Shown: positions 1 through 64,000 of the stretch, piece after piece
Position numbering within the stretch: position 1 is the first letter of the stretch
Layout: each line of letters begins with the position of its first letter
From: Prochlorococcus sp. AG-402-K16
GTDB taxonomy: Bacteria > Cyanobacteriota > Cyanobacteriia > PCC-6307 > Cyanobiaceae
Length of the DNA: 64,000 bases
Assembly: GCA_003216795.1 (NCBI GenBank)
Contig: QCIH01000003.1
Coordinates: forward strand, 1 to 64,000
Direction of reading: 5' to 3'
Program-made: the position numbers and the translations under genes
Notes under the pieces: generated by a model
Told to the model about the DNA's origin: nothing
The model's database searches: none
What the model saw: the letters and a program-made list of their open reading frames with translations, nothing else

Positions 1-3000
1 CATTCAAAGCTAAGAAAGCAACATTTTCGTTGATATGTCCAAGTTCAGAATCGCTTGATTGTTCTTCTGCTGCGAAAGCATTAAAGCCGGAAGAACTAAT
101 GCTTGTAACTCTTAAGTTGGCTGGATCTGCGCCATTGTAAGAACTGAGTTTAGCAATCAGAGCAGGAGCAGAAGAGAAGGAGGCATTAAACGACTCGGAG
201 GATCCGTTATGGTCAAAGACAGCAGAGGTGGATCCACTTTCTAAAAGGGTGTCACCATCATTGGCAGATCCCGAATCCATCGCAAGCCAACCAAGTGTTT
301 CTGTCGCATGAACTCCGCCATTGAGATTTTCTTCTTCCTGCATCGCCACAGCAAAAGATTCGCTGGTGATACTGTCAGTACGAGTTGTGACCCAATCTCC
401 TCCATTATAAGATTGGACTTGGCTCAATACGGTAGGAGTATTGGAAAAACTGTTGTCAAAAGATATTGTTTCAAAACCGGCAGAACTTAATTTATTAGAA
501 GTTGTTGTTCCGACTGAGATCCGAGTCCCATCCGAAAGTTCCCAGTTACCAGATTCAAAGACAAGATAGGAAGCTTGTTCTGTAATGTGTTGTCCATCTT
601 TGTAGTTGGGTTCTTGAAATCTGACCTGGAAGGAAGTGGTCCCCACATTTCTCAACCTTATATTTCCTGGATCGGCTCCATTAAAGGTAGGGTCACTAAT
701 GATGACAACGGGATTAGAATACGTGTTGTCGTAGGAAATGGTTTGCCAATTGTGATCTAACGATAAGGTGTCATATTCTCCAATGCTTGAACCAGATGAG
801 TCAGTAATAACGGCAGGGTCTCTTACCTTTCCGAGGGTAGGATCAGAGTCATATCGGCCATTATCTCGTACTGAAACAGTTAAGGTCTTAGTCGTAGAGT
901 CCCACTGTGCTCCTTCTCCAGTTTTAGCATCATAAGTAAATTCAAAATATTCACCTGTTACCGTATCTTTTTTCATATACTTTGGATCTTCCGTATCATC
1001 AGGAAGAACCCAAGAGAGGGAGACGATTTTTCCGTAATTGTCTGAATCTGGGATCGTGACTTCAAAGTCAATTAAACCAGTTAATGGTTTAATGCCTCCA
1101 CTATCTATACCTGTATCTTTTGCAATCTTACCTAAGACTGCATCGCTAGCTTCTTGAACGACGGAAACTTCCATCGCATAGTCACTTTTACCACTTCCAT
1201 CAACGCCTTTAACAAACATTTCAATGGCACTATCACTAGAATTGGTATCGGCGTTGCTAATTGCAAAGATATCTGATTGCGCTGTGTTCTGGAATTCTTC
1301 TAGAATCTCTGCATCAATATTTGAAGTGGTAACTTTATCAGCAAAAGTATCAGAAGCAGACGAACTTGATCCAACGCTTGTCTCACCATCAGCATTTAAA
1401 TCTTGATCAAATTCTGATTCATTTAATTCTGCCGATGTTCTAAATTGCTGTTCACTCCAATCGATGACACCTGCAGTATCAATCTTGAGTATGTTATATA
1501 TGATGTCAGTATTATCACCGTAAGTAGCTGTTTCTTCTATCGCTAATTTATAATAATCAACTGTGTTGTCAGAGTTGCTATCAATACCCTGAACAGCTAG
1601 TGCTTCTGAAGAAAATGAACCACCAGTCCATGATTCTGTAAACGTAAAATCGACATAACCTCCATCCCCAGATGAAATTTGAATAGTTTCATTGCCATCT
1701 TTAATAAATAAACTACCGTCGGTAGTTTGCCGCAAAGTGGCTCCAGTTTTATCAGTGCTAACAGCTGTTGTTGAACTGGAGTTGATTGTATTAACGGAAC
1801 CATCTCCATCTAAGTCAGTTTGAAAGGAACTTTCTAGTTTTGATGGATCATCATACTTTGAGGCTGAACTCCAATCAACAATTAAGGTAGAGGAATTAAT
1901 ATTAACTGTTTCATAAAAGGTTGTTGTTGTGCTATCAAACGTCTCAGAGCCTTTAATTAAAATTTGATAGTAATCAGTACCAGATATTGTTTTATCAGTT
2001 ACTCCAATCACTTCTTTCTCTCTTGATAAGTTTGAATTACTTATTGATTCATTAAAAGAAATCATGCTCCCGGAATAATCCAGAACTTGTTGCTTGGTTT
2101 CGCCCTCTCCAGATGAAACATAGAGGTTTTTATCTGCGTCTAGGAAGCCAAGTGCACCTTTAGAGTCATTTGAGATTTGATCGAGATCAGACAGCTGTTG
2201 AGAGAGACTCCAAACAGCTCCGCTACTATCTAAATCTTGATTTATATCCGCCTCATGAATTTTAATATCTCCATAAGTTGATGAGTTCCAGTCAACAAGA
2301 CCAGTTGTTGCGATCTCAATTGTCTCCCACGCTGTCTCAGAAGCAGAAGTATCTTTATCAACAAAGGTATGTTTAACTGCCAACTTGTACTTATCAATTG
2401 TGCTATCGCTATCACTATCAATTCCTTCTACCGCCCATGCCTTTGAGGCGTGTGATTGTGGTCCCCAACTATCAGTCCAGTCAAATGAAACTGCAGCATC
2501 ATTTGAGTCAACAATAGCTATATTGCTTTCTCCTTTGCTGATGTAAAGAGCGCCATTAGCATCCGCTGTTAACGTGACTCCTGTAATTCCTGTGGTACTT
2601 GTATCTGTAACGCTTCCATCTGGATCGCTATAAGTATTGCCACTTTCAGTTACAGCAAAGGCTTCTACTGCAGATAAACTCCATATTCCACCACCATCCA
2701 TGTCTTGACCAAAGGTCGATTCTTTTTTACCAATCGATGAGGAGAATGTGGCATCACTCCAATCTAATTCCCAATCATTGGTGCTTGAGTTCTGAGAAAT
2801 TTTGTAGGTTTCCCAGAAGGTATCGCTTTGCCCTCCAAACGTATCAGTTCCTTTAACTGCTAATAGATATTTGGTCTCACCACTTGCAGTTGTATAGTCT
2901 TCGACAGCATAAGCAGCTGATGAATGACTCCATGCCCAGTCGCCGCTACCGCCAGAATCGCTCCAATCAAACTGAGGGTTACCTCCCATTTGATCCTTGA

Positions 3001-6000
3001 TTTCTATCACCGTGCCGTCAGATTCCTTGACGATATAAAGAGCACCAGTGCTTGTATCTCTCTTGAGAGAATCCCCAAAGGTGTCGGTTGAGACTGTGTC
3101 TAGAGAAGAAGCTACTAGACCTTTCTTGGTATCGCCATCAAGATCCTGTCCAAAAACTCCACCATTTTCAACAGTCTCTTCGTATCCTTTGATGGATTTA
3201 ATCCATGGTCTTAATCCATCATCAATTACACCCTTGGCATTGACGTAATTGAGTTCCCAATCGGTAAAGGTTTCACCAGCCCAAGAGCCATCATTCTTAA
3301 TTGCAACCACCCAACCTGTTTGACTATTGCCATCTGAATCTGTATAAGTCGTACTCTCTGCTGCAACAGCTTTTCTAGTATTTGTATTGGTTTCCCCTGT
3401 ACGCCTATCTGTCCAGGAATCTGAGAAATCAAATTGAGCTGCGCCACCCCACGACTCAGTTAAGGAAATATAGGAGTCTTCGCTGGTGTCATAAATAAAG
3501 AATGATCCATTCGAATCTTTTTTTAGTAAGTCTCCTGTTGTATCTGTGGCATTCCCATTGGTGTCAGAGACGGTTGTTAATGCAGAGAAATCAAGGCCTG
3601 TAGAACCACTATTATCTAAGTCTTGACCAAAAATTGTGGTTTCATAAGTCGTGATATCTTGAGTCCATATCGAAGCACTAAAATCGATAATTCCTTCGCT
3701 GCTGGTTTTAAGGATCTCCCAATCAATAAATGAACCCCAATTATCAGTGCCTGATTTTTTTATGGCAATTGAAAAGGTTCCATCACTATTTTGCTCGGCT
3801 GCGAGGGCTGCAGAAGTATGTGATCCGGCTCCCCAGTTATGGCTGTGATCAAAGGATGGGTTACCACCGTTTTCATCCGCAATGGTGACAAGTGTATTTT
3901 CATCACTTCCATCCCATATATATAAGGTGCCTTTAGTATCTTTTAGTAGTTTGTAGCCATAAAGATCTGTTTCTTGAGTAATAAGATCCGTGACACTGAA
4001 GCCAGCAGATCCACTGCCATCTAAATCTTGACCAAAGCTTTCTTCAAAGTTTTGAATGGACTGAGTAAAGAAAGTGTTAGACCAATTAATATTTCCAGAA
4101 GAATTAACTGCATAAATTTGCCAATCTTCATTCTTATCTTGTACACCTGTATACCAATCAGTAAAGGTATTAGTTTGTTTAACGGCTAGTTGATAGTAGT
4201 CATCAGAGATATCATCAGGTGTATTATTGTTGTTTTTAGTTGCGGCAATAGCAGTAGCCGTAAAACCACCATCATCCCAGAAGTTCTCTTGTTCGATCCA
4301 ATTATCTGTGATCTGAATATTTGTCTCTCCATCTTTAATCCAAAGAGCACCATCAGCATCACTCCCTAAAACAACTCCATCTATACTTGAAGTCGTGTCA
4401 GTTGTTCTAGCTGTGATAGAAACGGTACCTGAAAAATCTTCATCACCATTAAGATCCATTCCAAACTCATCTTCCCAGGAGATAATCGAATCAGTCCATA
4501 TGTTGGATTCCCAGTCAAGAATTCCAGCAGTTGAAACCTTAAAGAGTTCCCAGTTCTCATTGGTGAAGGTATCACCCTCCCATGAATAGGTATCTGTGTG
4601 CTTTACAAGAACTCGATAGTGTTCTGAGGGCTTATTCTCATCAATTTTGGTAACTGCATAGGGTGACATCACATAGCTGCCGTCTCCCCAGTCATGATTT
4701 ACGCTAAAGGTCGGTGTTCCGCCATTCAATTCTTTTACTGTTATTAAATTGTCTTCATCCACCCCATCCCAGATATAGATAGAACCGCCAGTACTGACTT
4801 TGAGCTGATCACCGACTATATCTGTCGTGACGGCACTAAGATTGTCGGTATTAATTCCTATAGCTGTATCGCCATTCATATCAAGATTGAAAACTGACTC
4901 ATAGCCAGAGATATCGGTCGTAAAGGCTGAATTTCCCCAATTGATAACACCAGAAGAACTTATGCTATTAATCTCCCAGGCCGTCATGGCTGTGGAAGTT
5001 GTTGAATCTTCTGATGTTGAATTTTCTTGAGTATTGCCTTCTTTGTGGAAAAAATCATCACTAAATGATTCTTCAAACTTGATAGCTATGCTGTAGGTGT
5101 CATCACTATTTTTAACTGCAGCATAAGCCGTACTTGAGAAAGATCCACCCTGCCAATTATCTGATCGTTCTAGTTGAGGTGATCCACCATGTTCTTCTGT
5201 GATTTGAATGGTGTTATCGCCATCGATAAGATATAGCTCGCCGTTTCCTCGTTTAAGAGTAACTCCCTCTGTATCAGTTGAAATCGCTTCTAGAGTAGTT
5301 AAATTGAGTCCGAGTGCACCATCATTATTAATATCAAAATTTAATTTCTCCTCATAGCTTGTAATATTGGCTCCGTAAGTTCCGTTCCAATTAAAACCTC
5401 CATCACTTTCAATTGTATATATGACCCATTGTTCATCAGTCCATTGTTCATAGTCAGAAATTATGCCATCGCCATTTTCATCCCAAGAATCGGAATTAGT
5501 TTCTTTGACTGCTAAATAATATTTTTCTTCGGAATCAAAATATTCAACATAGGCGGCTTCTCTAGTGAAAGAACCAGTTCCCCAGTCTTGTGTTTCATCA
5601 AGACTAATTTCCCATCCACCACCTTCGTCAACAACAGCAATTGAATCCCCTTCCGTTGTAAGTATATAAAGATTCTTATTACTATCGATTTGTAGTCGAT
5701 CACCTGCTGATCCATCATAATTAATACCTGTATCTGTTGTTTTCGTAGTAAATGATGATTTATCAATACCCGTGCTTTCGTCTCCATCTAAATCTTGATT
5801 AAATAATGTTTCCTTACCTTTGATATTCCCCCAGTATTGAGTTGACCAATCAATGACACCATCATCATCAGTATCGATCGTTTGCCAATTGCTATCTGAA
5901 CTTCCTTCAAATGACTCTTTAATTGCAATGGTATAACCACCACCAGTTTTTGCTTCTACTGCATAAACTGCTTGGCTACCACTTCCCCAATCATTGTTTA

Positions 6001-7735
6001 AGTTAGCAAATCCACCCCAGTTCTCAGTGACAAGAATAGCTTCTGTTGCTCCTTCTGGAAGAATATATGTTTTGTCTCCACTCCAGGTATCTTGTGATTG
6101 TCCTGTATAAAGAGTGGCACCAATGCTATCAGTAGAGACTAACTTTAGCTCACTGATATCTGGAACATCTTCTGCTACCCAATCATCTCCTTTTACCCAC
6201 CACTGGTCTTCTACAAAGTAGTCATTATCAAACTCACTTTCATGGGTATGAGTATATTGGTTCCCACTACTATCCATTTCGATATTTTGATAATCATCTC
6301 CAGCTATTTCCCATCGCCCAGTAGTTGCATTAAAATACTCAATTCCGTCGGCATATCCTTGATAATTATCAGTACCATAACTTGAACTTGAACCAGTTGA
6401 TTCTAGTGCACCATACAAGTCGAAATTGTAATCTGAAGCATCAAAATCTTCAGATGCGACAACGAAACTTATATCGTCAATACTAATTATGTCCCGGGAA
6501 AAAGGATCTTTAGCAATTTCTTCAATAGTTATGGAACCAATTAAAGAAGACGCCTGTGAAGAATATGTAGCCGGAGAGATAAAACCGAAGTATTGAACAC
6601 TTCCTTCGTTAAGATTTTCAGCTACTGTTACATCGTCACCTGTAGGGATGATTGGATATGCTTCTATGGGTATTTGTGAAGACCCATCTGCCATATTCAG
6701 AGTTAAAGTTACATCATTTTTAGTATCTTCACGTCCAATCAAATAGAAGCCTACTGCTGAGACAGGTCTCTCAAAAGTGATATTTAGTTGACCTGTAGCA
6801 CCTGCAATTTCACTTGATTCAAATTCTAACCATTGACCTTGCTCAAATTGTTCACTGGCAGGGATGCTCTCAGTTGTGCTTATACCTCGATCAAAGTTAT
6901 TGCTAGTATCAATTTTCCCAATTCCAGGATCATCGGGTCTTTCATCTCTCGAGAATGTACCATTGGTATTGATTAAATCAAAACGAACTTGTGATTCAGA
7001 TAAGGTGGTGTCTCCAAGATATGCAATACTACCAGTGGCATTCTGATCGGGATTCCCATTCCCAGATTGACTATATGGCGCAGATACTAATGAACTAACT
7101 GATACGTCAACATGGCTATTGTCATAATCACCGTCAGTTCCAGCAAAATTTCCATATCCCCAACCTTGAGATTCTTCAAAATCGATTACTTGAGGCGTGA
7201 GACTTTGTGAGGAAAGATATGAAAGGAATTCCGTTTCAGCTGTTTTTGCATTTGGATATGTTGTAGATGGGGTTATTGATGTAGATACCGCCCCACCAGA
7301 TGGGCCATCATCTATTCCATGGTAATTAATCAGATCCGTTGTTCTTAAGTAGTAGTCATTGTTAGTCTCGTTTGTTTCACTTATCTGATCACCATAATCA
7401 ATGTAAGCGTATATGCTTCCTATAGGATTGCCATCACTATCTCCTGCAGACAAGTTTTGCGGAGTTATCACTTGTGTAGTATTACCAGTACTGTCAGCTG
7501 TTCTGAAATATTGATCTGACCATGTTGAAAAACTATAAGTCCAAGTAGGATTGCCAATACCACTTTGAACAGATGAGGGATTAGCTTGTTCGTTGAAATA
7601 GATATAAAGATTTCCATCTACTGATGAATCAATATTTTCAGTACCTATATTTGCAATACTTATTTGAATATCTTCGCTAGAGCTGTCAACCTCTATATTT
7701 GTAATCGTTAGATCAATATCTGAAGTGAGTGTCAT
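1..7735 (-). CDS. Giant repeat-rich secreted/surface protein, N-terminal 2578 residues (runs off the left edge)
   Basis: The minus-strand frame is open from ATG at 7735 to the window edge; the C-terminus is outside. No signal peptide is visible, as is usual for type I secretion substrates. Residues about 1-130 look CARDB-like (ending DQISETNETNN). Residues about 180-410 form a beta-rich domain. Residues about 620-2120 hold eleven divergent repeats, each closing with an acidic loop such as FGQDLDGDGS after W-E-I and D-W motifs. Residues about 2218-2310 resemble the choice-of-anchor U domain. From about 2318 come three units of roughly 85 residues resembling H-type lectin domains (NGADPGNIRLRN, FQVRFQE, HATETLGWLAM). 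The likely role is a calcium-stabilised cell-surface or released adhesin-like protein. GC content and codon use differ from the AT-rich genes right of 14 kb. Function is inferred from architecture only. Confidence 0.85.
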   Translation of the reverse strand, partial: MTLTSDIDLTITNIEVDSSSEDIQISIANIGTENIDSSVDGNLYIYFNEQANPSSVQSGIGNPTWTYSFSTWSDQYFRTADSTGNTTQVITPQNLSAGDSDGNPIGSIYAYIDYGDQISETNETNNDYYLRTTDLINYHGIDDGPSGGAVSTSITPSTTYPNAKTAETEFLSYLSSQSLTPQVIDFEESQGWGYGNFAGTDGDYDNSHVDVSVSSLVSAPYSQSGNGNPDQNATGSIAYLGDTTLSESQVRFDLINTNGTFSRDERPDDPGIGKIDTSNNFDRGISTTESIPASEQFEQGQWLEFESSEIAGATGQLNITFERPVSAVGFYLIGREDTKNDVTLTLNMADGSSQIPIEAYPIIPTGDDVTVAENLNEGSVQYFGFISPATYSSQASSLIGSITIEEIAKDPFSRDIISIDDISFVVASEDFDASDYNFDLYGALESTGSSSSYGTDNYQGYADGIEYFNATTGRWEIAGDDYQNIEMDSSGNQYTHTHESEFDNDYFVEDQWWVKGDDWVAEDVPDISELKLVSTDSIGATLYTGQSQDTWSGDKTYILPEGATEAILVTENWGGFANLNNDWGSGSQAVYAVEAKTGGGYTIAIKESFEGSSDSNWQTIDTDDDGVIDWSTQYWGNIKGKETLFNQDLDGDESTGIDKSSFTTKTTDTGINYDGSAGDRLQIDSNKNLYILTTEGDSIAVVDEGGGWEISLDETQDWGTGSFTREAAYVEYFDSEEKYYLAVKETNSDSWDENGDGIISDYEQWTDEQWVIYTIESDGGFNWNGTYGANITSYEEKLNFDINNDGALGLNLTTLEAISTDTEGVTLKRGNGELYLIDGDNTIQITEEHGGSPQLERSDNWQGGSFSSTAYAAVKNSDDTYSIAIKFEESFSDDFFHKEGNTQENSTSEDSTTSTAMTAWEINSISSSGVINWGNSAFTTDISGYESVFNLDMNGDTAIGINTDNLSAVTTDIVGDQLKVSTGGSIYIWDGVDEDNLITVKELNGGTPTFSVNHDWGDGSYVMSPYAVTKIDENKPSEHYRVLVKHTDTYSWEGDTFTNENWELFKVSTAGILDWESNIWTDSIISWEDEFGMDLNGDEDFSGTVSITARTTDTTSSIDGVVLGSDADGALWIKDGETNIQITDNWIEQENFWDDGGFTATAIAATKNNNNTPDDISDDYYQLAVKQTNTFTDWYTGVQDKNEDWQIYAVNSSGNINWSNTFFTQSIQNFEESFGQDLDGSGSAGFSVTDLITQETDLYGYKLLKDTKGTLYIWDGSDENTLVTIADENGGNPSFDHSHNWGAGSHTSAALAAEQNSDGTFSIAIKKSGTDNWGSFIDWEILKTSSEGIIDFSASIWTQDITTYETTIFGQDLDNSGSTGLDFSALTTVSDTNGNATDTTGDLLKKDSNGSFFIYDTSEDSYISLTESWGGAAQFDFSDSWTDRRTGETNTNTRKAVAAESTTYTDSDGNSQTGWVVAIKNDGSWAGETFTDWELNYVNAKGVIDDGLRPWIKSIKGYEETVENGGVFGQDLDGDTKKGLVASSLDTVSTDTFGDSLKRDTSTGALYIVKESDGTVIEIKDQMGGNPQFDWSDSGGSGDWAWSHSSAAYAVEDYTTASGETKYLLAVKGTDTFGGQSDTFWETYKISQNSSTNDWELDWSDATFSSSIGKKESTFGQDMDGGGIWSLSAVEAFAVTESGNTYSDPDGSVTDTSTTGITGVTLTADANGALYISKGESNIAIVDSNDAAVSFDWTDSWGPQSHASKAWAVEGIDSDSDSTIDKYKLAVKHTFVDKDTSASETAWETIEIATTGLVDWNSSTYGDIKIHEADINQDLDSSGAVWSLSQQLSDLDQISNDSKGALGFLDADKNLYVSSGEGETKQQVLDYSGSMISFNESISNSNLSREKEVIGVTDKTISGTDYYQILIKGSETFDSTTTTFYETVNINSSTLIVDWSSASKYDDPSKLESSFQTDLDGDGSVNTINSSSTTAVSTDKTGATLRQTTDGSLFIKDGNETIQISSGDGGYVDFTFTESWTGGSFSSEALAVQGIDSNSDNTVDYYKLAIEETATYGDNTDIIYNILKIDTAGVIDWSEQQFRTSAELNESEFDQDLNADGETSVGSSSSASDTFADKVTTSNIDAEILEEFQNTAQSDIFAISNADTNSSDSAIEMFVKGVDGSGKSDYAMEVSVVQEASDAVLGKIAKDTGIDSGGIKPLTGLIDFEVTIPDSDNYGKIVSLSWVLPDDTEDPKYMKKDTVTGEYFEFTYDAKTGEGAQWDSTTKTLTVSVRDNGRYDSDPTLGKVRDPAVITDSSGSSIGEYDTLSLDHNWQTISYDNTYSNPVVIISDPTFNGADPGNIRLRNVGTTSFQVRFQEPNYKDGQHITEQASYLVFESGNWELSDGTRISVGTTTSNKLSSAGFETISFDNSFSNTPTVLSQVQSYNGGDWVTTRTDSITSESFAVAMQEEENLNGGVHATETLGWLAMDSGSANDGDTLLESGSTSAVFDHNGSSESFNASFSSAPALIAKLSSYNGADPANLRVTSISSSGFNAFAAEEQSSDSELGHINENVAFLALN
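1390..5830 (-). repeat. Eleven tandem coding repeats of about 135-160 residues with acidic D-x-D-x-D loops
   Basis: Within the giant gene, acidic loop motifs (for example NQDLDGDE, FGQDLDGSGS, TDLDGDGS) recur near 1396, 1812, 2240, 2702, 3142, 3620, 4022, 4457, 4881, 5333 and 5790, a spacing of about 400-480 bases. Each unit also carries G-x-L-Y/F-I near its start, a W/F-x-D-S-W segment, A-V-x-x-Y-x-L-A-I-K in the middle and W-E/W-x-I before D-W-S. The units are diverged at DNA level, so the array is old, unlike the exact duplication in the neighbouring gene. The D-x-D-x-D-G loops suggest calcium binding (inference). Confidence 0.8.
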
Positions 7736-8068
7736 TGATATCAGAATTTCTATTGAATTTTAAGTCAAAAATTAATAAAAAATATTTATGTCATATTTAT
7801 GTTATATCTAGGTTAAATTGTCCTGAAAATTACGAAAGCAACGCAAATTATCAGCTATTGCTTATAACACTAGTGCTCATCAAGGGGTTTCTAGGGCTTT
7901 GGGAGCACTAGAATACAGGTTAGACGCATATTGGATTGATTCATATAATCTTCTTAAGTATTCAAGATATATCGAATATTGTTCCACCTAAATTTCCAGT
8001 AGAAGAATCTCATGACAGGAAGTTTATGCTTTCCGTGATCTCCCCAGGTTCCTCTAATTTATTAACCC
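7736..8068. other. Gene-free 333-bp spacer between the two giant surface-protein genes
   Basis: Both flanking genes read leftward, so this spacer must end transcription of the 1731-residue RTX gene and probably starts that of the giant gene at 7735. It contains a perfect 9-bp inverted repeat with a 24-base loop (7870-7911). No convincing coding potential is seen; a 60-codon plus-strand frame here has no recognisable features. Confidence 0.5.
7870..7911. repeat. Perfect 9-bp inverted repeat with 24-nt loop
   Basis: The arms are ctagtgctc (7870-7878) and gagcactag (7903-7911), exact reverse complements, in the spacer between the giant protein genes. There is no long T-run directly after it on either strand, so a simple intrinsic terminator is not supported. 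It could be a protein-binding site, an mRNA structure or a recombination site. Confidence 0.4.
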
Positions 8069-11000
8069 TTATAAAATCACGGGATCAACTAAAGCAAATT
8101 CAATATCGCTTTCTGTCCATGTCTCTCCATTCATATTTAAGGTGAGGAATCCTACAGAAGGAGAACTTGCTCCTTGATTCCAATATTGCCATTGAATATT
8201 GGAATCTTCTGTACGAGTGACTTCTAATTGACTTGCATGAGAACTCTTGTGATAGAAAATAATCTTGTCGATACCAGATTCAAAGTCATTGATTTGATGT
8301 TCTGGAGATAATGCACTACCAGTGATTGAATCAGTAGGATTGGCAAGAAACCCAAACACATCTGCTCCTTCTCCACCCCAAAAAGATGAATTGTGATGAG
8401 CAATGAGAGTGTCATCACCGTCACCGCCATAGACCGTGCCATCTGATCCAAGAATAGAATCATTACCCTCACCGGCATAAACAGTGGCAATCCCACCACC
8501 TGCTCGTGAAGAAGAATCATAAAGTGTTCGTGATTCTGTACTGGTCATATCAATGAGATCATCTCCCTTACCGGCATAAAGGGCATTGATATTTTGATAG
8601 CGAGGGGTATAGGACCGACCAAAGGCATCGGTTTGCGTTTCTAATGATCCAAAATAATCGCTGTAAGTATCTTGTAAGAAGTAAGCATCGCCATTGCTTG
8701 AGTCTGTTAAATAGATATCGAGTGTTGGTAGTCGAGTGGGATCTCCTTCTGCCATTACATCAACAATGACATCATGAAAAGAATTTTTACCTTGCACACT
8801 GAACTTGAGGTCAGAGATTTTTCCGTTTTCAAAGGTATAAGTTGATTTGGCACCGTATTTATAAACACCATCGGAGGTGCTGCCCATTTTTAAATCGTCG
8901 GAAATATATGTACTACTGACGGAACTCAAATCAAGATCATTGCTTAACAAGATGGATCGTTCTTCTCTGCCATAGGTTTGCAAACCATTGCCATTAACGT
9001 ATGAACCCGAATCAAAATGAACATAGTCAGCACCACCTTTAGGTTGGGCATAAATCGGTAGATTGGTTGAGGTCTCAGTTGGTTGAGTATTAGAAGTTCC
9101 ACCAGACAATGTCTGTAATTGATTCATATTGATTTCTTCTGATTGATCTATTCCTTGCTCTAATTCTTGAATGACAACTCCAGTACTAGGATCGACTTGA
9201 TTTTCGATTATTCTTATTCCGTCAATAATTATTGAAAGAATAGAAAAACTCGCTTTGCCATCATTTATAGCAGGAATACTGTAACTATCAGTAGTAACTG
9301 TTTCATCAAAACCTTGAGCATCTTGATAGGAAATTACTGCTCTTATAGATTTTCCATCTTCACTCGCTCCCACCGTATAGGTAGAGTCAGTACTGACTTC
9401 ATTCCAACTTAAATTGTCAGATGATGTCTCCCAGCTGTCACTTGAATTTGCATTATATCTAGCTAAATAACTGGTCCCATTGCTGCCTCCAGTAAATAAA
9501 ATCGAACCATCTGATGAGACCGTTAGATCTTGAATAGAGTGTGTATTTATATCTTCAATAGATGAGAACTCTTCTGAACTAATAAGATCTCCCTCTGAAT
9601 TGAATAAAGAGATATATGCATTACCTGCCTGAGTGCTTCCGGTAATATAAATAGAATCATTACCGCCTATCTCAAGTGAACTAACATATGCGCCTGTAAG
9701 TTTTGTCCATTGAATATTTCCACTCGAATCAAATTTACTTATAAAGCCACTGTAGTGATAATCATTAATTTGACCGCCTAGATCACCCGTAGTTCCCCCT
9801 GCAACATAAATAGAACCATCATCACTAATTTTTATCAATTCCGATTCATCATATTTGCTGGAACCAAACATCTGAGTCCACAAGTTTGTTCCATCTGAAT
9901 TGTATTTAGCAATAAAGCCGTTACTACTTCCCTGATTTTCTTGCGCTATTTGTAATCTCTGATCATAAAAAAAAGTACCTTCTGTTCTACCTGTAACGTA
10001 AATAAACCCATCTTTATCAACCGTTATTGCATCGGCCTCATCATATTGATAGCTGTTTATTAATTGGGCCCATTCCTTTGTTCCATCTGAATTGTATTTA
10101 CTAATATGTCCAGCACCTTGATGAGCGTCTCCTGTGCCTAAAATACCTTCTTCTGTATCTCCGGTTACGTAAATAGAACCGTCTTGAGCAACAACAACAC
10201 CCTCTATATCGTCATCAGAGGAACCTCCTAAGAGTTTTGTCCATTTCCTATCACCTGTTGAATCATATTTAATAATGAATCCCTCTCGCGAACCAAAATT
10301 AGGAATCGATTGATCATTAAATTCACGAACACCCCAACCACTCGAATCTTCTCCTCTTGTAGATCCAACAACATAAACGGAACCATCACTACTTATTGAA
10401 ATATCTTCTGCTGAAAACTCCCAATCACCTTCTACCGTTGATTTATCAGTAGCGGATTCTCTCCAGATTTCATTACCGTTAATATCATGTTTGACAAGGA
10501 TTCCAGGTCCTTGAGTTCCGTCTTGATATCCCCAACCATAAATATAATCACCATGAATAGCTAAGCTATAAAGATCTAAGTAATGTCTGCCAGTACCATG
10601 ATTTTCTGACTCTTCTGAATCTAATGTTTTAATCCAGTTTCCCTCAGGATTTCCTCTGAATTCTCCTCCTGAAATATTTCCCACAGAAGGAGGTTCTGAT
10701 GGTGTGGGGGGAACATAAGCATTCGCAGCAGATGTCTCCCAGCTGTCACTTGAATTTGCATTATATCTAGCTAAATAACTGGTCCCATTGCTGCCTCCAG
10801 TAAATAAAATCGAACCATCTGATGAGACCGTTAGATCTTGAATAGAGTGTGTATTTATATCTTCAATAGATGAGAACTCTTCTGAACTAATAAGATCTCC
10901 CTCTGAATTGAATAAAGAGATATATGCATTACCTGCCTGAGTGCTTCCGGTAATATAAATAGAATCATTACCGCCTATCTCAAGTGAACTAACATATGCG

Positions 11001-13264
11001 CCTGTAAGTTTTGTCCATTGAATATTTCCACTCGAATCAAATTTACTTATAAAGCCACTGTAGTGATAATCATTAATTTGACCGCCTAGATCACCCGTAG
11101 TTCCCCCTGCAACATAAATAGAACCATCATCACTAATTTTTATCAATTCCGATTCATCATATTTGCTGGAACCAAACATCTGAGTCCACAAGTTTGTTCC
11201 ATCTGAATTGTATTTAGCAATAAAGCCGTTACTACTTCCCTGATTTTCTTGCGCTATTTGTAATCTCTGATCATAAAAAAAAGTACCTTCTGTTCTACCT
11301 GTAACGTAAATAAACCCATCTTTATCAACCGTTATTGCATCGGCCTCATCATATTGATAGCTGTTTATTAATTGGGCCCATTCCTTTGTTCCATCTGAAT
11401 TGTATTTACTAATATGTCCAGCACCTTGATGAGCGTCTCCTGTGCCTAAAATACCTTCTTCTGTATCTCCGGTTACGTAAATAGAACCGTCTTGAGCAAC
11501 AACAACACCCTCTATATCGTCATCAGAGGAACCTCCTAAGAGTTTTGTCCATTTCCTATCACCTGTTGAATCATATTTAATAATGAATCCCTCTCGCGAA
11601 CCAAAATTAGGAATCGATTGATCATTAAATTCACGAACACCCCAACCACTCGAATCTTCTCCTCTTGTAGATCCAACAACATAAACGGAACCATCACTAC
11701 TTATTGAAATATCTTCTGCTGAAAACTCCCAATCACCTTCTACCGTTGATTTATCAGTAGCGGATTCTCTCCAGATTTCATTACCGTTAATATCATGTTT
11801 GACAAGGATTCCAGGTCCTTGAGTTCCGTCTTGATATCCCCAACCATAAATATAATCACCATGAATAGCTAAGCTATAAAGATCTAAGTAATGTCTGCCA
11901 GTACCATGATTTTCTGACTCTTCTGAATCTAATGTTTTAATCCAGTTTCCCTCAGGATTTCCTCTGAATTCTCCTCCTGAAATATTTCCCACAGAAGGAG
12001 GTTCTGATGGTGTGGGGGGAACATAAGCATTCGCAGCAGATGTCTCCCAGCTGTAATTTAAAGTGCCAGTTCCATCCGGGTCAGCAGAATCTTCAGCAAT
12101 ACTTAAAGTATTCCCAACTGCTGCTGTTCCGGTGATAGAAAAACTGGCATCACCATCATCTACATAAGGAATTGTAGAAATGGAAGTAATAACGGTTTCA
12201 TCAAAACCTTGAGCATCTTGATAAGAAATTACTGCCCTTATAGATTTTCCTTCTTCACTAGCACCTACTGTATAAGTTGCATTTGTTCCAACTGGACTCC
12301 AAGTGGAATTATCTGTAGATGTTTGCCAGCTGTAATTTAAAGTGCCAGTTCCATCCGGGTCAGCAGAATCTTCAGCAATACTTAAAGTATTCCCAACTGC
12401 TGCTGTTCCGGTGATAGAAAAACTGGCATCACCATCATCTACATAAGGAATACTAGAGGTAGAAGTAGTTACTGTTTCATCAAAACCTTGAGCATCTTGA
12501 TAGGAAATTACTGCTCTTATAGATTTTCCTGCTTCACTTGCTCCTACTGTATAAGTTGCATTTGTTCCGACGACACTCCAGTTGGAATTATCTGTAGATG
12601 TTTGCCAGCTATAACTTAAAGTTCCTGTACCGTCAGGGTCAGCAGAATCTTCACTAATACCTAAAGTATTTCCGACTGCTGCAGTTCCAATTATTGAAAA
12701 ACTTGCATCTCCTGAGTCAACTCTTAGATTATCAAAATAACTATATGCTCCTCTTCCATAACGCCAGTTTGCACCAACTCTAATGGTTAAAGAATGTGTA
12801 CCTATATCAAGGAGTTTTGATCCCCCCATAGACCAACCCCATAATTGCCCTTCTCTGGCAGCCGTGCCATGACCATCTAAATTTTCACCATTAACTAATA
12901 AATTATGGTTTATACCATATTTATTTTCTAAGAATGTAGCTGCATAAGCAAAATTATCTACATTAAAAACATAGGTCCCTTCTTCACTAACATTAAATTC
13001 TTGAGTTAAGTCTATATATTGGTATTCATTACTATCCCCATTGTCATATCCATATATTTGAAGAGCGGATCCATCTATTTCAGGCGAACCATAAGATAAA
13101 TAATTTGAATTATCGATGTAACTAAGCGCATTTGTATAATCTGGCTCTACAATTTCATATCCTTCATAACTTACGGTTGAATTAGATGTTGTTAATGTCC
13201 AACCAGAAAGATCATTGAAATCTTTATTGTTAATTTGAATCTTTGATGATGGAGTAGACACCAT
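8069..13264 (-). CDS. RTX-type secreted modular protein with Ig-like repeats and a duplicated SBBP-type beta-propeller module (1731 aa)
   Basis: It starts at ATG 13264 with no signal peptide. Residues about 1-185 are a beta-rich domain ending in YFDNLRVDSG. Then come 93-residue Ig-like repeats (AAVGNTLSIAEDSADPDG, TYTVGASE, IRAVISYQDAQGFDETV). A 436-residue module appears twice, identically, at about residues 406-1278. It is built of SBBP-like propeller repeats (DGSIYVTG, KYNSDGT.W). The interrupted Ig-like repeat then resumes. The C-terminal part carries RTX-type glycine-rich calcium motifs (YAGKGDDLI, YAGEGNDSI, YGGDGDDTL, WGGEGADVF) and a serralysin-like tail. This fits a type I secretion substrate acting at or beyond the cell surface. 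No secretion genes are seen nearby. GC is higher than in the polysaccharide region. The ligand is unknown. Confidence 0.88.
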   Translation of the reverse strand: MVSTPSSKIQINNKDFNDLSGWTLTTSNSTVSYEGYEIVEPDYTNALSYIDNSNYLSYGSPEIDGSALQIYGYDNGDSNEYQYIDLTQEFNVSEEGTYVFNVDNFAYAATFLENKYGINHNLLVNGENLDGHGTAAREGQLWGWSMGGSKLLDIGTHSLTIRVGANWRYGRGAYSYFDNLRVDSGDASFSIIGTAAVGNTLGISEDSADPDGTGTLSYSWQTSTDNSNWSVVGTNATYTVGASEAGKSIRAVISYQDAQGFDETVTTSTSSIPYVDDGDASFSITGTAAVGNTLSIAEDSADPDGTGTLNYSWQTSTDNSTWSPVGTNATYTVGASEEGKSIRAVISYQDAQGFDETVITSISTIPYVDDGDASFSITGTAAVGNTLSIAEDSADPDGTGTLNYSWETSAANAYVPPTPSEPPSVGNISGGEFRGNPEGNWIKTLDSEESENHGTGRHYLDLYSLAIHGDYIYGWGYQDGTQGPGILVKHDINGNEIWRESATDKSTVEGDWEFSAEDISISSDGSVYVVGSTRGEDSSGWGVREFNDQSIPNFGSREGFIIKYDSTGDRKWTKLLGGSSDDDIEGVVVAQDGSIYVTGDTEEGILGTGDAHQGAGHISKYNSDGTKEWAQLINSYQYDEADAITVDKDGFIYVTGRTEGTFFYDQRLQIAQENQGSSNGFIAKYNSDGTNLWTQMFGSSKYDESELIKISDDGSIYVAGGTTGDLGGQINDYHYSGFISKFDSSGNIQWTKLTGAYVSSLEIGGNDSIYITGSTQAGNAYISLFNSEGDLISSEEFSSIEDINTHSIQDLTVSSDGSILFTGGSNGTSYLARYNANSSDSWETSAANAYVPPTPSEPPSVGNISGGEFRGNPEGNWIKTLDSEESENHGTGRHYLDLYSLAIHGDYIYGWGYQDGTQGPGILVKHDINGNEIWRESATDKSTVEGDWEFSAEDISISSDGSVYVVGSTRGEDSSGWGVREFNDQSIPNFGSREGFIIKYDSTGDRKWTKLLGGSSDDDIEGVVVAQDGSIYVTGDTEEGILGTGDAHQGAGHISKYNSDGTKEWAQLINSYQYDEADAITVDKDGFIYVTGRTEGTFFYDQRLQIAQENQGSSNGFIAKYNSDGTNLWTQMFGSSKYDESELIKISDDGSIYVAGGTTGDLGGQINDYHYSGFISKFDSSGNIQWTKLTGAYVSSLEIGGNDSIYITGSTQAGNAYISLFNSEGDLISSEEFSSIEDINTHSIQDLTVSSDGSILFTGGSNGTSYLARYNANSSDSWETSSDNLSWNEVSTDSTYTVGASEDGKSIRAVISYQDAQGFDETVTTDSYSIPAINDGKASFSILSIIIDGIRIIENQVDPSTGVVIQELEQGIDQSEEINMNQLQTLSGGTSNTQPTETSTNLPIYAQPKGGADYVHFDSGSYVNGNGLQTYGREERSILLSNDLDLSSVSSTYISDDLKMGSTSDGVYKYGAKSTYTFENGKISDLKFSVQGKNSFHDVIVDVMAEGDPTRLPTLDIYLTDSSNGDAYFLQDTYSDYFGSLETQTDAFGRSYTPRYQNINALYAGKGDDLIDMTSTESRTLYDSSSRAGGGIATVYAGEGNDSILGSDGTVYGGDGDDTLIAHHNSSFWGGEGADVFGFLANPTDSITGSALSPEHQINDFESGIDKIIFYHKSSHASQLEVTRTEDSNIQWQYWNQGASSPSVGFLTLNMNGETWTESDIEFALVDPVIL
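9424..12055 (-). repeat. Exact-looking tandem duplication, unit 1308 bp (436 codons)
   Basis: Sequence from about 9424 is repeated with a 1308-base offset from about 10732 to about 12040. The word gatgtctcccagctgt occurs at the start, the junction and the end. The two translated copies are identical along all 436 residues, and every DNA stretch I compared matched. The unit is a multiple of three, so the frame is kept. The event is either very recent, under active gene conversion, or an assembly product. Confidence 0.9.
12050..12720 (-). repeat. Tandem 279-bp (93-codon) Ig-like coding repeats
   Basis: The segment encoding AAVGNTL recurs near 12112, 12391 and 12670, a period of 279 bases. The copies are nearly identical in DNA. 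A fourth unit is split: its first strand ends at YSWETS, then the two propeller modules intervene, and the rest (NLSWNEVS to QGFDETVTT) lies at about 9280-9425. Confidence 0.85.
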
Positions 13265-13359
13265 TTATTTATTCCTTAAAACAAAAAAAAGAATTAGGTC
13301 CTAGCTTCAAAAATAATCTTATTTGTAATTATTTTATATCGAATGTCAATTACCAATCA

Positions 13360-13715
13360 TCAGAAGCGTTTAGTAAATATCTTCAATCAATAACTCCACT
13401 ATCTTTTTTAGTAGCTAAATCATCTTTGCGAATGTACTGTACAATTTATTGTCTTTCTTCCATCAAAGTTTCAAATTCAATTATTAAATCTTGAATCTTT
13501 TTTGAGTTATTAGTGTTCCATTCAATATCTGTTAAGACTGTTGTTCTTCCACCAGTAGAAAATCTATAAACAATTTTTGTTAGTACTTTATTTTGCTTTT
13601 CTATTCCTTGTATTGACCAACCAAAACCATGTCTGGCTTTGATTTGTTGTCTTGTAAGTTCGACCCAATTTAAAGGTTTCATTTTGTAGCAACTTAAGAA
13701 TGTCCTTAAGTGCAT
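13360..13715 (-). pseudogene. Decayed N-terminal remnant of a tyrosine recombinase (integrase)
   Basis: The intact part (13446-13715) encodes 89 residues including ARHGFGWSIQG, KIVYRFSTGGRTTVL and DIEWNTNNSKKI. This resembles the arm-binding N-terminus of cyanobacterial and phage tyrosine recombinases, where a lysine/arginine-rich segment precedes a hydrophobic-I-x-W motif. After the TAA at 13446 the same frame continues with IVQYIRKDDLATKKDSGVID, and one frame shift later KIFTKRF, again like the linker of such integrases. No catalytic domain follows before the RTX gene. It lies just downstream of the 3' end of tRNA-Ala and is transcribed the same way, the usual integrase position. An alternative is a small real gene of unknown function. 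Family assignment is from motif memory only. Confidence 0.5.
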
Positions 13716-13819
13716 TTTAGGGTGCAGAATTGACTAAACAAGCTTGGACAAGTACGTACAAAAGTTATATCTTTACGAAAACGATCTCGAAATCCCTTAG
13801 TATGACTAGAAAAAATAAG

Positions 13820-13892
13820 TGGAGCCAAGCGGATTTGAACCGCTGACCCCCTGCATGCCATGCAGGTGCTCTACCAGCTGAGCTATGGCCCC
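13820..13892 (-). tRNA. tRNA-Ala (anticodon GGC)
   Basis: The minus strand folds into a complete cloverleaf of 73 nt: 7-bp acceptor stem with the G3:U70 wobble pair that marks alanine tRNAs, D arm TAGCTCAGCTGGTAGAGC, anticodon stem CCTGC/GCAGG around loop ATGGCAT giving anticodon GGC, T arm with GGTTCAAATCC, and discriminator A. CCA is not encoded. The integrase remnant and the high-GC repeat genes start just beyond its 3' end. Confidence 0.97.
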
Positions 13893-14257
13893 AAATCTCG
13901 AAACGTCAGTCATATCAATCAATTTAAAGATCTTTTTCATAACGTCCTTGATTACTATAATACTTTATAATGCTTTATTATTGAAATCTGTGCCAAAAAT
14001 GCACCTAGAGATTTACAAGTTGCAGCATGCTTTCTGAAGCTAATCTCGAGAAATTCCGCACATAGTTCAAAGGTTAGGTCGGTTAAGGGCTCACTTTGTT
14101 AGGAAGTAAAATTAAAGTTAGACTTATCACAAAAATATTTTTGAAATTTTTATATTAGTTAATTTAATGGGATTTTTTATAAAATAAACTTAGTTAAATT
14201 TCATAATTAGTTCATCAAGATATCATTATTCATTCTTGATTTATTCATTTATAGAAG
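13893..14257. other. 365-bp gene-free spacer upstream of tRNA-Ala and downstream of the SET gene
   Basis: It must hold the tRNA-Ala promoter (minus strand); TATAAT-like words lie near 13955-13975. About 14000-14110 is richer in G and C than the rest of the spacer and may be a gene remnant or small RNA, but no frame longer than about 25 codons was convincing. The remainder is AT-rich. Confidence 0.35.
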
Positions 14258-15256
14258 TTAAATTTCAGATTTGATTGATTTAATTTCATGTTGAAGTAAT
14301 TCTGAAAATTGTATTGAGGTTTTATTCTTTAGGGAATTTACTTCTTTTTTCATTATTTGCCTCATAGCAAGATTATATTCAATTATTTTCTCAATGAAGC
14401 TAGGGTGAATATTTATATCTTCTAGGGTCTCTAATATCTTGTCAAAATATTTAAAAGGATAATTTCTATTATTTTTAAACGCTATTGGTAAGCCATCAAT
14501 GATTACTTTGTTAGCGTCTCTTTTTACTGAAAAAGAATTATTATTAGTTTCGATGCCATTACAAATAAAAATAATATTTAAATCTTCAAGTTTGAATGAA
14601 AAAGGAAATGAAAACACATTTGGTTCTAGGCTAAAAAATTTATATTGAAAAAGACGCTTTATTGAACTTTGATTTTTGTAGTTAATAGTAAGCTCATTAT
14701 TACTAGGAGGGAAATAAGGCGAAGAAATACCTTCTTTGCCGGCAAAAAATTTGGGAGAATCCATTTGATGATTTAAAAGATCAAGAAATGGGCAAATCAT
14801 ATTTGAATCCTTGATCTTAAACTTTCTCGTATCTAAAAATGATTTAAGTAATATATTGTTCCATGATCCTTTGTGCCTTTTATCAATATCTATTAATAAA
14901 AAATTTCTAAGTAAAATTCTAATTGTCGAATTAAATGAAATTAAATCCTTTTCAAAAGAATCTAAATCTTGCTGAATTTCTTCACTCCAACACAATTCAT
15001 CTAGATATAAATTTATAAAATTAATTAGTTCTTTATCATAAGTCTTATTATTTTTCTTTATTGATAATTTGTTATTGATTAAATTTATATCATTAACATC
15101 TATCATGAGATTATAAGGAACAAATATACTCGATTTCAAATTAGGATTTATTGAAAATATCCCTCGACCATAATTCCCCCTTTTCAGTTGTATATTTTCA
15201 ACCTTGCCTCCTAATTTTCTAAATTGATAAATTAAATAATTACAGTTTTGATTCAT
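14258..15256 (-). CDS. SET-domain protein methyltransferase (Rubisco LSMT/SETD3-like)
   Basis: The 332-residue product has the split-SET signature of the Rubisco large-subunit methyltransferase/SETD3 group. Near the N-terminus is NYGRGIFSINP, the SAM-binding G-x-G-x-[FY] region, and in the middle is ICPFLDLLNHQ, matching the family's D-x-x-N-H motif. The C-terminal helical part is Lys/Asn-rich. The predicted activity is lysine or histidine N-methylation of a protein substrate that cannot be named. It is divergent from the flavoprotein gene at 15331, sharing a 74-bp upstream region. Composition is typical of the AT-rich genome rather than the left block. Confidence 0.75.
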   Translation of the reverse strand: MNQNCNYLIYQFRKLGGKVENIQLKRGNYGRGIFSINPNLKSSIFVPYNLMIDVNDINLINNKLSIKKNNKTYDKELINFINLYLDELCWSEEIQQDLDSFEKDLISFNSTIRILLRNFLLIDIDKRHKGSWNNILLKSFLDTRKFKIKDSNMICPFLDLLNHQMDSPKFFAGKEGISSPYFPPSNNELTINYKNQSSIKRLFQYKFFSLEPNVFSFPFSFKLEDLNIIFICNGIETNNNSFSVKRDANKVIIDGLPIAFKNNRNYPFKYFDKILETLEDINIHPSFIEKIIEYNLAMRQIMKKEVNSLKNKTSIQFSELLQHEIKSIKSEI

Positions 15257-15330
15257 ATTATAATTTCCTTGTTAATTTATTTAAGTTGTTTATTTGTATT
15301 ACAATATTAAGAATATAGCTAATTAAAATA

Positions 15331-17088
15331 TTGGTGAAAAACGAAAATCTAGTGCATAATTCAAATGTTCTAGTGATTGGTTGCGGAGGTGCTGGTTTAA
15401 GGGCTGCAATCGAGGTAAAAAAAGCTGGTCTTAACGTATGTATTCTTGGTAAGAGGCCAAGAACTGATGCACACACTGTTTTGGCTGCAGGAGGAATTAA
15501 TGCAGCTTTGGCTAATTTAGATAAAAAAGATTCATGGCAACAACATTTTGCTGATACCTATTTAGAGGGTTACGGTATCGGTAATCCTTTAAAAATTGAA
15601 ATAATGGCTAAGGAGGCACCAGAATTAGTAAAAGAAATAGATAATTGGGGTGCCAACTTCGAAAAATTGAAAAATGGTAAACTTGATCAAAGATATTTTG
15701 GGGCTCATACCTATAGAAGAACTTGTTATTCTGGTGACTTTACTGGTCTATCAATTTTAAAAACACTTCTTAAAAAGGCTGATGAGTTAAAAATTCCTAT
15801 TTATGATGATCAATACGTAACAGATCTTTTAATTAAAGAACAAATCTGTTTTGGAGCTTTATCTTTTTCTATTTTTTCAGCTGAAAGAACTGTTTATTTG
15901 GCTGATTCTGTTATCTTATGCACAGGCGGGCATACTAGGATCTGGAAAAAATGTTCCTCTAGAAAGAACGAAAATACTGGCGATGGATATTTTTTAGGCC
16001 TAAAAGCTGGATGCAAATTAATAGATATGGAAATGGTACAATTCCACCCTTCTGGAATGGTATCCCCTGAAGAAATTGAAGGCACTTTAGTAACAGAAGC
16101 AGTCAGAGGAGAGGGAGGAAAACTTTTTAATAATAAAGGGGAAAGATTCATGAAAAATTATGATCCAATAAGGATGGAACTATCTTCAAGAGATAGAGTT
16201 GCAATGGCAAATTATAATGAAATAAGTCAGGGTAGGGGTACAGATAATGGAGGAGTTTTACTTGATATTAGTCACAAAAGTAAAGAATTTATATTAGAGA
16301 AGTTGCCTACAATCTATAAACAATTTCTTGATTTTCAAAACCTTGACATTTCAAAATTTCCAATGGAAGTCGCTCCTACAGCTCATTATTCTATGGGCGG
16401 TATTTTAGTTTACCCAGAGAATTGTTCTACTTATATAGAAGGATTATTTGCTGCTGGAGAAGTTGCAGGCGGACTTCATGGAGCTAATAGATTAGGTGGA
16501 AACTCTCTTGCGGAAATAATTATTTTTGGGAAACGTGCTGGTTTGGCCAGCGTTAAATATTCAAAAAAATCAAACAACCATATAAGGTCTCTCAAATCGA
16601 TTACATTAGCGCATGACAATATTAATCAATACATTAAAAATGGCAATGAAGAGGTAAGAAATCTTAAGCATAATTTGCGTTTAGTTATGACGAAATATTG
16701 TGGTGTAATAAAAAATAAAAAATTACTTAAAGAAGGCTTGAATAAAGTTGAAGATATAAAAGATAAATTAAGTGATATTGATCTTAGAAAGAATGATAAT
16801 TATGCAGAAGACCTCGCTTTGGTTTTTGACTTAGAAGCCTCTCTAGTAAGTGCTACAGCAACAATCAAATCAGCTATCGAGAGAAGAGAAAGTAGAGGAT
16901 CTCATCAACGTAGTGATTTCCCAAAAATTGATAATGAAAATTCATATAACTGCATAGTAAGTTTAGATTCTACAAATAAAAAAATAGAGATTTCTAGAGA
17001 AAATGTAAAGCCTTTAAGTCAAAATCTCAAGATGATTATAGATTCTTCAAATAGAGATGAAGATATACAAGATAAATTACTTGAGTGA
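15331..17088 (+). CDS. Succinate dehydrogenase/fumarate reductase-like flavoprotein subunit
   Basis: A 585-residue FAD enzyme. VLVIGCGGAGLRAAIE near the N-terminus is the dinucleotide-binding fold. DAHTVLAAGGINAAL holds the His that carries covalent FAD in SdhA/FrdA. QFHPSGM, EAVRGEGGKLFN, ELSSRDRVA and APTAHYSMGG are substrate-site motifs, and AAGEVAGGLHGANRLGGNSL is the C-terminal FAD motif. This set fits SdhA/FrdA better than L-aspartate oxidase. The iron-sulfur and membrane subunits are not nearby, so the partner is unknown. The start is non-ATG: TTG 15331 or GTG 15334, with no in-frame ATG close by. Confidence 0.85.
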   Translation: MVKNENLVHNSNVLVIGCGGAGLRAAIEVKKAGLNVCILGKRPRTDAHTVLAAGGINAALANLDKKDSWQQHFADTYLEGYGIGNPLKIEIMAKEAPELVKEIDNWGANFEKLKNGKLDQRYFGAHTYRRTCYSGDFTGLSILKTLLKKADELKIPIYDDQYVTDLLIKEQICFGALSFSIFSAERTVYLADSVILCTGGHTRIWKKCSSRKNENTGDGYFLGLKAGCKLIDMEMVQFHPSGMVSPEEIEGTLVTEAVRGEGGKLFNNKGERFMKNYDPIRMELSSRDRVAMANYNEISQGRGTDNGGVLLDISHKSKEFILEKLPTIYKQFLDFQNLDISKFPMEVAPTAHYSMGGILVYPENCSTYIEGLFAAGEVAGGLHGANRLGGNSLAEIIIFGKRAGLASVKYSKKSNNHIRSLKSITLAHDNINQYIKNGNEEVRNLKHNLRLVMTKYCGVIKNKKLLKEGLNKVEDIKDKLSDIDLRKNDNYAEDLALVFDLEASLVSATATIKSAIERRESRGSHQRSDFPKIDNENSYNCIVSLDSTNKKIEISRENVKPLSQNLKMIIDSSNRDEDIQDKLLE

Positions 17089-17204
17089 TTTTTTATATTT
17101 TCAACAGATATAAATAACTAAATTTTTAAAAATAAATTCTCTTTCAAAATTTGATATTTTATAAACATTATTTTTAATATTTACATCCTATAAGAGTAAC
17201 AATT

Positions 17205-18413
17205 TTATTTAATAATCTTATCAACAGAATTAATCTTTTTTGAAATGAAATTTAAGGCTTGTTCTGATAATTTATGCTCGGCATGAGACTCATCGACATA
17301 AATATCAAAATTCCCTCCTCCTATTGTATTTACTTTTTCTTTAACAGAATTTAAATAGTGCTTCCAATTATCTCCTGTTGTCAATCCTGGATCAAATCGA
17401 TTATGAATTTTTACTTGCATTCTTTTATTTTTTACTCCAGTAGATCCCAATATATATAAATCCAAATAATTAAACTTATCATAAAAAGTTTCATCAAATC
17501 TTTCATAATGACCAATCCTTCCCACAACTAAGGAAAGAGGCATTGAATCTGATATTGGGAAACTATAGTCAATTCTTGAATCTGCAGCTGAGGCGATATT
17601 TGTCGTCCAACCTCCGCCAGAAATTCCTGCCATAATAATCTTTGAGTAATCTAATTCTTCTGTTAGGTAATTATTAAAACTAAAGATAGGTTCAACAAAA
17701 AAATTTAACCAATGATGTTCTAATTGATTACTTAATAAAGTTAATTTGTCATGATGATCAAATTTTATATATCCATGATTTTTTACATATGCAACAGGTT
17801 TTGAGTTCATACCCTCAAGAGGCATTGAGACTCCAAGAACATCATATCCCTGAGATAAAAAGTATTGAATTTCTTTTTTAGAAAGTATAAAATCTCCTCT
17901 ATGCCCCTGATGATAAATTAATATTTTACCTATTCTATTTTTTGGTAAAAAGTGATAAGCAATTGAATTGATACCAAAATCCATATTATGAACAAGTTTG
18001 TCTATTCTGGATAAATTTTTTATATTGCTGTATCTTTCATCTTTAAAATTTCTATAAATAACTGGTTTCAAGCTTTTAAAATCAAAATTTTTACCAAATA
18101 AGTTATCAATCAGTAATTTTCTTTTTTTCTCTAAGTCATTTTTATTATTAATGCTTATTAATTCATCTGGTTTGAATTCCCATTTTATATCTCTTAATTT
18201 TTGTTTTAATCTATGGTTCCTATATTTAAGTATGTTATTTGATGTTTTTTGAATAGTTGAAATTGATTTTTTTCTAATTAAACTTGCATTTGATACTAAA
18301 GGCTTATAGTTTGTTAACTTAATAAAGAAAAATGCAAATGGAAAAATATGTATAATCAATGCTAAAAAATAAACATATATTTTGATTAAGAATTTTAAAC
18401 GGTTCATTCCCAT
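17205..18413 (-). CDS. Membrane-anchored alpha/beta-hydrolase family protein
   Basis: The 402-residue product has one N-terminal hydrophobic helix (about residues 8-32), then a Lys/Asn-rich linker and an alpha/beta-hydrolase domain. MAGISGGGWTT carries the G-x-S-G-G nucleophile elbow, and DESHAEHKL near the C-terminus supplies a candidate catalytic His. IYHQGHRGDF resembles the oxyanion-hole H-G region. The substrate is unknown; an esterase or deacetylase acting on cell-envelope glycans is possible given the neighbours. Start may be ATG 18413 or the in-frame ATG two codons later. It is divergent from the pse operon at 18536. Confidence 0.65.
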   Translation of the reverse strand: MGMNRLKFLIKIYVYFLALIIHIFPFAFFFIKLTNYKPLVSNASLIRKKSISTIQKTSNNILKYRNHRLKQKLRDIKWEFKPDELISINNKNDLEKKRKLLIDNLFGKNFDFKSLKPVIYRNFKDERYSNIKNLSRIDKLVHNMDFGINSIAYHFLPKNRIGKILIYHQGHRGDFILSKKEIQYFLSQGYDVLGVSMPLEGMNSKPVAYVKNHGYIKFDHHDKLTLLSNQLEHHWLNFFVEPIFSFNNYLTEELDYSKIIMAGISGGGWTTNIASAADSRIDYSFPISDSMPLSLVVGRIGHYERFDETFYDKFNYLDLYILGSTGVKNKRMQVKIHNRFDPGLTTGDNWKHYLNSVKEKVNTIGGGNFDIYVDESHAEHKLSEQALNFISKKINSVDKIIK

Positions 18414-18466
18414 AAAATAATTAAACTAATCTCTGCTAAGAAAATTATCATAAATAATATTTCTTG

Positions 18467-18472
18467 TATAAT
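18467..18472 (+). promoter_or_regulatory. Candidate -10 box for the pseG-pseI-amidinotransferase-pseF operon
   Basis: TATAAT preceded by ttg, 64 bases upstream of the ATG at 18536. No clear -35 was seen, and in such AT-rich DNA the match could be chance. Confidence 0.35.
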
Positions 18473-18535
18473 AAAATATAAGATGTTTGAAATTAATATC
18501 AATATAACTAAAAAATAAGTAAATAAATTTTATTT

Positions 18536-19534
18536 ATGAAAATATATTTTTTACTAGAATTTGGTTTGAATCATGGTTTAGGTCATCTGGCAAGATGTTC
18601 TAATTTAGCTAATCATTTAAAAAAGATTAGTATTGAATCTGGATTAATAACTACTTTTAATTCTTTTGATAAGCATAAAAAAAATATTGAGTCAGAGCTT
18701 TTAAAACCCTTTGCTCATGATATAAACTACTTCACAAGTTTAGAAGATCAAAATCAAGCAAATTTTGAAAATATATTCTTTAAAATAAATAAAATAATTT
18801 CAAATAATATCTTGATTATTGATCATTATTATTTATCTAGACAGTTTGTCAAAAAACTAAAAAATTTTAAATTTATTTTTCATTTTAAGGATGATATCAA
18901 TGATATAGATATTTTGGAAAATAATAATTATAAGCACAAGATAATTTACTTTTTGCCAAATGAGATTATTCAAAAAAGGTATGGGTCCCTACAAAAAAAT
19001 ATATTTTCAGGAATAGAGCTTTTCCCATTATTTCCCCCCGAATTGAAATTTAAAAAGCCTGAAATTTTTGATAATCAAAAATTTAATATTTTTATTGCGC
19101 CTGGTTCGAATTTTACAGAACTTTTCAATCAGATTATTTTAAAAACTAATAATTTTGCAAAAAATAATAACTTTAAAATATTTCTACCTATAAAGTTAGA
19201 TTTTGGATTAAAAAATATATTCTATGTTGACGGAAGCAAAGGATTTCAAAATTATATCTATTATTCAGATTTAGTTATTTGCGCTGCTGGTAATGTAATG
19301 TTAGAAACACTTTATTTTAAATATAAAATAATTGCCTACTCCACTAATGATAATCAAATTACTTTAATTAATTATTTGGAAGAAAGAAATAGAGTTTTCA
19401 ATTTAAAAAATATAGATTTGCTTTCAGAAGAATTAATATTGAATTATTCATTTCATAATAAGCAATTTCTAAGAAATCAAAACCAAATTAATTTTAATTG
19501 TGATAAGCTCCTAGATATTATTTTTAATAAATAA
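18536..19534 (+). CDS. pseG: PseG-like UDP-sugar hydrolase (pseudaminic acid pathway)
   Basis: The 332-residue GT-B-fold protein has the PseG pattern. HGLGHLARCSNLA near the N-terminus corresponds to the catalytic G-x-G-H-x-x-R motif. IIDHYYLS matches the D-H/Y motif, and a C-terminal CAAGNVMLETLYFKYKIIAY followed by TNDNQ matches the UDP-binding region. PseG removes UDP from the UDP-2,4-diamino-trideoxy-altrose intermediate to give the free sugar condensed by PseI. It is the first gene of a tight plus-strand operon, with pseI beginning 7 bases after its stop. Sequence is diverged, so a related glycosyltransferase cannot be excluded, but the order PseG-PseI-x-PseF argues for the pathway role. 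Confidence 0.7.
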   Translation: MKIYFLLEFGLNHGLGHLARCSNLANHLKKISIESGLITTFNSFDKHKKNIESELLKPFAHDINYFTSLEDQNQANFENIFFKINKIISNNILIIDHYYLSRQFVKKLKNFKFIFHFKDDINDIDILENNNYKHKIIYFLPNEIIQKRYGSLQKNIFSGIELFPLFPPELKFKKPEIFDNQKFNIFIAPGSNFTELFNQIILKTNNFAKNNNFKIFLPIKLDFGLKNIFYVDGSKGFQNYIYYSDLVICAAGNVMLETLYFKYKIIAYSTNDNQITLINYLEERNRVFNLKNIDLLSEELILNYSFHNKQFLRNQNQINFNCDKLLDIIFNK

Positions 19535-19541
19535 TTATTTT

Positions 19542-20582
19542 ATGTATTCTTTTAATAATTTAAAGGAAAGTCCTTATATAATTGCAGAATTATCCTCTAA
19601 TCATTCAAATAAACTTGAAATTGCTTTGAAAACTATTGAAGCAGCTTCAAGAGCTGGAGCAAATGCTATAAAAACTCAACTATTTAAACCAACTTCTTTA
19701 GCTCTTCCAGACCGCTCTAAATCCCAGAGAATTGAAGATCCTAATAGTCCATGGAATGGTTCATTGTTATTTGATCTTTATGATGAAGCAGCATTACCTT
19801 ATGATTGGTATCCAAAATTAATAAAATGTGCTGAGGAAAATTCAATAGATATTTTCTCTTCTGTATTCGATATTGAATCTGTAGATTACTTAAAAAAATT
19901 TAAATTTCCTTTAGTTAAGATATCTTCATTTGAATTAGTACATATTCCACTTCTTGAATACGTAAAAAAAACAAATATACCAACAATAGTATCAACTGGA
20001 ATGGCTACTATTGATGAAGTAGATAAATGTGTAAATATTTTTGGTAAGGATTCTGATAAATTGTGTTTATTAAAATGCACTAGTGATTATCCTACTAGCT
20101 TAGATTCAACTAACTTAGGCCAAATGATATCCTTAAAAGAAAGGTACGGATTAACAGTCGGATTGTCTGACCATTCAATGTCTAATATCCCAGCAATAGT
20201 TGCTACTACTCTTGGAGCTAATATTATTGAAAAACATTTTATTCTTAATAAATCTATTAAAAGTCCTGATGCATTTTTTTCTCTAGATGAGAAAGAATTT
20301 AAAAATTTAGTTAATGATATTAGATCTACTAAAAGTATGCTTAAAAATAAAAAACTAGAGGAATTAAGACAGGATGTTGAGGATCATAGCTTGTGGGAAA
20401 GACCATCTATTTACTATTCCAAGAATTTAAAAAAAGGGGATCCAATAAATGCTGAAAGTTTAATAATAAGGAGACCTTCACTTGGATTAGATCCTATTAA
20501 TTTTAATGAAATAATAGGCAAAATACTAAAATCTAATGTAACAAAATATCAACCAACAAAATTCGATGATTTTTATAAATAG
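19542..20582 (+). CDS. pseI: Pseudaminic acid synthase-like (PseI)
   Basis: The 346-residue product has the NeuB/PseI TIM barrel. PYIIAELSSNHS at the N-terminus, AGANAIKTQLF, IFSSVFDIESVDYL, KISSFELVHIPLL, STGMATIDEVD, LKCTSDYPT, VGLSDHS and NIIEKHF are the phosphoenolpyruvate- and metal-site motifs in family order. A C-terminal SAF (antifreeze-like) domain spans about residues 285-346. Wording such as SSNHS and FDxxxVDxL is closer to PseI than to sialic acid synthase. It should condense a 2,4-diamino-2,4,6-trideoxy-L-altrose derivative with PEP. It lies between the PseG-like gene and the amidinotransferase-like gene. Confidence 0.85.
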   Translation: MYSFNNLKESPYIIAELSSNHSNKLEIALKTIEAASRAGANAIKTQLFKPTSLALPDRSKSQRIEDPNSPWNGSLLFDLYDEAALPYDWYPKLIKCAEENSIDIFSSVFDIESVDYLKKFKFPLVKISSFELVHIPLLEYVKKTNIPTIVSTGMATIDEVDKCVNIFGKDSDKLCLLKCTSDYPTSLDSTNLGQMISLKERYGLTVGLSDHSMSNIPAIVATTLGANIIEKHFILNKSIKSPDAFFSLDEKEFKNLVNDIRSTKSMLKNKKLEELRQDVEDHSLWERPSIYYSKNLKKGDPINAESLIIRRPSLGLDPINFNEIIGKILKSNVTKYQPTKFDDFYK

Positions 20583-20634
20583 TTGCTTTGATAAGATTTT
20601 AGAAAACTATTTAAATGATAAAAGTATTATATAA

Positions 20635-21801
20635 ATGTTTAAAGTATCTTCATTTGATGAGTTCACTAAATTAAAAACAGTAATATTAGGAACTTTTGAT
20701 AAGAAAATTTTACCTTTAGAAAGTCAAGATCCCAACGCAAACTTATCAGAAGGATTAAAAATTCTTGAGAAAGCCTATCCTCAATGGTACGTTGATGAAG
20801 TAAATGAAGATATAGAGGAATTTAAAAAAGTATTAGAAAAAAATAATGTTAAAGTTTTAAGACCTAAATGGCCTTTTTTAGATTCAACTTTCAGAAGTCC
20901 AAATTGGATTACAAATGGTTATGACATTTATAATGTTAGAGATAACCAAATTATATTTGGGAACAAAATAATAAATACTCCTCCCTCATCAAGGTTTAGG
21001 CAAAGTGAATATTATGCTTTTTATGAAATATTTAAAGACTTACAAACAAATTCTGAAGCAACTTGGATTAGCGTTCCAAAACCTTCTTTACCGAAAGGTT
21101 TTTCTTTGCCACTTAATAAAAAACCAACTGATTTAGAATTAAAGGAAAATGAAAAACATGAAAAACTAAGTGATGGATTAACTGAAAATCTAACTTATTT
21201 AATTGATTCGGAAATTATATTTGATGCTGCAAATATTATAAGAATAGGTAAAGATATACTATATTTAGTCTCGAGCACGGGCAACATCTCAGGCTATAAA
21301 TGGTTGAAAAATTATCTAGGCAATAACTATAAAATCCATTTGACACAAACTTATAGATCAAGTCATCTTGATTCAACAATCTGTCCTTTGGCGCCTGGAT
21401 TGGTTTTATTAAATGGTGATAGGGTTGATGAAAGGACAGTTCCTGATTTTTTTAAAAATTGGGACAAGATTTACTTCTCTGATGTTTCTCCTATCCCAGA
21501 GAAAGAAATTGATTTTTTTAAGAATATAAGAGAACCTATATCTAAAAGGCTTAAAGAGCTATCTTTTCAAAGTCCAATATCTTATATCAGTTCGCCATGG
21601 GGAGGGCTTAATGTATTTTCAATTTCTGAAGATACTTTATGTGTTGAGAAATCACAAATAAAATTAATAAAAAAACTTGAAGAATATAAATTAAATGTAA
21701 TACCTGTTAGCTATAGACATTTTTATACTATGTTAGGTTGTCTACATTGCTCAACTTTAGATTTAGAGAGGGAAGGTGGATTAATAGATTATTCTAATTA
21801 A
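20635..21801 (+). CDS. Amidinotransferase (arginine:glycine amidinotransferase/StrB1-like) in the pse operon
   Basis: The 388-residue length fits the amidinotransferase family. FDAANIIRIG (Asp197), SSHLDSTICPLAPGL (His244) and MLGCLHCSTLDLEREG (Cys372) correspond to the Asp, His and nucleophilic Cys of L-arginine:glycine amidinotransferase, and PDFFKNWD is also family-typical. These enzymes move an amidino group from arginine to a primary amine, giving a guanidine. It is embedded between PseI- and PseF-like genes, and the next gene starts at the base after its stop, so the acceptor is probably an amino sugar. Arginine deiminase is less likely because the pattern follows AGAT. The acceptor is inferred. 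Confidence 0.8.
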   Translation: MFKVSSFDEFTKLKTVILGTFDKKILPLESQDPNANLSEGLKILEKAYPQWYVDEVNEDIEEFKKVLEKNNVKVLRPKWPFLDSTFRSPNWITNGYDIYNVRDNQIIFGNKIINTPPSSRFRQSEYYAFYEIFKDLQTNSEATWISVPKPSLPKGFSLPLNKKPTDLELKENEKHEKLSDGLTENLTYLIDSEIIFDAANIIRIGKDILYLVSSTGNISGYKWLKNYLGNNYKIHLTQTYRSSHLDSTICPLAPGLVLLNGDRVDERTVPDFFKNWDKIYFSDVSPIPEKEIDFFKNIREPISKRLKELSFQSPISYISSPWGGLNVFSISEDTLCVEKSQIKLIKKLEEYKLNVIPVSYRHFYTMLGCLHCSTLDLEREGGLIDYSN

Positions 21802-22536
21802 ATGAACTTAATTATTATTCAAAGCAGAAATGGATCAACTAGATTACCCTTTAAATCAGTTTTATCATTATCAGGATATCCAACTTTATTACATATATTA
21901 AATCGCTTAAAAAAATTAGAAACTAACAATAAGATAATAGTAGCCACTTCTATTAATAATGAAGATGATATTATAGAGGATATTTGCCAACTAAATAATA
22001 CTTGCTGTTTTAGAGGCCACCCCACAAATGTTTTAAGTAGATTTCAATTTTTATCAAAAAAATATAATCCCGAATATATTACAAGAATTACAGGAGATTG
22101 CCCATTAATCAATCCTGATATAATACTTCAGTTATTAGAAAAAATTAATAAGACAAATGTTGATTATGCAACTAATACAATTAAAAGAACTTATCCTCAT
22201 GGCTTTGATGTGGAAATATTCAAAGCTTCAATAATAAACAAAGTAAAAAAACCGACTCTTGATGATAAAGAGCATGTTACACCTTTTATTTATAATTCAA
22301 ATAAATTTAAAATTTTTTCTCAAGAAGAAGATATAGATAACTCATCTTATAGAGTTACATTGGATACGAAATATGATTATTTTTTCATAAATAAATTAAT
22401 CAAAAAAACTTTCTTAAAAACTAATAATTTTTTTGAGACATTAAACTCAGAAGATATTGTTAACTTAATTTTGTCAGATAATCAATTAATGGATATGCAC
22501 AATATTGCAAAAATAAAAAGTAAATTTTCTTATTAG
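21802..22536 (+). CDS. pseF: CMP-nonulosonate cytidylyltransferase-like (PseF/SpsF family)
   Basis: The 244-residue nucleotidyltransferase begins IIIQSRNGSTRLPFKSVL, the SpsF/PseF version of the nucleotide-binding loop. ITRITGDCPLINPDII holds the metal-binding D-C-P-L motif, and SYRVTLDTKYDYF is a conserved C-terminal segment of this family. It should activate the nonulosonic acid with CTP. It starts directly after the amidinotransferase stop, indicating translational coupling. As last gene of the operon it converges on the oxygenase gene at 22612. Confidence 0.78.
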   Translation: MNLIIIQSRNGSTRLPFKSVLSLSGYPTLLHILNRLKKLETNNKIIVATSINNEDDIIEDICQLNNTCCFRGHPTNVLSRFQFLSKKYNPEYITRITGDCPLINPDIILQLLEKINKTNVDYATNTIKRTYPHGFDVEIFKASIINKVKKPTLDDKEHVTPFIYNSNKFKIFSQEEDIDNSSYRVTLDTKYDYFFINKLIKKTFLKTNNFFETLNSEDIVNLILSDNQLMDMHNIAKIKSKFSY

Positions 22537-22611
22537 CTAAATTAAATAATCTACATAACGAAAAATAAATTAATAAATGAAATTAATAATTTTTTTTTAA
22601 GAATTCATAAA

Positions 22612-23535
22612 TTAATTTAATTTTTTAAAAGACCTAATAATTTTTCTAATTAAATTAAGTCTCTTAAACTCAAAATTTATCATATATCTTGTCTTTCCAG
22701 AATTATCGGGCCCTTTTCTATGCAAACCGGATGTATTTGCTAACATTAATGTACCCTTTTCTCCTATATGGGATTCAATTTTAAATTCCTTAATTTGTTC
22801 TAATTGATCTTTAGTTGATATTCTTGGAGAATTATTTTTTCTATTATTTATAGATAAATCATGAAAATTCTTTAAGAATCCTATTTGAGTTGTATCTCTT
22901 AAATATTGAAATGGAGAATCATCTATAGTAATTATTTGATTTAAGTAAATAAAACCCTTTACAACAGTATAATAGGCATCCGAATGCCAGTAAGAATTGC
23001 TGTTGTCACCTTGATTTTTTACAATGTCAATAACTAAATCTGAAAACTTAACCTTGTAACCTGAAATAATAGAAGAAATATCTAGAAAATCATTAAGACT
23101 AACTTTCTTAAAAATTTGATTAAATATTTTTTCTGCATTCTTATTTGATACTCTTACTCGTATTGATGAATTCGGGGAATAATTAATTTGAATATTTTTT
23201 TCAATTCCTGTTTTAATTGCTCTTTCTCCTGCACTAATTTTTGGACTTCTTTCAAAAATTTTTGCTAAAAAATCAGATGCTTGAAGACTAATGTCTAATT
23301 TCAACTTTGCAAATTCAAAATTTTCATCAACAAAATATGAATTTAATTGTTTTATTTTAGATTTGTTTTTGTATCTGAAATACTTTTCAGGTAATCTGTA
23401 AATCAGAATCCTAAATTTATTTAAATTGATTATTGTAGATAATTTTGATTTTAGGGTTTTTCTTTTTTTGCTTAGCAAAAATAATATATCAAAAATAAAG
23501 TAATTTAGTTCTTTAAAAAAGTATTTATAAATCAT
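22612..23535 (-). CDS. Phytanoyl-CoA dioxygenase-like Fe(II)/2-oxoglutarate oxygenase
   Basis: The 307-residue product has YWHSDAYYTVVKGFIYLN, giving the H-x-D iron ligands, and DSPFQYL after it. NTSGLHRKGP provides the distal His, followed by KTRYMINFE, whose Arg binds 2-oxoglutarate. This order is that of the PhyH family. The N-terminal 100 residues are basic and unassigned. The substrate is unknown; hydroxylation of a sugar or lipid-linked intermediate is a guess from context. It is convergent with pseF and divergent from the methyltransferase at 23739. Confidence 0.7.
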   Translation of the reverse strand: MIYKYFFKELNYFIFDILFLLSKKRKTLKSKLSTIINLNKFRILIYRLPEKYFRYKNKSKIKQLNSYFVDENFEFAKLKLDISLQASDFLAKIFERSPKISAGERAIKTGIEKNIQINYSPNSSIRVRVSNKNAEKIFNQIFKKVSLNDFLDISSIISGYKVKFSDLVIDIVKNQGDNSNSYWHSDAYYTVVKGFIYLNQIITIDDSPFQYLRDTTQIGFLKNFHDLSINNRKNNSPRISTKDQLEQIKEFKIESHIGEKGTLMLANTSGLHRKGPDNSGKTRYMINFEFKRLNLIRKIIRSFKKLN

Positions 23536-23707
23536 GCTTAAAAAGAAAACTTAAATCAATCAATAATTTAAATTTATTTTGATTTAAATATTAATATACT
23601 TTAAATTGTTTAAGATGACTTAATAATTAAAAATTAATGAGTTGTATTAAATTAAAAATAACTATTTTATAAAAACTTTAAATAAATATATCTTTTTCTA
23701 TATCCTG

Positions 23708-23713
23708 TATAAT
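23708..23713 (+). promoter_or_regulatory. Candidate -10 box upstream of the methyltransferase gene
   Basis: TATAAT directly preceded by tg, ending 25 bases before the ATG at 23739, in the 203-bp divergent spacer 23536-23738. No good -35 is visible. Confidence 0.4.
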
Positions 23714-23738
23714 AGTGAAGATTATTGATTTTTAATCT

Positions 23739-24437
23739 ATGGAATATTTAGAAAAAAATAATTTATATTGGCAAGGTAAATACTATGCCCCCAATGTAGA
23801 AAATTTCATATTTAGAATGTATGGAAGAATCTTAAAGTTTGATTATGGAATTGATGGTAGTCAGGGTGAATCCGTATTTGATTTTGGAATGGGTCAAGGG
23901 GGTAATTTAAATTTCTTTCATCAGCTTGGATTTAATGTATTTGGTGTAGACATAGCAAGAAATGATATAGAGATTGCAAAAAAAATAATGCCAGAAAAGG
24001 CTGATCAATTTAAAGTTATTTCACCGCAGCCTGAACCAGAATTAAAATTTTTCCCTGAATTTTTTAACTCTCCTGAGGACGGTTTTGATATAGTAATTAG
24101 TATTCAAACATTCTCTTTTTTATCTAATACTGATTCTAATAAGGCCATAAAATGCATCTATAATCAAATGAAACCAGGTGCAAAGATATATGTGTCTTGG
24201 TGCGGCGAAAATCATTACTATAAGAATCACGCTACACCTTTAGGTGATGGACTTTGGGAGGTAAAATTTAATAATGGTAGAGTCGACTATGACTTAAGGT
24301 ATAATTTTGTGAAAAATAAAGATGATCTTAAAGAAAAGTTCAAACTCTTTAAACCAATATATTTAGATCATTATGATGCTTCCTTTAGAGAGGAAGGAAG
24401 CGAGTTTAGATATACCTTCTTTGGAATTAAAGAATAG
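23739..24437 (+). CDS. Class I SAM-dependent methyltransferase
   Basis: The 232-residue product has VFDFGMGQGGNLNFF (motif I), GVDIARNDIEIAK (post I acidic residue), DGFDIVISIQTFSFL (motif II-III) and MKPGAKIYVSW (beta 5 region). This is the usual small-molecule methyltransferase order. The N-terminal WQGKYYAPNVENFI is typical of sugar-cluster methyltransferases I have seen in such islands, but the substrate cannot be read. It stands alone between two minus-strand genes. Confidence 0.72.
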   Translation: MEYLEKNNLYWQGKYYAPNVENFIFRMYGRILKFDYGIDGSQGESVFDFGMGQGGNLNFFHQLGFNVFGVDIARNDIEIAKKIMPEKADQFKVISPQPEPELKFFPEFFNSPEDGFDIVISIQTFSFLSNTDSNKAIKCIYNQMKPGAKIYVSWCGENHYYKNHATPLGDGLWEVKFNNGRVDYDLRYNFVKNKDDLKEKFKLFKPIYLDHYDASFREEGSEFRYTFFGIKE

Positions 24438-24541
24438 TAATTTTTTTATTAAGTAGTTATAAATTTTTTTGGAATTCTTTAAATCTAAGAAAATTATAGT
24501 TTTATTTTAAAGTGAATAATCTATTAAAGTATCATTTAGAA

Positions 24542-25519
24542 CTATTTTCGAGTGAAAACATAATTATTATCTTTTTTCTGCTCTAGAAAATAAGATTTCT
24601 CTTTTAATAAATTCATGGTTTCTTCAGAAACACCATAATCAAATTCAATAATATATGATTTAATATTAGGCCATTGTATTAACATTTCCTCAAGGATATC
24701 TTTCTCATTCAGAAAAGCATCAATATAGCAATAATCTATATCACTTATATAATTATTTAAGTTTTCAACTGTCATACTTGGGGCAAAACCAGTTTGAGCC
24801 CTTTCTTTTAATCCTTCTCCAACTAAGCCTTTAGTTCCTTCAGAAATAAAGGGTAACCAACAATTCTTTTTGGATATTGCCATTGGGATAATTTTTATTT
24901 TTAAATTATTTAAAAAAGCTGTTTCATTAAGGAAATTGACATTTGGGAGGTTTGGTTCTAATGCTGTTATTTCGTAAGTAATATTTTTTTTCTTAGCCCA
25001 TTCTGCTAAAAATAAACTAACTATTCCTGAGGCTGCACCAATTTCTATAAAATTAAATTTTGATGATTTTATATTTTTATTTAAAATAGTTTCAATGATG
25101 CAATTCAGAGCATCTCTTTTCCACATGTAAGATCTAATATCAATTCCTAGTGAGTCTGCTTTAGATAGTAATTTTAGATTTCCATAATACAAATTTCTAT
25201 AGGGTGGTACCTTTGAGGCCCCAAAAGGAATAGCAGATAGCTTATCCAAAGCTACTATAAGATTAATTGTCGAGTTTCTAACTGGCAACCAAATCGCCGA
25301 AAAGAAGATTGATAACAAAGATCTACTAATATCATTCGCTCTATGAGGGCTGTAGAAATGTAAAAGAGAATTTAATATACGTTTTATAGTTAAATAATTA
25401 ACTGAAATATATTTAAATTGTTTATTAGAAGTAATACGATGTTCCACTTTCCTTTCTTTAACAAACAAAAATATATTGCTTTTAATACTTTTAAACTTTT
25501 TGGCTATTTTAAAAAGCAT
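24542..25519 (-). CDS. FkbM-family-like methyltransferase
   Basis: The 325-residue product has FIEIGAASGIVSLFLAEW as the SAM-binding loop, ITALEPNLPNVNFL as the next strand, and IDYCYIDAFLNEKDIL followed by IKSYIIEFDYG. This E-P-x-x-x-N-x-x-x-L and I-x-x-E-x-D pattern fits the FkbM family, which O-methylates sugars or polyketides. About 150 N-terminal residues precede the domain and are unassigned. It lies upstream-to-downstream with the ABC exporter on the same strand, 103 bases apart. Confidence 0.65.
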   Translation of the reverse strand: MLFKIAKKFKSIKSNIFLFVKERKVEHRITSNKQFKYISVNYLTIKRILNSLLHFYSPHRANDISRSLLSIFFSAIWLPVRNSTINLIVALDKLSAIPFGASKVPPYRNLYYGNLKLLSKADSLGIDIRSYMWKRDALNCIIETILNKNIKSSKFNFIEIGAASGIVSLFLAEWAKKKNITYEITALEPNLPNVNFLNETAFLNNLKIKIIPMAISKKNCWLPFISEGTKGLVGEGLKERAQTGFAPSMTVENLNNYISDIDYCYIDAFLNEKDILEEMLIQWPNIKSYIIEFDYGVSEETMNLLKEKSYFLEQKKDNNYVFTRK

Positions 25520-25622
25520 CTTGATTATTAGCTTTATAGCATTATAAGTTAATTTCTATCTAATAAATAATAGAATTTTATATATTTATAAAAGGCCATA
25601 TTTATATATGTATATGGCTAAA

Positions 25623-27425
25623 TTAGCTTTCTTTTTTGATATCTAGGATTTCATGTGGTACTCCAATTATTTCAATTTTGCCATTTTTTAATTTAATTAT
25701 TCGATCACATTTTTCTACAGCAAGATAATCATGAGCAATTATTAATAAAGTTAAATCTCTTGGAAGATTGAATAATTCATTGTTTATTTCTTTAGAAGTT
25801 TTGATATCTAAAGAATTTGTAGCCTCATCAAAAACTATAATGTCTGATTTTTTATAAAAAGCTCTCGCTATTGCTATTCTTTGTTTCTGACCCCCACTTA
25901 GATTCGAACCAAACTCTTTAACATAAGTATCATATGCTTTTGGCTTATTTTCTATGAAATCCTTTAAATTAGCAAAATCAGCAGCAATTTGAAGTTGTTT
26001 ATAATCAACTTTATCTTTACTTACTTCATACGCAATATTTTCTAGGAAAGTGCCTGCTTTAATAAAAGGCTCTTGTGGTACATGAGAAAAAATTCTATGG
26101 GTTGAATGTTCCCTTAGGTCTTTCCCATCTATTGTTATTCTGCCAATATCAGGCTCAAGTAAATTTAAAATCAGATCTATTATTGTACTTTTTCCACTAC
26201 CAGAAGAACCGATAATTCCTATCCTTTCACCTTTCATTATTTCAAAATTTATATCCTTAATGTCATATTCACCTTTTTTACCATAACTAAAGGAAACATT
26301 TTCGATAGATATTCGATCTTTGAATTTATTTATAGGAACTTTATTCTTAATATATTTTTTTGTCTTTTTTTTATTAATTAGAAAATCATCAAGTAATTCA
26401 AGAATATTTAATAAAGAAACTTCGTCTGACCTGATTTTGGACCAAGAAGAGTATATTTTTTGAAAGGAGGGTAAAAGTTTTTGAGATGCCATTACAAAAG
26501 CTCCTAACAAAGTAATTAAAGATGTCATATCATTATTATTCTGTTTTAAAATATAAGTAAAAATAGAAATTGTAAGGAATAATATCATTTCTATTAAGTC
26601 TCTAGGATAGGCTGCTAGGAATTGACTACTAGCTCTTGCCTGTCTCAGTGTAAAATCAGTTTCTTTTTGATCATTAAGATAAACATATTTAATATTTTTA
26701 TCCATTTTAATTTCTCTCATTGAAAAAATACTATTTCTAATATTTTTATATAAACCTTTTGTAGTCTCAGCTATTTTTATACTATTAATTTTATATTTTC
26801 TTTTTGTAATTTTTAAAATAGTCAAATAACTAGTTCCAAAAATTAAACCTGCTAATATTGATGCCTTGAAGTTAATAAAAAACAAAGCTATTAAGATTGA
26901 TAAAGTTAATATCAATTGTGTAACTAAACTGAGTGAACATCTAATTACACCAATTGCTCTAATTTGATATTCTGTTGAAGATGCAATAAATTTATTTTTA
27001 TCTAAGTTTAAATTTCTTATATAGGTATCATTTAGAAATTCATGAAAAAGTTTAATATTAATATCATGTCCAATATTATTACTAATTTTATAAGTTAAAT
27101 ATAAATTAAGGATTCTTAATGATGCAGATACTATTACTGAAGTTCCAAATATTATAATCACTAATTGAAGAATATTTCCATTATTAGTAAGACCGAAATA
27201 ATTTATTATTGTATTCATAATTTCAATATTATAAATACTGTTTGGATCGACAATAAACGATAAAAAAGGGATTAATGCTGCTATTGAAAGTGCGTCTGTT
27301 AGGCCACTAAATATAGATAATAAAATTAAAAAAATAACTTGGTACTTTTTATCTTTATTAATATGAAACCATAATCTAAATAATGAATATTTTTCAAAAT
27401 TAAAGACTTTACTTTCTGCAGGCAT
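25623..27425 (-). CDS. ABC exporter, fused membrane and ATPase domains (MsbA/PglK-like)
   Basis: The 600-residue half-transporter has an N-terminal transmembrane domain (about residues 25-330, six helices) and a C-terminal ATPase. The ATPase shows IGSSGSGKSTIIDLIL (Walker A), SHVPQEPFI (Q-loop), NLSGGQKQRIAIARA (signature), DIIVFDEATNSLD (Walker B) and IIAHD (H-loop, with Asp after His). This length and layout fit lipid or lipid-linked oligosaccharide flippases. In this polysaccharide region it may flip an undecaprenyl-linked glycan. No classical Wzx was found in the window, which makes this a candidate substitute. Confidence 0.85.
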   Translation of the reverse strand: MPAESKVFNFEKYSLFRLWFHINKDKKYQVIFLILLSIFSGLTDALSIAALIPFLSFIVDPNSIYNIEIMNTIINYFGLTNNGNILQLVIIIFGTSVIVSASLRILNLYLTYKISNNIGHDINIKLFHEFLNDTYIRNLNLDKNKFIASSTEYQIRAIGVIRCSLSLVTQLILTLSILIALFFINFKASILAGLIFGTSYLTILKITKRKYKINSIKIAETTKGLYKNIRNSIFSMREIKMDKNIKYVYLNDQKETDFTLRQARASSQFLAAYPRDLIEMILFLTISIFTYILKQNNNDMTSLITLLGAFVMASQKLLPSFQKIYSSWSKIRSDEVSLLNILELLDDFLINKKKTKKYIKNKVPINKFKDRISIENVSFSYGKKGEYDIKDINFEIMKGERIGIIGSSGSGKSTIIDLILNLLEPDIGRITIDGKDLREHSTHRIFSHVPQEPFIKAGTFLENIAYEVSKDKVDYKQLQIAADFANLKDFIENKPKAYDTYVKEFGSNLSGGQKQRIAIARAFYKKSDIIVFDEATNSLDIKTSKEINNELFNLPRDLTLLIIAHDYLAVEKCDRIIKLKNGKIEIIGVPHEILDIKKES

Positions 27426-27663
27426 TGATTAATTTTCTTGAATTTCTACTTAATTTAAGTTTATTACAACATATAAAAATAGTAAAAATATTAATAATTT
27501 ATTTTAAATCTGAATAAATATATTTTAAAATTTATAAATTGATATTTACATTGGTATAAATAATGTCTTTGATATTTATTTAATTAATAAATAAAATTTT
27601 ATATCAAATTTCAGTCTTTTTAATTAGGATGCATTTGATTCAATTTTTAAATAATAAAATTAT

Positions 27664-29226
27664 TTAAAAAGAGTGATCTCCATAGATATATCCTTCTTTT
27701 TTGTTAAAACTAATACAATAAATATCTTGGAGAGATCCTTCAATCATCTCTATTCTCCATGAAAAATGTTTAGCCTCTTTTATCGTTGATGATTTAAATA
27801 AATCATATGAAAGATCTTCAATGAATAAAACATGTGATTTGTTTTCTCCAGTAAGATCGATTTCTTTCATTTTCCATCTTTCGCAATTATTGAGATGAAG
27901 AAAAAATTTAAATTTTAATCTTATAATTGAATTCAATTTTTTCTCGTTTTGAATAACAGATGATTTAAAGTTTGAAATTAAAATAGCATTTTTATATTCA
28001 TTAACAAACAAACCATCAAACCAATAATTTTTTTTATCTTTTAAAAATGGAGGTATAAAATCCAACGCAATATCAGTAAAAGCGTATTCAGAATGTTTTT
28101 TACATTTGTACATCAAGTTTACATGAATTCTCGAGGGCAACTCTTGGGCAAATGCAGTTAATCCCACATTTTTAAATTTAGGGTAATGCAACCCGCTCTT
28201 GATTTCAAAAAAATTACCCTTTCCACTCCTTGGATCTAAAGTAAAGTTTTTTTGCAATACTTTGTTTGTATTTAAATCAAATAAATTGATATTTATTTTT
28301 TCTGATTCTTGGTTGCTTGTAGGATAAATGCAAGTAGAAAGTTCTAAATCATCTAAAATAGGCAATGCAATTGTTGAACTATCTTTAATATCCTTTGGAA
28401 TAAAATTATCACTGCTGTTGCGAATATCTCGATAAGAATGTGTTATAAAAGGGATCTCATCGTTAACATGATAATTTCCGCAAATAAATCTTGGATATAT
28501 ACTTTCGCAATCACCTAAGATTTTGCAAAAAACTTTTATTTCTGAATTGCTTGATTTAGATTGAATTTCAAGGGCTTTATCTAAAAATTCTCTTAAAAAT
28601 AAAATCTTAGATTCAAAAGGTTTATTTAGTTCTCTAATTTTATTCTCGCTTATAAGTATTGTTTCTTTACTACTAGATTCCCAAACTTGAAGTTTTAAAT
28701 TATTTATTTTTCCCTTAGGACCATTAAATATATGTATAAATGGGTTATACATTTTATTTAGGCTTACAAAAAAATTAGTTTCACAAAATGATGTCTTTTT
28801 TAATTCTTTTATTTTTAAAGTCCTACCTGCAGAATGTACCAAAGAAATGACGTTATTATTTTTTACATATACACCTAATATTGCAGGAAAAGGAAAAATA
28901 ATATTCTTATCAGAAAGAACTGATAATTCTGCTGTGCCGTAATTAAGGATTTGTGCATTAATATTTTTTTCTAGAATTTTTTCTCTTATTGAGATTTTAT
29001 TGCTTTCTTTAGGTGTAAATTTATCCACATAAATTCTTTGCCCTGATTGACTTCTTATTTCCAAAAGCAAAGTTACATCAATTTCTCTTTTCCACTTCCA
29101 GTAATTTTGAAATAAAAATATTAAATCTGTTTTATTTAAATCAAATATTGGAAATAAACATGCAGCTCTAAAAGTTTCCTGCTTTTGAAGAGCTAACTCA
29201 TCCTCAACAAGCCCTCTTGTATTCAT
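27664..29226 (-). CDS. Unknown 520-residue beta-rich protein
   Basis: No signal peptide, membrane segment or catalytic motif was recognised. The protein reads as mixed beta-strand sequence with repeated hydrophobic/Phe-rich stretches, for example SLVHSAGRTL, FPFPAILGVYV, WFDGLFVNEYKNAIL and the C-terminal YIYGDHSF. It may be cytoplasmic. It is the only large gene in the pse region without an assignable family. It stands alone between the ABC exporter and the divergent pseC-like gene. No function is proposed. Confidence 0.75.
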   Translation of the reverse strand: MNTRGLVEDELALQKQETFRAACLFPIFDLNKTDLIFLFQNYWKWKREIDVTLLLEIRSQSGQRIYVDKFTPKESNKISIREKILEKNINAQILNYGTAELSVLSDKNIIFPFPAILGVYVKNNNVISLVHSAGRTLKIKELKKTSFCETNFFVSLNKMYNPFIHIFNGPKGKINNLKLQVWESSSKETILISENKIRELNKPFESKILFLREFLDKALEIQSKSSNSEIKVFCKILGDCESIYPRFICGNYHVNDEIPFITHSYRDIRNSSDNFIPKDIKDSSTIALPILDDLELSTCIYPTSNQESEKININLFDLNTNKVLQKNFTLDPRSGKGNFFEIKSGLHYPKFKNVGLTAFAQELPSRIHVNLMYKCKKHSEYAFTDIALDFIPPFLKDKKNYWFDGLFVNEYKNAILISNFKSSVIQNEKKLNSIIRLKFKFFLHLNNCERWKMKEIDLTGENKSHVLFIEDLSYDLFKSSTIKEAKHFSWRIEMIEGSLQDIYCISFNKKEGYIYGDHSF

Positions 29227-29416
29227 GAAATTGAATAAGTCCTAATTACTTAGATTTAGAAGAATTATAATGTGTTTTAATTTATTTAACTAAATACATA
29301 ACTTCTATTATGTTTTTTAAACAAAAAATCTAAATATATTTTTAATTTTTTGATTATTACATTTAAGAAGAAAAAAAGGTTGAATCGATTAAATTTAAAT
29401 TAGATTCTTAATAAAT

Positions 29417-30649
29417 ATGAATTCTATAAAAATTTTTTTAGAGAAGTTAATAAGAACAAAAGAAAAAAAATATATACCTTATGGAAAACATGCAATAAAT
29501 AAAAGAGATATTATATCAGTAGTGAAAGTACTTAAAAGTAATTTTATAACCCAAGGCCCTAAGGTTGAAAAGTTTGAAAAAGAAATATGTAAAAAATTAG
29601 ATGTTAATTTCTCAGTTGCTACAAATAGTGCTACCAGCGCATTACACATAGCTTGTTTATCTTTAGGCCTTCAAAAAGGAGATATAGTTTGGACAAGCCC
29701 AATAACTTTTGTGGCTTCTGCAAATTGCGCACTATATTGTCAAGCAGAAATAGATTTTGTTGATATTGATATTAAAAATGGATTGATAAGCATATGTGAG
29801 CTGGAAAAAAAGTTAGAACATGCACAAAGTATAGGGAAACTTCCAAAAATATTAATACCAGTTCATTTGGCAGGTACTTCTTGTGATATGCATAAAATAA
29901 AACAACTTTCTGAAATCTATAAATTTAAAGTAATAGAAGATGCAAGTCATTCTATTGGTGGAAAATTTTTTGGATCTTATATCGGAAATTGTAAGTACAG
30001 TGATATTACTGTTTTTAGTTTTCATCCAGTAAAAATTATCACAACGGGAGAAGGAGGAATTGCTACAACTAATAATCTAGAAATTTTTGAAAAAATGGGA
30101 AAGTTAAGAAGTCATGGAATAGAGAAAAATATCAACAAACTAGAAAATAAATCTAATGATAAACCTTGGCTTTATGAACAACAAATACTAGGTTTTAATT
30201 ACCGAATGAACGATATTGAAGCGGCATTAGGATTAAGTCAATTAAAGAGATTGGATAATATAGTAAAAAAAAGAAATGATATAAGAAAGTTTTACTTGAA
30301 GGAATTACATAATCTTCCTGTAAAGGTCCTAGAAGTTGAACCTAATATTTTATCGTCAGTACATTTATTAGTAATAGTTTTAGATAAAGAATATAGGAAA
30401 TATCATTCAGAAATTTTTAATTTTTTAAAAAATAAAAATATAGGAGTTCAATTACATTATATTCCTGTTCATTCTCATCCTTACTACAAAAAACTAGGTT
30501 TTAAGATTGGAGATTTTCCAGTATCAGAGGAATATGCAAATAGTGCGATAACTTTACCTCTTTTCCCTGAATTAAATAAAAGACAAGTAAAGAAAATTAT
30601 AGAAATATTAAAGTTTGAAATTAATAAAATTGGTTCAAATTTTATTTAA
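29417..30649 (+). CDS. pseC: UDP-4-amino-4,6-dideoxy-N-acetyl-beta-L-altrosamine transaminase-like (PseC)
   Basis: The 410-residue DegT/DnrJ/EryC1 aminotransferase has the PseC wording: IPYGKHAINKRDI at the N-terminus, NFITQGPKVEKFE, NSATSALHIACL, WTSPITFVASANCALY, EDASHSIGG and TVFSFHPVKIITTGEGG, in which Lys206 binds PLP. It should aminate the 4-keto product of PseB (36670), giving a free amine at C4. It is separated from pseB by 6 kb and from pseI by 9 kb, so the pathway is scattered. An N-terminal extension of about 18 basic residues precedes the usual start, and no better start is seen. Confidence 0.85.
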   Translation: MNSIKIFLEKLIRTKEKKYIPYGKHAINKRDIISVVKVLKSNFITQGPKVEKFEKEICKKLDVNFSVATNSATSALHIACLSLGLQKGDIVWTSPITFVASANCALYCQAEIDFVDIDIKNGLISICELEKKLEHAQSIGKLPKILIPVHLAGTSCDMHKIKQLSEIYKFKVIEDASHSIGGKFFGSYIGNCKYSDITVFSFHPVKIITTGEGGIATTNNLEIFEKMGKLRSHGIEKNINKLENKSNDKPWLYEQQILGFNYRMNDIEAALGLSQLKRLDNIVKKRNDIRKFYLKELHNLPVKVLEVEPNILSSVHLLVIVLDKEYRKYHSEIFNFLKNKNIGVQLHYIPVHSHPYYKKLGFKIGDFPVSEEYANSAITLPLFPELNKRQVKKIIEILKFEINKIGSNFI

Positions 30650-30746
30650 TTTTTTTGCATGATTAAATATTGTGGTCAATTTGTAAAGAATGTATGATAT
30701 TTAAAAGGAATTCCTATAAATTTCCATAATTAACAAAATTTATTTT

Positions 30747-31733
30747 ATGACAATTAAGGTAATCGCAGAACTATGTCAGAATCATAATGGTGATAAAGAT
30801 ATTTTAATTAATATGATTCATGAAGCATCCAATGCTGGTGCTACTCATGTAAAAATTCAACATATTAAACCAGAGTATTTAAATTTCCGTCCTAGGCATG
30901 AGAATGGCATATTTATAAGAGAAAAACAAAAATCCTTTAAAAGGCCATTTAAAGAGGAATACAATAGGTTATCAAAACTTTCATTGAATGATGATTTGAT
31001 AAGCCTATTTATAGAAACTTGTATTAGTAAAAAAGTAATACCATTAACGACATGTTTCATAAGAGCTGATATAGAAAATATTATTAATCAAGGTTTTAAA
31101 GAGATAAAAGTTGCAAGTTATGATTGTTCTTCATACCAAATGCTAAGGGAGTTATCGCCAAGATTTGATCATATTTATGTCTCTACAGGAGCAACTTATG
31201 ATAGAGAAGTAATTTATGCTTCTTCTATTTTAAAAAAATATGCAAAAAATTTTAGTTTAATGCAATGTACGACAATATATCCAACACTGATAAGTCAAAT
31301 AAATCTCGATAGATTAAAGTTTTTGAATAATTTAACGGAAAATTTTGGATTCTCCGATCATTCTTCATCTGAGAAGGAACCTTTAATAGCCTCTAAACTT
31401 GCTTTATTTCATGGAGCAAAAATTATTGAAAGACATTTTACGATTTTAAAAAGCAATCAAACCAAAGATGGGCCAGTATCTATAAATCCTTCTGAATTAA
31501 ATGAGCTTGTTCTATTTTCTAAATTAAATAAAGAAGATCAATTAAATGATCTCAAAAAGATTAATATTAATCCTTATGAATTTGTTACAAATACATATAT
31601 AGATAAGGGTCTTAGCGAGGTTGAATTATTAAATAGAGATTATTATAAAGGTAGATTCGTTTCTCCTATAATTCGTGAAGATATTTATCCTAAAGAGTAT
31701 GTAACTAATTGTGAGGAAACGCCCTTAAATTAA
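30747..31733 (+). CDS. Second NeuB-family synthase-like protein
   Basis: The 328-residue product has IAELCQNHNGD, AGATHVKIQH, VIPLTTCF, IKVASYDCSSYQML, YVSTGAT, LMQCTTIYPT, GFSDHSSS and IIERHF. This is the NeuB TIM-barrel set but with changed residues relative to the PseI-like paralogue at 19542. The C-terminal part after residue 280 is short and does not show a clear SAF domain. It is the first of four tightly packed plus-strand genes. It may use a different sugar substrate, or have drifted to another PEP-condensing step. Confidence 0.75.
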   Translation: MTIKVIAELCQNHNGDKDILINMIHEASNAGATHVKIQHIKPEYLNFRPRHENGIFIREKQKSFKRPFKEEYNRLSKLSLNDDLISLFIETCISKKVIPLTTCFIRADIENIINQGFKEIKVASYDCSSYQMLRELSPRFDHIYVSTGATYDREVIYASSILKKYAKNFSLMQCTTIYPTLISQINLDRLKFLNNLTENFGFSDHSSSEKEPLIASKLALFHGAKIIERHFTILKSNQTKDGPVSINPSELNELVLFSKLNKEDQLNDLKKININPYEFVTNTYIDKGLSEVELLNRDYYKGRFVSPIIREDIYPKEYVTNCEETPLN

Positions 31734-33434
31734 ATGGATTATATAGAAATAACTGAAACTTGTCTTTTAAAAGATGCTCTAAATTTAATGTCCAAAAATA
31801 ATAAAATTTTTGGGATGGCTGTAGTTGTGGATGATCAAAAAAAATTTAAAGGTGTTTTGACTTTAGGTGATCTTACAAAGGCTATAAGCAATAATGTATC
31901 AATAGAAAATTTAGTTAAAGATTCCTATAACAAAAATTCAATTTTTTATGAGGATCCAATATCAGATAAAGAAATAATTGATGATTTATTGTCAAAAATA
32001 AACCAAAAATTCATAAAAAGGATACCAAGATATGTACCAATTATTGTTAAAGATAAAGTTGATAGATTATTTAATACCTATGAGTATCTTTTAAATAACC
32101 ATGAAACAAAAGGAACAGTTTGTATTTTAGGTTTGGGATTTGTTGGGCTAACTCTAGCTTTATCTCTTTCAAAAAAATCAAAATTAGTCATTGGATATGA
32201 TATTGATAAAAATCTTGTACAATCCCTCGCACAGGGTAAGAGTCATGTTAATGAGCCTCGAATTAATTCATTATTAAAAGAAAATCTAGAGAATAAAAAA
32301 CTTGTTATAACTAATGATATTTCTAAAGAAGTTGATATAAATCAATTTATTATTTGTGTAGGAACTCCAATTAAGAAAGATAATATGCCTAATAATAAAC
32401 CATTGGAAAGTTGCTTGAATTTTTTAGGCAACAAGTTAAAAAAAGGTAATTTAGTAATTGTTAGGTCTACAGTTAGTATTGGTACAACAAGAAATATTAT
32501 CATTCCACAATTAGAAAAAATATCAAAATTAAAAGCAGGAAAGGATTTCTTTATATCCTTTAGTCCTGAAAGAACTGTTCAAGGAGATGCCTTATTCGAG
32601 CTTGAGAATCTTCCTCAATTGGTTTCAGGTTACACTGATAAATGTCTTTTAGAATCTTTGAAATTTTGGAGAAAAGTCAATAATTCTGTAATTAAGTTGG
32701 ATTCTCTTGAAGCTGCTGAAATAGCGAAATTGGCAAATAATACTTATAGGGATCTTACATTTGCTTTTGCAAATGGTCTTTCTCAAATTTGTGATAGTTA
32801 TCAGATTGATGCAAGATCTCTTATTAGTTTAATAAATGAGGGTTATGAAAGAAGTAATATACCTCAACCAAGTCCTGGAGTAGGCGGCTATTGTTTAAGT
32901 AAAGATCCTTATATTTTATCTTCTTCAAAATCATGTCCTAATTATTTTCGGGATTTAATAGATAAAAGTAGAAAAACCAATGATTTACAAATTAAATTTT
33001 TAATTCAAAGCTTGAATTATTTTGTTAAAAATAAAAATTTAGATATTTCAAAATTAAATATATTAATTATTGGAATTGCATTTAAGGGAAAACCAATAAC
33101 AAATGATATAAGATTTTCCCCCTCTATTGATCTTCTTAATGAGTTAAAAATTCATAATAGTAATATTTATGGATTCGATTCGGCTTTAGAGCAAGATATT
33201 AAAATTGATGGTTTAAACATTATTCATAATTCAGTGGAGTTTTACGAAAGAATAAAAGTATCAAATGCAATCTTTATAATGAACAATAATGAAAATAATA
33301 TTCCTGAAGAATTTTTTGAAAACATTTCACCAGGTTCTTTTATAAGTGATCCATGGCATATGTTTAGAGAATCTGATATAGCTACTTTAAAAAAAGTTAC
33401 TTATTCTACTTTAGGCAGAATAATTAATTTGTAA
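31734..33434 (+). CDS. CBS-domain pair fused to a UDP-GlcNAc/ManNAc-type nucleotide-sugar dehydrogenase
   Basis: The 566-residue product has two parts. Residues 1-120 resemble a CBS pair (TCLLKDALNLM, GVLTLGDLTKAI). From about 127 a nucleotide-sugar 6-dehydrogenase follows: VCILGLGFVGLTLALSL (NAD fold), FIICVGTPI, RSTVSIGTT, FSPERTVQGDA, EIAKLANNTYRDLTFAFANG, SPGVGGYCLSKDPYIL with the catalytic Cys, and GIAFKGKPITNDIR. The last motifs fit the WecC/TviB side of the family. It starts directly after the NeuB-like stop. CBS domains usually sense adenosine nucleotides. This fusion is unusual, since CBS in sialic-type clusters normally precedes a nucleotidyltransferase. Confidence 0.82.
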   Translation: MDYIEITETCLLKDALNLMSKNNKIFGMAVVVDDQKKFKGVLTLGDLTKAISNNVSIENLVKDSYNKNSIFYEDPISDKEIIDDLLSKINQKFIKRIPRYVPIIVKDKVDRLFNTYEYLLNNHETKGTVCILGLGFVGLTLALSLSKKSKLVIGYDIDKNLVQSLAQGKSHVNEPRINSLLKENLENKKLVITNDISKEVDINQFIICVGTPIKKDNMPNNKPLESCLNFLGNKLKKGNLVIVRSTVSIGTTRNIIIPQLEKISKLKAGKDFFISFSPERTVQGDALFELENLPQLVSGYTDKCLLESLKFWRKVNNSVIKLDSLEAAEIAKLANNTYRDLTFAFANGLSQICDSYQIDARSLISLINEGYERSNIPQPSPGVGGYCLSKDPYILSSSKSCPNYFRDLIDKSRKTNDLQIKFLIQSLNYFVKNKNLDISKLNILIIGIAFKGKPITNDIRFSPSIDLLNELKIHNSNIYGFDSALEQDIKIDGLNIIHNSVEFYERIKVSNAIFIMNNNENNIPEEFFENISPGSFISDPWHMFRESDIATLKKVTYSTLGRIINL

Positions 33435-34469
33435 ATGAATGATTTAAAAAATATCGCTTTTTTTGTCTGTCCTAATGGTTTAGGTCATCTAAGAAGATCA
33501 ATAGCAATTATTAAAAATATTATTAAAATTAAAAATGTAAAAGTTAAGTTATTTGTATCTAAATCAAAAAAAAATTCATGTTTAATTGATTTTTTTAAAA
33601 GATTACCAAGAACAGAGATTTGTTTTTTTTATTTACCCCATCCGGCTTACGATAAAAATGAATATGAATATTCAGAAGTCATAAAAAATCTAAAACCTCT
33701 ATTAAAAGATATAGATGTTCTTATAAGCGATAATTTGATTTATCCACTTTCAGCATTGGATATTCAAAATAAATTTTGCATAGCACAATTTTTTTGGCAT
33801 GATTTATTGATATTAGATAAACTGTCGAAAAATAATAGAGAAATTGTTGATTTTGAAATTGCATCTCTAGAAAGAAACAAATTTGTAATATATGGATCAA
33901 ATCTATTTTCTATGCCAGCTGTATCAAATCATAAATTATTTAAGCCTGTAGAACTTTTCGAAAATCCCTTGTTTAGAAAACCATTAAAAGTAAAAAAAAG
34001 AAAAGGAGTTTTAATAACTGATGGGACAACAAAATTTAGTAGAGATTATTTAAATAAAATTACTCCTGACATAATTGAAATTTCTTTGAATTATGGTTTA
34101 GATGTTTTTATTTCACCAAGACTTTCAAATAAAAATAACTTTCATAAAGTTCATAAATTTGACTATACATCAAAAGATTTTTCTAAAATTCTAGTCGGTA
34201 TATGTAGACCAGGACTTGGAATTATATCAGATTTATTGTACTCAGGAGCAATACCTATTCCTTGTTTTTCAGAGGTAAATGCTGAAATGGAATTCAATAA
34301 AGAACAAATAAATAAATTGTTTGGTTTTGAATCAAGTAAAAATATAAATTTTCACTTGGAGACTGCTATTAAAAATTTTGCAAATTTACAAATTGTATCT
34401 AGAAATATTAAATTTATTGGTGGATATCAAATTAAAGATGATTTAATGAAAAGAATCAATGTAAAATAA
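33435..34469 (+). CDS. GT-B-type glycosyltransferase or PseG-like hydrolase
   Basis: The 344-residue product starts FFVCPNGLGHLRRSIAI, like the MurG/PseG glycine-rich loop with G-H-x-x-R. The C-terminal half has ILVGICRPGLGIISDLLYSG and EVNAEMEFNKEQIN, resembling the nucleotide-diphosphate site of GT-B enzymes. It begins right after the dehydrogenase stop, so it belongs to the second nonulosonate-like operon. It may be the hydrolase partner of the second NeuB-like enzyme, or a transferase. The two cannot be separated from sequence alone. Confidence 0.55.
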   Translation: MNDLKNIAFFVCPNGLGHLRRSIAIIKNIIKIKNVKVKLFVSKSKKNSCLIDFFKRLPRTEICFFYLPHPAYDKNEYEYSEVIKNLKPLLKDIDVLISDNLIYPLSALDIQNKFCIAQFFWHDLLILDKLSKNNREIVDFEIASLERNKFVIYGSNLFSMPAVSNHKLFKPVELFENPLFRKPLKVKKRKGVLITDGTTKFSRDYLNKITPDIIEISLNYGLDVFISPRLSNKNNFHKVHKFDYTSKDFSKILVGICRPGLGIISDLLYSGAIPIPCFSEVNAEMEFNKEQINKLFGFESSKNINFHLETAIKNFANLQIVSRNIKFIGGYQIKDDLMKRINVK

Positions 34470-34474
34470 AGATT

Positions 34475-35179
34475 ATGGATGTTGGTGATTCAATTAATGC
34501 AAAGAATGCAAAATGGACTTTTGATGGAGATGTTGTTGATAGTTTCGAAGCTCATGTAAGTAAATCTGTTCCATTATATAACCAAGGACATGAGTTAATT
34601 TTAGAGATATCTGATTATTTTATTAAAAATGACTCTATTTCTTATGAGCTAGGCACATCTACAGGCATTTTATCTTATAAACTCTCAGAGAGATTTGGAA
34701 GTGATTTTGGTGAATTTATTGGCTTGGATGTAGTTGATAATATGATTAAATATGCAAAAAAAAATTATAAAAATAAGAACCTAAATTTTGAAGTAGCTGA
34801 TGTAATTGAATATGATTATAAAAATGCAGATTTTTTTATAAGTTATTATTTATTGCAATTTATTAGGCCAAGTCAAAGACAATTATTAGTTAATAAAATA
34901 TATGAGAATTTAAATTGGGGAGGTGCTTTTATTTGTTTTGAAAAAGTTAGAGCACCTGATGCAAGATTCCAAGATATATCTACAGGTTTATATAATGAAT
35001 TTAAAATAAAAAAAGGATATTCTTTTGATGCAATTTTGTCAAAAACAAGAAGTTTAAAAGGTGTTTTAGAACCATTCTCTACAAGCGGAAATATTGAGAT
35101 GTTTCAAAGGGCAGGATTCAAAGATATTTTATCAATTTTTAAATACATTACTTTTGAAGGCTTTTTGTGTATTAAATGA
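34475..35179 (+). CDS. CmoA-like SAM-dependent methyltransferase
   Basis: The 234-residue product has YELGTSTGILSYKLSE (motif I), FIGLDVVDNMIKYAKKN (post I), DFFISYYLLQFIRPSQRQ and KIYENLNWGGAFICFEK. The L-Q-F-x-x-P-x-x-R-x-x-L-L segment is strongly like CmoA. The real substrate in this context is probably a sugar or carboxylated intermediate rather than tRNA, but that is inference. It is the last gene of the four-gene operon that starts at 30747. Confidence 0.7.
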   Translation: MDVGDSINAKNAKWTFDGDVVDSFEAHVSKSVPLYNQGHELILEISDYFIKNDSISYELGTSTGILSYKLSERFGSDFGEFIGLDVVDNMIKYAKKNYKNKNLNFEVADVIEYDYKNADFFISYYLLQFIRPSQRQLLVNKIYENLNWGGAFICFEKVRAPDARFQDISTGLYNEFKIKKGYSFDAILSKTRSLKGVLEPFSTSGNIEMFQRAGFKDILSIFKYITFEGFLCIK

Positions 35180-35211
35180 TACTTGAAGAAGGATTAAATA
35201 TTTTTTCTTTT

Positions 35212-36387
35212 TTAGGTAGATTTTTTTTGATTTATTTCTTTAATTAATGATCCATAACTATAAATAATAAAAATAATTGGGAAAATAACAGAAGCTGTTT
35301 CAAATATCCAATAAATTAACATTTGTATAGTTAAGCATGATAGGAAAAAAGCATTTTTAGTTTTAAAAATATATTTAGTAGAAAAAATAAATATTCTTAT
35401 AAAAATTAAGTGATATATAATTGAAGACAATAATCCATATCTAATTCCAAAGTAAATATAATTACTATGAATTGAACCTAGTCCATAAGTTGATATTACA
35501 TTATCGTTTACTCCTGCAATATTATTCAACAAAAATTCTATACCTAAGGACCATAATACAAACCTGCCATTTGTATAATCATCGTTTTTTAGCATAAGAA
35601 ATGAATTTCCTATTAACTTTTGAAATAAATTATCAAATAAACCAAATGCGAAAAATATCAAAATAATAATAAAAGCAATTAAAATATTTTTATTAATTTT
35701 AAGATTTTTTAATTTTAGGTAAAATTCTTTAAATTCAGAATCACTCCTCTTTTTGATCAAAAAAGTTATTGAATAAAAGATCAAAGTAACTAATAAAAGA
35801 ATGACAATTATTCTGCTATTACTAATAATCGAAAAAGTAAACATATTTAATAAGAAAAAGTATGTATAAAATTTAAACTTTTTAAAAATATTGTATTCTG
35901 GTGAAAAAAATGTAATTAGAACGCTTATAAACATAAAATAACAGAATCTTCCTGATTGATTAGGATTTATAAATAGCCCTCCAAATCTATATGATGTAAA
36001 CCCATACTTTATTATTCCTATAAAATTAATTGCTAATGCAAATATTGAAATAGGAAATAGTAAATTAGATATACTTAATGTTGAATAATTTTTTCCTAGT
36101 GAATATGTGAGAATAAAAAATACTGAAAATGCAAGGGTATTTATAAGTCTTATCGTCCCAAAATCATAAGTATTAAAAAATGTTAATAAGGGCAATAAAA
36201 ATAATGATCCATTAATTAACTGATCATTTAAAAAAATAGAAAATTTATATGATTTTTGAAATAAACATAAAATCAATGCAAATAGTATAAAAATTTCAAA
36301 AATATTAGCAGATTCAAAAATACCAAATTGAATAATATTCGCTATTATTAATCCTATAGTTAATAAATCATTTTTTGAATAATTCAT
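35212..36387 (-). CDS. O-antigen polymerase/ligase-type polytopic membrane protein (Wzy/WaaL candidate)
   Basis: The 391-residue product is almost wholly hydrophobic with about 10-12 membrane segments. There is a larger polar loop near residues 255-310 (GNSFLMLKNDDYTNGRFVLW), where Wzy/WaaL proteins have their periplasmic loop; N-G-R-x-x-L-W is common there. Together with Wza and Wzc at 40-44 kb it completes a Wzy-dependent pathway. Polymerase and ligase cannot be told apart by eye. Spacer 36388-36669 (282 bases, AT-rich) separates it from the divergent pseB. Confidence 0.65.
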   Translation of the reverse strand: MNYSKNDLLTIGLIIANIIQFGIFESANIFEIFILFALILCLFQKSYKFSIFLNDQLINGSLFLLPLLTFFNTYDFGTIRLINTLAFSVFFILTYSLGKNYSTLSISNLLFPISIFALAINFIGIIKYGFTSYRFGGLFINPNQSGRFCYFMFISVLITFFSPEYNIFKKFKFYTYFFLLNMFTFSIISNSRIIVILLLVTLIFYSITFLIKKRSDSEFKEFYLKLKNLKINKNILIAFIIILIFFAFGLFDNLFQKLIGNSFLMLKNDDYTNGRFVLWSLGIEFLLNNIAGVNDNVISTYGLGSIHSNYIYFGIRYGLLSSIIYHLIFIRIFIFSTKYIFKTKNAFFLSCLTIQMLIYWIFETASVIFPIIFIIYSYGSLIKEINQKKST

Positions 36388-36669
36388 AATATTTATAATT
36401 CAAGGATTTCTAAAATAGATAATTTTGATCATTTGGAATTAAGAATCAAAAAATTATATGTTCTAAATTTTTTAAGGATAGATTAGAACAAATCATTATG
36501 AATTACTGATGTTGATATCTATAATGAAATTTTAAAATAATTAATTTTGAGAATCTATATATTCATAATATATAGTTTTATTATTGTGTTAAAGCTTTAT
36601 TAAAAGACATAATTTATAATAATTTATAGAATTAAAACATATTCTTGAAAGTGATCTAAGATTTAAAAT

Positions 36670-37689
36670 ATGAACTCAGATAAATATGAATCAATCTTAA
36701 TAACAGGTGCAACTGGAAGTTTTGGTAAGAATTTTGTTAATTTTATATTGCACCACGCTAAGGAGTTTAAAAGAGTTGTTGTATTCAGCAGGGATGAGTT
36801 AAAACAATGGCAAATGCAATCAAAATTTTCCACATCAAAATATCCACAAATAAGATATTTTCTAGGAGATATTAGAGACAAATCCAGGGTTTACAGAGCT
36901 TTGGAGGGAATTGATGTTGTTGTACATGCTGCAGCACTTAAACAAGTACCAGCTTCAGAATATAATCCTCATGAATTTATTAAGACTAATATAATAGGAT
37001 CTCAAAATTTAATTGAAGCCTCTTTAGACAAGAATGTAAAAAAATTAGTCGCATTAAGTACAGATAAAGCTTCTTCGCCTATTAATTTGTATGGCGCAAC
37101 AAAACTGTGTTCAGATAAATTATTTATTGCTGCTAATAATATAAGCGGTAAAAATAAAATCAAATTTTCAGTTGTTAGGTATGGCAATGTAATAGGCTCT
37201 AGAGGATCAGTTATACCATTCTTTTTGAAAACAGCAAATAGTGGAGAATTACCTATTACACATAAAAAAATGACTCGATTTAATATTACTTTAGATGAGG
37301 GTATAAAAATGGTTTATGAATCAATTTATAATTCTTTTGGAGGGGAAATTTTTGTGCCAAAAATTCCAAGTTATAAGATTCTTGATGTAGCAATGGCAAT
37401 TGCCCCAAATGCGTTACATAAAATAGTTGGAATCCGTTCGGGAGAGAAAATTCATGAAGAGATGATTAATTCATATGATTCAAGTTTTACATATGATTTG
37501 GGAAATAAATATGTAATTATGCCTAAAATTGATAGTGTTCTACAAAGATATAAAGAGAGTGATATTAAATTTAAAAACGTAAAAGAGAATTTTTGTTATA
37601 ACTCTGGTTCTAATGAAAAATTCTTGAGCGTTGAAGAAATTAGAAAATTAATAAAAACACATGTAGATCCAAAATTTGTTCCTTTTTAG
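36670..37689 (+). CDS. pseB: UDP-N-acetylglucosamine 4,6-dehydratase (inverting), PseB-like
   Basis: The 339-residue extended SDR enzyme has ILITGATGSFGKNFVNFIL (NAD fold), VVVFSRDELKQWQM, RYFLGDIRDKSRVYRAL, VVHAAALKQVPASEYNP and ALSTDKASSPINLYGATK with the Y-x-x-x-K pair. A-A-L-K-Q-V-P and S-T-D-K-A are hallmarks of the PseB/FlaA1 group. It makes UDP-2-acetamido-2,6-dideoxy-beta-L-arabino-hexos-4-ulose, the substrate of PseC. It stands alone with its own upstream spacer. Confidence 0.9.
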   Translation: MNSDKYESILITGATGSFGKNFVNFILHHAKEFKRVVVFSRDELKQWQMQSKFSTSKYPQIRYFLGDIRDKSRVYRALEGIDVVVHAAALKQVPASEYNPHEFIKTNIIGSQNLIEASLDKNVKKLVALSTDKASSPINLYGATKLCSDKLFIAANNISGKNKIKFSVVRYGNVIGSRGSVIPFFLKTANSGELPITHKKMTRFNITLDEGIKMVYESIYNSFGGEIFVPKIPSYKILDVAMAIAPNALHKIVGIRSGEKIHEEMINSYDSSFTYDLGNKYVIMPKIDSVLQRYKESDIKFKNVKENFCYNSGSNEKFLSVEEIRKLIKTHVDPKFVPF

Positions 37690-37850
37690 AATTTTAGATT
37701 AATAAATAATATTTATAGGGCTAATAATTTTAAGTATTTAAAAAATATTGTGTTATTAAATAATAATCTTTTTTAAAGTTTTAATTATCTTCAAAAAATA
37801 AAAAAAATATGTAATTATAATATGGTTAATATTATTTTTTTTCTTCTGAA

Positions 37851-38927
37851 TTGAATATAAATATTTTAATTTTTATAACATTAACTTCTTCAATTTTAAT
37901 TTCTTTTATTACATTTAAACCAGTTCTGGTATTTGGAAAGAAATATAATTTTGTAGACAAGCCTGATTTAAGAAAAAATCATATTATTCCAAAAGTAAGA
38001 ATAGGAGGTTTAATAATATTTTCTGGATTCATTGCTTCAATATTCATAAGTCTCATTTATTTAGATTACAAAGATTTTTTTAGCAATATTACACAATTAA
38101 ATATTGTATTAATTGGTTCATCTATGATTTTCTTTTTGGGATTTCTTGATGATATTTATAATTTATCAACTTTTTTAAGACTTTTTATTCAGTTTTTAAT
38201 AGCAATATCTATGTTTTTTAAAGGTTTTAGTATTCAATCCATTGATTTAAGTTTGTTTTTAAACAATAGTTCTGATTTTCAATTGCCAATATTTTTAAGT
38301 TTAATCTTAACCTCTTTTTGGATTGTAGGAATAATGAATTCTTTTAATTGGATGGATGGTTTAGATGGCCTCTTGGCTGGAGCTGGGATAATTTTTTCTT
38401 TAGGATTATGTTTCTTTAACTATATTCAAGGGAATATAGTAGATATGATTATAAGTTTTTCTTTGTTAGGGTCTTTAATTTCTTTTTTATTTTTTAATTT
38501 CAAACCAGCAAAAATTTATATGGGTGATTGCGGATCAAACTTTATTGGATTTATTATTTCAGTTTTGACAATTTCAAGTTTTTCTTACTCTGATAATCAG
38601 TTTTTATTAGCAAGTCAGTCATTTTCAAAAACTAATTTATTTGTTGGAATCGTTTTTTTAACTTATCCATTATTGGATATGGTTACGGTAATAATTTTAC
38701 GTATTAAAAATCAAAAGTCTATATATTTTCCTGATAGAAATCATTTTCATCATAGACTTTTAAGATCTGGATTTAATTATAATCAGGTGATAATTTTAAT
38801 TTATGCAACAAATTTATTATTTGTTTTACTTGGATTATATTTCTTAATCTTAAAATATAATATCTTATTATTTTTAATGTATTTTTTGATTGTGATTTTT
38901 TATTTATTTAATTCATTAAAAAAATAA
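37851..38927 (+). CDS. WecA/TagO-like undecaprenyl-phosphate GlcNAc-1-phosphate transferase
   Basis: A 358-residue integral membrane protein with about 10-11 helices. FFLGFLDDIYNLS carries the D-D-x-x-x motif, NSFNWMDGLDGLLAG the N-x-x-N-x-x-D-G-x-D-G motif, IYMGDCGSNFIGF the third Asp motif, and FPDRNHFHHRLLRSG the H-x-H-H-R motif of the WecA branch. It should start glycan assembly by moving a HexNAc-1-phosphate to undecaprenyl phosphate. The start is TTG at 37851, with NINILIFITL as the first helix. Only three bases separate it from the next gene, so the two are probably coupled. Confidence 0.88.
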   Translation: MNINILIFITLTSSILISFITFKPVLVFGKKYNFVDKPDLRKNHIIPKVRIGGLIIFSGFIASIFISLIYLDYKDFFSNITQLNIVLIGSSMIFFLGFLDDIYNLSTFLRLFIQFLIAISMFFKGFSIQSIDLSLFLNNSSDFQLPIFLSLILTSFWIVGIMNSFNWMDGLDGLLAGAGIIFSLGLCFFNYIQGNIVDMIISFSLLGSLISFLFFNFKPAKIYMGDCGSNFIGFIISVLTISSFSYSDNQFLLASQSFSKTNLFVGIVFLTYPLLDMVTVIILRIKNQKSIYFPDRNHFHHRLLRSGFNYNQVIILIYATNLLFVLLGLYFLILKYNILLFLMYFLIVIFYLFNSLKK

Positions 38928-38930
38928 ACA

Positions 38931-40223
38931 GTGATTAATTTTAAATCTAAGAAGCGATTTTATAGACCAACCTTATTTTTCTATTATTTTAGTAAAAATA
39001 TTATTTGGAGTTCTTTTCTAATTATTAAAGAGGAAAAGGCCTTTCCTCAATTAGTCTTTATTAATGTAGAAAATATAAAAACTAATAATATTAGTATGGA
39101 TATTCATAAAAATAATAAGATTTCTAGGAGTAAAAAAATAATTAAAGATTTAATTTTAAATTTTTTAAAAATTTTTATTCTCGAAATCAAATTAAATAAT
39201 ACAAAGTTAATCGATGTTTATCCTGAAAAAAATATAAAGATTATGAATTTAATAAAAAGTATTTTTGAAAATAATCTCGCATTTGAGGAAAAAAGTATTT
39301 TTAAAGCTTCTTATACAAAGCCCTCAAAAAAAGAAATTAATTCATTATATAGTTCATTTTTGATTGGTGAAAAATATAGATCATTTTTTTTAAATCGGAA
39401 GAAATTTATTTTTAATGGGAGATATGCCCCAGTCTATTGTTTTACTAAGGGATTAATTAATTTCGATGATACAGAAATTAATAGAATAGAGTTGAATTTT
39501 AAAAATAATAAAAAGCATATATTTTCAACAAATGAATTATGGAAGTGTGGAATGGTTAAATATGTCGAATCAAAATATAAAATTTCAAAAGATTTATCTT
39601 ATTTTGAAAAAAGAAGGAATGCTACTTCGGGCTTGGATTACGGAGGTAATAAGATTGTTATTAAAAAAAATCCTTTTGATACAGATAAATTTGATATTTC
39701 TTTATTTTTAAGTTCTCCATACGAATTTGTTGGATTACAATATAGTTCTAGAGAATCAATGAATATATTTAAAAATGCGTTTCGGGAAATTATAAAATTT
39801 CAAAATTTAGGATATAGTTGTTCTATAAGGCAGCATCCTTTTTTTAGAAATAGCAATCTTCTTGATCATAAATTATTTAATAAGTGGTTTAGAATTTTGA
39901 AAAATGAAGGGGTATCAATTTTTGATTTTGATTCAAATATATCTAGCTATAAATTAATAGATAATACTAAAATTATTTTTACAATCGGAAGTTCAATAGG
40001 AGGAGAATCTTCCTTTATGAATAAACATACTTTTGATTTTAATAAATATTCATTCCCTCACTATTTTAAAATAGTTGATAAATATGATTTTGATGAAGTA
40101 AAACAATTACTAGAAAATTACAAAAATAAAATTAAATTTAACAAATTTAAACTTAATGATTTTTATAGGTTTGCAAGCTTTTATTCAGGTTGTGGTTATA
40201 GAATACCTAGGTTCCTTTTATGA
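38931..40223 (+). CDS. Probable glycosyltransferase of capsule-synthesis type, diverged (430 aa)
   Basis: GTG start three bases after the WecA-like stop. The protein is basic and Lys/Asn/Phe-rich with no membrane segment. The C-terminal region, YSCSIRQHPFFRNSNLL, then FTIGSSIGGESSFMNKHTF, resembles the HPxE and S-S-x-x-x-E segments of the Kps/CMP-sugar-using capsule glycosyltransferase fold. FVGLQYSSRESMNIFKNAF precedes them. This suggests a GT-B transferase, possibly adding the second sugar after WecA. The assignment rests on those short motifs only. Confidence 0.45.
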   Translation: MINFKSKKRFYRPTLFFYYFSKNIIWSSFLIIKEEKAFPQLVFINVENIKTNNISMDIHKNNKISRSKKIIKDLILNFLKIFILEIKLNNTKLIDVYPEKNIKIMNLIKSIFENNLAFEEKSIFKASYTKPSKKEINSLYSSFLIGEKYRSFFLNRKKFIFNGRYAPVYCFTKGLINFDDTEINRIELNFKNNKKHIFSTNELWKCGMVKYVESKYKISKDLSYFEKRRNATSGLDYGGNKIVIKKNPFDTDKFDISLFLSSPYEFVGLQYSSRESMNIFKNAFREIIKFQNLGYSCSIRQHPFFRNSNLLDHKLFNKWFRILKNEGVSIFDFDSNISSYKLIDNTKIIFTIGSSIGGESSFMNKHTFDFNKYSFPHYFKIVDKYDFDEVKQLLENYKNKIKFNKFKLNDFYRFASFYSGCGYRIPRFLL

Positions 40224-40265
40224 GATTTTAAAGATTTATGTAAATTTATTAATAATGAAAGAAAT

Positions 40266-41357
40266 TTAATCAATGATTTTAAATATCGAATAAACAGATA
40301 TCACGTCTCTTAAAGGTTCCCCTATTATTTTTAGACCTTTTGAAGCAGTTTCTAATTTGGTAGGAATTACTCTTATTATATCTTTATCCTCAAGGATAGG
40401 GTTTTCTTCAGAAATACTTTTTTGGAGATCAATCCTATACCTTTTCTTTTTTATAGATCCATTTTTATTAATTCTAACTAATTCTACGTTAGCTAAATTA
40501 CCTTTTAATGGGATTGGTCCTCCAGATTGATAAATAGCTTGTGCCATGGGAGTTCCATTAGCAATGGTAATCTTACCAGGATTTAATACTTCGCCAACTA
40601 CGTATACTTCAATATTTTTTGATGTAAGATTGTTTCTTGAAATAGATGCAAAACTAGATCCAGGATTTTCTACAGTTTTTATTTTTATGATATCACCATC
40701 AAATAAAAAAGGATTATATATTTGATTTCCATCGTTAATTAATTCAGCTAAATTTAAAGTTGTTTTCTTGTAAGCAATATTTTTACCTGGTAACCTTCTT
40801 AAAAGAATGATTTCTTTCAAATTTGCCTTTTGAGTAATCCCTCCCGCTTTTTGAAGAGCCTCTATCACTGTGGGCAGTCCGTAATTAGAATTAGAATTTA
40901 AATTATCTTTTCGAGGTTTATCATCAGATCCTAGAGAATAAATACCAGGTCTTTTAACCTCTCCAACAATTGATATTTTTAGTGGTCTGGTTTTTGCTAT
41001 ACCCAAAAATAGGTCTGGTCTTAATAATTCTTTTGAATATAAATTTTTAATTTTATTTGTTGCTTGATTAATAGATAAATTTTCAACTGAAACATTACCA
41101 ATTATTGGAAAAGTTATAGTCCCATCATTAATAATTTGGTATTCTCCAGAAAAATTTGGTTCATCATATAAAATAAAATTAAGTGAATCTCCAGGGCCGA
41201 GTATGTAAGTACCAACAGTTATATTTTGTTCAATTAATAAATCCTTTTTATATTCTATAGTGCTTGATAAAACAATTTTTTGCCCTAACCCTAAATTAAA
41301 AAAAAATAATAATAAAGTGAAAATTTTTAAAAATTTTCTATTTAAATAAAAGAACAT
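40266..41357 (-). CDS. wza: Polysaccharide export outer-membrane protein (Wza family)
   Basis: The 363-residue product has an N-terminal signal segment (about residues 8-25). A polysaccharide-export domain follows (ILGPGDSLNFILYDEPNFSG, DGTITFPIIGNVSVENLS), then two SLBB-type beta-grasp domains (ISIVGEVKRPGIYSLG and YVVGEVLNPGKITIANG). It should form the outer-membrane channel for the polymer. There is no Cys after the signal segment, so the usual lipoprotein acylation of Wza is not supported. It is divergent from the Wzc gene. Confidence 0.85.
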   Translation of the reverse strand: MFFYLNRKFLKIFTLLLFFFNLGLGQKIVLSSTIEYKKDLLIEQNITVGTYILGPGDSLNFILYDEPNFSGEYQIINDGTITFPIIGNVSVENLSINQATNKIKNLYSKELLRPDLFLGIAKTRPLKISIVGEVKRPGIYSLGSDDKPRKDNLNSNSNYGLPTVIEALQKAGGITQKANLKEIILLRRLPGKNIAYKKTTLNLAELINDGNQIYNPFLFDGDIIKIKTVENPGSSFASISRNNLTSKNIEVYVVGEVLNPGKITIANGTPMAQAIYQSGGPIPLKGNLANVELVRINKNGSIKKKRYRIDLQKSISEENPILEDKDIIRVIPTKLETASKGLKIIGEPLRDVISVYSIFKIID

Positions 41358-41445
41358 TTTTTAATAAAAAATATTTACCTTTGTGTCTTTTATAGTTTAG
41401 GCTAAAATGAAAATTAGATAATGTCAAGTTTCAAAGAGGTAGGAA
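41358..41445. promoter_or_regulatory. Divergent promoter region of the Wza and Wzc genes
   Basis: The 88-bp spacer separates opposite-strand genes whose products work together. A taggctaaaat word near 41397-41407 could serve as a -10 for the plus-strand Wzc gene. Shared control is an inference. Confidence 0.3.
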
Positions 41446-43806
41446 TTGGAAAAGGATCCTAATTTAAGTAATCAAAAAAATCCTCAGAATTTTGATGAAA
41501 TAAATGATAAAAATTTCTTCGATAATCAAGATATTGATTTAAAACAATTTATTAAAGTAATTTTTAGAAGAAAGAAAATTATATTAATAACTTCATTATT
41601 TTGTTTTGCAATTGGCTCAATAAATACTTTAAATAAAAGAATAAATAGCCCCCTTTATAAAGGTTCTTTTACAATGTTAATTTCTGATCCAATATCAACA
41701 GGATTTAATAAAAATATTAAAAATGAGAATCAAGAAATCTTTCAATCAGTAGCTATAAATCAAACCAATAATAATATTCCTACTTTAATTGAAATACTTA
41801 AAAGTAGTGCGATTCTTAAACCAATTGCAGAGGAATTCAATCTAAATGTTTTATCTTTAAAAAATCGCATAAAGATTCGTCAACCTGCACGCAAGAATAA
41901 TGTAAACATGTGGAAAGGTCCAGATGGAATTATTATAGTTGATTTGAAATCTTATAAACCTAAAAAAGATATTGAGTTATTGAGAGCTATTAGTAGAAAT
42001 TATTTAGCCTCTGCCTTAGAACAAAGGCAAAAAAGATTATCTGATGGGTTGCAATTTTTAGATAGGCAGCAACCAATGCTTAAGCTTAAGGCTTCAGAAT
42101 TACAATCACAATTGGTTGATTTTAGAGAAAAAAACAACTTGTTAGAACCAATGATAGAGGGAGCAAATATTAAATCTAATTTGGATTCAATAGATAATAG
42201 AATATATCTTTTAAAATCTAAGCTAAATAAATTAGAAAAAGTTTTAAAAGGTGTTAAAGATAACTCATTATCAGTTTCTGGATTTCAGGAAGCCATTGGC
42301 GCTGAACTTGAAGGAGAAAGTATAAGAATCACTAACTTGGATAATAATTTAATTAATCAAATTTTATTAGTAGAAAGTGAATTAGCAAAAGCTAGATCAA
42401 AATATACTGAAAGTTCAAATGTTGTTATGGGACTGCAGAAAAGATTAAAGAAATTAAAACCATTATTAATTAAGAATCAAATTGAGGCAGTAAATATTGC
42501 TCAAAAATTAAATTTAGATAATCTTAAGGAGTTACAAGAAAGAAAATTAAATTTAAAGGTTAGTTTTGAACGACAACCTGAATTAATTAAGGAATACAAC
42601 GATATCCAGCAAAAGTTAGATATGGCAAATAAGAATCTGTTTGGATTGGTATCCGCGCGTGAGAGTTTTCAACTTCAAATGGCACAGAGCAGTGTCCCAT
42701 GGAGAATAATTGAAGAGCCAGTTATGTTCCAAAAACCTATAAGTCCAAATTTAAGAAAATCATTTTTAAAGTATTTATTATATTCATCCGCAATCGGTCT
42801 AATTCTTGGTTTTGTAAGAGATAGGTTTGATTATGTTTTTCATAATTCTTCTGAAGTTATATCAGATTTGAAGTTACCTAACATGGGTAATATGCCATAT
42901 GTGGAAAAACTTAAAGATCTTTCAAATCAGAATGAGAATATATTTAATATTCTAGAAGATAAAGAATTAAAGAAAACAGAAAGTTATAATTTTTTCTTTT
43001 ATAAAGAATCAATAAGAAATATCTGCACCTCTATAAGATTTTTAAATGCAGAAAAAGATAATAAAATTATCCTAGTAACAAGTTCTATCCCTGCGGAGGG
43101 TAAATCATTATTAAATATACTAATATCTAAAACTTTTGGGGAACAAGAGAAAAAAGTACTTTTATTGGATTTAGATTTAAGAAGGCCATCATTGCATAAG
43201 AGACTTGGGACTGATAATTTAATAGGCATGTCTAATTTTCTAATAGATGATAAATGTACATTAAAAGATATTATTCAAAATCCATTTAGTGATCCAAGAT
43301 TTTCATTTATTTCTGCAGGCATAATCCCCCCTGATCCAGTGACACTCTTGGGATCAAAAAAAATGAAAAATTTTATAAATACAATTCAAAATGATTACGA
43401 CTATATAATTTTGGATTCACCTCCATTAATGGGTCTTTCTGATAGTTTGATTTTGTCTGAATATGCAGATATAAAGCTATTAGTGGTAAGTATTAACAAA
43501 GTAAATCGATCACTGCCTATTGAAATTTTAAAGAAAATTAAAATATCTAATATTATTTTTAATGGATTTATATCAAATAACGTTATTAAACCAAAATTAC
43601 AAAATTCATCATTATATGGATATGGCGACTATGGCTATGGAAGTAATTATGAGTATGGAACTTATCAGACTTACTCAAAATATAGTAAAGAAATAATTGA
43701 AGAAAGTGAAAATATTGGCCAAGAAAATAATTTTACTTCGCAGGAAAAATTTCTGAATTCAATAAGATATTATTTCAAAAAGTTATTTAATTGGTTAGAT
43801 AGTTAA
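41446..43806 (+). CDS. wzc: Wzc-like bacterial tyrosine kinase/polysaccharide co-polymerase
   Basis: The 786-residue product starts at TTG 41446. Residues about 30-70 contain the first membrane helix after a Wzz-type cytoplasmic start. A long coiled-coil stretch follows (about 185-400). LRKSFLKYLLYSSAIGLILG is the second helix at about 445. The BY-kinase domain has SSIPAEGKSLL (Walker A), VLLLDLDLRRPSLH (Walker A'), and YDYIILDSPPLMGLSDSL (Walker B). The tail after about residue 720 is a tyrosine cluster (YGYGDYGYGSNYEYGTY) for autophosphorylation. It controls chain length and export with Wza. The phosphatase gene follows 7 bases later. Confidence 0.88.
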   Translation: MEKDPNLSNQKNPQNFDEINDKNFFDNQDIDLKQFIKVIFRRKKIILITSLFCFAIGSINTLNKRINSPLYKGSFTMLISDPISTGFNKNIKNENQEIFQSVAINQTNNNIPTLIEILKSSAILKPIAEEFNLNVLSLKNRIKIRQPARKNNVNMWKGPDGIIIVDLKSYKPKKDIELLRAISRNYLASALEQRQKRLSDGLQFLDRQQPMLKLKASELQSQLVDFREKNNLLEPMIEGANIKSNLDSIDNRIYLLKSKLNKLEKVLKGVKDNSLSVSGFQEAIGAELEGESIRITNLDNNLINQILLVESELAKARSKYTESSNVVMGLQKRLKKLKPLLIKNQIEAVNIAQKLNLDNLKELQERKLNLKVSFERQPELIKEYNDIQQKLDMANKNLFGLVSARESFQLQMAQSSVPWRIIEEPVMFQKPISPNLRKSFLKYLLYSSAIGLILGFVRDRFDYVFHNSSEVISDLKLPNMGNMPYVEKLKDLSNQNENIFNILEDKELKKTESYNFFFYKESIRNICTSIRFLNAEKDNKIILVTSSIPAEGKSLLNILISKTFGEQEKKVLLLDLDLRRPSLHKRLGTDNLIGMSNFLIDDKCTLKDIIQNPFSDPRFSFISAGIIPPDPVTLLGSKKMKNFINTIQNDYDYIILDSPPLMGLSDSLILSEYADIKLLVVSINKVNRSLPIEILKKIKISNIIFNGFISNNVIKPKLQNSSLYGYGDYGYGSNYEYGTYQTYSKYSKEIIEESENIGQENNFTSQEKFLNSIRYYFKKLFNWLDS

Positions 43807-43813
43807 ACATATA

Positions 43814-44269
43814 ATGAGAAATAATATTTCCAAGATTAATTGGATTTTGATTAATCGGTTTGCAATAGGCCCTCAGCCAAGTAACACATCAGATTTAAAT
43901 TTTCTAAAACAGAATAATATAAGGACTATATTTTCAGTTTGTTATGAGGATGAGATATTAATTCCAAAGGAAATAAAAGAATTTTTCAATCATAACGTTT
44001 GTAGCCTTCCTGATCATAAGAAAGGATATTTACCTACTAAAAAAGAAATAAATAAAACTATATTAATTCTTCATGATTTAATTTCTTTAGGTCCAGTTTA
44101 TATTCATTGTTTTGCAGGGGTAGAAAGATCACCTCTGATCTCAATGGCATATTTAATTAAATTTAGAAATTTAAAACCGCAACAGGCTTTAGATTATTTA
44201 ATGCAAGTTCATCCAGGTACTAATCCTCTAACAAATCAATTAAATTTGCTTAGTAAAATAAATAGTTAG
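43814..44269 (+). CDS. Dual-specificity-type protein tyrosine phosphatase
   Basis: The 151-residue product has VYIHCFAGVERSPLIS, the C-x5-R-S loop with Cys99, and LPDHKKG with Asp67 as a candidate general acid. This is the DSP/VH1-like class, not the low-molecular-weight Wzb class normally paired with Wzc. It lies 7 bases after the Wzc gene, so it probably dephosphorylates the Wzc tyrosine tail. Its stop overlaps by 4 bases the end of the convergent nucleotidyltransferase gene. Confidence 0.8.
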   Translation: MRNNISKINWILINRFAIGPQPSNTSDLNFLKQNNIRTIFSVCYEDEILIPKEIKEFFNHNVCSLPDHKKGYLPTKKEINKTILILHDLISLGPVYIHCFAGVERSPLISMAYLIKFRNLKPQQALDYLMQVHPGTNPLTNQLNLLSKINS

Positions 44270-45489
44270 CTTAGGAAATTAGAATTTTTTATAAATAATT
44301 TTAAATCAGATATTAATCTTTTTGTTTGATCAAGTATTGCTTGAAGTAAATTCTTATCTTTTCCTGTAATAGGATCATTAAAAGATGAGGGCAATAATAT
44401 AAACCCTAAAATAATTCTGAATTTATCTTTAAAATTATTTGTAATTCTAAGGTTTTTTTGAAAAATATCTTTATAGTCCCAAAAATTAAGTTTAGAATTT
44501 TTCATTTTTTTATTAAAAAATTTAATCTGACTTTTTCTAGAGATTTTTATTATTTTTTTTATATTCGGATTAGATTTATTGTGTTTTAAAAAATATGAAA
44601 TATATTGCGAATTAGTATAAAAGTAACATAAATCTAGGGTGTCTTTCATTAATGCATTAATTTTAAAGTCATTTTTATTATGAGTTATTATTTTTTTTAC
44701 TAGTAAATTAATATCGATTATGTTCTTTAAGCTATCCCAATTTCCTTTAGCTGAGTTGTAGCAGGCATATACTAATGAATCCCTAATGCCTAGGGTGTAA
44801 ATTTCTTGTCCACCGATAACATAAGACTCTTTCTTTTGCCATGCCTCTTCAAAATTGGGTAAATCATATCTACTTTTACAAAGCGACCAATGTAAATCAA
44901 TAATTTGTTTTTGATTAAAAATTGTTCTTTTTAATGGTAATTCATTTCTTACTTTTAAAGAGTATCTGCCACTTGCAGATTTTAAATCTTTAGGTAAATA
45001 TCCATAAACTCTATCGAAACCATTAATTTTTAGTAAGTTAATTACCTCAATAATATTTTCTTCTTTTACAAAGATATCGATATCCCCACAGCCTCTTGAA
45101 GATAATTTATTAGTAATTTGCAAAGAGAGAGGAATACCTTTGAATATTAAAATAGGTATTTTTTCAGAATGAAAAATTTTAGATAAATTTTTAATAGTAT
45201 TTGCAATAATTAAAGAACCAATTTTTTCTTCTCTCGCAATTTTACTGATCTCATTTCTCAATTCAGGTAGATATTTATCTAAGCTTTTATATTCACTAAA
45301 GAAAATAATTAATCCTTGATTTTTTAAGAATTTAAGAAGTTCATATTTAGAATAATTAGTAAATTTATTTTTTAAATAAAAAAATTTTCTCTTATAAGAT
45401 TTATTATTATTGCCTAGAATAATCCTAAGAATATAAATTGTAATTTGTTGATAATAACTTTGTTCCATTTTTTTTAATGAAATCATCAA
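44266..45489 (-). CDS. NTP_transf_5-family nucleotidyltransferase, last gene of the lasso operon
   Basis: The 407-residue product has IPILIFKGIPLSLQI (Lys-Gly motif) followed by SSRGCGDIDIFVK, whose Asp136/Asp138 pair is the metal site, and RTIFNQKQIIDLHWSLC with the D-L-H-W motif. This is the NTP_transf_5 family. In lasso clusters of the pseudomycoidin type, such an enzyme acts on the phosphorylated C-terminal Ser and transfers sugar or nucleotide units. It is the promoter-distal gene of a minus-strand run with HprK-like kinase, precursor, cyclase and exporter, so a tailoring role is likely. The end overlaps the phosphatase gene by 4 bases. Confidence 0.75.
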   Translation of the reverse strand: MMISLKKMEQSYYQQITIYILRIILGNNNKSYKRKFFYLKNKFTNYSKYELLKFLKNQGLIIFFSEYKSLDKYLPELRNEISKIAREEKIGSLIIANTIKNLSKIFHSEKIPILIFKGIPLSLQITNKLSSRGCGDIDIFVKEENIIEVINLLKINGFDRVYGYLPKDLKSASGRYSLKVRNELPLKRTIFNQKQIIDLHWSLCKSRYDLPNFEEAWQKKESYVIGGQEIYTLGIRDSLVYACYNSAKGNWDSLKNIIDINLLVKKIITHNKNDFKINALMKDTLDLCYFYTNSQYISYFLKHNKSNPNIKKIIKISRKSQIKFFNKKMKNSKLNFWDYKDIFQKNLRITNNFKDKFRIILGFILLPSSFNDPITGKDKNLLQAILDQTKRLISDLKLFIKNSNFLS

Positions 45490-45535
45490 ATTAAGAGAAG
45501 ATTTTTACTTAATTTTCATGATTTATTTGATCTTA

Positions 45536-47185
45536 TCAATCTATATTATTTAAATCTATTACTTTAGTCGCTAAATCAACTAATTTTGAATCATGAGTAG
45601 CAATTATAGTTATTTTATTTTTTGATCTTTCTTTGATTATTCTCTTTACAATGGATACTGAATCTTCATCTAGATATACGGTAGGTTCGTCAAGTATCTC
45701 TATATTTTTATTTTTAAACCAAGCTCTTATAAGACAGATTCTCTGAATCTCACCCCCAGAAAGAAAATCAGTTGTTAAATTTACTCTCTGATTTAATCCT
45801 TTATTTTTTACTAATAAATGTAAAAGATTTAATTGAGAAAACCATTTATTTATTAAAACATCATTTCTATTTAAATATTCTAGATCGTTATAATTATCCG
45901 TTTGCATAGTTATGTTCTCCCTTAGACTACCCTCGTACAAAATCCCTTTCTGTGGGGCATATGCTATTAAATTTTTTAATTTATTTGAATCTCTTATTCC
46001 TTTAAAAATTAATTTATTGTTTTTATTTATTAAATTCCATTTACTTGATTGTGGATTATTAAAACCCAATAAACTATCAATTAAAGTTGTTTTACCAGAA
46101 CCTGAGTCTCCTCTTATTATAAGAATTTCTCCTGAATTCAGAGAAATTTCCTTATTTTTTTCTGATGAAAACCAAGTAAATTTTTTAATTAAAGGAGATT
46201 TTCTAAAAAATATATTTTCTAGAATAATGTCGTCTGATTGAAGTTGCCTTTTTATCTTTTTATATTTTTCATAACCTGGCAAAGCTAATTTAACTCTTCT
46301 ATATGAGCTTATTATTAAACTCAGGGAGTTAGTGCATTTTAAACCAAAAACAATTGTTGCAGCTATTGTTTTATAATCTTTATTATTGCTATTGAACAAC
46401 CAAATACCAATAATAATTAATATAAATAAATCCCTGAATAAATCGAATATACCTTGTCTTTTTATATTTTGTCGAAGTATAGATCTATATTCTGTATTGT
46501 CATTAGTGAACCTTTCCATTATCCAATTTTCTGCTGATGCAGCTTTAATACCTTTTAAGCCATGCAAGCTATCTCCAAGAGTTCTTTGTAAGTCTATATT
46601 AAGTTTGCTTTCTAGATTGCCTAATTCTGTACTTTTTGATCTTTGAAATATTGCTGCAAGTAAAGTAGCTATTGAAGCAAAAAATATTATTATTAATGAA
46701 TTTTTAGTAAATATATTAAGAACTAAGAAATAAATAAAAAATGAAAGAAGTCCATTTAAAGAGGCAATTGATTGATCAAGGCTTATTATTGCTCCATTTA
46801 TATTATTTATCAATGATCCTAGAATTTCAGCTCTATTAATGTTTTTTAATTTATCAAAACTTCCGAAAATTGTATCTTTTAATAAAGATTGCCTAAGTGA
46901 ATCTTTAAATTCTGATCGTATTGATTCTTTTAAAATGGATACTATAAGTCTAATTATTCCTCTCATAAAAAGAAGAACTATTAATGTTAAGACCTTTTTT
47001 GAAATATCAAGGTTACTATTTGTAATTACTTCCGAATAAGAAGAATTAAATAAAATACCTATAGCAGTGCTTAGGCTGAAAAACTCTAAAATTGTTGAAA
47101 TTGCATTCAAAGATATTAATAATAAAAAAATATTTAAACCTGCTTCATCTATTATTTCTTTCAATAAATTAAAGGTTTTGCTCAT
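45536..47185 (-). CDS. ABC exporter of the lasso cluster (D protein)
   Basis: The 549-residue fused transporter has an N-terminal membrane domain of about 300 residues. The ATPase carries IRGDSGSGKTTLIDSLLG (Walker A), AYAPQKGILYEGSLRENI (Q-loop), DFLSGGEIQRICLIRAWF (signature), NIEILDEPTVYLDE (Walker B) and IATHD (H-loop). No N-terminal C39 peptidase domain is present, as in lasso D proteins, where a separate B2 protease cleaves the leader. It sits between the hydroxylase and nucleotidyltransferase genes. It should export, and confer immunity to, the mature peptide. Confidence 0.82.
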   Translation of the reverse strand: MSKTFNLLKEIIDEAGLNIFLLLISLNAISTILEFFSLSTAIGILFNSSYSEVITNSNLDISKKVLTLIVLLFMRGIIRLIVSILKESIRSEFKDSLRQSLLKDTIFGSFDKLKNINRAEILGSLINNINGAIISLDQSIASLNGLLSFFIYFLVLNIFTKNSLIIIFFASIATLLAAIFQRSKSTELGNLESKLNIDLQRTLGDSLHGLKGIKAASAENWIMERFTNDNTEYRSILRQNIKRQGIFDLFRDLFILIIIGIWLFNSNNKDYKTIAATIVFGLKCTNSLSLIISSYRRVKLALPGYEKYKKIKRQLQSDDIILENIFFRKSPLIKKFTWFSSEKNKEISLNSGEILIIRGDSGSGKTTLIDSLLGFNNPQSSKWNLINKNNKLIFKGIRDSNKLKNLIAYAPQKGILYEGSLRENITMQTDNYNDLEYLNRNDVLINKWFSQLNLLHLLVKNKGLNQRVNLTTDFLSGGEIQRICLIRAWFKNKNIEILDEPTVYLDEDSVSIVKRIIKERSKNKITIIATHDSKLVDLATKVIDLNNID

Positions 47186-47289
47186 TTTATAAATTAATTA
47201 TTTTCATTGTTATTAGATTAAGTTGATTATGATCTAATCAATAACTTTAACTAATAATTCTATATTGATTTTGAAATTTCACCATTTTA

Positions 47290-47838
47290 TTACCTAGTGA
47301 TAATTATATTACAAGTAATTCGCCAATAATTTAATTCATCATTTTTTACAAAACCTCCATTGTGTTTAGTATTTGATTTAAAAATTACAAACCTGCCAGG
47401 CTTGTAGTCTAATTTCTTATCATTTATCATTAATTCGCCTCCATCATTTTGATCCCATACAGGGTTTAAAAAACCTAAAATTGTCCAGTCAGATGTATCA
47501 GTAGAATCAACGTGGTCAAAAGTTTTTGAGTTACTTGATTTAGCACCAATGTGTATTCTTTTAATTTTATTAGGAAGATATAAATTATATTTATTTTTTA
47601 AATCTTTTTTTAACCTAAAAATTATAGATTGAAAGTAACCTGATAAGTATTTTATGTTAATAGTCTCATTTGATTGTATTTCAAGTCCTGGAAAACCTGT
47701 AAATGCTAATCGACCTGCTCCGTCATTCAATGATGATCGTGTTAAAGACCAATTGGGAGTATCTAGTAACTTATGATATAACCAAAGCAACTCTTCAACT
47801 CCTAGGATATTGTCTACTATGTAAAAATCTTTATCCAT
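47290..47838 (-). CDS. 2-oxoglutarate/Fe(II) hydroxylase (prolyl-4-hydroxylase-like), lasso tailoring candidate
   Basis: The core fold has FDHVDSTDTSDWTILGFLN (H-x-D), QNDGGELMIND, KPGRFVIFKSNTKHNGG (distal His) and YWRITCNI (2-oxoglutarate Arg). I place the start at ATG 47838, just after the cyclase stop (47850). The frame is open upstream to a TTG at 47874, which would add 12 residues and overlap the cyclase. The product is about 182 residues. The gene follows the cyclase, so the likely target is the lasso peptide; the precursor has no Asn/Cys and only one Pro, in the leader. Confidence 0.72.
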   Translation of the reverse strand: MDKDFYIVDNILGVEELLWLYHKLLDTPNWSLTRSSLNDGAGRLAFTGFPGLEIQSNETINIKYLSGYFQSIIFRLKKDLKNKYNLYLPNKIKRIHIGAKSSNSKTFDHVDSTDTSDWTILGFLNPVWDQNDGGELMINDKKLDYKPGRFVIFKSNTKHNGGFVKNDELNYWRITCNIIITR

Positions 47839-47849
47839 AACAAATTTTT

Positions 47850-49388
47850 TTATTTCTCTAACTCTATTAGCCAATGATTAATTTTATCAATTTTGTTTAT
47901 TAACCAACAAACATTATTCAAATAATTAAAATCTTCATTATTTTTTAGTAGAGATTCTATGTTTGAAGTCAATAAGTTTAAATCAAACCATTTATGTATA
48001 AGGTTATGCCATCTGGAAATTGATTTATGACTTTCGTTCAAAATATTTTTTAAGATTATTCGACGATTTTCAATATCATCTTTACCAATATGTTTTTGTG
48101 GATTTCTTATAAAAAATTCATTTAAATATGGTTTAAAAACTTCTCTGATTAATGATCTGAGTTCTTTCGAATTTGTTGCAAAAATCTTTGTATTTTCTAT
48201 TGATAACAATAAAGATATGATATTTTCATCAAGCATTGGGTATAATTTTTTCATGCCATAATATTCTGCTAATCTTTTTTCCTCTTCTACTCTTAATGAT
48301 AACCAGTTCGAATTTAGAGATTTTCTGATGCTTTCTTGCACCTTTAAATTATTATATCTTTCTAAATTATCTGAAGCAGGAATATAGTTTTGTAGATATT
48401 CAAAACCTTCATTTGTAAGAAACTTTTTTACATAATAAGACTGACTATTTCTCGGGTATTTAAGAAATTTCTGAAAATTTTTAAATCTTTTAAACCAATA
48501 ATCATTAATATTTTTTTTAAAAATTATTTTTAAGGCATCTTTTTTACTGCCTGTCCATTTAAGTAGCTCACTAAAATTTCCTTTTTCAAATAAATCTATA
48601 CCAACGTTATTGCCCATGTTACTGAGTGCTTGATCACCCCCTAACCCGCTAAATATAAGTTCACAATTTGCTTCCTTTAGACTCTTTAATCCTGCTAAAT
48701 TTGCTCCTACTTGTAATGGTGCTCCAAATATCTTTAATAAATTTTTATCTTCGTTTTTATTATTTTTAATATCTTTTTTTAAACAATTCTTAGAAAATAG
48801 TTTATAAAAATCTCTTATGTCTTCAATTAATTTCAAATTTTCTCCTTGTGGAGAAGTCCAAGTGAAAATGCGATCTTTTTTAATATTTAATCCCAAAACT
48901 AAGCTTCCAACTATTGCGTTTGAGTCTATTCCTGAACTATGTTCACAACCTAAATTTCCATCAACATTTTTGAGATTGTTTTTTAGATTATTTAAAAAAG
49001 TATTTCTGATATTCAAATATATTTCTTGTTCATTAATATATTCATTATTAGTTTTTAAAAAAGGATTATAGGACTTAAGTTTAATATTATTATTTTTACT
49101 TAATTGAACAAAGCAAGATCTTGGAATTCTCTTGATTCTTTGGTAGGGAGAGATATTTGTACTGTGGTTATTGAATAATATTGATGCAATGTATGCTGGA
49201 TTGACATCCTTTATTTGTGCGTCTTCATGCATTCCATATGCCTCTTCCCATGATTTCAAGATATATCCTTCCTCATTGTCATAATGCTTTTTTGATGGGT
49301 ATGCTTGGAAAAGAGGTCTTAAATTTAGATAATCAGTTTTATATATGCCAGTTTCTAGAGGTTTTGGCTCTTTACTTGGTAATTTCAT
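47850..49388 (-). CDS. Lasso cyclase, asparagine-synthetase-like (C protein)
   Basis: The 512-residue product resembles asparagine synthetase B. The ATP-pyrophosphatase loop is GCEHSSGIDSNAIVG (residues 147-161), a variant of S-G-G-x-D-S. Then come FSGLGGDQALSN (residues 246-257) and LAEYYGMKKLYPMLDENIISLLL near residue 360. The N-terminus starts MKLPSKEP and lacks the Cys2 of a glutaminase domain, as in lasso cyclases, which activate a side-chain carboxylate and form a macrolactam instead of using glutamine. It lies between B2 protease and hydroxylase, in the canonical lasso neighbourhood. Confidence 0.82.
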   Translation of the reverse strand: MKLPSKEPKPLETGIYKTDYLNLRPLFQAYPSKKHYDNEEGYILKSWEEAYGMHEDAQIKDVNPAYIASILFNNHSTNISPYQRIKRIPRSCFVQLSKNNNIKLKSYNPFLKTNNEYINEQEIYLNIRNTFLNNLKNNLKNVDGNLGCEHSSGIDSNAIVGSLVLGLNIKKDRIFTWTSPQGENLKLIEDIRDFYKLFSKNCLKKDIKNNKNEDKNLLKIFGAPLQVGANLAGLKSLKEANCELIFSGLGGDQALSNMGNNVGIDLFEKGNFSELLKWTGSKKDALKIIFKKNINDYWFKRFKNFQKFLKYPRNSQSYYVKKFLTNEGFEYLQNYIPASDNLERYNNLKVQESIRKSLNSNWLSLRVEEEKRLAEYYGMKKLYPMLDENIISLLLSIENTKIFATNSKELRSLIREVFKPYLNEFFIRNPQKHIGKDDIENRRIILKNILNESHKSISRWHNLIHKWFDLNLLTSNIESLLKNNEDFNYLNNVCWLINKIDKINHWLIELEK

Positions 49389-49403
49389 GATCTGAAATTT
49401 TTA

Positions 49404-49805
49404 TTAATTAAAATAATTTTCTGAGGCAGGCGATAAATTTATATTTTTATTTGGATCATTTAACCAACAATGACAATTGATTTCTCCAAGTTTTGTTTTT
49501 TCAGCTCCAAAGCATATTACATTTGGAATTGCTAGTAAATCTAGGAAACATTGCCCAGTAATTGATCTACTTAAGCATGTACTCATATTTTGATTTAATG
49601 AGCTTTTTTTATTTAATATTTTTATTATTATTTTTTTACAAAATAATTTTCTTTTTTCATTTAATCTTATTTGAAAACGTTTAATAGGTCTTTTTTGTAT
49701 GAGTTTTAAGATTACTTTCCCAGGTAAAATTTGTATTAGTAGCCAGAAGTTGAAGTCAATAAATTTAAATATTAAATAGATTAATTTTCTTATAAAGTAT
49801 TTCAT
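49404..49805 (-). CDS. Lasso leader peptidase (B2, transglutaminase-like)
   Basis: The 133-residue product has the B2 pattern. STCLSRSITGQCFLDLLAI supplies the catalytic Cys77, INCHCWLND carries His112 (usual form H-A-W) and Asp117 follows in the family position. The N-terminal 45 residues are basic and hydrophobic, as in split B2 proteins. It should cleave the leader of the peptide encoded at 51309-51464. It begins 15 bases after the PqqD-like stop, and ends 15 bases before the cyclase start. Confidence 0.85.
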   Translation of the reverse strand: MKYFIRKLIYLIFKFIDFNFWLLIQILPGKVILKLIQKRPIKRFQIRLNEKRKLFCKKIIIKILNKKSSLNQNMSTCLSRSITGQCFLDLLAIPNVICFGAEKTKLGEINCHCWLNDPNKNINLSPASENYFN

Positions 49806-49820
49806 ATACTTTTATAGTAT

Positions 49821-50078
49821 TTAAACGCTTTCAATCATTTTCAAATTTAAACATTGTGATATGAAATCTTTTGTTTCCAATTCACAAGTTTCTTTATCAA
49901 TATCAAATTCCTCTAATAGGTTATTTATTAGATAACTAATAGAAAAAGTTTCATCTATTTGTTTCCAAATAAAGGATCCTGTAGAGTTTAAATTTAAGTA
50001 TTTAGCTGTTTCAGTATGAAAAAGACATATCTCTCCATCTAATTCTGTAGATAATACACTCTTAGACTTTTGGTACAA
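49821..50078 (-). CDS. PqqD-like RiPP recognition element (lasso B1)
   Basis: The 85-residue product has the PqqD fold wording: LSTELDGEICLFHTETAKYL, NLNSTGSFIWKQID, ISYLINNLLEEFDID and CLNLKMIES. Stand-alone proteins of this kind bind RiPP leaders and hand them to the B2 protease and cyclase. It lies in the B1-B2-C order typical of split lasso systems. The short length is normal. Confidence 0.87.
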   Translation of the reverse strand: MYQKSKSVLSTELDGEICLFHTETAKYLNLNSTGSFIWKQIDETFSISYLINNLLEEFDIDKETCELETKDFISQCLNLKMIESV

Positions 50079-50112
50079 GTTAAATAAAATACATTTTTTA
50101 TATAATAATGTA

Positions 50113-51285
50113 TTATTTTTTATTTAGCAAATCTAAAATTTGGGGGATTAATATATTGAAATTTGGATTGCCTTCAAGGAGAATCGGCTCATTTTTTGTT
50201 GGGATCCAGTCCCATGCGACTTTATTTATTTCTGGCAATCTAGAATGCATTTCAATCGAAGCATTTAAACAACTTTTTATATTTACATTTCTGCAGTTGG
50301 GTTCTTTCTCTTGATTAGTCCATTTATCGATTATGTATTGGTGAGATATATTATTAATTTTGTTGGAATTTATGTTAAAGAATTTTTTTGAAAAATAATC
50401 AATAAAATAAATTTTTTTGTCAAGACATATTTCAATCCAGCAGTTATCAACTTTTATTTCGATATTCGATAATTTCTTTTGAGTTATTACTCTTATAACT
50501 GCTGATGGACTACTCCATGCTAAAGAATAATCGTTTTTTATATATGGCATTAATATCGCATTAGTTTTATTCTTTGTAGTCTTCTGCCAGTGACTGTAAA
50601 GTGCATTAAGATCTTTATAATTGATATTTAAATATTTATATTTAGTCCCTGCGGAATTACAGAATAAATTACTTGCAAATAGTTTGTTATCAAATAATCT
50701 ATATAAAATTATGTCTTTAGATTTTGAACCATTATCTGGTTTTAAAATAAGACCTGTTACTTTTAAATATGGTAAGATTTTGTTCTTATAAAATTGATTT
50801 AAAAAAACATCTTTTTGTTTTTCTTTACTATTATTTAAAACTATGTGATATGGCTTCCATTTATTTGGGGAAATTTTATAGAGTGAGCTTTTGTTATTAA
50901 GTAAATTTATTCCTTCTTTACAATTATTTGACCAATATTTCCTCTCTTCTTTATTAATATACTTTACCATTTTATAGGGTTTAAAATTTTTTAACTCTTC
51001 CCACGTTTTTATATTAAATCTAGAATAAATTTCTAATTCTTTTAATTCAAATGAATTGATTATGCAACTAAAAATAAGAAACTTTCTATCTATGTTGTAA
51101 TCAAATAAAAAATAAATATATTTAATTAAACGAGAAATTATCCATCTTATTAATAATAAGAATTCAATTGGGAAATATATTATATTTCTTTCACCATATC
51201 TGTATATAAATCTATTTTTTATGGATATGGCAATTGGAGATGGAGAATTAATATATCTTTTTAATTTTCTTAATATATCATTCAA
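50113..51285 (-). CDS. ATP-grasp enzyme of sugar-transfer-associated type
   Basis: The 390-residue product has VTGLILKPDNGSKSKDIILY (ATP-grasp nucleotide strand), then in the C-terminal half VAWDWIPTKNEPILLEGNPNFNI. E-G-N-P-x-x-N is the metal-binding strand of the sugar-transfer-associated ATP-grasp family. The N-terminal 120 residues hold hydrophobic segments and are unassigned. It sits between the precursor gene and the PqqD-like gene, 23 bases from the precursor stop, so it is probably a tailoring ligase of the peptide, or a leftover of glycan context. This family is not the graspetide ligase type. Confidence 0.6.
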   Translation of the reverse strand: MNDILRKLKRYINSPSPIAISIKNRFIYRYGERNIIYFPIEFLLLIRWIISRLIKYIYFLFDYNIDRKFLIFSCIINSFELKELEIYSRFNIKTWEELKNFKPYKMVKYINKEERKYWSNNCKEGINLLNNKSSLYKISPNKWKPYHIVLNNSKEKQKDVFLNQFYKNKILPYLKVTGLILKPDNGSKSKDIILYRLFDNKLFASNLFCNSAGTKYKYLNINYKDLNALYSHWQKTTKNKTNAILMPYIKNDYSLAWSSPSAVIRVITQKKLSNIEIKVDNCWIEICLDKKIYFIDYFSKKFFNINSNKINNISHQYIIDKWTNQEKEPNCRNVNIKSCLNASIEMHSRLPEINKVAWDWIPTKNEPILLEGNPNFNILIPQILDLLNKK

Positions 51286-51308
51286 ATATTTTAATTAATA
51301 TTGTTTAG

Positions 51309-51464
51309 TTAACTTCCAATAGTATCTGAAGTTTTCCCCTCTGTTTTTCTTCCTTCAAACACTCCTTCAATAAACTCACCTTTAGAATATGTATTTTTAA
51401 GTTCTAATGTATCAATAGATGGCTTGAACCATTTTCTTTTTTTCTTTTGATTAGAAAATTCCAT
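51309..51464 (-). CDS. Lasso peptide precursor (A), 51 residues
   Basis: A previously unmarked small gene from ATG 51464 to TAA 51309. The leader contains KWFKPSIDTLELKNT (residues 11-25), matching the lasso leader pattern of aromatic-x-x-P, hydrophobic spacing and a Thr near the cleavage site. The core follows: YSKGEFIEGVFEG (residues 26-38), then RKTEGKTSDTIGS (39-51). Acidic Glu33 and Glu37 are ring-closure candidates. If Thr25 is at position -2 the core starts with Ser27 and Glu33 is position 7; starting with Tyr26 gives Glu33 at 8; starting with Gly29 gives Glu37 at 9. The last residue is Ser, as in kinase-modified lasso peptides. It lies in the middle of a cluster with B1, B2, C and D genes. 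Too short for ordinary gene calling. Confidence 0.8.
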   Translation of the reverse strand: MEFSNQKKKRKWFKPSIDTLELKNTYSKGEFIEGVFEGRKTEGKTSDTIGS

Positions 51465-51518
51465 TTTCTTTTCAGTTCTATTCTAATATTACATCATGAT
51501 ATGTAATATACAATATTA

Positions 51519-52427
51519 TCATGTATAACTATATTTTTCTAAAGTCTCTTTAAAATTAGATGTAATATTTTTATATTCGTTTGGAGAAAGTTTTTCTTTA
51601 CCTTCTCCCAATATACCAGATCTAAAAAAACTATTACATGAATCTGGTCTCTCACTAAATCCATATTTACTTTCAATTTTTTTAAGCCTTTTGAAATCAG
51701 CATTAATCATTGTCTTAGATATTAATTCTTCATCAATAGGCAATCTGATAAATTTTAAAATTCGTTTAAAGAAAATTCTTGGATTTGTGTGAAGGTCTTC
51801 ATATTTAAGGACTAAAATAGGTATTTTCTTTTGTTCCGTCCAACTTTTAACGTGATGTTCCCATGTACCAAGAAATTGATAAACTTGCTTATGAATTTTA
51901 TCTTTGTTCCCAGCTAATGAAGCCTTTTTATTCACTAAAAATTTGACTGAATCAGTGTATGATATGTTCAGAAAATTGCTTAAAGAGATTGCAATATCTG
52001 CAGGATGTCTAATTAGATAAATGACGCCGGCGCAATTTTCATATGGAACTAAATAATTTTTTTTGTTAGATATCTTATAGAAACTATCATGAACTTTATG
52101 GTATCTAGGATTGTCATCGAAAATTTTCTTGTTTAAACCAATATGTATTCTTATCTTATCAAGTTCTTCTTTAGTTAAATCACTACTATCAATTCCTAAT
52201 TGATCATCAATCCAACTCCTATTGCTTAAAATTAGCCCAGTGTCTAATTGAATGTTATTCTCCTCAACAATCTCATCTTTATTTTTTTTAGCTTTAACTA
52301 AGTTAATATATGTTGCTATTAATATCCTGCACCAAGTATTACCTGATCGAGGATAGCTTGCAATATACCAATAATCAATCTCTTCTTGGCCTTTAAAATG
52401 ATTTTTATCTAATTTTGAATTTATCAA
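51519..52427 (-). CDS. PAPS-dependent sulfotransferase, lasso tailoring candidate
   Basis: The 302-residue product has IASYPRSGNTWCRILIATY, the 5'-phosphosulfate loop, and CAGVIYLIRHPADIAISLSN, the 3'-phosphate motif with R-x-P, as in sulfotransferase domain 1 proteins. The start is TTG 52427, directly after the kinase stop; no early ATG exists. It is 54 bases upstream of the precursor gene. Substrate is inferred to be the peptide (Tyr26, Ser or Thr), but a glycan is possible because the locus is also a polysaccharide island. Confidence 0.72.
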   Translation of the reverse strand: MINSKLDKNHFKGQEEIDYWYIASYPRSGNTWCRILIATYINLVKAKKNKDEIVEENNIQLDTGLILSNRSWIDDQLGIDSSDLTKEELDKIRIHIGLNKKIFDDNPRYHKVHDSFYKISNKKNYLVPYENCAGVIYLIRHPADIAISLSNFLNISYTDSVKFLVNKKASLAGNKDKIHKQVYQFLGTWEHHVKSWTEQKKIPILVLKYEDLHTNPRIFFKRILKFIRLPIDEELISKTMINADFKRLKKIESKYGFSERPDSCNSFFRSGILGEGKEKLSPNEYKNITSNFKETLEKYSYT

Positions 52428-52428
52428 T

Positions 52429-53337
52429 TTAACTATTATCTATTAAATCAAATTTCTTTAAATCTTTTTTCATAACATTTATGTTATTGGGTAAGGATAA
52501 AATACTTACATTTAATGAGTTTTGCATATTAGTTATAGTTTGAAATGTAAATCCTTCTTTACCAAGACCTCTTACAAATCTAGGTCTAAATAGGTTATTT
52601 CTTAATCCAATAAATACGGCTTTTTGATTATCAATAGAGTGTTCTACTATTTTTGATTGTTTCTTGTTTACAAGTAGATATATTTTTTCTATTTTGATAG
52701 GTTTACTCATGTTGTAATTTTTTTTATCTACGAGGATATATTTATTGATTTTATTTCTAACTCGAGAAAGTTTGTCCGAATCTAATTTAAAAGCATCAAC
52801 AGCATCTTGCCAAAGCTTAATTCTTGGTATCCCTGGCAAAACTAAATTAGATTTAACTGCTACTAAGTCATCAGATATAAGATCCCAACCTATTTCAGTT
52901 AAAGCATAAGCCAATGTGCTTTTACCTGCTCCAGATTCCCCTAGACAAATTATTGCTTTTCCGTTTTTAGAGAGAGCATTGCCATGAAAAACAAGCGTCT
53001 TTCTTTGGATTAAAATTGAACCTAATCCAGATCCCAGTATTATATTAAGAATATCTCTATTAGGAATAGTAAGATGCTTATCCCAGGCGATCTTATTCCC
53101 ATTTGTTATTCTCAATGACCCAATCCCCTCAATAGTTAATCTGATTTCCTCTTTCGCAATTTTTATAAAATAAGTATCCTCCTTTGTCTCTTGTAATCTA
53201 GGCCATAAAGATGAATCTTCTTTTTTAACTTCAACATCTGGTTTGATTTTAGATTTTGTTTCTGGAAGGTCCGGAATTTCTAGATCTTCAGAATGTAAAA
53301 TAAGATTAAAAACTTTATATCTATATATTTTTGTCAA
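52429..53337 (-). CDS. HprK-like serine kinase of the lasso cluster
   Basis: The 302-residue product has FHGNALSKNGKAIICLGESG (strand plus P-loop start), GESGAGKST at residues 133-141, WDLISDDLVAV with a D-D pair, and GIPRIKLWQDA. This is the HPr-kinase-like C-terminal domain in the form found in RiPP clusters. Paeninodin-type kinases of this family phosphorylate the C-terminal Ser of a lasso precursor, and the precursor here ends in Ser. The start is TTG 53337. It is the first gene of the minus-strand cluster. Confidence 0.8.
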   Translation of the reverse strand: MTKIYRYKVFNLILHSEDLEIPDLPETKSKIKPDVEVKKEDSSLWPRLQETKEDTYFIKIAKEEIRLTIEGIGSLRITNGNKIAWDKHLTIPNRDILNIILGSGLGSILIQRKTLVFHGNALSKNGKAIICLGESGAGKSTLAYALTEIGWDLISDDLVAVKSNLVLPGIPRIKLWQDAVDAFKLDSDKLSRVRNKINKYILVDKKNYNMSKPIKIEKIYLLVNKKQSKIVEHSIDNQKAVFIGLRNNLFRPRFVRGLGKEGFTFQTITNMQNSLNVSILSLPNNINVMKKDLKKFDLIDNS

Positions 53338-53690
53338 AATAAATTTTGTTTTTCATATTATAAATAAAAAGAAAAAGTACGCACTCATATTATTTTGCTT
53401 AGAATAAAATTTTATTTTTATTGACTAATAATTCTTTGAAAATCATATAAAAGTTTATATGCATTTTTCTTAAGTATGGAAATAAGAAATATTATTTTTA
53501 ATACCAATCTATAAATCAATATATCTTGATCACAAATTCTAAAGATAAATTTATTTAGTTTTTAATACAAAGATTAAAAGATAAATTAATAATAGTTATA
53601 GATGAACCAGGAATTATTTTTGAAACTTATGAGATAAAGATTATTAATTAAAAAGTTTGTTTAAATATTAAAAAAAGTTTTTTTGATTTT
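53338..53690. other. 353-bp spacer upstream of the lasso cluster
   Basis: The kinase gene reads left from 53337 and fcl begins its coding end at 53691, both minus strand. A minus-strand TATAAT (53362 to 53357) lies 20-25 bases upstream of the TTG start and could be a promoter -10; no -35 is clear. A short plus-strand frame near 53585-53651 has no recognisable features. No terminator hairpin was seen. Confidence 0.35.
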
Positions 53691-54680
53691 TCAAGGATTA
53701 TTGTATTCTCTTAGAGTATTTTTAATCCCTTTATTAAGTTCAATACTAGGCTTCCATCCAAGACTAGTTATTTTATTTATATTTAACTTCTTTCTAGGTG
53801 TGCCATCAGGTTTACTATTATCCCAAATTATTTCCCCCTTATAATTCGCAATAGATGCGATCTTTTCTGAAAGTTCTTTTATAGATATTTCTAAACCCGT
53901 ACCAACATTTAAGATAGTTAATGGGACACCATTTTTATCTAATGGAGCATTAATTGCATTAGGATCCCATTTTTCTAAAACAAATACAACTGCCTCTCCT
54001 AAATCGTCAACATGAAGAAATTCTCTTAGTGGTTTTCCAGTACCCCAACAGGTTACTGAAGGTAGTGATTTCTTAGTAGCATCATTAAATTTTCTGATCA
54101 AAGATGCCATTACATGACTATTTTTCGGATGATAATTATCTCCAGGACCATAAAGATTTGTAGGCATTAATGAAATAGCATCGAAATCATATTGCTTTCT
54201 CAAGGCTTCACATAATTTTATCCCAGATATTTTTGAAATAGCATACCATTCATTGGTACTTTCTAATTTACCCGTTAATAATGCCTCCTCCTCAATAGGT
54301 TGAGGAGCATATTTGGGATAAATGCAACTACTTCCAAGAAAAAGAAGTCTTTTTACTTTAAATTTCCATGCAGTTTCTATTAAGTTATTCTGAATTTTTA
54401 AATTTTCCAAGAGAAACTCAGTTGGATAAATAGAATTAGCCAAAATTCCACCAACTTTTGCCGCTGCAATTATTACAACTGTAGGTTTATTTTTCTCAAA
54501 CCATTTCCTTACAGCAACTAAATCCAATAAATTTAATTCATTTCTATTAGGAGTTAGTATTTCCCCACCCTGAAACTTACCATAACCATATTTACGCAAT
54601 GCTTTGCATATTGCAGTGCCTGCCATTCCTCCAGCTCCAGCTACAAATATTCTTTCGGTTTTAAGTATTTTTTTTTTCAT
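53691..54680 (-). CDS. fcl: GDP-L-fucose synthase
   Basis: The 329-residue extended SDR has IFVAGAGGMAGTAICKALR, IIAAAKVGGILANSIYPTEF (the A-A-K-V-G-G-I motif diagnostic of GDP-fucose synthase), LLFLGSSCIYPKYAPQPI, TNEWYAISKISGIKLCEA (Tyr-Lys) and LMPTNLYGPGDNYHPKNSHV. It is a bifunctional epimerase-reductase that turns GDP-4-keto-6-deoxymannose from Gmd (57064) into GDP-L-fucose. Its start is two bases after the upstream gene's stop on the same strand, indicating an operon. The P-Q-P-I-x-E motif follows the usual order. Confidence 0.92.
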   Translation of the reverse strand: MKKKILKTERIFVAGAGGMAGTAICKALRKYGYGKFQGGEILTPNRNELNLLDLVAVRKWFEKNKPTVVIIAAAKVGGILANSIYPTEFLLENLKIQNNLIETAWKFKVKRLLFLGSSCIYPKYAPQPIEEEALLTGKLESTNEWYAISKISGIKLCEALRKQYDFDAISLMPTNLYGPGDNYHPKNSHVMASLIRKFNDATKKSLPSVTCWGTGKPLREFLHVDDLGEAVVFVLEKWDPNAINAPLDKNGVPLTILNVGTGLEISIKELSEKIASIANYKGEIIWDNSKPDGTPRKKLNINKITSLGWKPSIELNKGIKNTLREYNNP

Positions 54681-54682
54681 AA

Positions 54683-55708
54683 TTATTTATAATAATTCTT
54701 ATACCAATCTATAAATATTTTAACTCCCTTTTCTAAAGGGGTTTTTTTCTGTATTCCAATTAATTCATTTATTATTGTGTTGTCTGATGAAGTTTTTATA
54801 ACATCGCCTTTTTGTATTGATTCAAATTCTTTAATTGCCTCAAGTCCTAATTCTTTTTCTATTTTTTGTAAAAATTCAAGTATTCCAATCGAGTTTTCAT
54901 TGCCTATATTGAGTATTCTGTGAGGGCACCAACTTGACGATTGATTTGGTTTACTTGTATCAAACGATTTGTCAGCAAAAGATGGTTTGCTTATTAATTT
55001 TACTAATATCTCAATAACATCATCAATAAAGGTAAAACTTCGAGAACTTTTACCGTAGTTAAATATTTTCAAGGGCTTTCTATTTATTATTGCTTCGGTA
55101 AATATCATTGGAGCCATATCTGGTCTCCCCCATGGGCCATAAACAGTAAAAAATCTTACTCCAGTACATGGTATTCCATAAAGATGACTATAACTATGCG
55201 CTAAAAGTTCGTTAGACCTTTTTGTGGCGGCATATAGGCTTACTGGATGACTAGCAGAGTCGTTTTCTGAGAAGGGAAACTTGGTATTTCCGCCGTATAC
55301 AGAACTACTACTCGCGTATATCAGATTCTTTACCTTAAAGAATCTACAACATTCTAAAAGATTAGAAAAACCAACTATATTTGAATTTATATATTCTTTA
55401 GGATTATCCAAGGAATATCTTACTCCCGCTTGAGCAGCAAGATTTATTACTACATCAGGATTATACGTTTTGAATATTTCTAAGATATTTTCTTGATCGG
55501 TTAAGTCGACTTTTTTAAATACCCAGTTTGCTTTTTTTTTGTCTTCGGCGATATTTAATAGTTCTAATCGTTTCTCTTTTAATTTTATATCGTAGTATCG
55601 ATTTAAATTGTCAAGGCCTATAACTTTATAACCATTATTTAAAAGATTTTTACATAAGTGAAATCCTATAAATCCAGCTGCACCAGTAATCAATACAGGT
55701 TTTTTCAT
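54683..55708 (-). CDS. UDP-glucuronate 4-epimerase-like SDR
   Basis: The 341-residue product has VLITGAAGFIGFHLCKNLL, VIGLDNLNRYYDIKLKEKRL (the D-N-L-N-x-Y-Y-D segment of UDP-GlcA epimerases), NLAAQAGVRYSLDNPKEYI, YASSSSVYGGN, SLYAATKRSNELLAHSY (Y-x-x-x-K), and VRFFTVYGPWGRPDMAPM. A-A-Q-A-G-V-R and F-T-V-Y-G-P-W-G-R-P-D-M-A fit the UDP-glucuronate 4-epimerase (GAE/Cap1J) group. It should interconvert UDP-glucuronate and UDP-galacturonate, using the product of Ugd at 59642. It is upstream of fcl on the same strand. Confidence 0.85.
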   Translation of the reverse strand: MKKPVLITGAAGFIGFHLCKNLLNNGYKVIGLDNLNRYYDIKLKEKRLELLNIAEDKKKANWVFKKVDLTDQENILEIFKTYNPDVVINLAAQAGVRYSLDNPKEYINSNIVGFSNLLECCRFFKVKNLIYASSSSVYGGNTKFPFSENDSASHPVSLYAATKRSNELLAHSYSHLYGIPCTGVRFFTVYGPWGRPDMAPMIFTEAIINRKPLKIFNYGKSSRSFTFIDDVIEILVKLISKPSFADKSFDTSKPNQSSSWCPHRILNIGNENSIGILEFLQKIEKELGLEAIKEFESIQKGDVIKTSSDNTIINELIGIQKKTPLEKGVKIFIDWYKNYYK

Positions 55709-55811
55709 TAAATATATAAATCCTTGTAGTTTTTAATTTAAAATTTATTTAATTAATTAATTAAATAAATTATGCTTATTGTAAGATTTATATATATTAA
55801 AAAAAATAGTT

Positions 55812-56867
55812 TTGAAATCAATATTATTGACTGGAGGAGCAGGATTTATTGGATCACATACTTGTCTTTCATTACTAGAAAATGGATATGAAATTTTCGT
55901 AATTGATTCATATATAAATTCTTCCAGAAAGTCATTAGAAAACGTTTTAAAGATTCTAAAAAAAAAATATAATAGAAACCTAAAAAATAGTCTTAATTTA
56001 TTTGAAGGTGATTTAAAGAATGTTAGAGATATTGAAGCTGTCTTTCAAAAAGCTAATGAAGTAAATAAATCAATCGAAGCAGTAATTCATTTTGCAGGTC
56101 TAAAGTCGGTTTCAGAATCAATGGCTTATCCACTTTGTTATTGGGAGAATAATTTTTATGGAACAATAAATTTATTGAAAATTATGGAAAAATATAATTG
56201 TAAAAATATTGTTTTTAGTAGCAGCGCAACGGTTTACCAAACAAAAATAAATCAATTGTTAAATGAGAGAGATAAATGTTCACCAGTAAATCCCTATGGA
56301 CAAACGAAACTTGCAGTGGAGAAATTATTAAAGGATATTTATAAGAGTGCACCATCAGAGTGGCGCATTGCATGTTTACGCTATTTTAATCCAGTTGGTG
56401 CGCATGAATCAGGTCTAATAGGCGAAGCCCCTTTTGGTAAGCCTAATAATCTATTTCCGCAAATAACGAAAGTGGCAATTGGTATAATGAGTGAGATAAA
56501 AATTTTTGGTTCAGATTGGCCCACTCCAGACGGTACTGGAATTAGAGATTACATACATGTAATGGATCTTTCAGAAGGACACATATCATCATTAAATTAT
56601 CTCTTGAAAGAAAAACCTCAAATGATAACTTTAAATCTTGGAACAGGAAAAGGAACAAGTGTGAAAGAATTTATAAGAACATTTGAAAAAATAAATAATG
56701 TTGAAATCCCCTTTAGTTTTGTTGAAAGGCGTCCAGGAGATAATGCTTTTGTTGTGGCAGATAATTCTTTTGCAAAATCCATTTTGAGTTGGGAACCTAG
56801 TAGAAATATTGAAGATATTTGTAGGAATGGCTGGAATTGGCAGGTTATGAACCCTGATGGATATTAA
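55812..56867 (+). CDS. galE: UDP-glucose 4-epimerase
   Basis: The 351-residue product has ILLTGGAGFIGSHTCLSLLE, VIDSYINSSRKSLENV, VIHFAGLKSVSESMAYPLCY (F-A-G-L-K-x-V-x-E-S is a GalE hallmark), VFSSSATVYQ, NPYGQTKLAVEKLL with Y-x-x-x-K, RYFNPVGAHESGLIGE and GTGIRDYIHVMDLSEGH. It makes UDP-galactose for the surface glycan. The start is TTG at 55812, and the reading frame is set by the N-terminal SILLTGG. It is divergent from the epimerase gene at 55708. Confidence 0.92.
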   Translation: MKSILLTGGAGFIGSHTCLSLLENGYEIFVIDSYINSSRKSLENVLKILKKKYNRNLKNSLNLFEGDLKNVRDIEAVFQKANEVNKSIEAVIHFAGLKSVSESMAYPLCYWENNFYGTINLLKIMEKYNCKNIVFSSSATVYQTKINQLLNERDKCSPVNPYGQTKLAVEKLLKDIYKSAPSEWRIACLRYFNPVGAHESGLIGEAPFGKPNNLFPQITKVAIGIMSEIKIFGSDWPTPDGTGIRDYIHVMDLSEGHISSLNYLLKEKPQMITLNLGTGKGTSVKEFIRTFEKINNVEIPFSFVERRPGDNAFVVADNSFAKSILSWEPSRNIEDICRNGWNWQVMNPDGY

Positions 56868-57063
56868 TCAAAAAATTTTTATTTATATAAGTATTTTTAA
56901 AAGGCTTTCATTAGAAATTTTTTTTTGGTTATTATTAATTTATATTTAAGGGGTGGAAGACTTAATTGAGGGCTTTAATAATTTAAGTATTTGAAAAAAT
57001 TTATATATTTATTTTTTAAAATCAAATTATTTAATGTAAAGTAAAAACTACTATTGTTGAAGA

Positions 57064-58182
57064 ATGATTAAAAGCAATAAGGTAGCGCTAATAACAGGAG
57101 TAACAGGCCAAGACGGGAGTTATTTAGCCCAATTACTTCTAGAAAAAGGTTATGAAGTTCATGGTTTAAAACGACGTTCTAGTTCTTTTAATACTTCTAG
57201 GATTGATCATTTGTATCAAGATCCTCATGAAAGTGATGCAAAGTTTTTTCTTCATTATGGAGACTTAATAGATAGTACAAATATAATGAAACTTATAAAA
57301 AAAATTCAGCCTGATGAAATCTATAATCTGGGGGCTCAGAGTCATGTAGCAGTAAGTTTTGAAACTCCAGAATATACAGCTAACTGTGATGCTTTGGGAA
57401 CTCTTAGAATTCTTGAAGCGGTTAAAAATTTAGATCTAATAAAGAAAACTAGGATATATCAAGCGAGCACGAGCGAATTGTATGGACTCGTACAAGAGGT
57501 TCCACAAAAAGAATCAACTCCTTTTTATCCTAGAAGTCCATATGCGGTAGCAAAATTGTATGCATATTGGATAATAGTTAATTATAGAGAAGCCTATGAT
57601 ATTTTTGCTTGCAATGGCATTCTTTTTAACCATGAAAGTCCAAGGAGAGGAGAGACTTTCGTAACAAGAAAAATAACTAGAGGACTTTCAAGAATTCATT
57701 ATGGACTTGAAAACTGTATCTATATGGGAAATCTTGATGCTCAAAGGGATTGGGGGCATGCAAAAGATTATGTGAAAATGCAATGGTTGATGCTTCAGCA
57801 AAAAAAACCTGAGGATTATGTGATTGCTACAGGACAAATGAAAAGTGTACGTGAATTTATTGAATTAAGTGCAAAACAACTTGGTTGGGATAAGCAAGAT
57901 GGAGGTAAAGCCATTATTTGGCAAAATAATGGTTTAGATGAGATAGGTATTAGGGCTGATACTGAAGAGGTGGTTGTAAGAATTGATCCTCGGTATTTTA
58001 GGCCAACTGAGGTGGAAAAATTAAAAGGTGATTCATCAAAAGCCAGAAAAGAACTCAAATGGGAAGCAAAAATAACTTTAAATGAGTTGATTTCTGAAAT
58101 GATTGAAGAGGATTCTAATGAGGCCAAAAAAGAGTCTCTATTAAAAAAAAGTGGTTTTTCAATACATAGTTCCAAGGAATAA
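57064..58182 (+). CDS. gmd: GDP-mannose 4,6-dehydratase
   Basis: The 372-residue product has [92 protein letters not shown] (Y-x-x-x-K) and [20 protein letters not shown], an unbroken series for Gmd. It supplies GDP-4-keto-6-deoxymannose to fcl. The last base of its stop codon is the first base of the manC start (TAATG), so the two are coupled. An AT-rich spacer of 196 bases precedes it. Confidence 0.95.
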
Positions 58183-59645
58183 TGATTTCTAAAATAATTT
58201 ATAAAATTATTCCAATTATTCTGGCGGGTGGTACTGGAACGAGACTTTGGCCACTTTCAAGAAAGAGTTTCCCAAAACAATTTTTAAATTTATTAAATGA
58301 TGATAAATATACTATGCTTCAAAAAACATATAAAAGAATAGAGAATTTAGATGATATCAGCAGACCGATAATAATCTGCAATGAGGAACATCGGTTTATT
58401 GTTGGCCATCAAATGAAAGAAATAAATATAGAGCCGCTAGAGATATTATTGGAGCCAGAAGGCAGAAATACTACTCCCGCTATTACAATCGCTGCTTTAA
58501 GAGCTTTAGATATATTTAAAGACACCAACATTGAGCCTATACTTTTAATTCTCTCTTCAGATCACCAAATTGAAGATATTGATAATTTTCAATTAGCGAT
58601 TAAAAGTAGTATAGATTCAGCGCTTAAAGATAATCTTATGATTTTCGGAGTGACTCCAACATATCCTGCAACTGGATATGGATATATAAAATCTGATAAA
58701 GAACTTGATCATGATGAATATACTCCTAGCATGGTTAACAAGTTTATAGAAAAACCAGATGAGAAAACTGCACAATACTTTGCAAGGGATAAAAAATATG
58801 TTTGGAATAGCGGAATGTTTGTCTTTAAGGCAACTGCAATACTTAATGAAATAAATAATTTCGCTCCAGAGGTACTCAAAAATTGTGAGATATGTCTAAA
58901 AAAAAGTAAATTTGATCTTGATTTCTTAAGACTGGAAGAAAAATCATTTAAAAGTTGTGAAAATACTGCAATTGATGTCTCAGTATTTGAAAAAACAAAA
59001 AAAGCATTTGTTATCCCTCTTAACTGCGGATGGGATGATATTGGAAATTGGGAATCTCTGCGGAATATATCTAAAAAAGACCTTAACGGTAATTCTTTAA
59101 AAGGAAGGGTTCTAGCGAAAGATACTAAAGACTCGCTAATTCGGAGCGAGACTAAATTAGTTGCAGCTATTGGTTTAGAAAATATCATAGTTGTTGAGAC
59201 AAAAGATGCAGTTTTAGTCGCAAATAGTAAATGTTCTCAAAGTGTAAAAAATATTGTATCTCTAATGAATTCAAAAGGTTTCAGTGAAGCTAATAACCAT
59301 AAGGTTGTTTTTAGACCTTGGGGTTCTTTTTTAACTATAGAAGATGGAAGAACTTGGCAAATTAAAAAAATTGATGTTAATCCTGGAGCCTCCTTATCTC
59401 TTCAAATGCACTTTCATAGATCTGAACATTGGATTGTTGTAAATGGTACTGCCAAGGTAGAGATAGGTAATTTAGAAAAAATAATTGGCCCTAATGAAAG
59501 TGTTTATGTACCTTTAGGAGCTAAACATAGATTATCTAATCCCACTAAATTACCCTTAACATTAATAGAAATTCAAAGTGGAAGTTATCTGGGTGAAGAT
59601 GATATTAAAAGGTTTGAAGATAAATATGGTAGAGAACATAACTAA
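58182..59645 (+). CDS. manC: Mannose-1-phosphate guanylyltransferase/mannose-6-phosphate isomerase
   Basis: The 487-residue bifunctional-type enzyme has PIILAGGTGTRLWPLSRKSF (GTP-binding loop), FPKQFLNL, LLILSSDHQIED, KFIEKPDEKTAQYF and NSGMFVFKA in the N-terminal part. The C-terminal cupin has VVFRPWGSFLTIEDG, NPGASLSLQMHFHRSEHWIV and VYVPLGAKHRLSNP. It makes GDP-mannose for Gmd. It overlaps gmd by one base and its end overlaps the convergent ugd by four bases. Confidence 0.95.
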   Translation: MISKIIYKIIPIILAGGTGTRLWPLSRKSFPKQFLNLLNDDKYTMLQKTYKRIENLDDISRPIIICNEEHRFIVGHQMKEINIEPLEILLEPEGRNTTPAITIAALRALDIFKDTNIEPILLILSSDHQIEDIDNFQLAIKSSIDSALKDNLMIFGVTPTYPATGYGYIKSDKELDHDEYTPSMVNKFIEKPDEKTAQYFARDKKYVWNSGMFVFKATAILNEINNFAPEVLKNCEICLKKSKFDLDFLRLEEKSFKSCENTAIDVSVFEKTKKAFVIPLNCGWDDIGNWESLRNISKKDLNGNSLKGRVLAKDTKDSLIRSETKLVAAIGLENIIVVETKDAVLVANSKCSQSVKNIVSLMNSKGFSEANNHKVVFRPWGSFLTIEDGRTWQIKKIDVNPGASLSLQMHFHRSEHWIVVNGTAKVEIGNLEKIIGPNESVYVPLGAKHRLSNPTKLPLTLIEIQSGSYLGEDDIKRFEDKYGREHN

Positions 59646-61090
59646 AAATCTCTTATATCATTCTTTGAACTACCATCTCCCAAAGACCACATATTCATTC
59701 CTGATTTTTTAATTAAATCCTCATTAACAATAGACCTCGCGTCGAAAACCCATGCAGGTTTTTTCATTTTTTTTGCAACATGATCCCATTTAATATTTTT
59801 ATAATCCTCCCATTCTGTAAGAACTAAAACAGCATGGGCATTATCAAAAATATTTAGATTTTTACTAAATTTCCAGTTGCCAAGATTATTTTTTGGATAA
59901 TCTATACTCTCATTTTTTATATCAGAAAATTGCTTTACTTTTAAATCAATTTCGATTTGTAAAGGATTTACTTTAGGATCATGAATCACAAGTTCTGCTC
60001 CTTCTTCGAGTAAGTCTTTGCATATTTTGATCGCTGCAGATTCTCTTGTGTCATTCGTATTTGCCTTAAAAGCAAATCCTAAAATTATAATTTTCTTTTC
60101 AGAGATAGTTCCAAAAAGCTTTTGGACAACAATTTTGGCTATTCGTTTTTGATGCCAATTATTTATATTTACAACTTCTTCCCAAAATTTTGCAACTTCT
60201 TTAAGCCCAAAATACTCTGCAAGGTATACAAGGTTTAATATGTCTTTCTTGAAGCAACTACCTCCAAAACCTGGCCCCGAATCCAGAAATTTTGAACCAA
60301 TTCTAGAATCTTTACCTATTGCTCTTGAAACTTCTCTTATATCGGCTCCAGTAGCTTCACAAATTGCGCTTATCGAATTTATTGAACTGATACGTTGTGC
60401 TAAAAATGCATTAGATGTGAGCTTGGCAAGTTCACTGCTCCATATATTTGTCAAAAGAATTTTTTCTTTTGGGACCCAATTTTCATATATTTGACTCAAC
60501 AAACGCATCGCTGATTTATCTTCTCCTCCAATTAACACTCTATCTGGATTTTCTAAATCATTTATGGCTGTACCTTCTGCAAGAAACTCTGGATTAGATA
60601 ATACCCTAAAACTTTTCTCATTTTTTGCATCAGAAGCTTCTGAATTAAGGATTTTTTGAATAACCTCAGCAGTTCTAACGGGTAAAGTACTTTTCTCAAC
60701 AACGATCGTATGGCCTTTAGAAAATTTACCTACTTCTCTAGCACAAGCTTCTACCCACTTTAAGTCACTAGATTTACCTGCACCAAGACCTCTTTTTTTT
60801 GTCGGTGTATTAACTGAAATGAATATTATGTCTGATATCTCAATAGCCTCCTTTACATTAGTACTAAAAAATAAGTTTTTATTTCTTGTTTTCGCAACTA
60901 ATTCTTTTAAACCAGGTTCAAAGATAGGTAATTTCAAGAGATTTTCATCATTCCATGACTCAATTCTTTCTTGGTTAATATCGACAACCTTAAAAGATAT
61001 GTGAGGGCATTTGCTGGCCATCATGGTCATTGTTGGCCCTCCAACATATCCAGCACCAATGCAGCAAATATTTTTGACGTTGTGATTCAT
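59642..61090 (-). CDS. ugd: UDP-glucose 6-dehydrogenase
   Basis: The 482-residue product has CIGAGYVGGPTMTMMASKC (NAD fold of the eukaryote-like UGDH branch), FISVNTPTKKRGLGAGKSSD, VEKSTLPVRTAEVIQ, FLAEGTAINDLENPDRVLIG, LSSELAKLTSNAFLAQRISS-type helix (seen as WSSELAKLTSNAFLAQRIS), GPGFGGSCFKKDILNL with the catalytic Cys, and GFAFKANTNDTRESAAI. N-T-P-T-K and F-L-A-E-G-T-A are diagnostic. It makes UDP-glucuronate, used by the epimerase at 54683. It is convergent with manC. Confidence 0.93.
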   Translation of the reverse strand: MNHNVKNICCIGAGYVGGPTMTMMASKCPHISFKVVDINQERIESWNDENLLKLPIFEPGLKELVAKTRNKNLFFSTNVKEAIEISDIIFISVNTPTKKRGLGAGKSSDLKWVEACAREVGKFSKGHTIVVEKSTLPVRTAEVIQKILNSEASDAKNEKSFRVLSNPEFLAEGTAINDLENPDRVLIGGEDKSAMRLLSQIYENWVPKEKILLTNIWSSELAKLTSNAFLAQRISSINSISAICEATGADIREVSRAIGKDSRIGSKFLDSGPGFGGSCFKKDILNLVYLAEYFGLKEVAKFWEEVVNINNWHQKRIAKIVVQKLFGTISEKKIIILGFAFKANTNDTRESAAIKICKDLLEEGAELVIHDPKVNPLQIEIDLKVKQFSDIKNESIDYPKNNLGNWKFSKNLNIFDNAHAVLVLTEWEDYKNIKWDHVAKKMKKPAWVFDARSIVNEDLIKKSGMNMWSLGDGSSKNDIRDF

Positions 61091-61273
61091 CTTTAAATTT
61101 TAATCTAAAATATGAAATTAAACTAAATATTTTTTATATAGAAGAAGTTTTTTAATCTATTCGAATTTTTACTATCTGTTAGTTTATTAATAAATAAAAG
61201 TTTAAAAATTAGTTTATTATGAAAATTAATAATAATTATTAATTTAATATTTTAGAAAATCCAATCAAAATTA

Positions 61274-62329
61274 ATGCTTTTTGAAATCCCAGAACTTTGT
61301 AAAAAGATAATTGTTACCGGAGGAGCAGGTTTTATAGGTGGAGCATTAATTAGAAAATTATTGAGTCATACTAATTGCCATATATTCAATATAGATAAAT
61401 TTGGATATGCAAGTGATTTGACAGGAATAAATAATGAAATCAAATTGCTTGATAGCTTATTAGATAGGCGTCATACTTTTAGCAAAATTGATATTTCAAA
61501 TAAAGAGATTTTGTCTAAGACTTTTAAAGAAATTGATCCCGACTTCGTATTTCACCTCGCAGCCGAAAGTCACGTTGATAAATCAATAGAGGGTCCAGAA
61601 ATATTTGTAAAAAGCAATGTTTTAGGCACCTTTAATTTATTAGAAGTTTCAAGAGAACATTATGATCAGCTTTCGAGTGAAAGGAAAAAAGTGTTCAGAT
61701 TACATCATGTAAGTACTGATGAAGTATTTGGATCTTTAAGTCAAAAAAGTAAATTTTCTGAAAATAGCCCATATAAACCAAATAGCCCTTACTCTGCAAG
61801 TAAAGCAGCTAGTGATCATTTTGTTAGGGCTTGGCAATCTACTTATGGATTGCCTATTTCAATATCCAACTGCAGTAATAACTTTGGTCCATGGCAATTG
61901 CCAGATAAGTTAATTCCTCTTGTGATTTGTAAAGCTATTAAGAATGAATTAATTCCAATATATGGTGATGGAAAAAATATAAGAGATTGGTTATTCGTGA
62001 ATGATCATGTAGATGCAATTTTACTTATAGCATTTAAAGGATTAAAAGGATGTACATACTGCGTTGGTGGATGTAATGAATATTCAAATCTTCAGGTAGT
62101 TAATTTAATATGTGATTATTTGAATAAAGAAGTTCCTAAAAAAAATGATTATAGAGAGCAAATATCCTTTGTTGAAGACAGGCCAGGTCATGATTTTAGA
62201 TATGCTATTGATAATTCACTTATTCGTTCTGATTTAGGCTGGCAACCAAGATATTCTTTTGAGGAAGGACTAAGAACCACTATTAGTTGGTATTTAGAGA
62301 ATATTAATTGGTGCAAAAAGTTTATTTAA
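61274..62329 (+). CDS. rmlB: dTDP-glucose 4,6-dehydratase
   Basis: The 351-residue product has IIVTGGAGFIGGALIRKLL, NIDKFGYASDL, FHLAAESHVDKSIEGPEIFV, LLEVSREHYDQL, HHVSTDEVFGSL, NSPYSASKAASDHFVRAW and NCSNNFGPWQLPDKLIPL. H-V-S-T-D-E-V-F/Y-G and N-N-F/Y-G-P-x-Q are RmlB hallmarks. It makes dTDP-4-keto-6-deoxyglucose. The rmlA, rmlC and rmlD partners are not in the window, so the final sugar is open (rhamnose or another deoxyhexose). Confidence 0.9.
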   Translation: MLFEIPELCKKIIVTGGAGFIGGALIRKLLSHTNCHIFNIDKFGYASDLTGINNEIKLLDSLLDRRHTFSKIDISNKEILSKTFKEIDPDFVFHLAAESHVDKSIEGPEIFVKSNVLGTFNLLEVSREHYDQLSSERKKVFRLHHVSTDEVFGSLSQKSKFSENSPYKPNSPYSASKAASDHFVRAWQSTYGLPISISNCSNNFGPWQLPDKLIPLVICKAIKNELIPIYGDGKNIRDWLFVNDHVDAILLIAFKGLKGCTYCVGGCNEYSNLQVVNLICDYLNKEVPKKNDYREQISFVEDRPGHDFRYAIDNSLIRSDLGWQPRYSFEEGLRTTISWYLENINWCKKFI

Positions 62330-62469
62330 TAGCTTTTTGTAAAAATTTTTTAATATCAAAATTTCTTTTTAGAAATTTAATTTATTTCCGTTTTTTTCGT
62401 TTATTTATAATACAAAAAATAAAAAAATCCATTATGAATTAAAATTGGAAAAAATTATTTAATTAACCT

Positions 62470-64000
62470 TTGAAAAAAAAATTATTTTGGTCAAGTTTCC
62501 TTGTTTTGTTTGGGTTTATAAATCCTATCTTATCTAGTTCTTTTTTAGAAATCAAAAACCAATTAGAAGATGCAGAAAGCAGATCTAATAAAATAAAAAA
62601 TAAAAAAATAAAATATGAAAATTATCAAAACTTAGTCTTTTTAGAAAAAAAAGAAGTTAAGAATATGGAAAATAATTTTAAACTACCTTTAGAGATAAAT
62701 AAATTTTTAAATGTTATATCAGAAAATTTAGCATTTGTATCTAACCCAAAAGATAAAAATTTTAGTGTTGATATTGATTCAAATACTCAATCGAGAATAG
62801 GTTCAAAATTTATTGCCGAAGGTGATGTAGTTATTAAAACATCTAACGGGATAATGAGGGCTTCGAAATTAACTTATGATAAAGAGTTAGAAAAAATGAT
62901 TATTGAAGGAGATATAGATTTTAAAACTGAAACGCAATTTTTAAAGGCAAAAACTATTGAATATGACTTTATTAATAAAAGAGGATTTATTTTGAGAGCA
63001 TTTGGTTCAATTGATTTTAAATCGATTAATAATGTTTTTGATTCTGAAAACATTAGTAATTTTAGCGATAATTTTGATAAAGATTTTGAAATTAGAAATG
63101 TTACCTTTGATAATTCTTCTAAAATTCAACTTAAAAAAAATAATCAAAGAATAAATGCCAAATTAAATCCTTCTAGTAGAACTAGATTTATGGCTGAAAG
63201 AATAGATATCAATAATGATGAATGGAGTGCATCAGAATTAAAATTAACAAATGATCCTTTTAATAAGCCTCAATTAGTTATTAATAATAAAGACTTCAAA
63301 TTCTTTAGAGAAAATAACGATACAAAAATAAAAACTAAATGGTCTAGTTTAACTTTTGAAGATAAGTTAACTATTCCAATTGGACCAAGGAATATTAATC
63401 TTGATAAAGAAAATTACTTTAAATGGGGTATTGCTTACGATAAGCAAAAATATGATGGAGTATCTGTCTATAGAAGTTTTGACCCTTTATTCTTTGGGAA
63501 AAACGAAAGAACTCAGTTTGATTTTCTTGGTAAGTTTAATCTACAAAGGTTTTTAAGCGGGAAAACTAAAAGCTTTTCTAGTGAAAATGAAGATATTTTA
63601 GGGGAAAAAATTGAACTAGATGCAAATATATTAGATTTTTTTGGTATAGATGCTGGACTAAATAGTTCAATAGGAGATTGGAATTTCATCTTGGAAGCTG
63701 AAACTAATTCTACTGATTTTGACAAATTAGATAAAATTTTAGAAGGTAAAAGCTTTTTTACTAAAAATATTTATTCAAAAAATGATAATAAATATTTTGC
63801 TAATGGAGATATTGCTTTTTTTGGGACCTTTCGTGAAAAGACAAATAATGGTTCACTTGGAGAAATCTTAGTTAACAATTCATATGGTGTATTATTTGAT
63901 TTGGAAATTATTAAGAATAAAAAAAATATTGATATCACTAGAAATGTTTCTTTGGGATATGGAACATATGAATCCCCTTCAAGAACAAACTCTAAAAATC
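62470..64000 (+). CDS. Cyanobacterial OstA/LptD-like outer-membrane protein, N-terminal 510 residues (truncated by window edge)
   Basis: The frame is open from TTG 62470 to the end of the window. A basic N-terminus and hydrophobic segment (KKKLFWSSFLVLFGFINPIL) form a signal peptide. Residues about 105-200 look like the OstA/LptA-type beta-jellyroll (FIAEGDVVIKTSNGIMRASK, KLTYDKELEKMIIEGDIDF, KAKTIEYDFINKRGFILRA). After that come features of the DUF3769-type beta-barrel (RTRFMAERIDI, TIPIGPRNI, YRSFDPLFFG). The role would be lipopolysaccharide transport or assembly at the outer membrane. It probably marks the more conserved flank of the island. The C-terminus is outside. Confidence 0.75.
   Translation, partial: MKKKLFWSSFLVLFGFINPILSSSFLEIKNQLEDAESRSNKIKNKKIKYENYQNLVFLEKKEVKNMENNFKLPLEINKFLNVISENLAFVSNPKDKNFSVDIDSNTQSRIGSKFIAEGDVVIKTSNGIMRASKLTYDKELEKMIIEGDIDFKTETQFLKAKTIEYDFINKRGFILRAFGSIDFKSINNVFDSENISNFSDNFDKDFEIRNVTFDNSSKIQLKKNNQRINAKLNPSSRTRFMAERIDINNDEWSASELKLTNDPFNKPQLVINNKDFKFFRENNDTKIKTKWSSLTFEDKLTIPIGPRNINLDKENYFKWGIAYDKQKYDGVSVYRSFDPLFFGKNERTQFDFLGKFNLQRFLSGKTKSFSSENEDILGEKIELDANILDFFGIDAGLNSSIGDWNFILEAETNSTDFDKLDKILEGKSFFTKNIYSKNDNKYFANGDIAFFGTFREKTNNGSLGEILVNNSYGVLFDLEIIKNKKNIDITRNVSLGYGTYESPSRTNSKN

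Follow-up and report, generated by a model that had tools for sequence, protein, structure and literature searches.

We propose that a surface-polysaccharide region of a Prochlorococcus genome encodes a variant pseudaminic-acid pathway, in which the PseC-derived amine receives an amidino group from an L-arginine amidinotransferase (AGAT) instead of an acetyl group from PseH. The product would be 7-guanidino pseudaminic acid (5-acetamido-7-guanidino nonulosonate), perhaps N-methylated. We consider this proposal probable, in the absence of any activity or product data. A guanidino-nonulosonate was the central claim of the original prediction, and it is supported by the lack of PseH, by an intact AGAT site and an intact amine supply from PseB and PseC, and by the occurrence of AGAT (with a methyltransferase) and PseH as alternatives. 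The acceptor and the product are inferred.

The pathway genes and their setting

The stretch of DNA analysed (the window) covers the initial 64 kb of a contig of 160 kb, from a 1.67 Mb genome that is 92.5% complete, is split over 51 contigs and has named Prochlorococcus records among its genus-level relatives. Surface-polysaccharide genes are abundant throughout the window and for roughly 25 kb beyond it on the contig. Absences reported for the source genome come from targeted searches. The comparison sample comprised 292 genomes drawn from the phylum, 266 from the genus and 84,980 species genomes, the last covered in one scan.

A four-gene operon had been predicted at 18536-22536, and all four open reading frames are found there on the plus strand, separated by gaps of 7, 52 and 0 bases (Table 1). 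The names proposed for its products fared less evenly. That of PseI is favoured: the protein scores just below the TIGR03586 cut-off (336.4 against 340.25 bits) and reaches 258 bits with the sialic-acid model NeuB_NnaB, it is matched by the solved PseI 8h2c (E 7e-72), and in the alignment it carries, as KISSFE, the Phe of the KI[AS]SFE motif, a mark of Pse-type synthases (PMC7371886). The PseG-like label is justified for the N-terminal half only, the score being far below the TIGR03590 cut-off of 153.55 bits. The PseF label has to be dropped, as the cytidylyltransferase has a CTP_transf_3 domain and no match to the PseF model TIGR03584; nor did tblastn with the PseF of genome G821 (see below) find a homologue in the window. 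PseB and PseC, placed elsewhere in the window by the same prediction, are indeed there and pass their curated cut-offs. The prediction overlooked a methyltransferase gene, which we count as a member of the set because its product is 61% identical to the AGAT-adjacent methyltransferase of G821. This protein also has a weak likeness to phosphoethanolamine N-methyltransferases.

Table 1. Genes of the window assigned to the proposed pathway
Feature	Position	Strand	Evidence
PseG-like UDP-sugar hydrolase	18536..19534	+	TIGR03590, 52 bits over aa 1-127, N-terminal half only
PseI, pseudaminic-type nonulosonate synthase (NeuB + SAF)	19542..20582	+	PF03102, SAF, TIGR03586
AGAT-fold L-arginine amidinotransferase (predicted)	20635..21801	+	StrB1 1bwd, E 4e-50; AlphaFold model; insertion; tree
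Cytidylyltransferase, probable CMP-nonulosonate synthase	21802..22536	+	PF02348 (CTP_transf_3), 97 bits
SAM methyltransferase, partner of Pse-type AGATs	23739..24437	+	61-62% identical to AGAT neighbours in G821/G876
PseC, predicted source of free C4 amine	29417..30649	+	TIGR03588, 506 bits against cut-off 423.5, passes
PseB, UDP-GlcNAc 4,6-dehydratase (inverting)	36670..37689	+	TIGR03589, 497 bits against cut-off 407.75, passes

In the proposed route, PseB and PseC would convert UDP-GlcNAc to UDP-4-amino-4,6-dideoxy-AltNAc, and the AGAT would transfer the amidino group of L-arginine to the C4 amine, releasing ornithine and leaving a 4-guanidino sugar. The PseG-like enzyme would then take off UDP, PseI would join the sugar to phosphoenolpyruvate, yielding 5-acetamido-7-guanidino nonulosonic acid, and activation by the cytidylyltransferase would prepare this product for incorporation into surface polysaccharide. 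The partner methyltransferase would probably methylate the product, possibly at the guanidine as in creatine synthesis. This order of steps is an inference. The gene content resembles the pseudaminic pathway of Campylobacter and Helicobacter (PseB-PseC-PseH-PseG-PseI-PseF) in having PseB, PseC, a PseG-like protein, PseI and a CMP-sugar synthase. It differs in that the window has an amidinotransferase and no PseH, and a cytidylyltransferase outside the PseF family (in G821 it is a PseF).

Several observations count against this explanation. Neither the PseG-like protein nor PseI reaches its cut-off, the former by a wide margin and the latter narrowly. PseB and PseC are 7-15 kb away from the operon, with other sugar genes around them, and PseC could serve a second NeuB-like gene of the island, at 30747-31733. 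That gene lacks a SAF domain and the Pse-type Phe, for which reason we rejected it as an obvious partner of PseC. It begins a stretch adjoining PseC, 30747-34469 (+), that continues with a fusion of a CBS domain to a nucleotide-sugar dehydrogenase, followed by a GT-B/PseG-like protein. This stretch may encode a second nonulosonate-like pathway.

Other features of the island were also recorded. A third NeuB-like gene, L033:4850-5953 (-) (C3 about 68850-69953), adjoins HAD-hydrolase and carbohydrate-kinase-like genes. A CmoA-like methyltransferase (134 bits, under the cut-off) is encoded within the polysaccharide cluster at 34475-35179 (+). At 8069-13264 (-) lies a gene for a repeat-rich protein of 1731 aa with two head-to-tail copies of 1308 bases, identical at every base; the copies either arose very recently by duplication or are an artefact of the assembly.

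The amidinotransferase

No Pfam or NCBIfam family matches the putative AGAT above its cut-off. PF02274 (arginine deiminase/amidinotransferase) remains under its own, so that by Pfam alone the protein would be called unknown. Its best solved relatives by sequence are StrB1, SxtG, HsvA and human AGAT, and a profile built from 16 sequences places StrB1 clearly first (366 bits; others at most 276). An AlphaFold2 model (pLDDT 88) has 1bwd as its top structural match and gives Z scores of 43, 41, 40 and 39 for four amidinotransferases, against about 27 for the best arginine deiminase. The Cys372/His244/Asp197 set named in the original prediction does match the AGAT site: C372 (HCST), H244 (SSHLDST) and D197 (FDAAN) all occupy the catalytic pentein positions, and D103 and R122 are conserved as well. 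Judged by these residues, by whole-chain similarity and by the predicted fold, the protein is a member of the L-arginine amidinotransferase family; that it transfers an amidino group to an amine is inferred.

StrB1, the inosamine-phosphate amidinotransferase of streptomycin synthesis, is thus the nearest solved enzyme in fold, catalytic residues and overall similarity. Its acceptor is a ring amine on a phosphorylated aminocyclitol. By analogy, this primary amine, bound to the ring of a phosphorylated, sugar-like molecule, may be the same kind of acceptor as the one predicted for the window enzyme. StrB1 differs in its aminoglycoside setting, as opposed to the nonulosonate setting found here, and in lacking an insertion of about 22 residues (about aa 285-306) that is modelled in the window AGAT as a helix spanning aa 289-308.

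Absence of PseH

The predicted lack of PseH extends from the window to the whole of the 92.5%-complete genome, in which the best match to the PseH model TIGR03585 reaches 39 bits against a cut-off of 93.1. This match is identified as RimI, whose model it passes (92.1 against a cut-off of 86.4), and lies between clpC and a lysA-like gene. It is one of four PF00583 GNATs in the genome; the other three lie outside the island, among unrelated neighbours, and have no PseH match. Acetyltransf_3 (PF13302) and PglD_N gave zero matches in the assembly. Within the window and the 40 kb that follow, we found no relatives of PseH, PIG-L, NodB or formyltransferases, and over that same interval only, tblastn with the PseA of loci L063 and L009 and the HisF of L009 returned nothing at E 0.01.

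Since the genome is incomplete, a PseH could lie in one of its gaps, for this genome alone. The step could also be carried out by an unrecognised acetyltransferase, with four GNATs on hand, and in either case the AGAT would make an extra change elsewhere on the sugar. We regard this as very unlikely. The four GNATs are accounted for by RimI and by genes in unrelated surroundings, no relative of the deacetylases and formyltransferases searched for lies in the window or the 40 kb beyond it, and two closed genomes with the same gene set also lack PseH.

Exchange of AGAT and PseH between congeners

The first of these closed genomes, G821, belongs to a different cyanobacterial family and has the closest AGAT among the 292 phylum genomes (52% identical). 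Around it lie PseB, PseC, PseF, PseG, PseI and a methyltransferase, with the methyltransferase and AGAT adjoining PseI. All five Pse proteins pass their equivalog models (PseB 512.9, PseC 573.6, PseF 309.5, PseG 167 and PseI 412.7 bits), and no PseH was found in the genome, the best match being 29.7 bits. The second, G876, repeats this arrangement of AGAT and methyltransferase without PseH. Their congener G872 has no AGAT match. Its PseB, PseC and PseF are 89-96% identical to those of G821 and keep their order. In the interval whose flanking genes it shares with G876, it carries PseG, a formyltransferase-like gene, a PseH (166 bits), a PIG-L deacetylase and PseI. PseH in G872 and the methyltransferase-AGAT pair in G876 are therefore alternatives at one chromosomal locus. 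The proposed route is not unique to the window's genome.

Other arrangements were also seen. G877 has the formyltransferase/PIG-L form without PseH. In Prochlorococcus relatives that have PseI and no AGAT, the gene found near PseI encodes a GNAT in G141 and a formyltransferase in G232. We infer that the substituent on the PseC-derived nitrogen is a variable slot. A PIG-L deacetylase and a formyltransferase also stand beside PseI in several cyanobacterial Pse clusters (L072:6697-9209, L073:6566-9511, and L061 and L063 before PseI), which suggests N-formyl variants of pseudaminic acid.

Comparing AGAT-type with PseH-type loci within the genus of G821 (g85), PseB and PseC are 94-96% identical and PseG and PseI only 28% and 48%. 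PseG and PseI thus changed along with AGAT, and what was exchanged could be a whole cassette of other specificity. Among PseI residues not otherwise shared, the window protein has 17 in common with G821/G876 and 5 with G872/G877; several of the 17 are in the C-terminal domain and close to the Phe that marks Pse-type enzymes. It also shares 15 exclusive residues with the PseI set of Prochlorococcus. The divergence and the shared residues suggest, weakly and from sequence comparison only, that PseG and PseI may handle an already amidinated sugar. Simple inheritance of PseI along with AGAT was rejected, as a grouping of the window with G821/G876 appeared in only 8% of bootstrap trees for PseI and is not recovered in its tree.

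The same comparison bears on the point at which amidination would occur. AGAT might act late, on the free or CMP-activated nonulosonate with a free 7-amine and not on the UDP-sugar. Its gene adjoins that of the cytidylyltransferase in the window, and the Campylobacter acetamidino variants are assumed to arise by late modification of the diacetylated compound (PMC7371886). We think such timing unlikely, given that PseG and PseI have diverged while PseB and PseC were kept, as if the former two saw a changed sugar; but PseF, which acts later still, does not follow this pattern and is conserved between the AGAT and PseH forms.

A clade of putative nonulosonate amidinotransferases

The scan of species genomes returned 12 full-length AGAT relatives, 36-43% identical, spread over SAR11, other proteobacteria, a spirochaete, Prochlorococcus and Patescibacteria. 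A NeuB homologue lies within 10 kb at 9 of the 12 loci, a NodB-like deacetylase is a neighbour at all 12 and a large methyltransferase at 8; at viral-contig AGAT loci, none of these three was nearby in any of 23. In a maximum-likelihood tree the AGATs of the window, G821 and G876 form a clade (100/99) that is sister to a branch found mostly in legionaminic-type (Leg-type) clusters of several phyla, and the Pse-type and Leg-type enzymes together form a 100/99 clade. The insertion is common to all members of this joint clade and missing from the aligned viral-contig (n=8), StrB1-like and other outgroup AGATs. Leg-type enzymes have Glu at the position of D197.

These neighbours bear on whether AGAT acts on the nonulosonate at all. 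Known AGAT acceptors are diverse (glycine, a polyamine for HsvA, a saxitoxin precursor for SxtG and an aminocyclitol for StrB1), and the enzyme could make an unrelated guanidino compound, derived for instance from a polysaccharide-decorating amine or amino acid, with the nonulosonate keeping a free amine or another acyl group. This seems to us improbable to a greater degree than late amidination, as it explains neither the exchange of PseH and AGAT between G872 and G821/G876 nor the NeuB homologues at the sister-branch loci.

Returning to amidination of the nonulosonate, both branches probably follow one logic, with the free amine resulting from the absence of PseH in the Pse branch and probably from a deacetylase in the Leg branch. 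A broader proposal is that bacteria from cyanobacteria, SAR11 and other proteobacteria to spirochaetes and Patescibacteria make a whole class of guanidinylated nonulosonic acids with one amidinotransferase clade: AGAT would replace PseH on the PseC amine in the Pse branch, a NodB-like deacetylase would free the amine in the Leg branch, and methyltransferases would N-methylate the guanidine to give creatine-like sugars. We put this forward only tentatively and would not yet expect it to hold in full. Within the genus, 3 of 266 genomes, including the window's, have an AGAT homologue. The other two proteins (43% identical) are of the Leg-type branch with no NeuB within about 16 kb, and therefore provide no test of the Pse proposal.

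PseA/WbpG-like amidotransferases with HisH/HisF-like genes occur at L009:9578-12097, L018:12205-14745 and L063:15151-17707. In L018 this known amidine route lies near the Leg-type AGAT, and in L009 the two share a genome region. Separately, an AGAT of the viral-contig branch was seen in a cyanobacterial assembly (G343, L015:1492-2550 (-)) beside small 2OG-oxygenase-like genes; that contig may be phage DNA.

Discussion

Two known systems offer partial parallels to the predicted sugar. The PseA route to Pse5Ac7Am likewise places a basic, amidine-type group on a nonulosonate nitrogen, but it relies on an unrelated amidotransferase and yields an acetamidino product, as against the guanidino product predicted here; no PseA or HisF homologue was found in the window or the following 40 kb. 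Creatine synthesis also pairs an amidinotransferase with a SAM methyltransferase (AGAT with guanidinoacetate methyltransferase, GAMT). There the parallel is limited by the predicted sugar acceptor and by a window methyltransferase whose likeness to GAMT and action on guanidine are both unproven.

As to novelty, we found no paper in the open-access literature on an amidinotransferase or guanidino route to nonulosonic or pseudaminic acid; subscription papers were outside the search. The part of a 2007 survey of cyanobacterial arginine enzymes that was available gives no amidinotransferase for Prochlorococcus strains and discusses a different protein (PMC2242806).

The +42 shift proposed as a diagnostic cannot serve at nominal mass, where amidino and acetyl groups are indistinguishable. 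The gains are 42.0218 Da for guanidino and 42.0106 Da for acetyl formation, a difference of 0.0112 Da, so nominal-mass spectrometry would miss the guanidino group and routine assignments may have hidden it. Calculated [M+H]+ values of the DMB derivatives are 451.1823 for the acetyl, 451.1936 for the guanidino and 465.2092 for the N-methylguanidino form. Because two closed genomes from a distant cyanobacterium show this replacement of PseH by AGAT too, the predicted sugar could represent a real but overlooked class of compounds. The AGAT enzyme set provides a genomic marker for finding more guanidino-sugar loci, and the proposal can be tested biochemically in a direct and simple way. Acidity and neutral acyl groups are the norm among sialic-acid-like sugars. 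A guanidine would make these nonulosonates zwitterionic, and could alter how phages, grazers and lectins recognise some very abundant ocean bacteria.

Follow-up and report, generated by a model that had tools for sequence, protein, structure and literature searches.

Ten uninterrupted open reading frames with small gaps occupy the minus strand at positions 44266-53337 of the window, a 64,000-nucleotide stretch of contig C3 of Prochlorococcus sp. AG-402-K16 (genome 1.67 Mb, 92.5% complete). The original prediction had placed a complete lasso-peptide gene cluster here, with ten genes on one strand; the open reading frame list and the translations bear out every coordinate, with all frames intact. 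The gene names proposed from sequence agree with Pfam and NCBIfam searches, with the HPr kinase C-domain below cut-off and ATPgrasp_ST just below. The predicted 2OG hydroxylase gene is also present, but its start had been set at an upstream TTG and probably lies at the ATG at 47838. The ten genes and the adjoining phosphatase gene are as follows.

52429-53337, minus strand: HprK-like kinase; PF07475 (1.3e-6) and TIGR04352, HprK-related kinase A (1.1e-10), both below cut-off; P-loop GESGAGKST; kept in related clusters
51519-52427, minus strand: sulfotransferase, possible tailoring enzyme; PF00685 Sulfotransfer_1 (7.5e-20), over cut-off
51309-51464, minus strand: lasso precursor, 51 aa; WxxPxI leader, core from Ser27 (P+12) or Gly29 (P+14), C-terminal Ser; aligned with relatives
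50113-51285, minus strand: ATP-grasp protein (ATPgrasp_ST-like); PF14397, 28.2 bits against a cut-off of 31.4
49821-50078, minus strand: B1, PqqD-like leader-binding protein (RRE); PF05402 (2.2e-15); NF033536, 60.6 bits against a cut-off of 80
49404-49805, minus strand: B2, transglutaminase-like Cys protease, predicted to remove the leader; PF13471 over cut-off; NF033537, 31.5 bits against 33
47850-49388, minus strand: C, lasso cyclase, 512 aa, asparagine-synthetase-like without the glutaminase Cys; NF033535 (2e-9)
47290-47838, minus strand: 2OG-Fe(II) oxygenase, possible peptide hydroxylase; PF13640 2OG-FeII_Oxy_3 over cut-off; HVD...H...R residues in the translation
45536-47185, minus strand: D, ABC exporter without a peptidase domain; PF00005 ABC_tran (2.6e-20); conserved in related clusters
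44266-45489, minus strand: NTP_transf_5 nucleotidyltransferase; PF14907 (1.7e-28); conserved in related clusters
43814-44269, plus strand: dual-specificity phosphatase (DSP), neighbour; PF00782 (2.4e-13)

The cluster has a G+C content of 25%, versus 38% at window positions 1-13800. Its neighbours include wza-, wzc- and nucleotide-sugar genes as well as the DSP phosphatase, which confirms the surface-glycan setting originally described. G+C drops from 38% to under 30% at window positions 13819-14258, immediately beyond a tRNA-Ala gene, probably marking the edge of an island. Two glycan-island proteins, of 391 aa (35212-36387) and 430 aa (38931-40223), matched no Pfam family. The DSP phosphatase was rejected as a member of the lasso cluster, as it occurs in 34/265 genomes of the genus and probably belongs to the polysaccharide locus. 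It is nevertheless present in all four lasso carriers of the genus, with a chance probability of ~2e-4 given 34/265, and the cluster therefore favours one type of polysaccharide locus.

In searches with B1, B2 and the cyclase, named beforehand as a point on which the prediction would turn, lasso families outscored other families. B1 scored 57 bits against PqqD (Pfam cut-off 23), had lasso_PqqD_Bac as its best NCBIfam match and the lasso leader-binding protein TbiB1 (5v1u, 1.9e-10) as its best PDB match. B2 matched Transglut_core3 at 28 bits (cut-off 26) and fell 1.5 bits short of the cut-off for lasso_biosyn_B2 (NF033537), which its relative in locus L009 passes at 38.3 bits; Cys77 and His112 are where they had been predicted and are invariant in 7/7 B2 proteins compared. 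The best NCBIfam match of the cyclase is lass_lactam_cya (NF033535), far below that model's cut-off. Residue 2 of the cyclase is not Cys, confirming the predicted loss of the glutaminase Cys, and the SSGIDS loop is present. B2 and cyclase profiles had no match among PDB sequences, and the cyclase was settled by fold comparison instead: a structure model (pLDDT 86) matched TsnB9, beta-lactam synthetase, carbapenam synthetase and AsnB in Foldseek (3e-11 to 1.5e-5), and as modelled the protein has a beta-lactam-synthetase/AsnB fold without the glutaminase Cys. The exporter, too, is as first described, with no C39-type peptidase domain found in the Pfam search. None of four proteins tried with PADLOC matched a defence model. 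Taken together, positions 44266-53337 encode a complete split-B lasso-peptide gene set.

The cyclase was found in 4/266 genomes of the genus, carriers including the single cells Prochlorococcus sp. AG-347-M18 and AG-347-M23. All four genus clusters share nine genes, encoding the HprK-like kinase, sulfotransferase, precursor, ATP-grasp protein, B1, B2, cyclase, ABC exporter and NTP_transf_5 protein; the 2OG oxygenase gene is confined to the window cluster and was not found in the others. An apparent lack of B1 and B2 in genome G158 was rejected, as the DSP and wzc genes separate B1, B2 and NTP_transf_5 from the rest of the cluster. Among 400 genomes of the family, 22 matched, with nine strong matches in eight genomes. 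A contig search returned no loci with a single cyclase query and eight with a cyclase alignment; the alignment had no match among viral contigs, and thus gave no sign of phage carriage. Freshwater carriers include Synechococcus sp. UW140, a Cyanobium MAG and Lac Pavin MAGs. Most freshwater clusters also have HprK, sulfotransferase, B1, B2, exporter and NTP_transf_5 genes, and several have the ATP-grasp gene; neither a sulfotransferase nor an ATP-grasp gene was found in the stretch of locus L040 that was read. Gene arrangement varies among these relatives. In the single-contig 2.9 Mb genome G338 (L040, L100) the parts are scattered, with two precursors, exporter and cyclase together, B1-B2 ~31 kb away and three further PqqD-like genes elsewhere. 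One freshwater MAG (G397) holds two different clusters of this type, L009 (its contig C3) and L013 (C70). In genome G510, three precursor-like frames (L063:2922-3083, 3455-3610 and 5700-6041) follow one HprK-sulfotransferase pair, the third ending in Gln rather than Ser.

The precursor frame is conserved in relatives, as predicted, both in the three other genus genomes and in the freshwater relatives. A profile of nine precursors gave one match per genome in the four genus carriers, each at the cluster; the window match (7.7e-18) is the sole one in its genome. Across a set of 13 precursors (L064 scored by eye), the leader motif WxxPx(I/L) is shared, represented in the window by W12xxP15xI. Counting from the leader Pro, P+10 is Thr in 11/13 and P+12 is Gly, Ser or Thr in 13/13 precursors, the last residue is Ser in 11/13, and an acid occupies core position 9 (core from P+12) in 9/13. 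In the window precursor, Thr25 stands at -2 if Ser27 opens the core.

The ring-closing residue of the window precursor is not obvious. Known lasso rings close on Asp or Glu at core positions 7-9. From Ser27 the window core reads SKGEFIEGVFEGRKTEGKTSDTIGS, with acids at positions 4, 7 and 11; counted from the family-wide cleavage site it thus has no acid at 8 or 9, and only E7 within 7-9. A core starting at Gly29 would instead have a Glu at position 9. With one water lost, the calculated monoisotopic neutral mass of the core is 2640.303 Da from Ser27 and 2425.176 Da from Gly29. The precursor of the related Prochlorococcus locus L007 has acids at 4, 5 and 11 and none at 7-9, and the acids of L009 and L064 fall at 12 and 10, respectively. 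The freshwater L009 precursor (L009:20029-20205, plus strand) has a leader near-identical to canonical ones, but among its first 14 core residues only position 12 is acidic. EGRK...TIGS is common to the window and L007 precursors, and the two corresponding cyclases form a pair in the tree (85/90). The sequence leaves three solutions: the window and L007 precursors may be cut at P+14 (Gly29 or Thr, placing Glu at 9), the window peptide may close at E7, or rings may exceed nine residues. A P+14 cut would give the same spacing as in BsfA, in which the core begins 14 residues from the leader Pro, versus 12 in most precursors here; BsfA also has Ile at -2, as does the L005 precursor. Larger rings form part of a bolder proposal, which we regard as rather unlikely, for a picocyanobacterial subtype in which the compact cyclase would close rings above 7-9 residues (11 in the window, 10-12 in relatives) and the ATP-grasp protein would be a new kind of lasso-tailoring ligase, one that might couple the peptide to an amino acid or to the adjoining surface glycan. 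Lasso-like enzymes might instead make a RiPP other than a lasso peptide, namely a macrolactam that is larger or not threaded, or a linear phosphopeptide bound to the adjoining surface glycan; the L007, L009 and L064 acids at core positions 10-12, counted from the family-wide cleavage site, would suit this too. The distance of the cyclase clade from other lasso cyclases, the adjoining wza, wzc and DSP genes and the glycan-type tailoring enzymes point the same way, but most precursors place the acid at core 9 as canonical lasso peptides do, and B1, B2 and cyclase match lasso families first, making such a product quite improbable.

Lasso systems are not new in cyanobacteria, since B2 matched at E 1e-5 or better in 32/386 genomes of the phylum, and the literature agrees. 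In the tree, however, the picocyanobacterial cyclases (503-564 aa) split from five other cyanobacterial lasso cyclases (638-677 aa) at 100/100, the four genus cyclases grouping at 93/93. Other cyanobacterial lasso clusters (NF033535 type) share B1, B2 and HprK in the loci read, and in some cases cyclase, exporter or NTP_transf_5, and the 10-18 kb read in 11 such loci contained no relative of the window's sulfotransferase or ATP-grasp gene. By sequence, the clusters described here form a distinct picocyanobacterial lasso subtype, combining a compact cyclase with a sulfotransferase and an ATP-grasp protein.

Paeninodin and pseudomycoidin clusters of Bacillota, also among the closest known systems, share the split B1-B2, C, D, K and N genes and the C-terminal Ser, and some have a sulfotransferase gene; the counterpart of their nucleotidyltransferase N in all four genus clusters is an NTP_transf_5 protein, assigned by family. 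In contrast to these, the ATP-grasp gene is present in 4/4 genus clusters and a 2OG gene in the window, Trp replaces Tyr in the leader, the cyclase is compact and highly divergent, and the host is a cyanobacterium. As precedents, HPr-kinase homologues phosphorylate the C-terminal Ser of lasso peptides, PsmN places hexoses on that phosphate, and Bacillota clusters include sulfotransferase genes (PMC8498205, PMC9266682). By analogy, the C-terminal Ser of the precursor is the predicted substrate of the HprK-like kinase, and the resulting phospho-Ser that of the NTP_transf_5 protein, which would glycosylate or nucleotidylate it in the manner of PsmN. Since 11/13 precursors share the C-terminal Ser of paeninodin and pseudomycoidin, we infer a C-terminally phosphorylated and perhaps glycosylated product. 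Phosphorylated lasso peptides of Pseudomonadota and Bradymonadales (SyanK, BsfA/BsfK) likewise combine a kinase with split B proteins, but BsfK phosphorylates the internal Ser3 and not the C-terminal Ser (PMC10368454), whereas the C-terminal Ser is the candidate here; the kinase target in the window cluster is thus not certain. The canucin A cluster also contains a 2OG enzyme, CanE, which hydroxylates a core residue (PMC8498205, PMC9266682); because CanE acts on a C-terminal Asp and the window C-terminus is Ser, the 2OG target here must differ. The structure model of the ATP-grasp protein (pLDDT 68) found almost exclusively ATP-grasp enzymes (TTL, Ddl) among its best Foldseek matches, none below E 1e-3. 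At L005:7194-8363 (plus strand), the ATP-grasp reading frame continues without a stop for ~420 bases before its first ATG/GTG/TTG, which points to a different start codon or to an error.

The position of the cluster inside a glycan island, and the naming of ATPgrasp_ST for sugar transfer, could mean that the kinase, sulfotransferase, ATP-grasp and NTP_transf_5 genes are part of the adjoining polysaccharide locus and leave the peptide unmodified. We give this little credence: across four divergent clusters of the genus and most of the freshwater clusters, these genes stay with the lasso core and are often interspersed among its genes, and lasso clusters from other phyla also contain HprK, NTP_transf and sulfotransferase. 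A decaying, horizontally acquired cluster without a product would fit the low-G+C island (25%) and rarity in the genus (4/266) but is highly improbable, as frames are intact in four divergent clusters and catalytic residues and precursors are conserved.

Very probably, in our view, the locus directs the biosynthesis of a lasso peptide of the paeninodin/pseudomycoidin type. In this lasso pathway, B1 would bind the 51-residue precursor at its WxxPxI leader and hand it to B2, which would cut two residues after a Thr; the AsnB-like cyclase would then adenylate a core Glu and join it to the freed N-terminus, yielding a threaded lariat. Prior to cleavage and cyclisation, the HprK-like kinase would phosphorylate the C-terminal Ser, after which the NTP_transf_5 protein would add a sugar or nucleotide to the Ser phosphate. 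The sulfotransferase and ATP-grasp protein may catalyse further tailoring steps, including a putative sulfation, with optional hydroxylation by the 2OG enzyme, and the ABC protein would export the product.

Prochlorococcus, the ocean's most abundant photosynthetic cell, has a small and streamlined genome, and lanthipeptides (prochlorosins) are its best-known ribosomal peptides. No such cluster was described in the titles, abstract openings and text excerpts of literature pairing lasso peptides with Prochlorococcus or picocyanobacteria, and Prochlorococcus is an unexpected host for this known type of system. The cluster brings sulfotransferase and ATP-grasp enzymes, as well as a compact cyclase, all of which can be assayed with their cognate precursors, and poses a sharp question on the permitted size of lasso rings. 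Given how few genomes of the genus carry the cluster and how strongly its sequence has diverged, contact-dependent or diffusible antagonism, or signalling, between close relatives is a likely function. That a few members of the genus maintain a complete, conserved cluster including four or five tailoring genes implies a costly peptide kept for cell-cell interaction.

Follow-up and report, generated by a model that had tools for sequence, protein, structure and literature searches.

The locus examined here, from Prochlorococcus sp. AG-402-K16 (genome, 1.67 Mb), raises the question of whether a short unannotated reading frame between two biosynthetic genes encodes the precursor of a lasso peptide and, if so, which ring that precursor would close. 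The frame lies at 51309 to 51464 on the minus strand of the window, by which we mean the whole 64,000-nucleotide stretch analyzed, and its 51 codons translate as MEFSNQKKKRKWFKPSIDTLELKNTYSKGEFIEGVFEGRKTEGKTSDTIGS. It is flanked by a sulfotransferase gene and an ATP-grasp gene, and no competing open reading frame (ORF) of at least 40 amino acids was found to overlap it. The gene that an earlier note had described as missed by annotation is thus present, with the neighbors and the freedom from rival frames given there. An AT-rich 9-bp inverted repeat is found upstream, at 51486 to 51509; as a hairpin it was discarded, being weak (z of −1.5) and absent from homologues, whose corresponding gaps fold no better.

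The frame forms part of one minus-strand operon running from 53337 to 44266, in which neighboring genes overlap or are separated by short gaps throughout (Table 1). The operon is embedded in a capsule locus, its surroundings being polysaccharide and capsule genes. A dual-specificity-phosphatase-like gene adjoins it on the plus strand (43814 to 44269) and is also found nearby in the related loci L004, L005, and L038. As it is present in 3 of 10 cyclase-free Prochlorococcus, we rejected it as a lasso gene, and it is probably capsule related. Elsewhere in the window, a minus-strand gene (8069 to 13264) encodes a 1,731-residue secreted-type protein that includes an exact direct duplication (441 identical residues, 1,322 identical bases, 436-residue period), either a recent event or an assembly artifact.

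Table 1. Genes of the putative lasso operon, in the order of transcription
Feature	Coordinates	Strand	Remarks
HPrK-like lasso precursor kinase	52429..53337	-	H118, G133, G136, G138, K139, S140, D156, D157 invariant in 5 homologues
Sulfotransferase	51519..52427	-	PF00685; 40-43% identity in five related clusters
Predicted lasso precursor, 51 aa	51309..51464	-	Leader 1-28, core 29-51 GEFIEGVFE-GRKTEGKTSDTIGS, predicted ring Gly29-Glu37
ATP-grasp protein	50113..51285	-	Ddl-like fold, residues ~102-390; in 8/9 clusters
B1, PqqD-like leader-binding protein	49821..50078	-	Best PDB match TbiB1
B2 leader peptidase	49404..49805	-	Cys77 and His112 invariant
C macrolactam synthetase, Asn-synthetase type	47850..49388	-	S-x-G-x-D-S and GGDQ motifs invariant
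2OG-Fe(II) oxygenase	47290..47874	-	Overlaps C gene; this cluster only
ABC transporter, probable exporter	45536..47185	-	
NTP_transf_5 protein	44266..45489	-	Pfam nucleotidyltransferase; candidate PsmN counterpart by annotation only

The three core enzymes of lasso biosynthesis were assigned by family searches. B1 scored above the cutoff for PF05402 (2e-15) and below the curated cutoff for NCBIfam lasso_PqqD (1e-16), and it matched TbiB1 at 2e-10. B2 likewise passed the cutoff for PF13471, with lasso_biosyn_B2 at 2e-7 (31.5 bits versus a cutoff of 33), and its two table residues are invariant in six sequences. C matched lass_lactam_cya at 2e-9, with a score far under the curated cutoff; a PDB sequence search with C returned no match at 0.01, and its predicted fold is closest to those of TsnB9, carbapenam and beta-lactam synthetases, and Asn synthetase.

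Judging from the precursor gene, a conserved cluster, invariant leader and ring residues, and enzyme motifs, we consider it highly probable that the frame encodes the precursor of a phosphorylated-type class II (no Cys) lasso peptide with a nine-residue ring. In the proposed pathway, B1 would bind the leader via Trp12-x-x-Pro15-x-Ile17, the kinase would phosphorylate the linear precursor at its C-terminal Ser51, and the sulfotransferase, ATP-grasp protein, oxygenase, and NTP_transf_5 protein would perform other tailoring at unspecified sites. B2 would then cut after Lys28, and C would activate the Glu37 side chain with ATP and join it to the Gly29 amine, so that the ring GEFIEGVFE would encircle the tail GRKTEGKTSDTIGS, with export of the product by the ABC transporter. 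Threading is unreadable from sequence, however, and the B1/B2/C homologues might instead give a non-lasso RiPP, cyclic or branched and unthreaded, into which the ATP-grasp enzyme may have introduced cross-links or an extra amino acid. The conservation of the ATP-grasp gene in all but one of the nine clusters fits such a product, as does the model of its protein (mean pLDDT, 79.5), which matches Ddl ligases with a Z score of up to 14.6 and has a carboxylate-amine ligase fold, a shared fold that does not fix the substrate. Given the full lasso B1/B2/C set and the lasso-like leader and ring spacing, we regard a non-lasso product as unlikely.

To place the lasso reading in a wider context, we compared the locus with eight related clusters in picocyanobacteria. 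Of 266 Prochlorococcus genomes, four carry the cyclase, as do five genomes from elsewhere in the family (G273, G382, G386, G474, and G489). One same-genus relative is Prochlorococcus sp. AG-347-M23, which was also the one locus recovered when genome contigs were scanned for relatives; a scan of viral contigs found none. C of the window is 29 to 34% identical to those of its relatives, and the clusters are therefore old or fast changing. Gene order is shared: kinase, sulfotransferase, and precursor follow one another in the window, L004, L005, L014, L016, and L063, and in the first three of these the order continues identically through ATP-grasp, B1, B2, and C. The distance of B1 and B2 from C is about 10 kb in G236 and about 30 kb in G273, where the cluster (L015:1857-7781) is split, with transposase-like ORFs between precursors and cyclase. 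A precursor follows the sulfotransferase gene in six of seven cases; none was found after that of L019, nor in the parts of the G474 genome examined. In G386 (L063:2922-6041), three precursor copies have nearly identical leaders and different cores, which suggests leader reuse with core diversification. G489 (C351; L064:1282-4258) carries two decayed-looking precursor frames, both lacking the terminal Ser.

Homologous precursors were aligned, as the earlier note had proposed for locating the cleavage site. The nine intact sequences, the window's included, come from seven genomes, with two each from G273 and G386 (the third G386 frame lacks the terminal Ser). Pro15 and Glu37 are invariant and a terminal Ser is found in 9/9, a pattern that points to cleavage after Lys28, the predicted site. 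In this register, Trp falls at −17, Pro at −14, Thr25 at −4, and Ser27 at −2. The aromatic-x-x-Pro element of the leader consensus read earlier is thus borne out as Trp12-x-x-Pro15, and the leader conservation that the earlier note expected of a true precursor is seen in its Pro; the Thr that it read lies at −4. Trp(−17)/Pro(−14) match Tyr(−17)/Pro(−14) in the leader of Bradymonas BsfA (PMC10368454). Position −2 is Thr in L005, L014 to L016, G273, and G386, Ile in L004, and Ser in the window; experiments on BsfA have demonstrated Ile at −2, Thr being usual at this position and not strictly required (PMC10368454). The Trp-to-core distance is 17 in the window and L005 and 15 in the other precursors, so that two extra leader residues, together with Ser instead of Thr at −2, count against the register.

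With the invariant Glu as position 9, every intact precursor yields a nine-residue ring: GEFIEGVFE (Gly29-Glu37 of the window), TEEVPPVIE, GKESFNVPE, GKEFPNNEE, SGANNNKDE, SGAFNNRAE, GSKAPFGDE, GQQKGGGRE, and GSKIASVKE. In the same register, GNKKNNFKE is read from the third G386 copy. Position 9 is always acidic and position 8 in only some, and Glu9 is retained while position 8 varies among the fifth and sixth rings (the G273 paralogues) and the last two together with the third G386 copy. When starts at W+15/W+17, picked after the data had been seen, were applied to shuffles of six precursors, a common ring size arose in 54 of 20,000, or in 1 of 20,000 if the first residue had to be G/A/S/T/C. 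Two observations count against the register: the L005 ring would begin with Thr, outside the first residues observed by experiment (Gly, Cys, Ser, Ala, and more recently Asn [PMC12670498]), and one decayed-looking G489 copy has its Glu at 10 from its Gly. Cleavage two residues after Thr25 would place that Thr at the usual −2 and set the Trp-to-core spacing at 15, equal to that of L014 to L016, closing a seven-residue Ser27-Glu33 ring (or, from Tyr26, an eight-residue one). We hold this to be very unlikely, as Glu33 is not conserved whereas Glu37 is invariant, and a core begun at the matching residue of L005, the nearest homologue (50% identical), would have no acid at any position from 7 to 9. 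Both small rings fail because, whether the core starts at the first or the second residue past Thr, L005 and L004 lack an acid at positions 7 to 9. Thus, among the three rings that the earlier note had entertained, Gly29-Glu37 fits best and the unusual Ser- or Tyr-first lasso type finds no support; the ring of the window precursor is most likely of the ordinary nine-residue size.

That the frame arose by chance in the operon gap has nothing in its favor except small size and is next to negligible, since 35 of 5,000 dinucleotide shuffles of the 233-bp gap yielded an equally long ORF and other genomes carry the conserved leader, Glu, and terminal Ser at the matching position. The W-x-x-P-x-hydrophobic motif occurs in 2 of the 252 small ORFs of the window, and this frame is the only one of the two in a RiPP operon. 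We further searched 265 Prochlorococcus genomes with a profile built from six family precursors. Strong matches (E of 5.6e-16 or better) were confined to the four cyclase-bearing genomes; because these are rows of the profile itself, the weight of the search rests on absence elsewhere, the next best match outside them having an E of 0.07. Altogether, the B1/B2/C set, leader motif, conserved position, and homologues support the earlier assignment, and the frame very probably encodes a lasso precursor.

As for tailoring, the kinase has the complete H-G-G-G-K-S-D-D motif listed for HPrK-like lasso kinases (PMC10368454). PadeK, ThcoK, and PsmK modify a C-terminal Ser (PMC8498205, PMC9266682), and the motif, taken with the Ser that ends every intact precursor, suggests phosphorylation of the paeninodin type; because BsfK modifies core Ser3, not the C-terminal Ser (PMC10368454), the site here is one that we infer. 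PsmN adds hexose to the phosphate, and the NTP_transf_5 protein is a candidate counterpart. Sulfation of a conserved Tyr was rejected, the predicted window core having no Tyr and the cores no conserved one; the sulfotransferase may act on Ser/Thr or an added group. Eight ATP-grasp sequences all share Lys182, Glu285, Glu371, and Asn373. Considered as a graspetide-type ligase, which would make side-chain ester or amide links, the protein shows the Ddl-like fold and a weak Pfam match (PF14397). No description of an ATP-grasp protein in lasso clusters was found in the literature searched, mostly outside subscription journals, and this conserved partner is the part for which we found no counterpart in a described lasso pathway. 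A tentative idea, rather doubtful at present, is a picocyanobacterial lasso pathway in a capsule locus in which a lasso peptide, itself phosphorylated and sulfated, would gain a further residue or a second cross-link from the conserved ATP-grasp ligase.

Compared with paeninodin and pseudomycoidin of Firmicutes (PadeK/ThcoK and PsmK/PsmN), the operon shares an HPrK-like kinase, a C-terminal Ser, C, an exporter, and a nucleotidyltransferase gene, and a sulfotransferase gene is mentioned for some phosphorylated-type Firmicute clusters (PMC8498205, PMC9266682). It differs in its cyanobacterial host, its extra ATP-grasp and 2OG oxygenase genes, and its family scores below curated cutoffs. With BsfA/BsfK it has in common the kinase motif, the aromatic −17 and Pro −14, and, through L004, Ile at −2, whereas BsfK acts on core Ser3 and the BsfA ring is Gly1-Asp8 (PMC10368454). 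Canucin also has a 2OG-Fe(II) oxygenase in its cluster (the hydroxylase CanE; PMC8498205), a likeness of gene type. By its predicted features, the gene falls among those for phosphorylated lasso peptides; its uncommon traits are the host and the array of tailoring enzymes, most notably the conserved ATP-grasp protein. Lanthipeptides, the prochlorosins, are what Prochlorococcus is known for, and our full-text literature search turned up no account of a lasso peptide in this genus. Here, nine natural precursors indicate one ring register ahead of experiment, and the kinase, sulfotransferase, and ATP-grasp genes beside one small peptide make the tailoring enzymes directly testable.

Follow-up and report, generated by a model that had tools for sequence, protein, structure and literature searches.

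A sulfotransferase in a picocyanobacterial lasso-peptide operon is the near-constant partner of an HPr-kinase homologue and probably acts on the peptide

Results

The operon and its sulfotransferase

The window (the whole stretch of 64,000 nucleotides analyzed here) comes from a genome of 1.67 Mb in 51 contigs and carries an operon in the order HPr-kinase (HPrK) homologue, sulfotransferase (hereafter ST), precursor peptide, ATP-grasp protein, PqqD/RRE protein, leader peptidase B2, cyclase, 2OG oxygenase, ABC exporter and NTP-transferase, all on the minus strand and with intergenic gaps of no more than 104 bp down to the last gene. The ST gene (51519..52427) has a TTG start 1 bp downstream of the HPrK homologue, ends 54 bp upstream of the precursor and encodes 302 amino acids in a frame that is open from end to end. 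The protein matches Pfam PF00685 (Sulfotransfer_1) over residues 22-298 (E 7.5e-20; 71.8 bits versus a curated cut-off of 22) and contains, intact, the motifs YPRSGNTW at position 25, KVHD at 111, RHPADIAISLSN at 140 and FFRSGxxGEG at 267, which we take, from general knowledge of SULTs, to be PAPS-binding and catalytic; their residues are invariant in an alignment of 11 sequences except for R27/K27. A profile search of the PDB returned the glycopeptide sulfotransferases TEG12 and Teg14 as best matches, along with SULTs, and an AlphaFold model of middling quality (pLDDT 65.8) was matched by Foldseek to SULT folds and to TEG12/StaL. Profile, PAPS motifs and the SULT fold of the model together place ST among the PAPS-dependent sulfotransferases of PF00685; the original prediction of such an enzyme directly upstream of the precursor, in the same transcription unit, is borne out by the short gap and the common strand. 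Promoter and terminator scans gave signals no better than shuffle level.

The HPrK homologue (52429..53337, 302 aa) is of the lasso C-terminal-Ser kinase type, with the Walker A sequence GESGAGKS, an SDDL motif and two profile matches below cut-off (PF07475, E 1.3e-6; NCBIfam HprK_rel_A, E 1.1e-10). It was absent from the original prediction but emerged as the main partner of ST. On the other side of ST, an ORF and motif scan identified the lasso precursor (51309..51464), a peptide of 51 aa with the leader motif WFKPSIDTL and a C-terminal Ser51. It is followed by an ATPgrasp_ST-like protein (50113..51285; PF14397, E 1.4e-6, below cut-off), homologues of which occur in three other cyanobacterial lasso loci (L022, L024, L053), by the PqqD/RRE protein (49821..50078; PF05402, E 2.2e-15; NF033536 lasso_PqqD, E 1.2e-16, below the curated cut-off), by B2 (49404..49805; PF13471, E 2.1e-6; NF033537, E 1.9e-7, 31.5 bits versus a cut-off of 33) and by an asparagine-synthase-like lasso cyclase of 512 aa (47850..49388). 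The latter has the SSGIDS motif and matches PF00733 at E 0.001 (below cut-off) and NF033535 at E 2e-9 (far below cut-off); every lasso cluster of the family has a homologue of it. A 2OG-Fe(II) oxygenase gene (47290..47874; PF13640, E 4.4e-7) overlaps the cyclase gene by 25 bp and possibly encodes an extra tailoring enzyme that hydroxylates the peptide. The ABC exporter (45536..47185; PF00005, E 2.6e-20) and an NTP_transf_5 nucleotidyltransferase (44266..45489; PF14907, E 1.7e-28), a kind of gene known from paeninodin and pseudomycoidin clusters, complete the operon.

As some of these profile scores lie under curated cut-offs, the lasso identity of the operon rests on the gene set as a whole, namely PqqD, B2, the weak asparagine-synthase/lasso-cyclase match and homology to other such clusters, with RRE, B2, cyclase and a precursor bearing a WxxP/YxxP leader present together. 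On this footing ST indeed lies within a lasso operon, as first proposed, and the kinase homologue (weak profile plus Walker A) and the core ending in Ser51 assign the cluster to the HPrK-tailored, paeninodin-like type.

ST is paired with HPrK and PqqD across loci

We assembled loci from scanned species genomes of bacteria and archaea (21 loci), five plasmid records and the genomes of the family, and examined 36 after removal of repeats. An HPrK homologue adjoins ST on the same strand, at a distance of at most 82 bp, in 34 of these 36 loci, which were collected by ST similarity, HPrK being sought mainly in their vicinity; the two without an adjacent HPrK are L036, where the contig end cuts it, and the plasmid locus L162. 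PqqD is present in 30 of the 36. The paired loci span cyanobacteria, Bacteroidota (arranged HPrK-ST-PqqD-B2), Desulfobacterota (a Desulforapulum MAG whose precursor ends in STYS), Verrucomicrobiota (also a MAG) and alphaproteobacteria, the latter with plasmid loci that include a Thalassobaculum plasmid with annotated lasso genes. Among 251 genomes of the family, ST was matched in 16 and the HPrK homologue likewise in 16, with 15 common to both; of the unshared genomes, the contig of G105 ends inside ST and G155 has a marginal HPrK match and no ST. PqqD occurs in all 16 ST-positive genomes versus none of the 21 ST-negative genomes tested. Distance matrices of ST and HPrK correlate with r 0.95 over 31 pairs, a value uncorrected for shared ancestry. 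As a small negative control (n=4), the distant cyanobacterial sulfotransferases L070-L073 gave no HPrK match within about 1.5 kb. Judged by gene neighborhoods, the pairing of ST with the HPrK homologue is close to obligate in several phyla.

The lasso cyclase was found at five places in four of the 251 family genomes, each time (5/5) with ST within about 13 kb. Two loci showed additional features: the lasso region L135 of genome G075 has two NTP-transferases and two HPrK homologues, one of the latter broken into two frames, a pattern that points to duplication and decay, and L158 on the Tistrella plasmid pTM1 carries, upstream of HPrK-ST, two unannotated WxxP precursor-like ORFs that end in Ser, as well as a second sulfotransferase gene nearby, with no cyclase match within the 14.8 kb examined.

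Precursor peptides

All 13 precursor-like peptides from HPrK-ST loci carry WxxP and end in Ser; other Y/W/FxxP frames were dropped if they lay outside the cluster, within larger genes or on the strand opposite to such genes, and the precursors of L040, L053 and L058 were chosen by eye, in a selection that was not blind but did not knowingly use the terminal residue. Apart from this terminal Ser, no hydroxyl position could be aligned in all 13 cores. In seven of the 13, Tyr is missing beyond the leader motif, and Tyr as a conserved acceptor was rejected on these grounds. Leader cleavage in lasso precursors follows a rule of Thr at position -2, which puts the core start of the window peptide at S27, while a 9-residue ring closing on E37 puts it at G29; by reading of the sequence, the ring acceptor could be E33 (from S27) or E37 (from G29). 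Tyr26 precedes both starts. With Tyr26 outside the core and Tyr not conserved, sulfation, if it takes place on the peptide itself, would most likely concern a Ser or Thr of the core, a possibility that had been offered from the outset. The other serious candidate is a phosphosugar built on Ser51.

Two classes of cassette

The ST loci with a cyclase homologue (class A: the window, L022, L024, L038, L135/L023 and L053) are lasso clusters. Most ST homologues of Synechococcus and Prochlorococcus belong instead to class B cassettes, HPrK-ST-GNAT with a convergent PqqD, with no cyclase or B2 match in the flanks examined. The original prediction had weighed the case that most homologues would neighbor glycan genes and have no lasso core in their vicinity: the second part of this description does apply to most cyanobacterial homologues, for which no lasso cyclase is present, but these form part of HPrK-ST-GNAT-PqqD cassettes. 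In the ST tree, class B forms one clade (100/100) with the cyanobacterial class A rows around it. We lean towards a derivation of the class B from the lasso cassette, which can only be a lean because the root is a midpoint root and several branches are long.

Class B cassettes usually have as neighbors beta-barrel-like proteins, which begin with a segment resembling a signal peptide and have a beta-rich predicted body; the tails of these proteins read KKxWxxPxIxAL...NRDVRVHD followed by a variable end. In genomes free of the cassette, the motif Trp is absent from members of this barrel family (QQLPVINALTSTPSNRDVRVHD and similar). Taking the best-matching protein of each of 30 genomes, the tail WxxP was present in 12 of 12 genomes with a cassette versus 0 of 18 without (Fisher p 1.2e-8); these 30 are the genomes returning a locus out of 49 with a barrel match, the other 19 being left out, and one of the 18, G236, was classed as cassette-free from the ST and HPrK searches, as it lay outside the PqqD search. 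Within five genera, the motif comes and goes with the cassette (within-genus exact p 1.6e-5, assuming independence within genera). Conserved Thr/Ser residues of the tails are common to tailed proteins with and without WxxP, so that no acceptor can be named from the tails. One genome with a barrel-type cassette, G044, gave no more than a weak match to the barrel (E 9.7e-27, in an 817-aa frame), and no tailed protein was found in it. Three MAG loci labeled gammaproteobacterial (L047, L048, L052) also carry the barrel-type cassette; the barrel of L047 is 62% identical to a Synechococcus barrel and L047 may be a misbinned contig, while no WxxP-tailed protein was seen in the examined flanks of L048 and L052.

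AlphaFold modeled the barrel family poorly (pLDDT 35.6), and we therefore make no claim as to its fold; a PDB profile search gave a single match at chance level (E 0.19), and no Pfam or NCBIfam family scored above cut-off. That these proteins might be inverse autotransporters is an idea from reading the sequences. Multicopy Cyanobiaceae proteins of this signal-peptide, beta-rich kind, with NRDVRVHD followed by hypervariable C-terminal ends, were noted at L030, L027, L033, L025, L035 and other loci. Separately, L037 of G075 contains two class B cassettes in tandem, whose identical ST rows are separated by 4.9 kb and of which the second has an HPrK matched only in part, and L029 (G029:C27:38 kb) holds a cassette remnant, a second ST that has decayed and contains several stops, next to which lie a fragment of GNAT and a truncated barrel.

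Discussion

We consider it fairly probable that ST belongs to an RRE-guided kinase/sulfotransferase module, in which it serves as dedicated peptide sulfotransferase, and that in the window it probably adds sulfate to the lasso peptide. In the sequence of events that we propose, the PqqD protein would bind the WFKP leader motif and present the precursor, the HPrK homologue would phosphorylate the C-terminal Ser51, and ST would transfer the sulfuryl group of PAPS onto a hydroxyl in the still linear core, most likely that of a tail Ser or Thr (T41, T45, S46 or T48) and not that of Tyr26; a less likely target would be the group that kinase and NTP-transferase assemble on Ser51. Afterwards B2 would cut, the cyclase would close the lasso and the ABC exporter would secrete the product. 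The kinase step has a precedent in known lasso clusters, where HPrK homologues phosphorylate the C-terminal Ser on the linear precursor, according to review PMC8498205.

Among the other readings, an unlikely one that nonetheless merits attention has ST acting on a sugar or phosphosugar that the NTP-transferase has put on the phosphorylated C-terminal Ser, giving a sulfated phospho-hexose peptide. The same review describes the model for this, pseudomycoidin, in which a nucleotidyltransferase adds one or more hexoses to the phosphate (PMC8498205), and NTP_transf_5 is encoded in the window operon and at five other cyanobacterial HPrK-ST loci (L022, L024, L038, L135, L040). However, no NTP-transferase match was obtained at the HPrK-ST pairs of any barrel-type cassette, nor at the Bacteroidota, Verrucomicrobiota and Desulfobacterota loci, and ST hence cannot generally require this enzyme.

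It is improbable that ST is a decayed or non-catalytic passenger, kept only as part of a horizontally moving cassette. The window copy is AT-rich, divergent, placed on a long branch and begins with TTG, and no APS kinase, the source of PAPS, was found in the source assembly. Yet its frame is open over the full length with its motifs intact and, but for R27/K27, invariant. As the assembly is 92.5% complete and an APS kinase is present in 26 of 26 other genomes tested, its absence is likely an assembly gap; a trait of the genus was rejected as explanation, since 15 of the 26 belong to the same genus and have the gene.

Slightly less probable still is the main alternative of the original prediction, a glycan acceptor, with ST modifying the neighboring surface polysaccharide and its operon position due to chance insertion into a glycan island. 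Marine bacteria do possess sulfated glycans, and GDP-fucose, UDP-sugar and GDP-mannose genes start 353 bp upstream of the operon. However, all 16 same-genus genomes have the GDP-fucose synthase found beside the operon and one of these 16 has ST; by this marker and the tracking of HPrK, ST shows no conserved linkage to polysaccharide genes. The original prediction had proposed asking whether, in related strains, the gene travels with the precursor or with the glycan genes; it accompanies the HPrK homologue and the cyclase at the frequencies given above, and since it tracks HPrK/PqqD in this way, the glycan reading is unlikely and the assignment of ST to the peptide pathway, not to the glycan island, is supported by gene context. 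Sulfation of Tyr26, put forward in the original prediction and recalling RaxX-like bacterial sulfopeptides in which Tyr is the acceptor, is the least probable reading, for the residue is present in the window precursor but lies ahead of either plausible core start, and more than half of the precursors have no Tyr after the motif.

The cluster shares with those of the paeninodin/SyanK/ThcoK type the WxxP leader, the C-terminal Ser, the HPrK homologue, the PqqD RRE, B2, cyclase, ABC exporter and NTP-transferase, but adds ST, the ATP-grasp protein and the 2OG oxygenase, and its host, to judge from genome size, base composition and kin, is a Prochlorococcus-like picocyanobacterium. Pseudomycoidin, a phosphoglycosylated lasso peptide, likewise combines kinase and nucleotidyltransferase in one operon with a C-terminal Ser, ST being the extra element here. 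TEG12, Teg14 and StaL are bacterial PAPS enzymes working on peptide natural products; their substrates are nonribosomal glycopeptides and what they have in common with ST is fold and motifs only. By description, ST may also be likened to RaxST, a sulfotransferase acting on a ribosomal bacterial peptide: RaxST/RaxX is a sulfated RiPP system in which Tyr is modified, whereas Tyr is not conserved in the precursors studied here. The LPP RiPPs of Bacillota, as PMC13381572 describes them, share the logic of RRE, HPrK and NTP-transferase outside lasso cyclization and a Y/WxxP leader; the feature that defines them is a signal-peptidase-I-like leader peptidase, and the likeness noted here concerns the other genes. 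The same paper states that W or Y in the leader motif decides the choice of RRE in Bacillota, W being typical of paeninodin-like leaders. A further difference from the LPP RiPPs is seen in the barrel cassettes, where WxxP belongs to the C-terminal tail of proteins that begin with a signal-peptide-like segment.

The association of sulfotransferase and lasso genes is not new, as it is already in print: PMC8498205 mentions, after Zhu et al. 2016, HPrK-type lasso clusters of Firmicutes that open with a putative sulfotransferase gene, an arrangement like that of the window as far as the description goes, and PMC4289311 mentions sulfotransferases in lasso clusters of anaerobes. Among the literature matches listed, which mostly do not cover subscription papers, there was no proof of a sulfated lasso peptide, in agreement with the earlier statement that no well-described example is known. 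In a RiPP survey of marine Synechococcus (PMC10783134) the words lasso, sulfotransferase and PqqD do not occur, and the matches listed held nothing on RRE motifs in tails of outer-membrane proteins.

Sulfotransferase genes in lasso clusters have been on record for years with no demonstrated product among those matches. The near-obligate pairing of ST with HPrK now leads to a clear assay, combining precursor, HPrK, ST and PAPS, with many precursors to try. In sister species, the target of the HPrK-ST pair seems to have shifted to tails carried by proteins of the cell surface. A broader proposition, which we judge to be evenly poised between right and wrong, is that HPrK, ST and RRE form a portable peptide-modification module independent of lasso cyclization, and that in marine Synechococcus and Prochlorococcus this module was transferred from lasso precursors to a multicopy family of beta-barrel-like surface proteins with signal peptides. 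The C-terminal tails of this family would have gained the WxxP motif for RRE binding, such that RiPP machinery would phosphorylate and/or sulfate tails of outer-membrane proteins. If this holds true, RiPP recognition logic would serve to modify large surface proteins, with possible relevance to the surface variation of picocyanobacteria towards phages and grazers.
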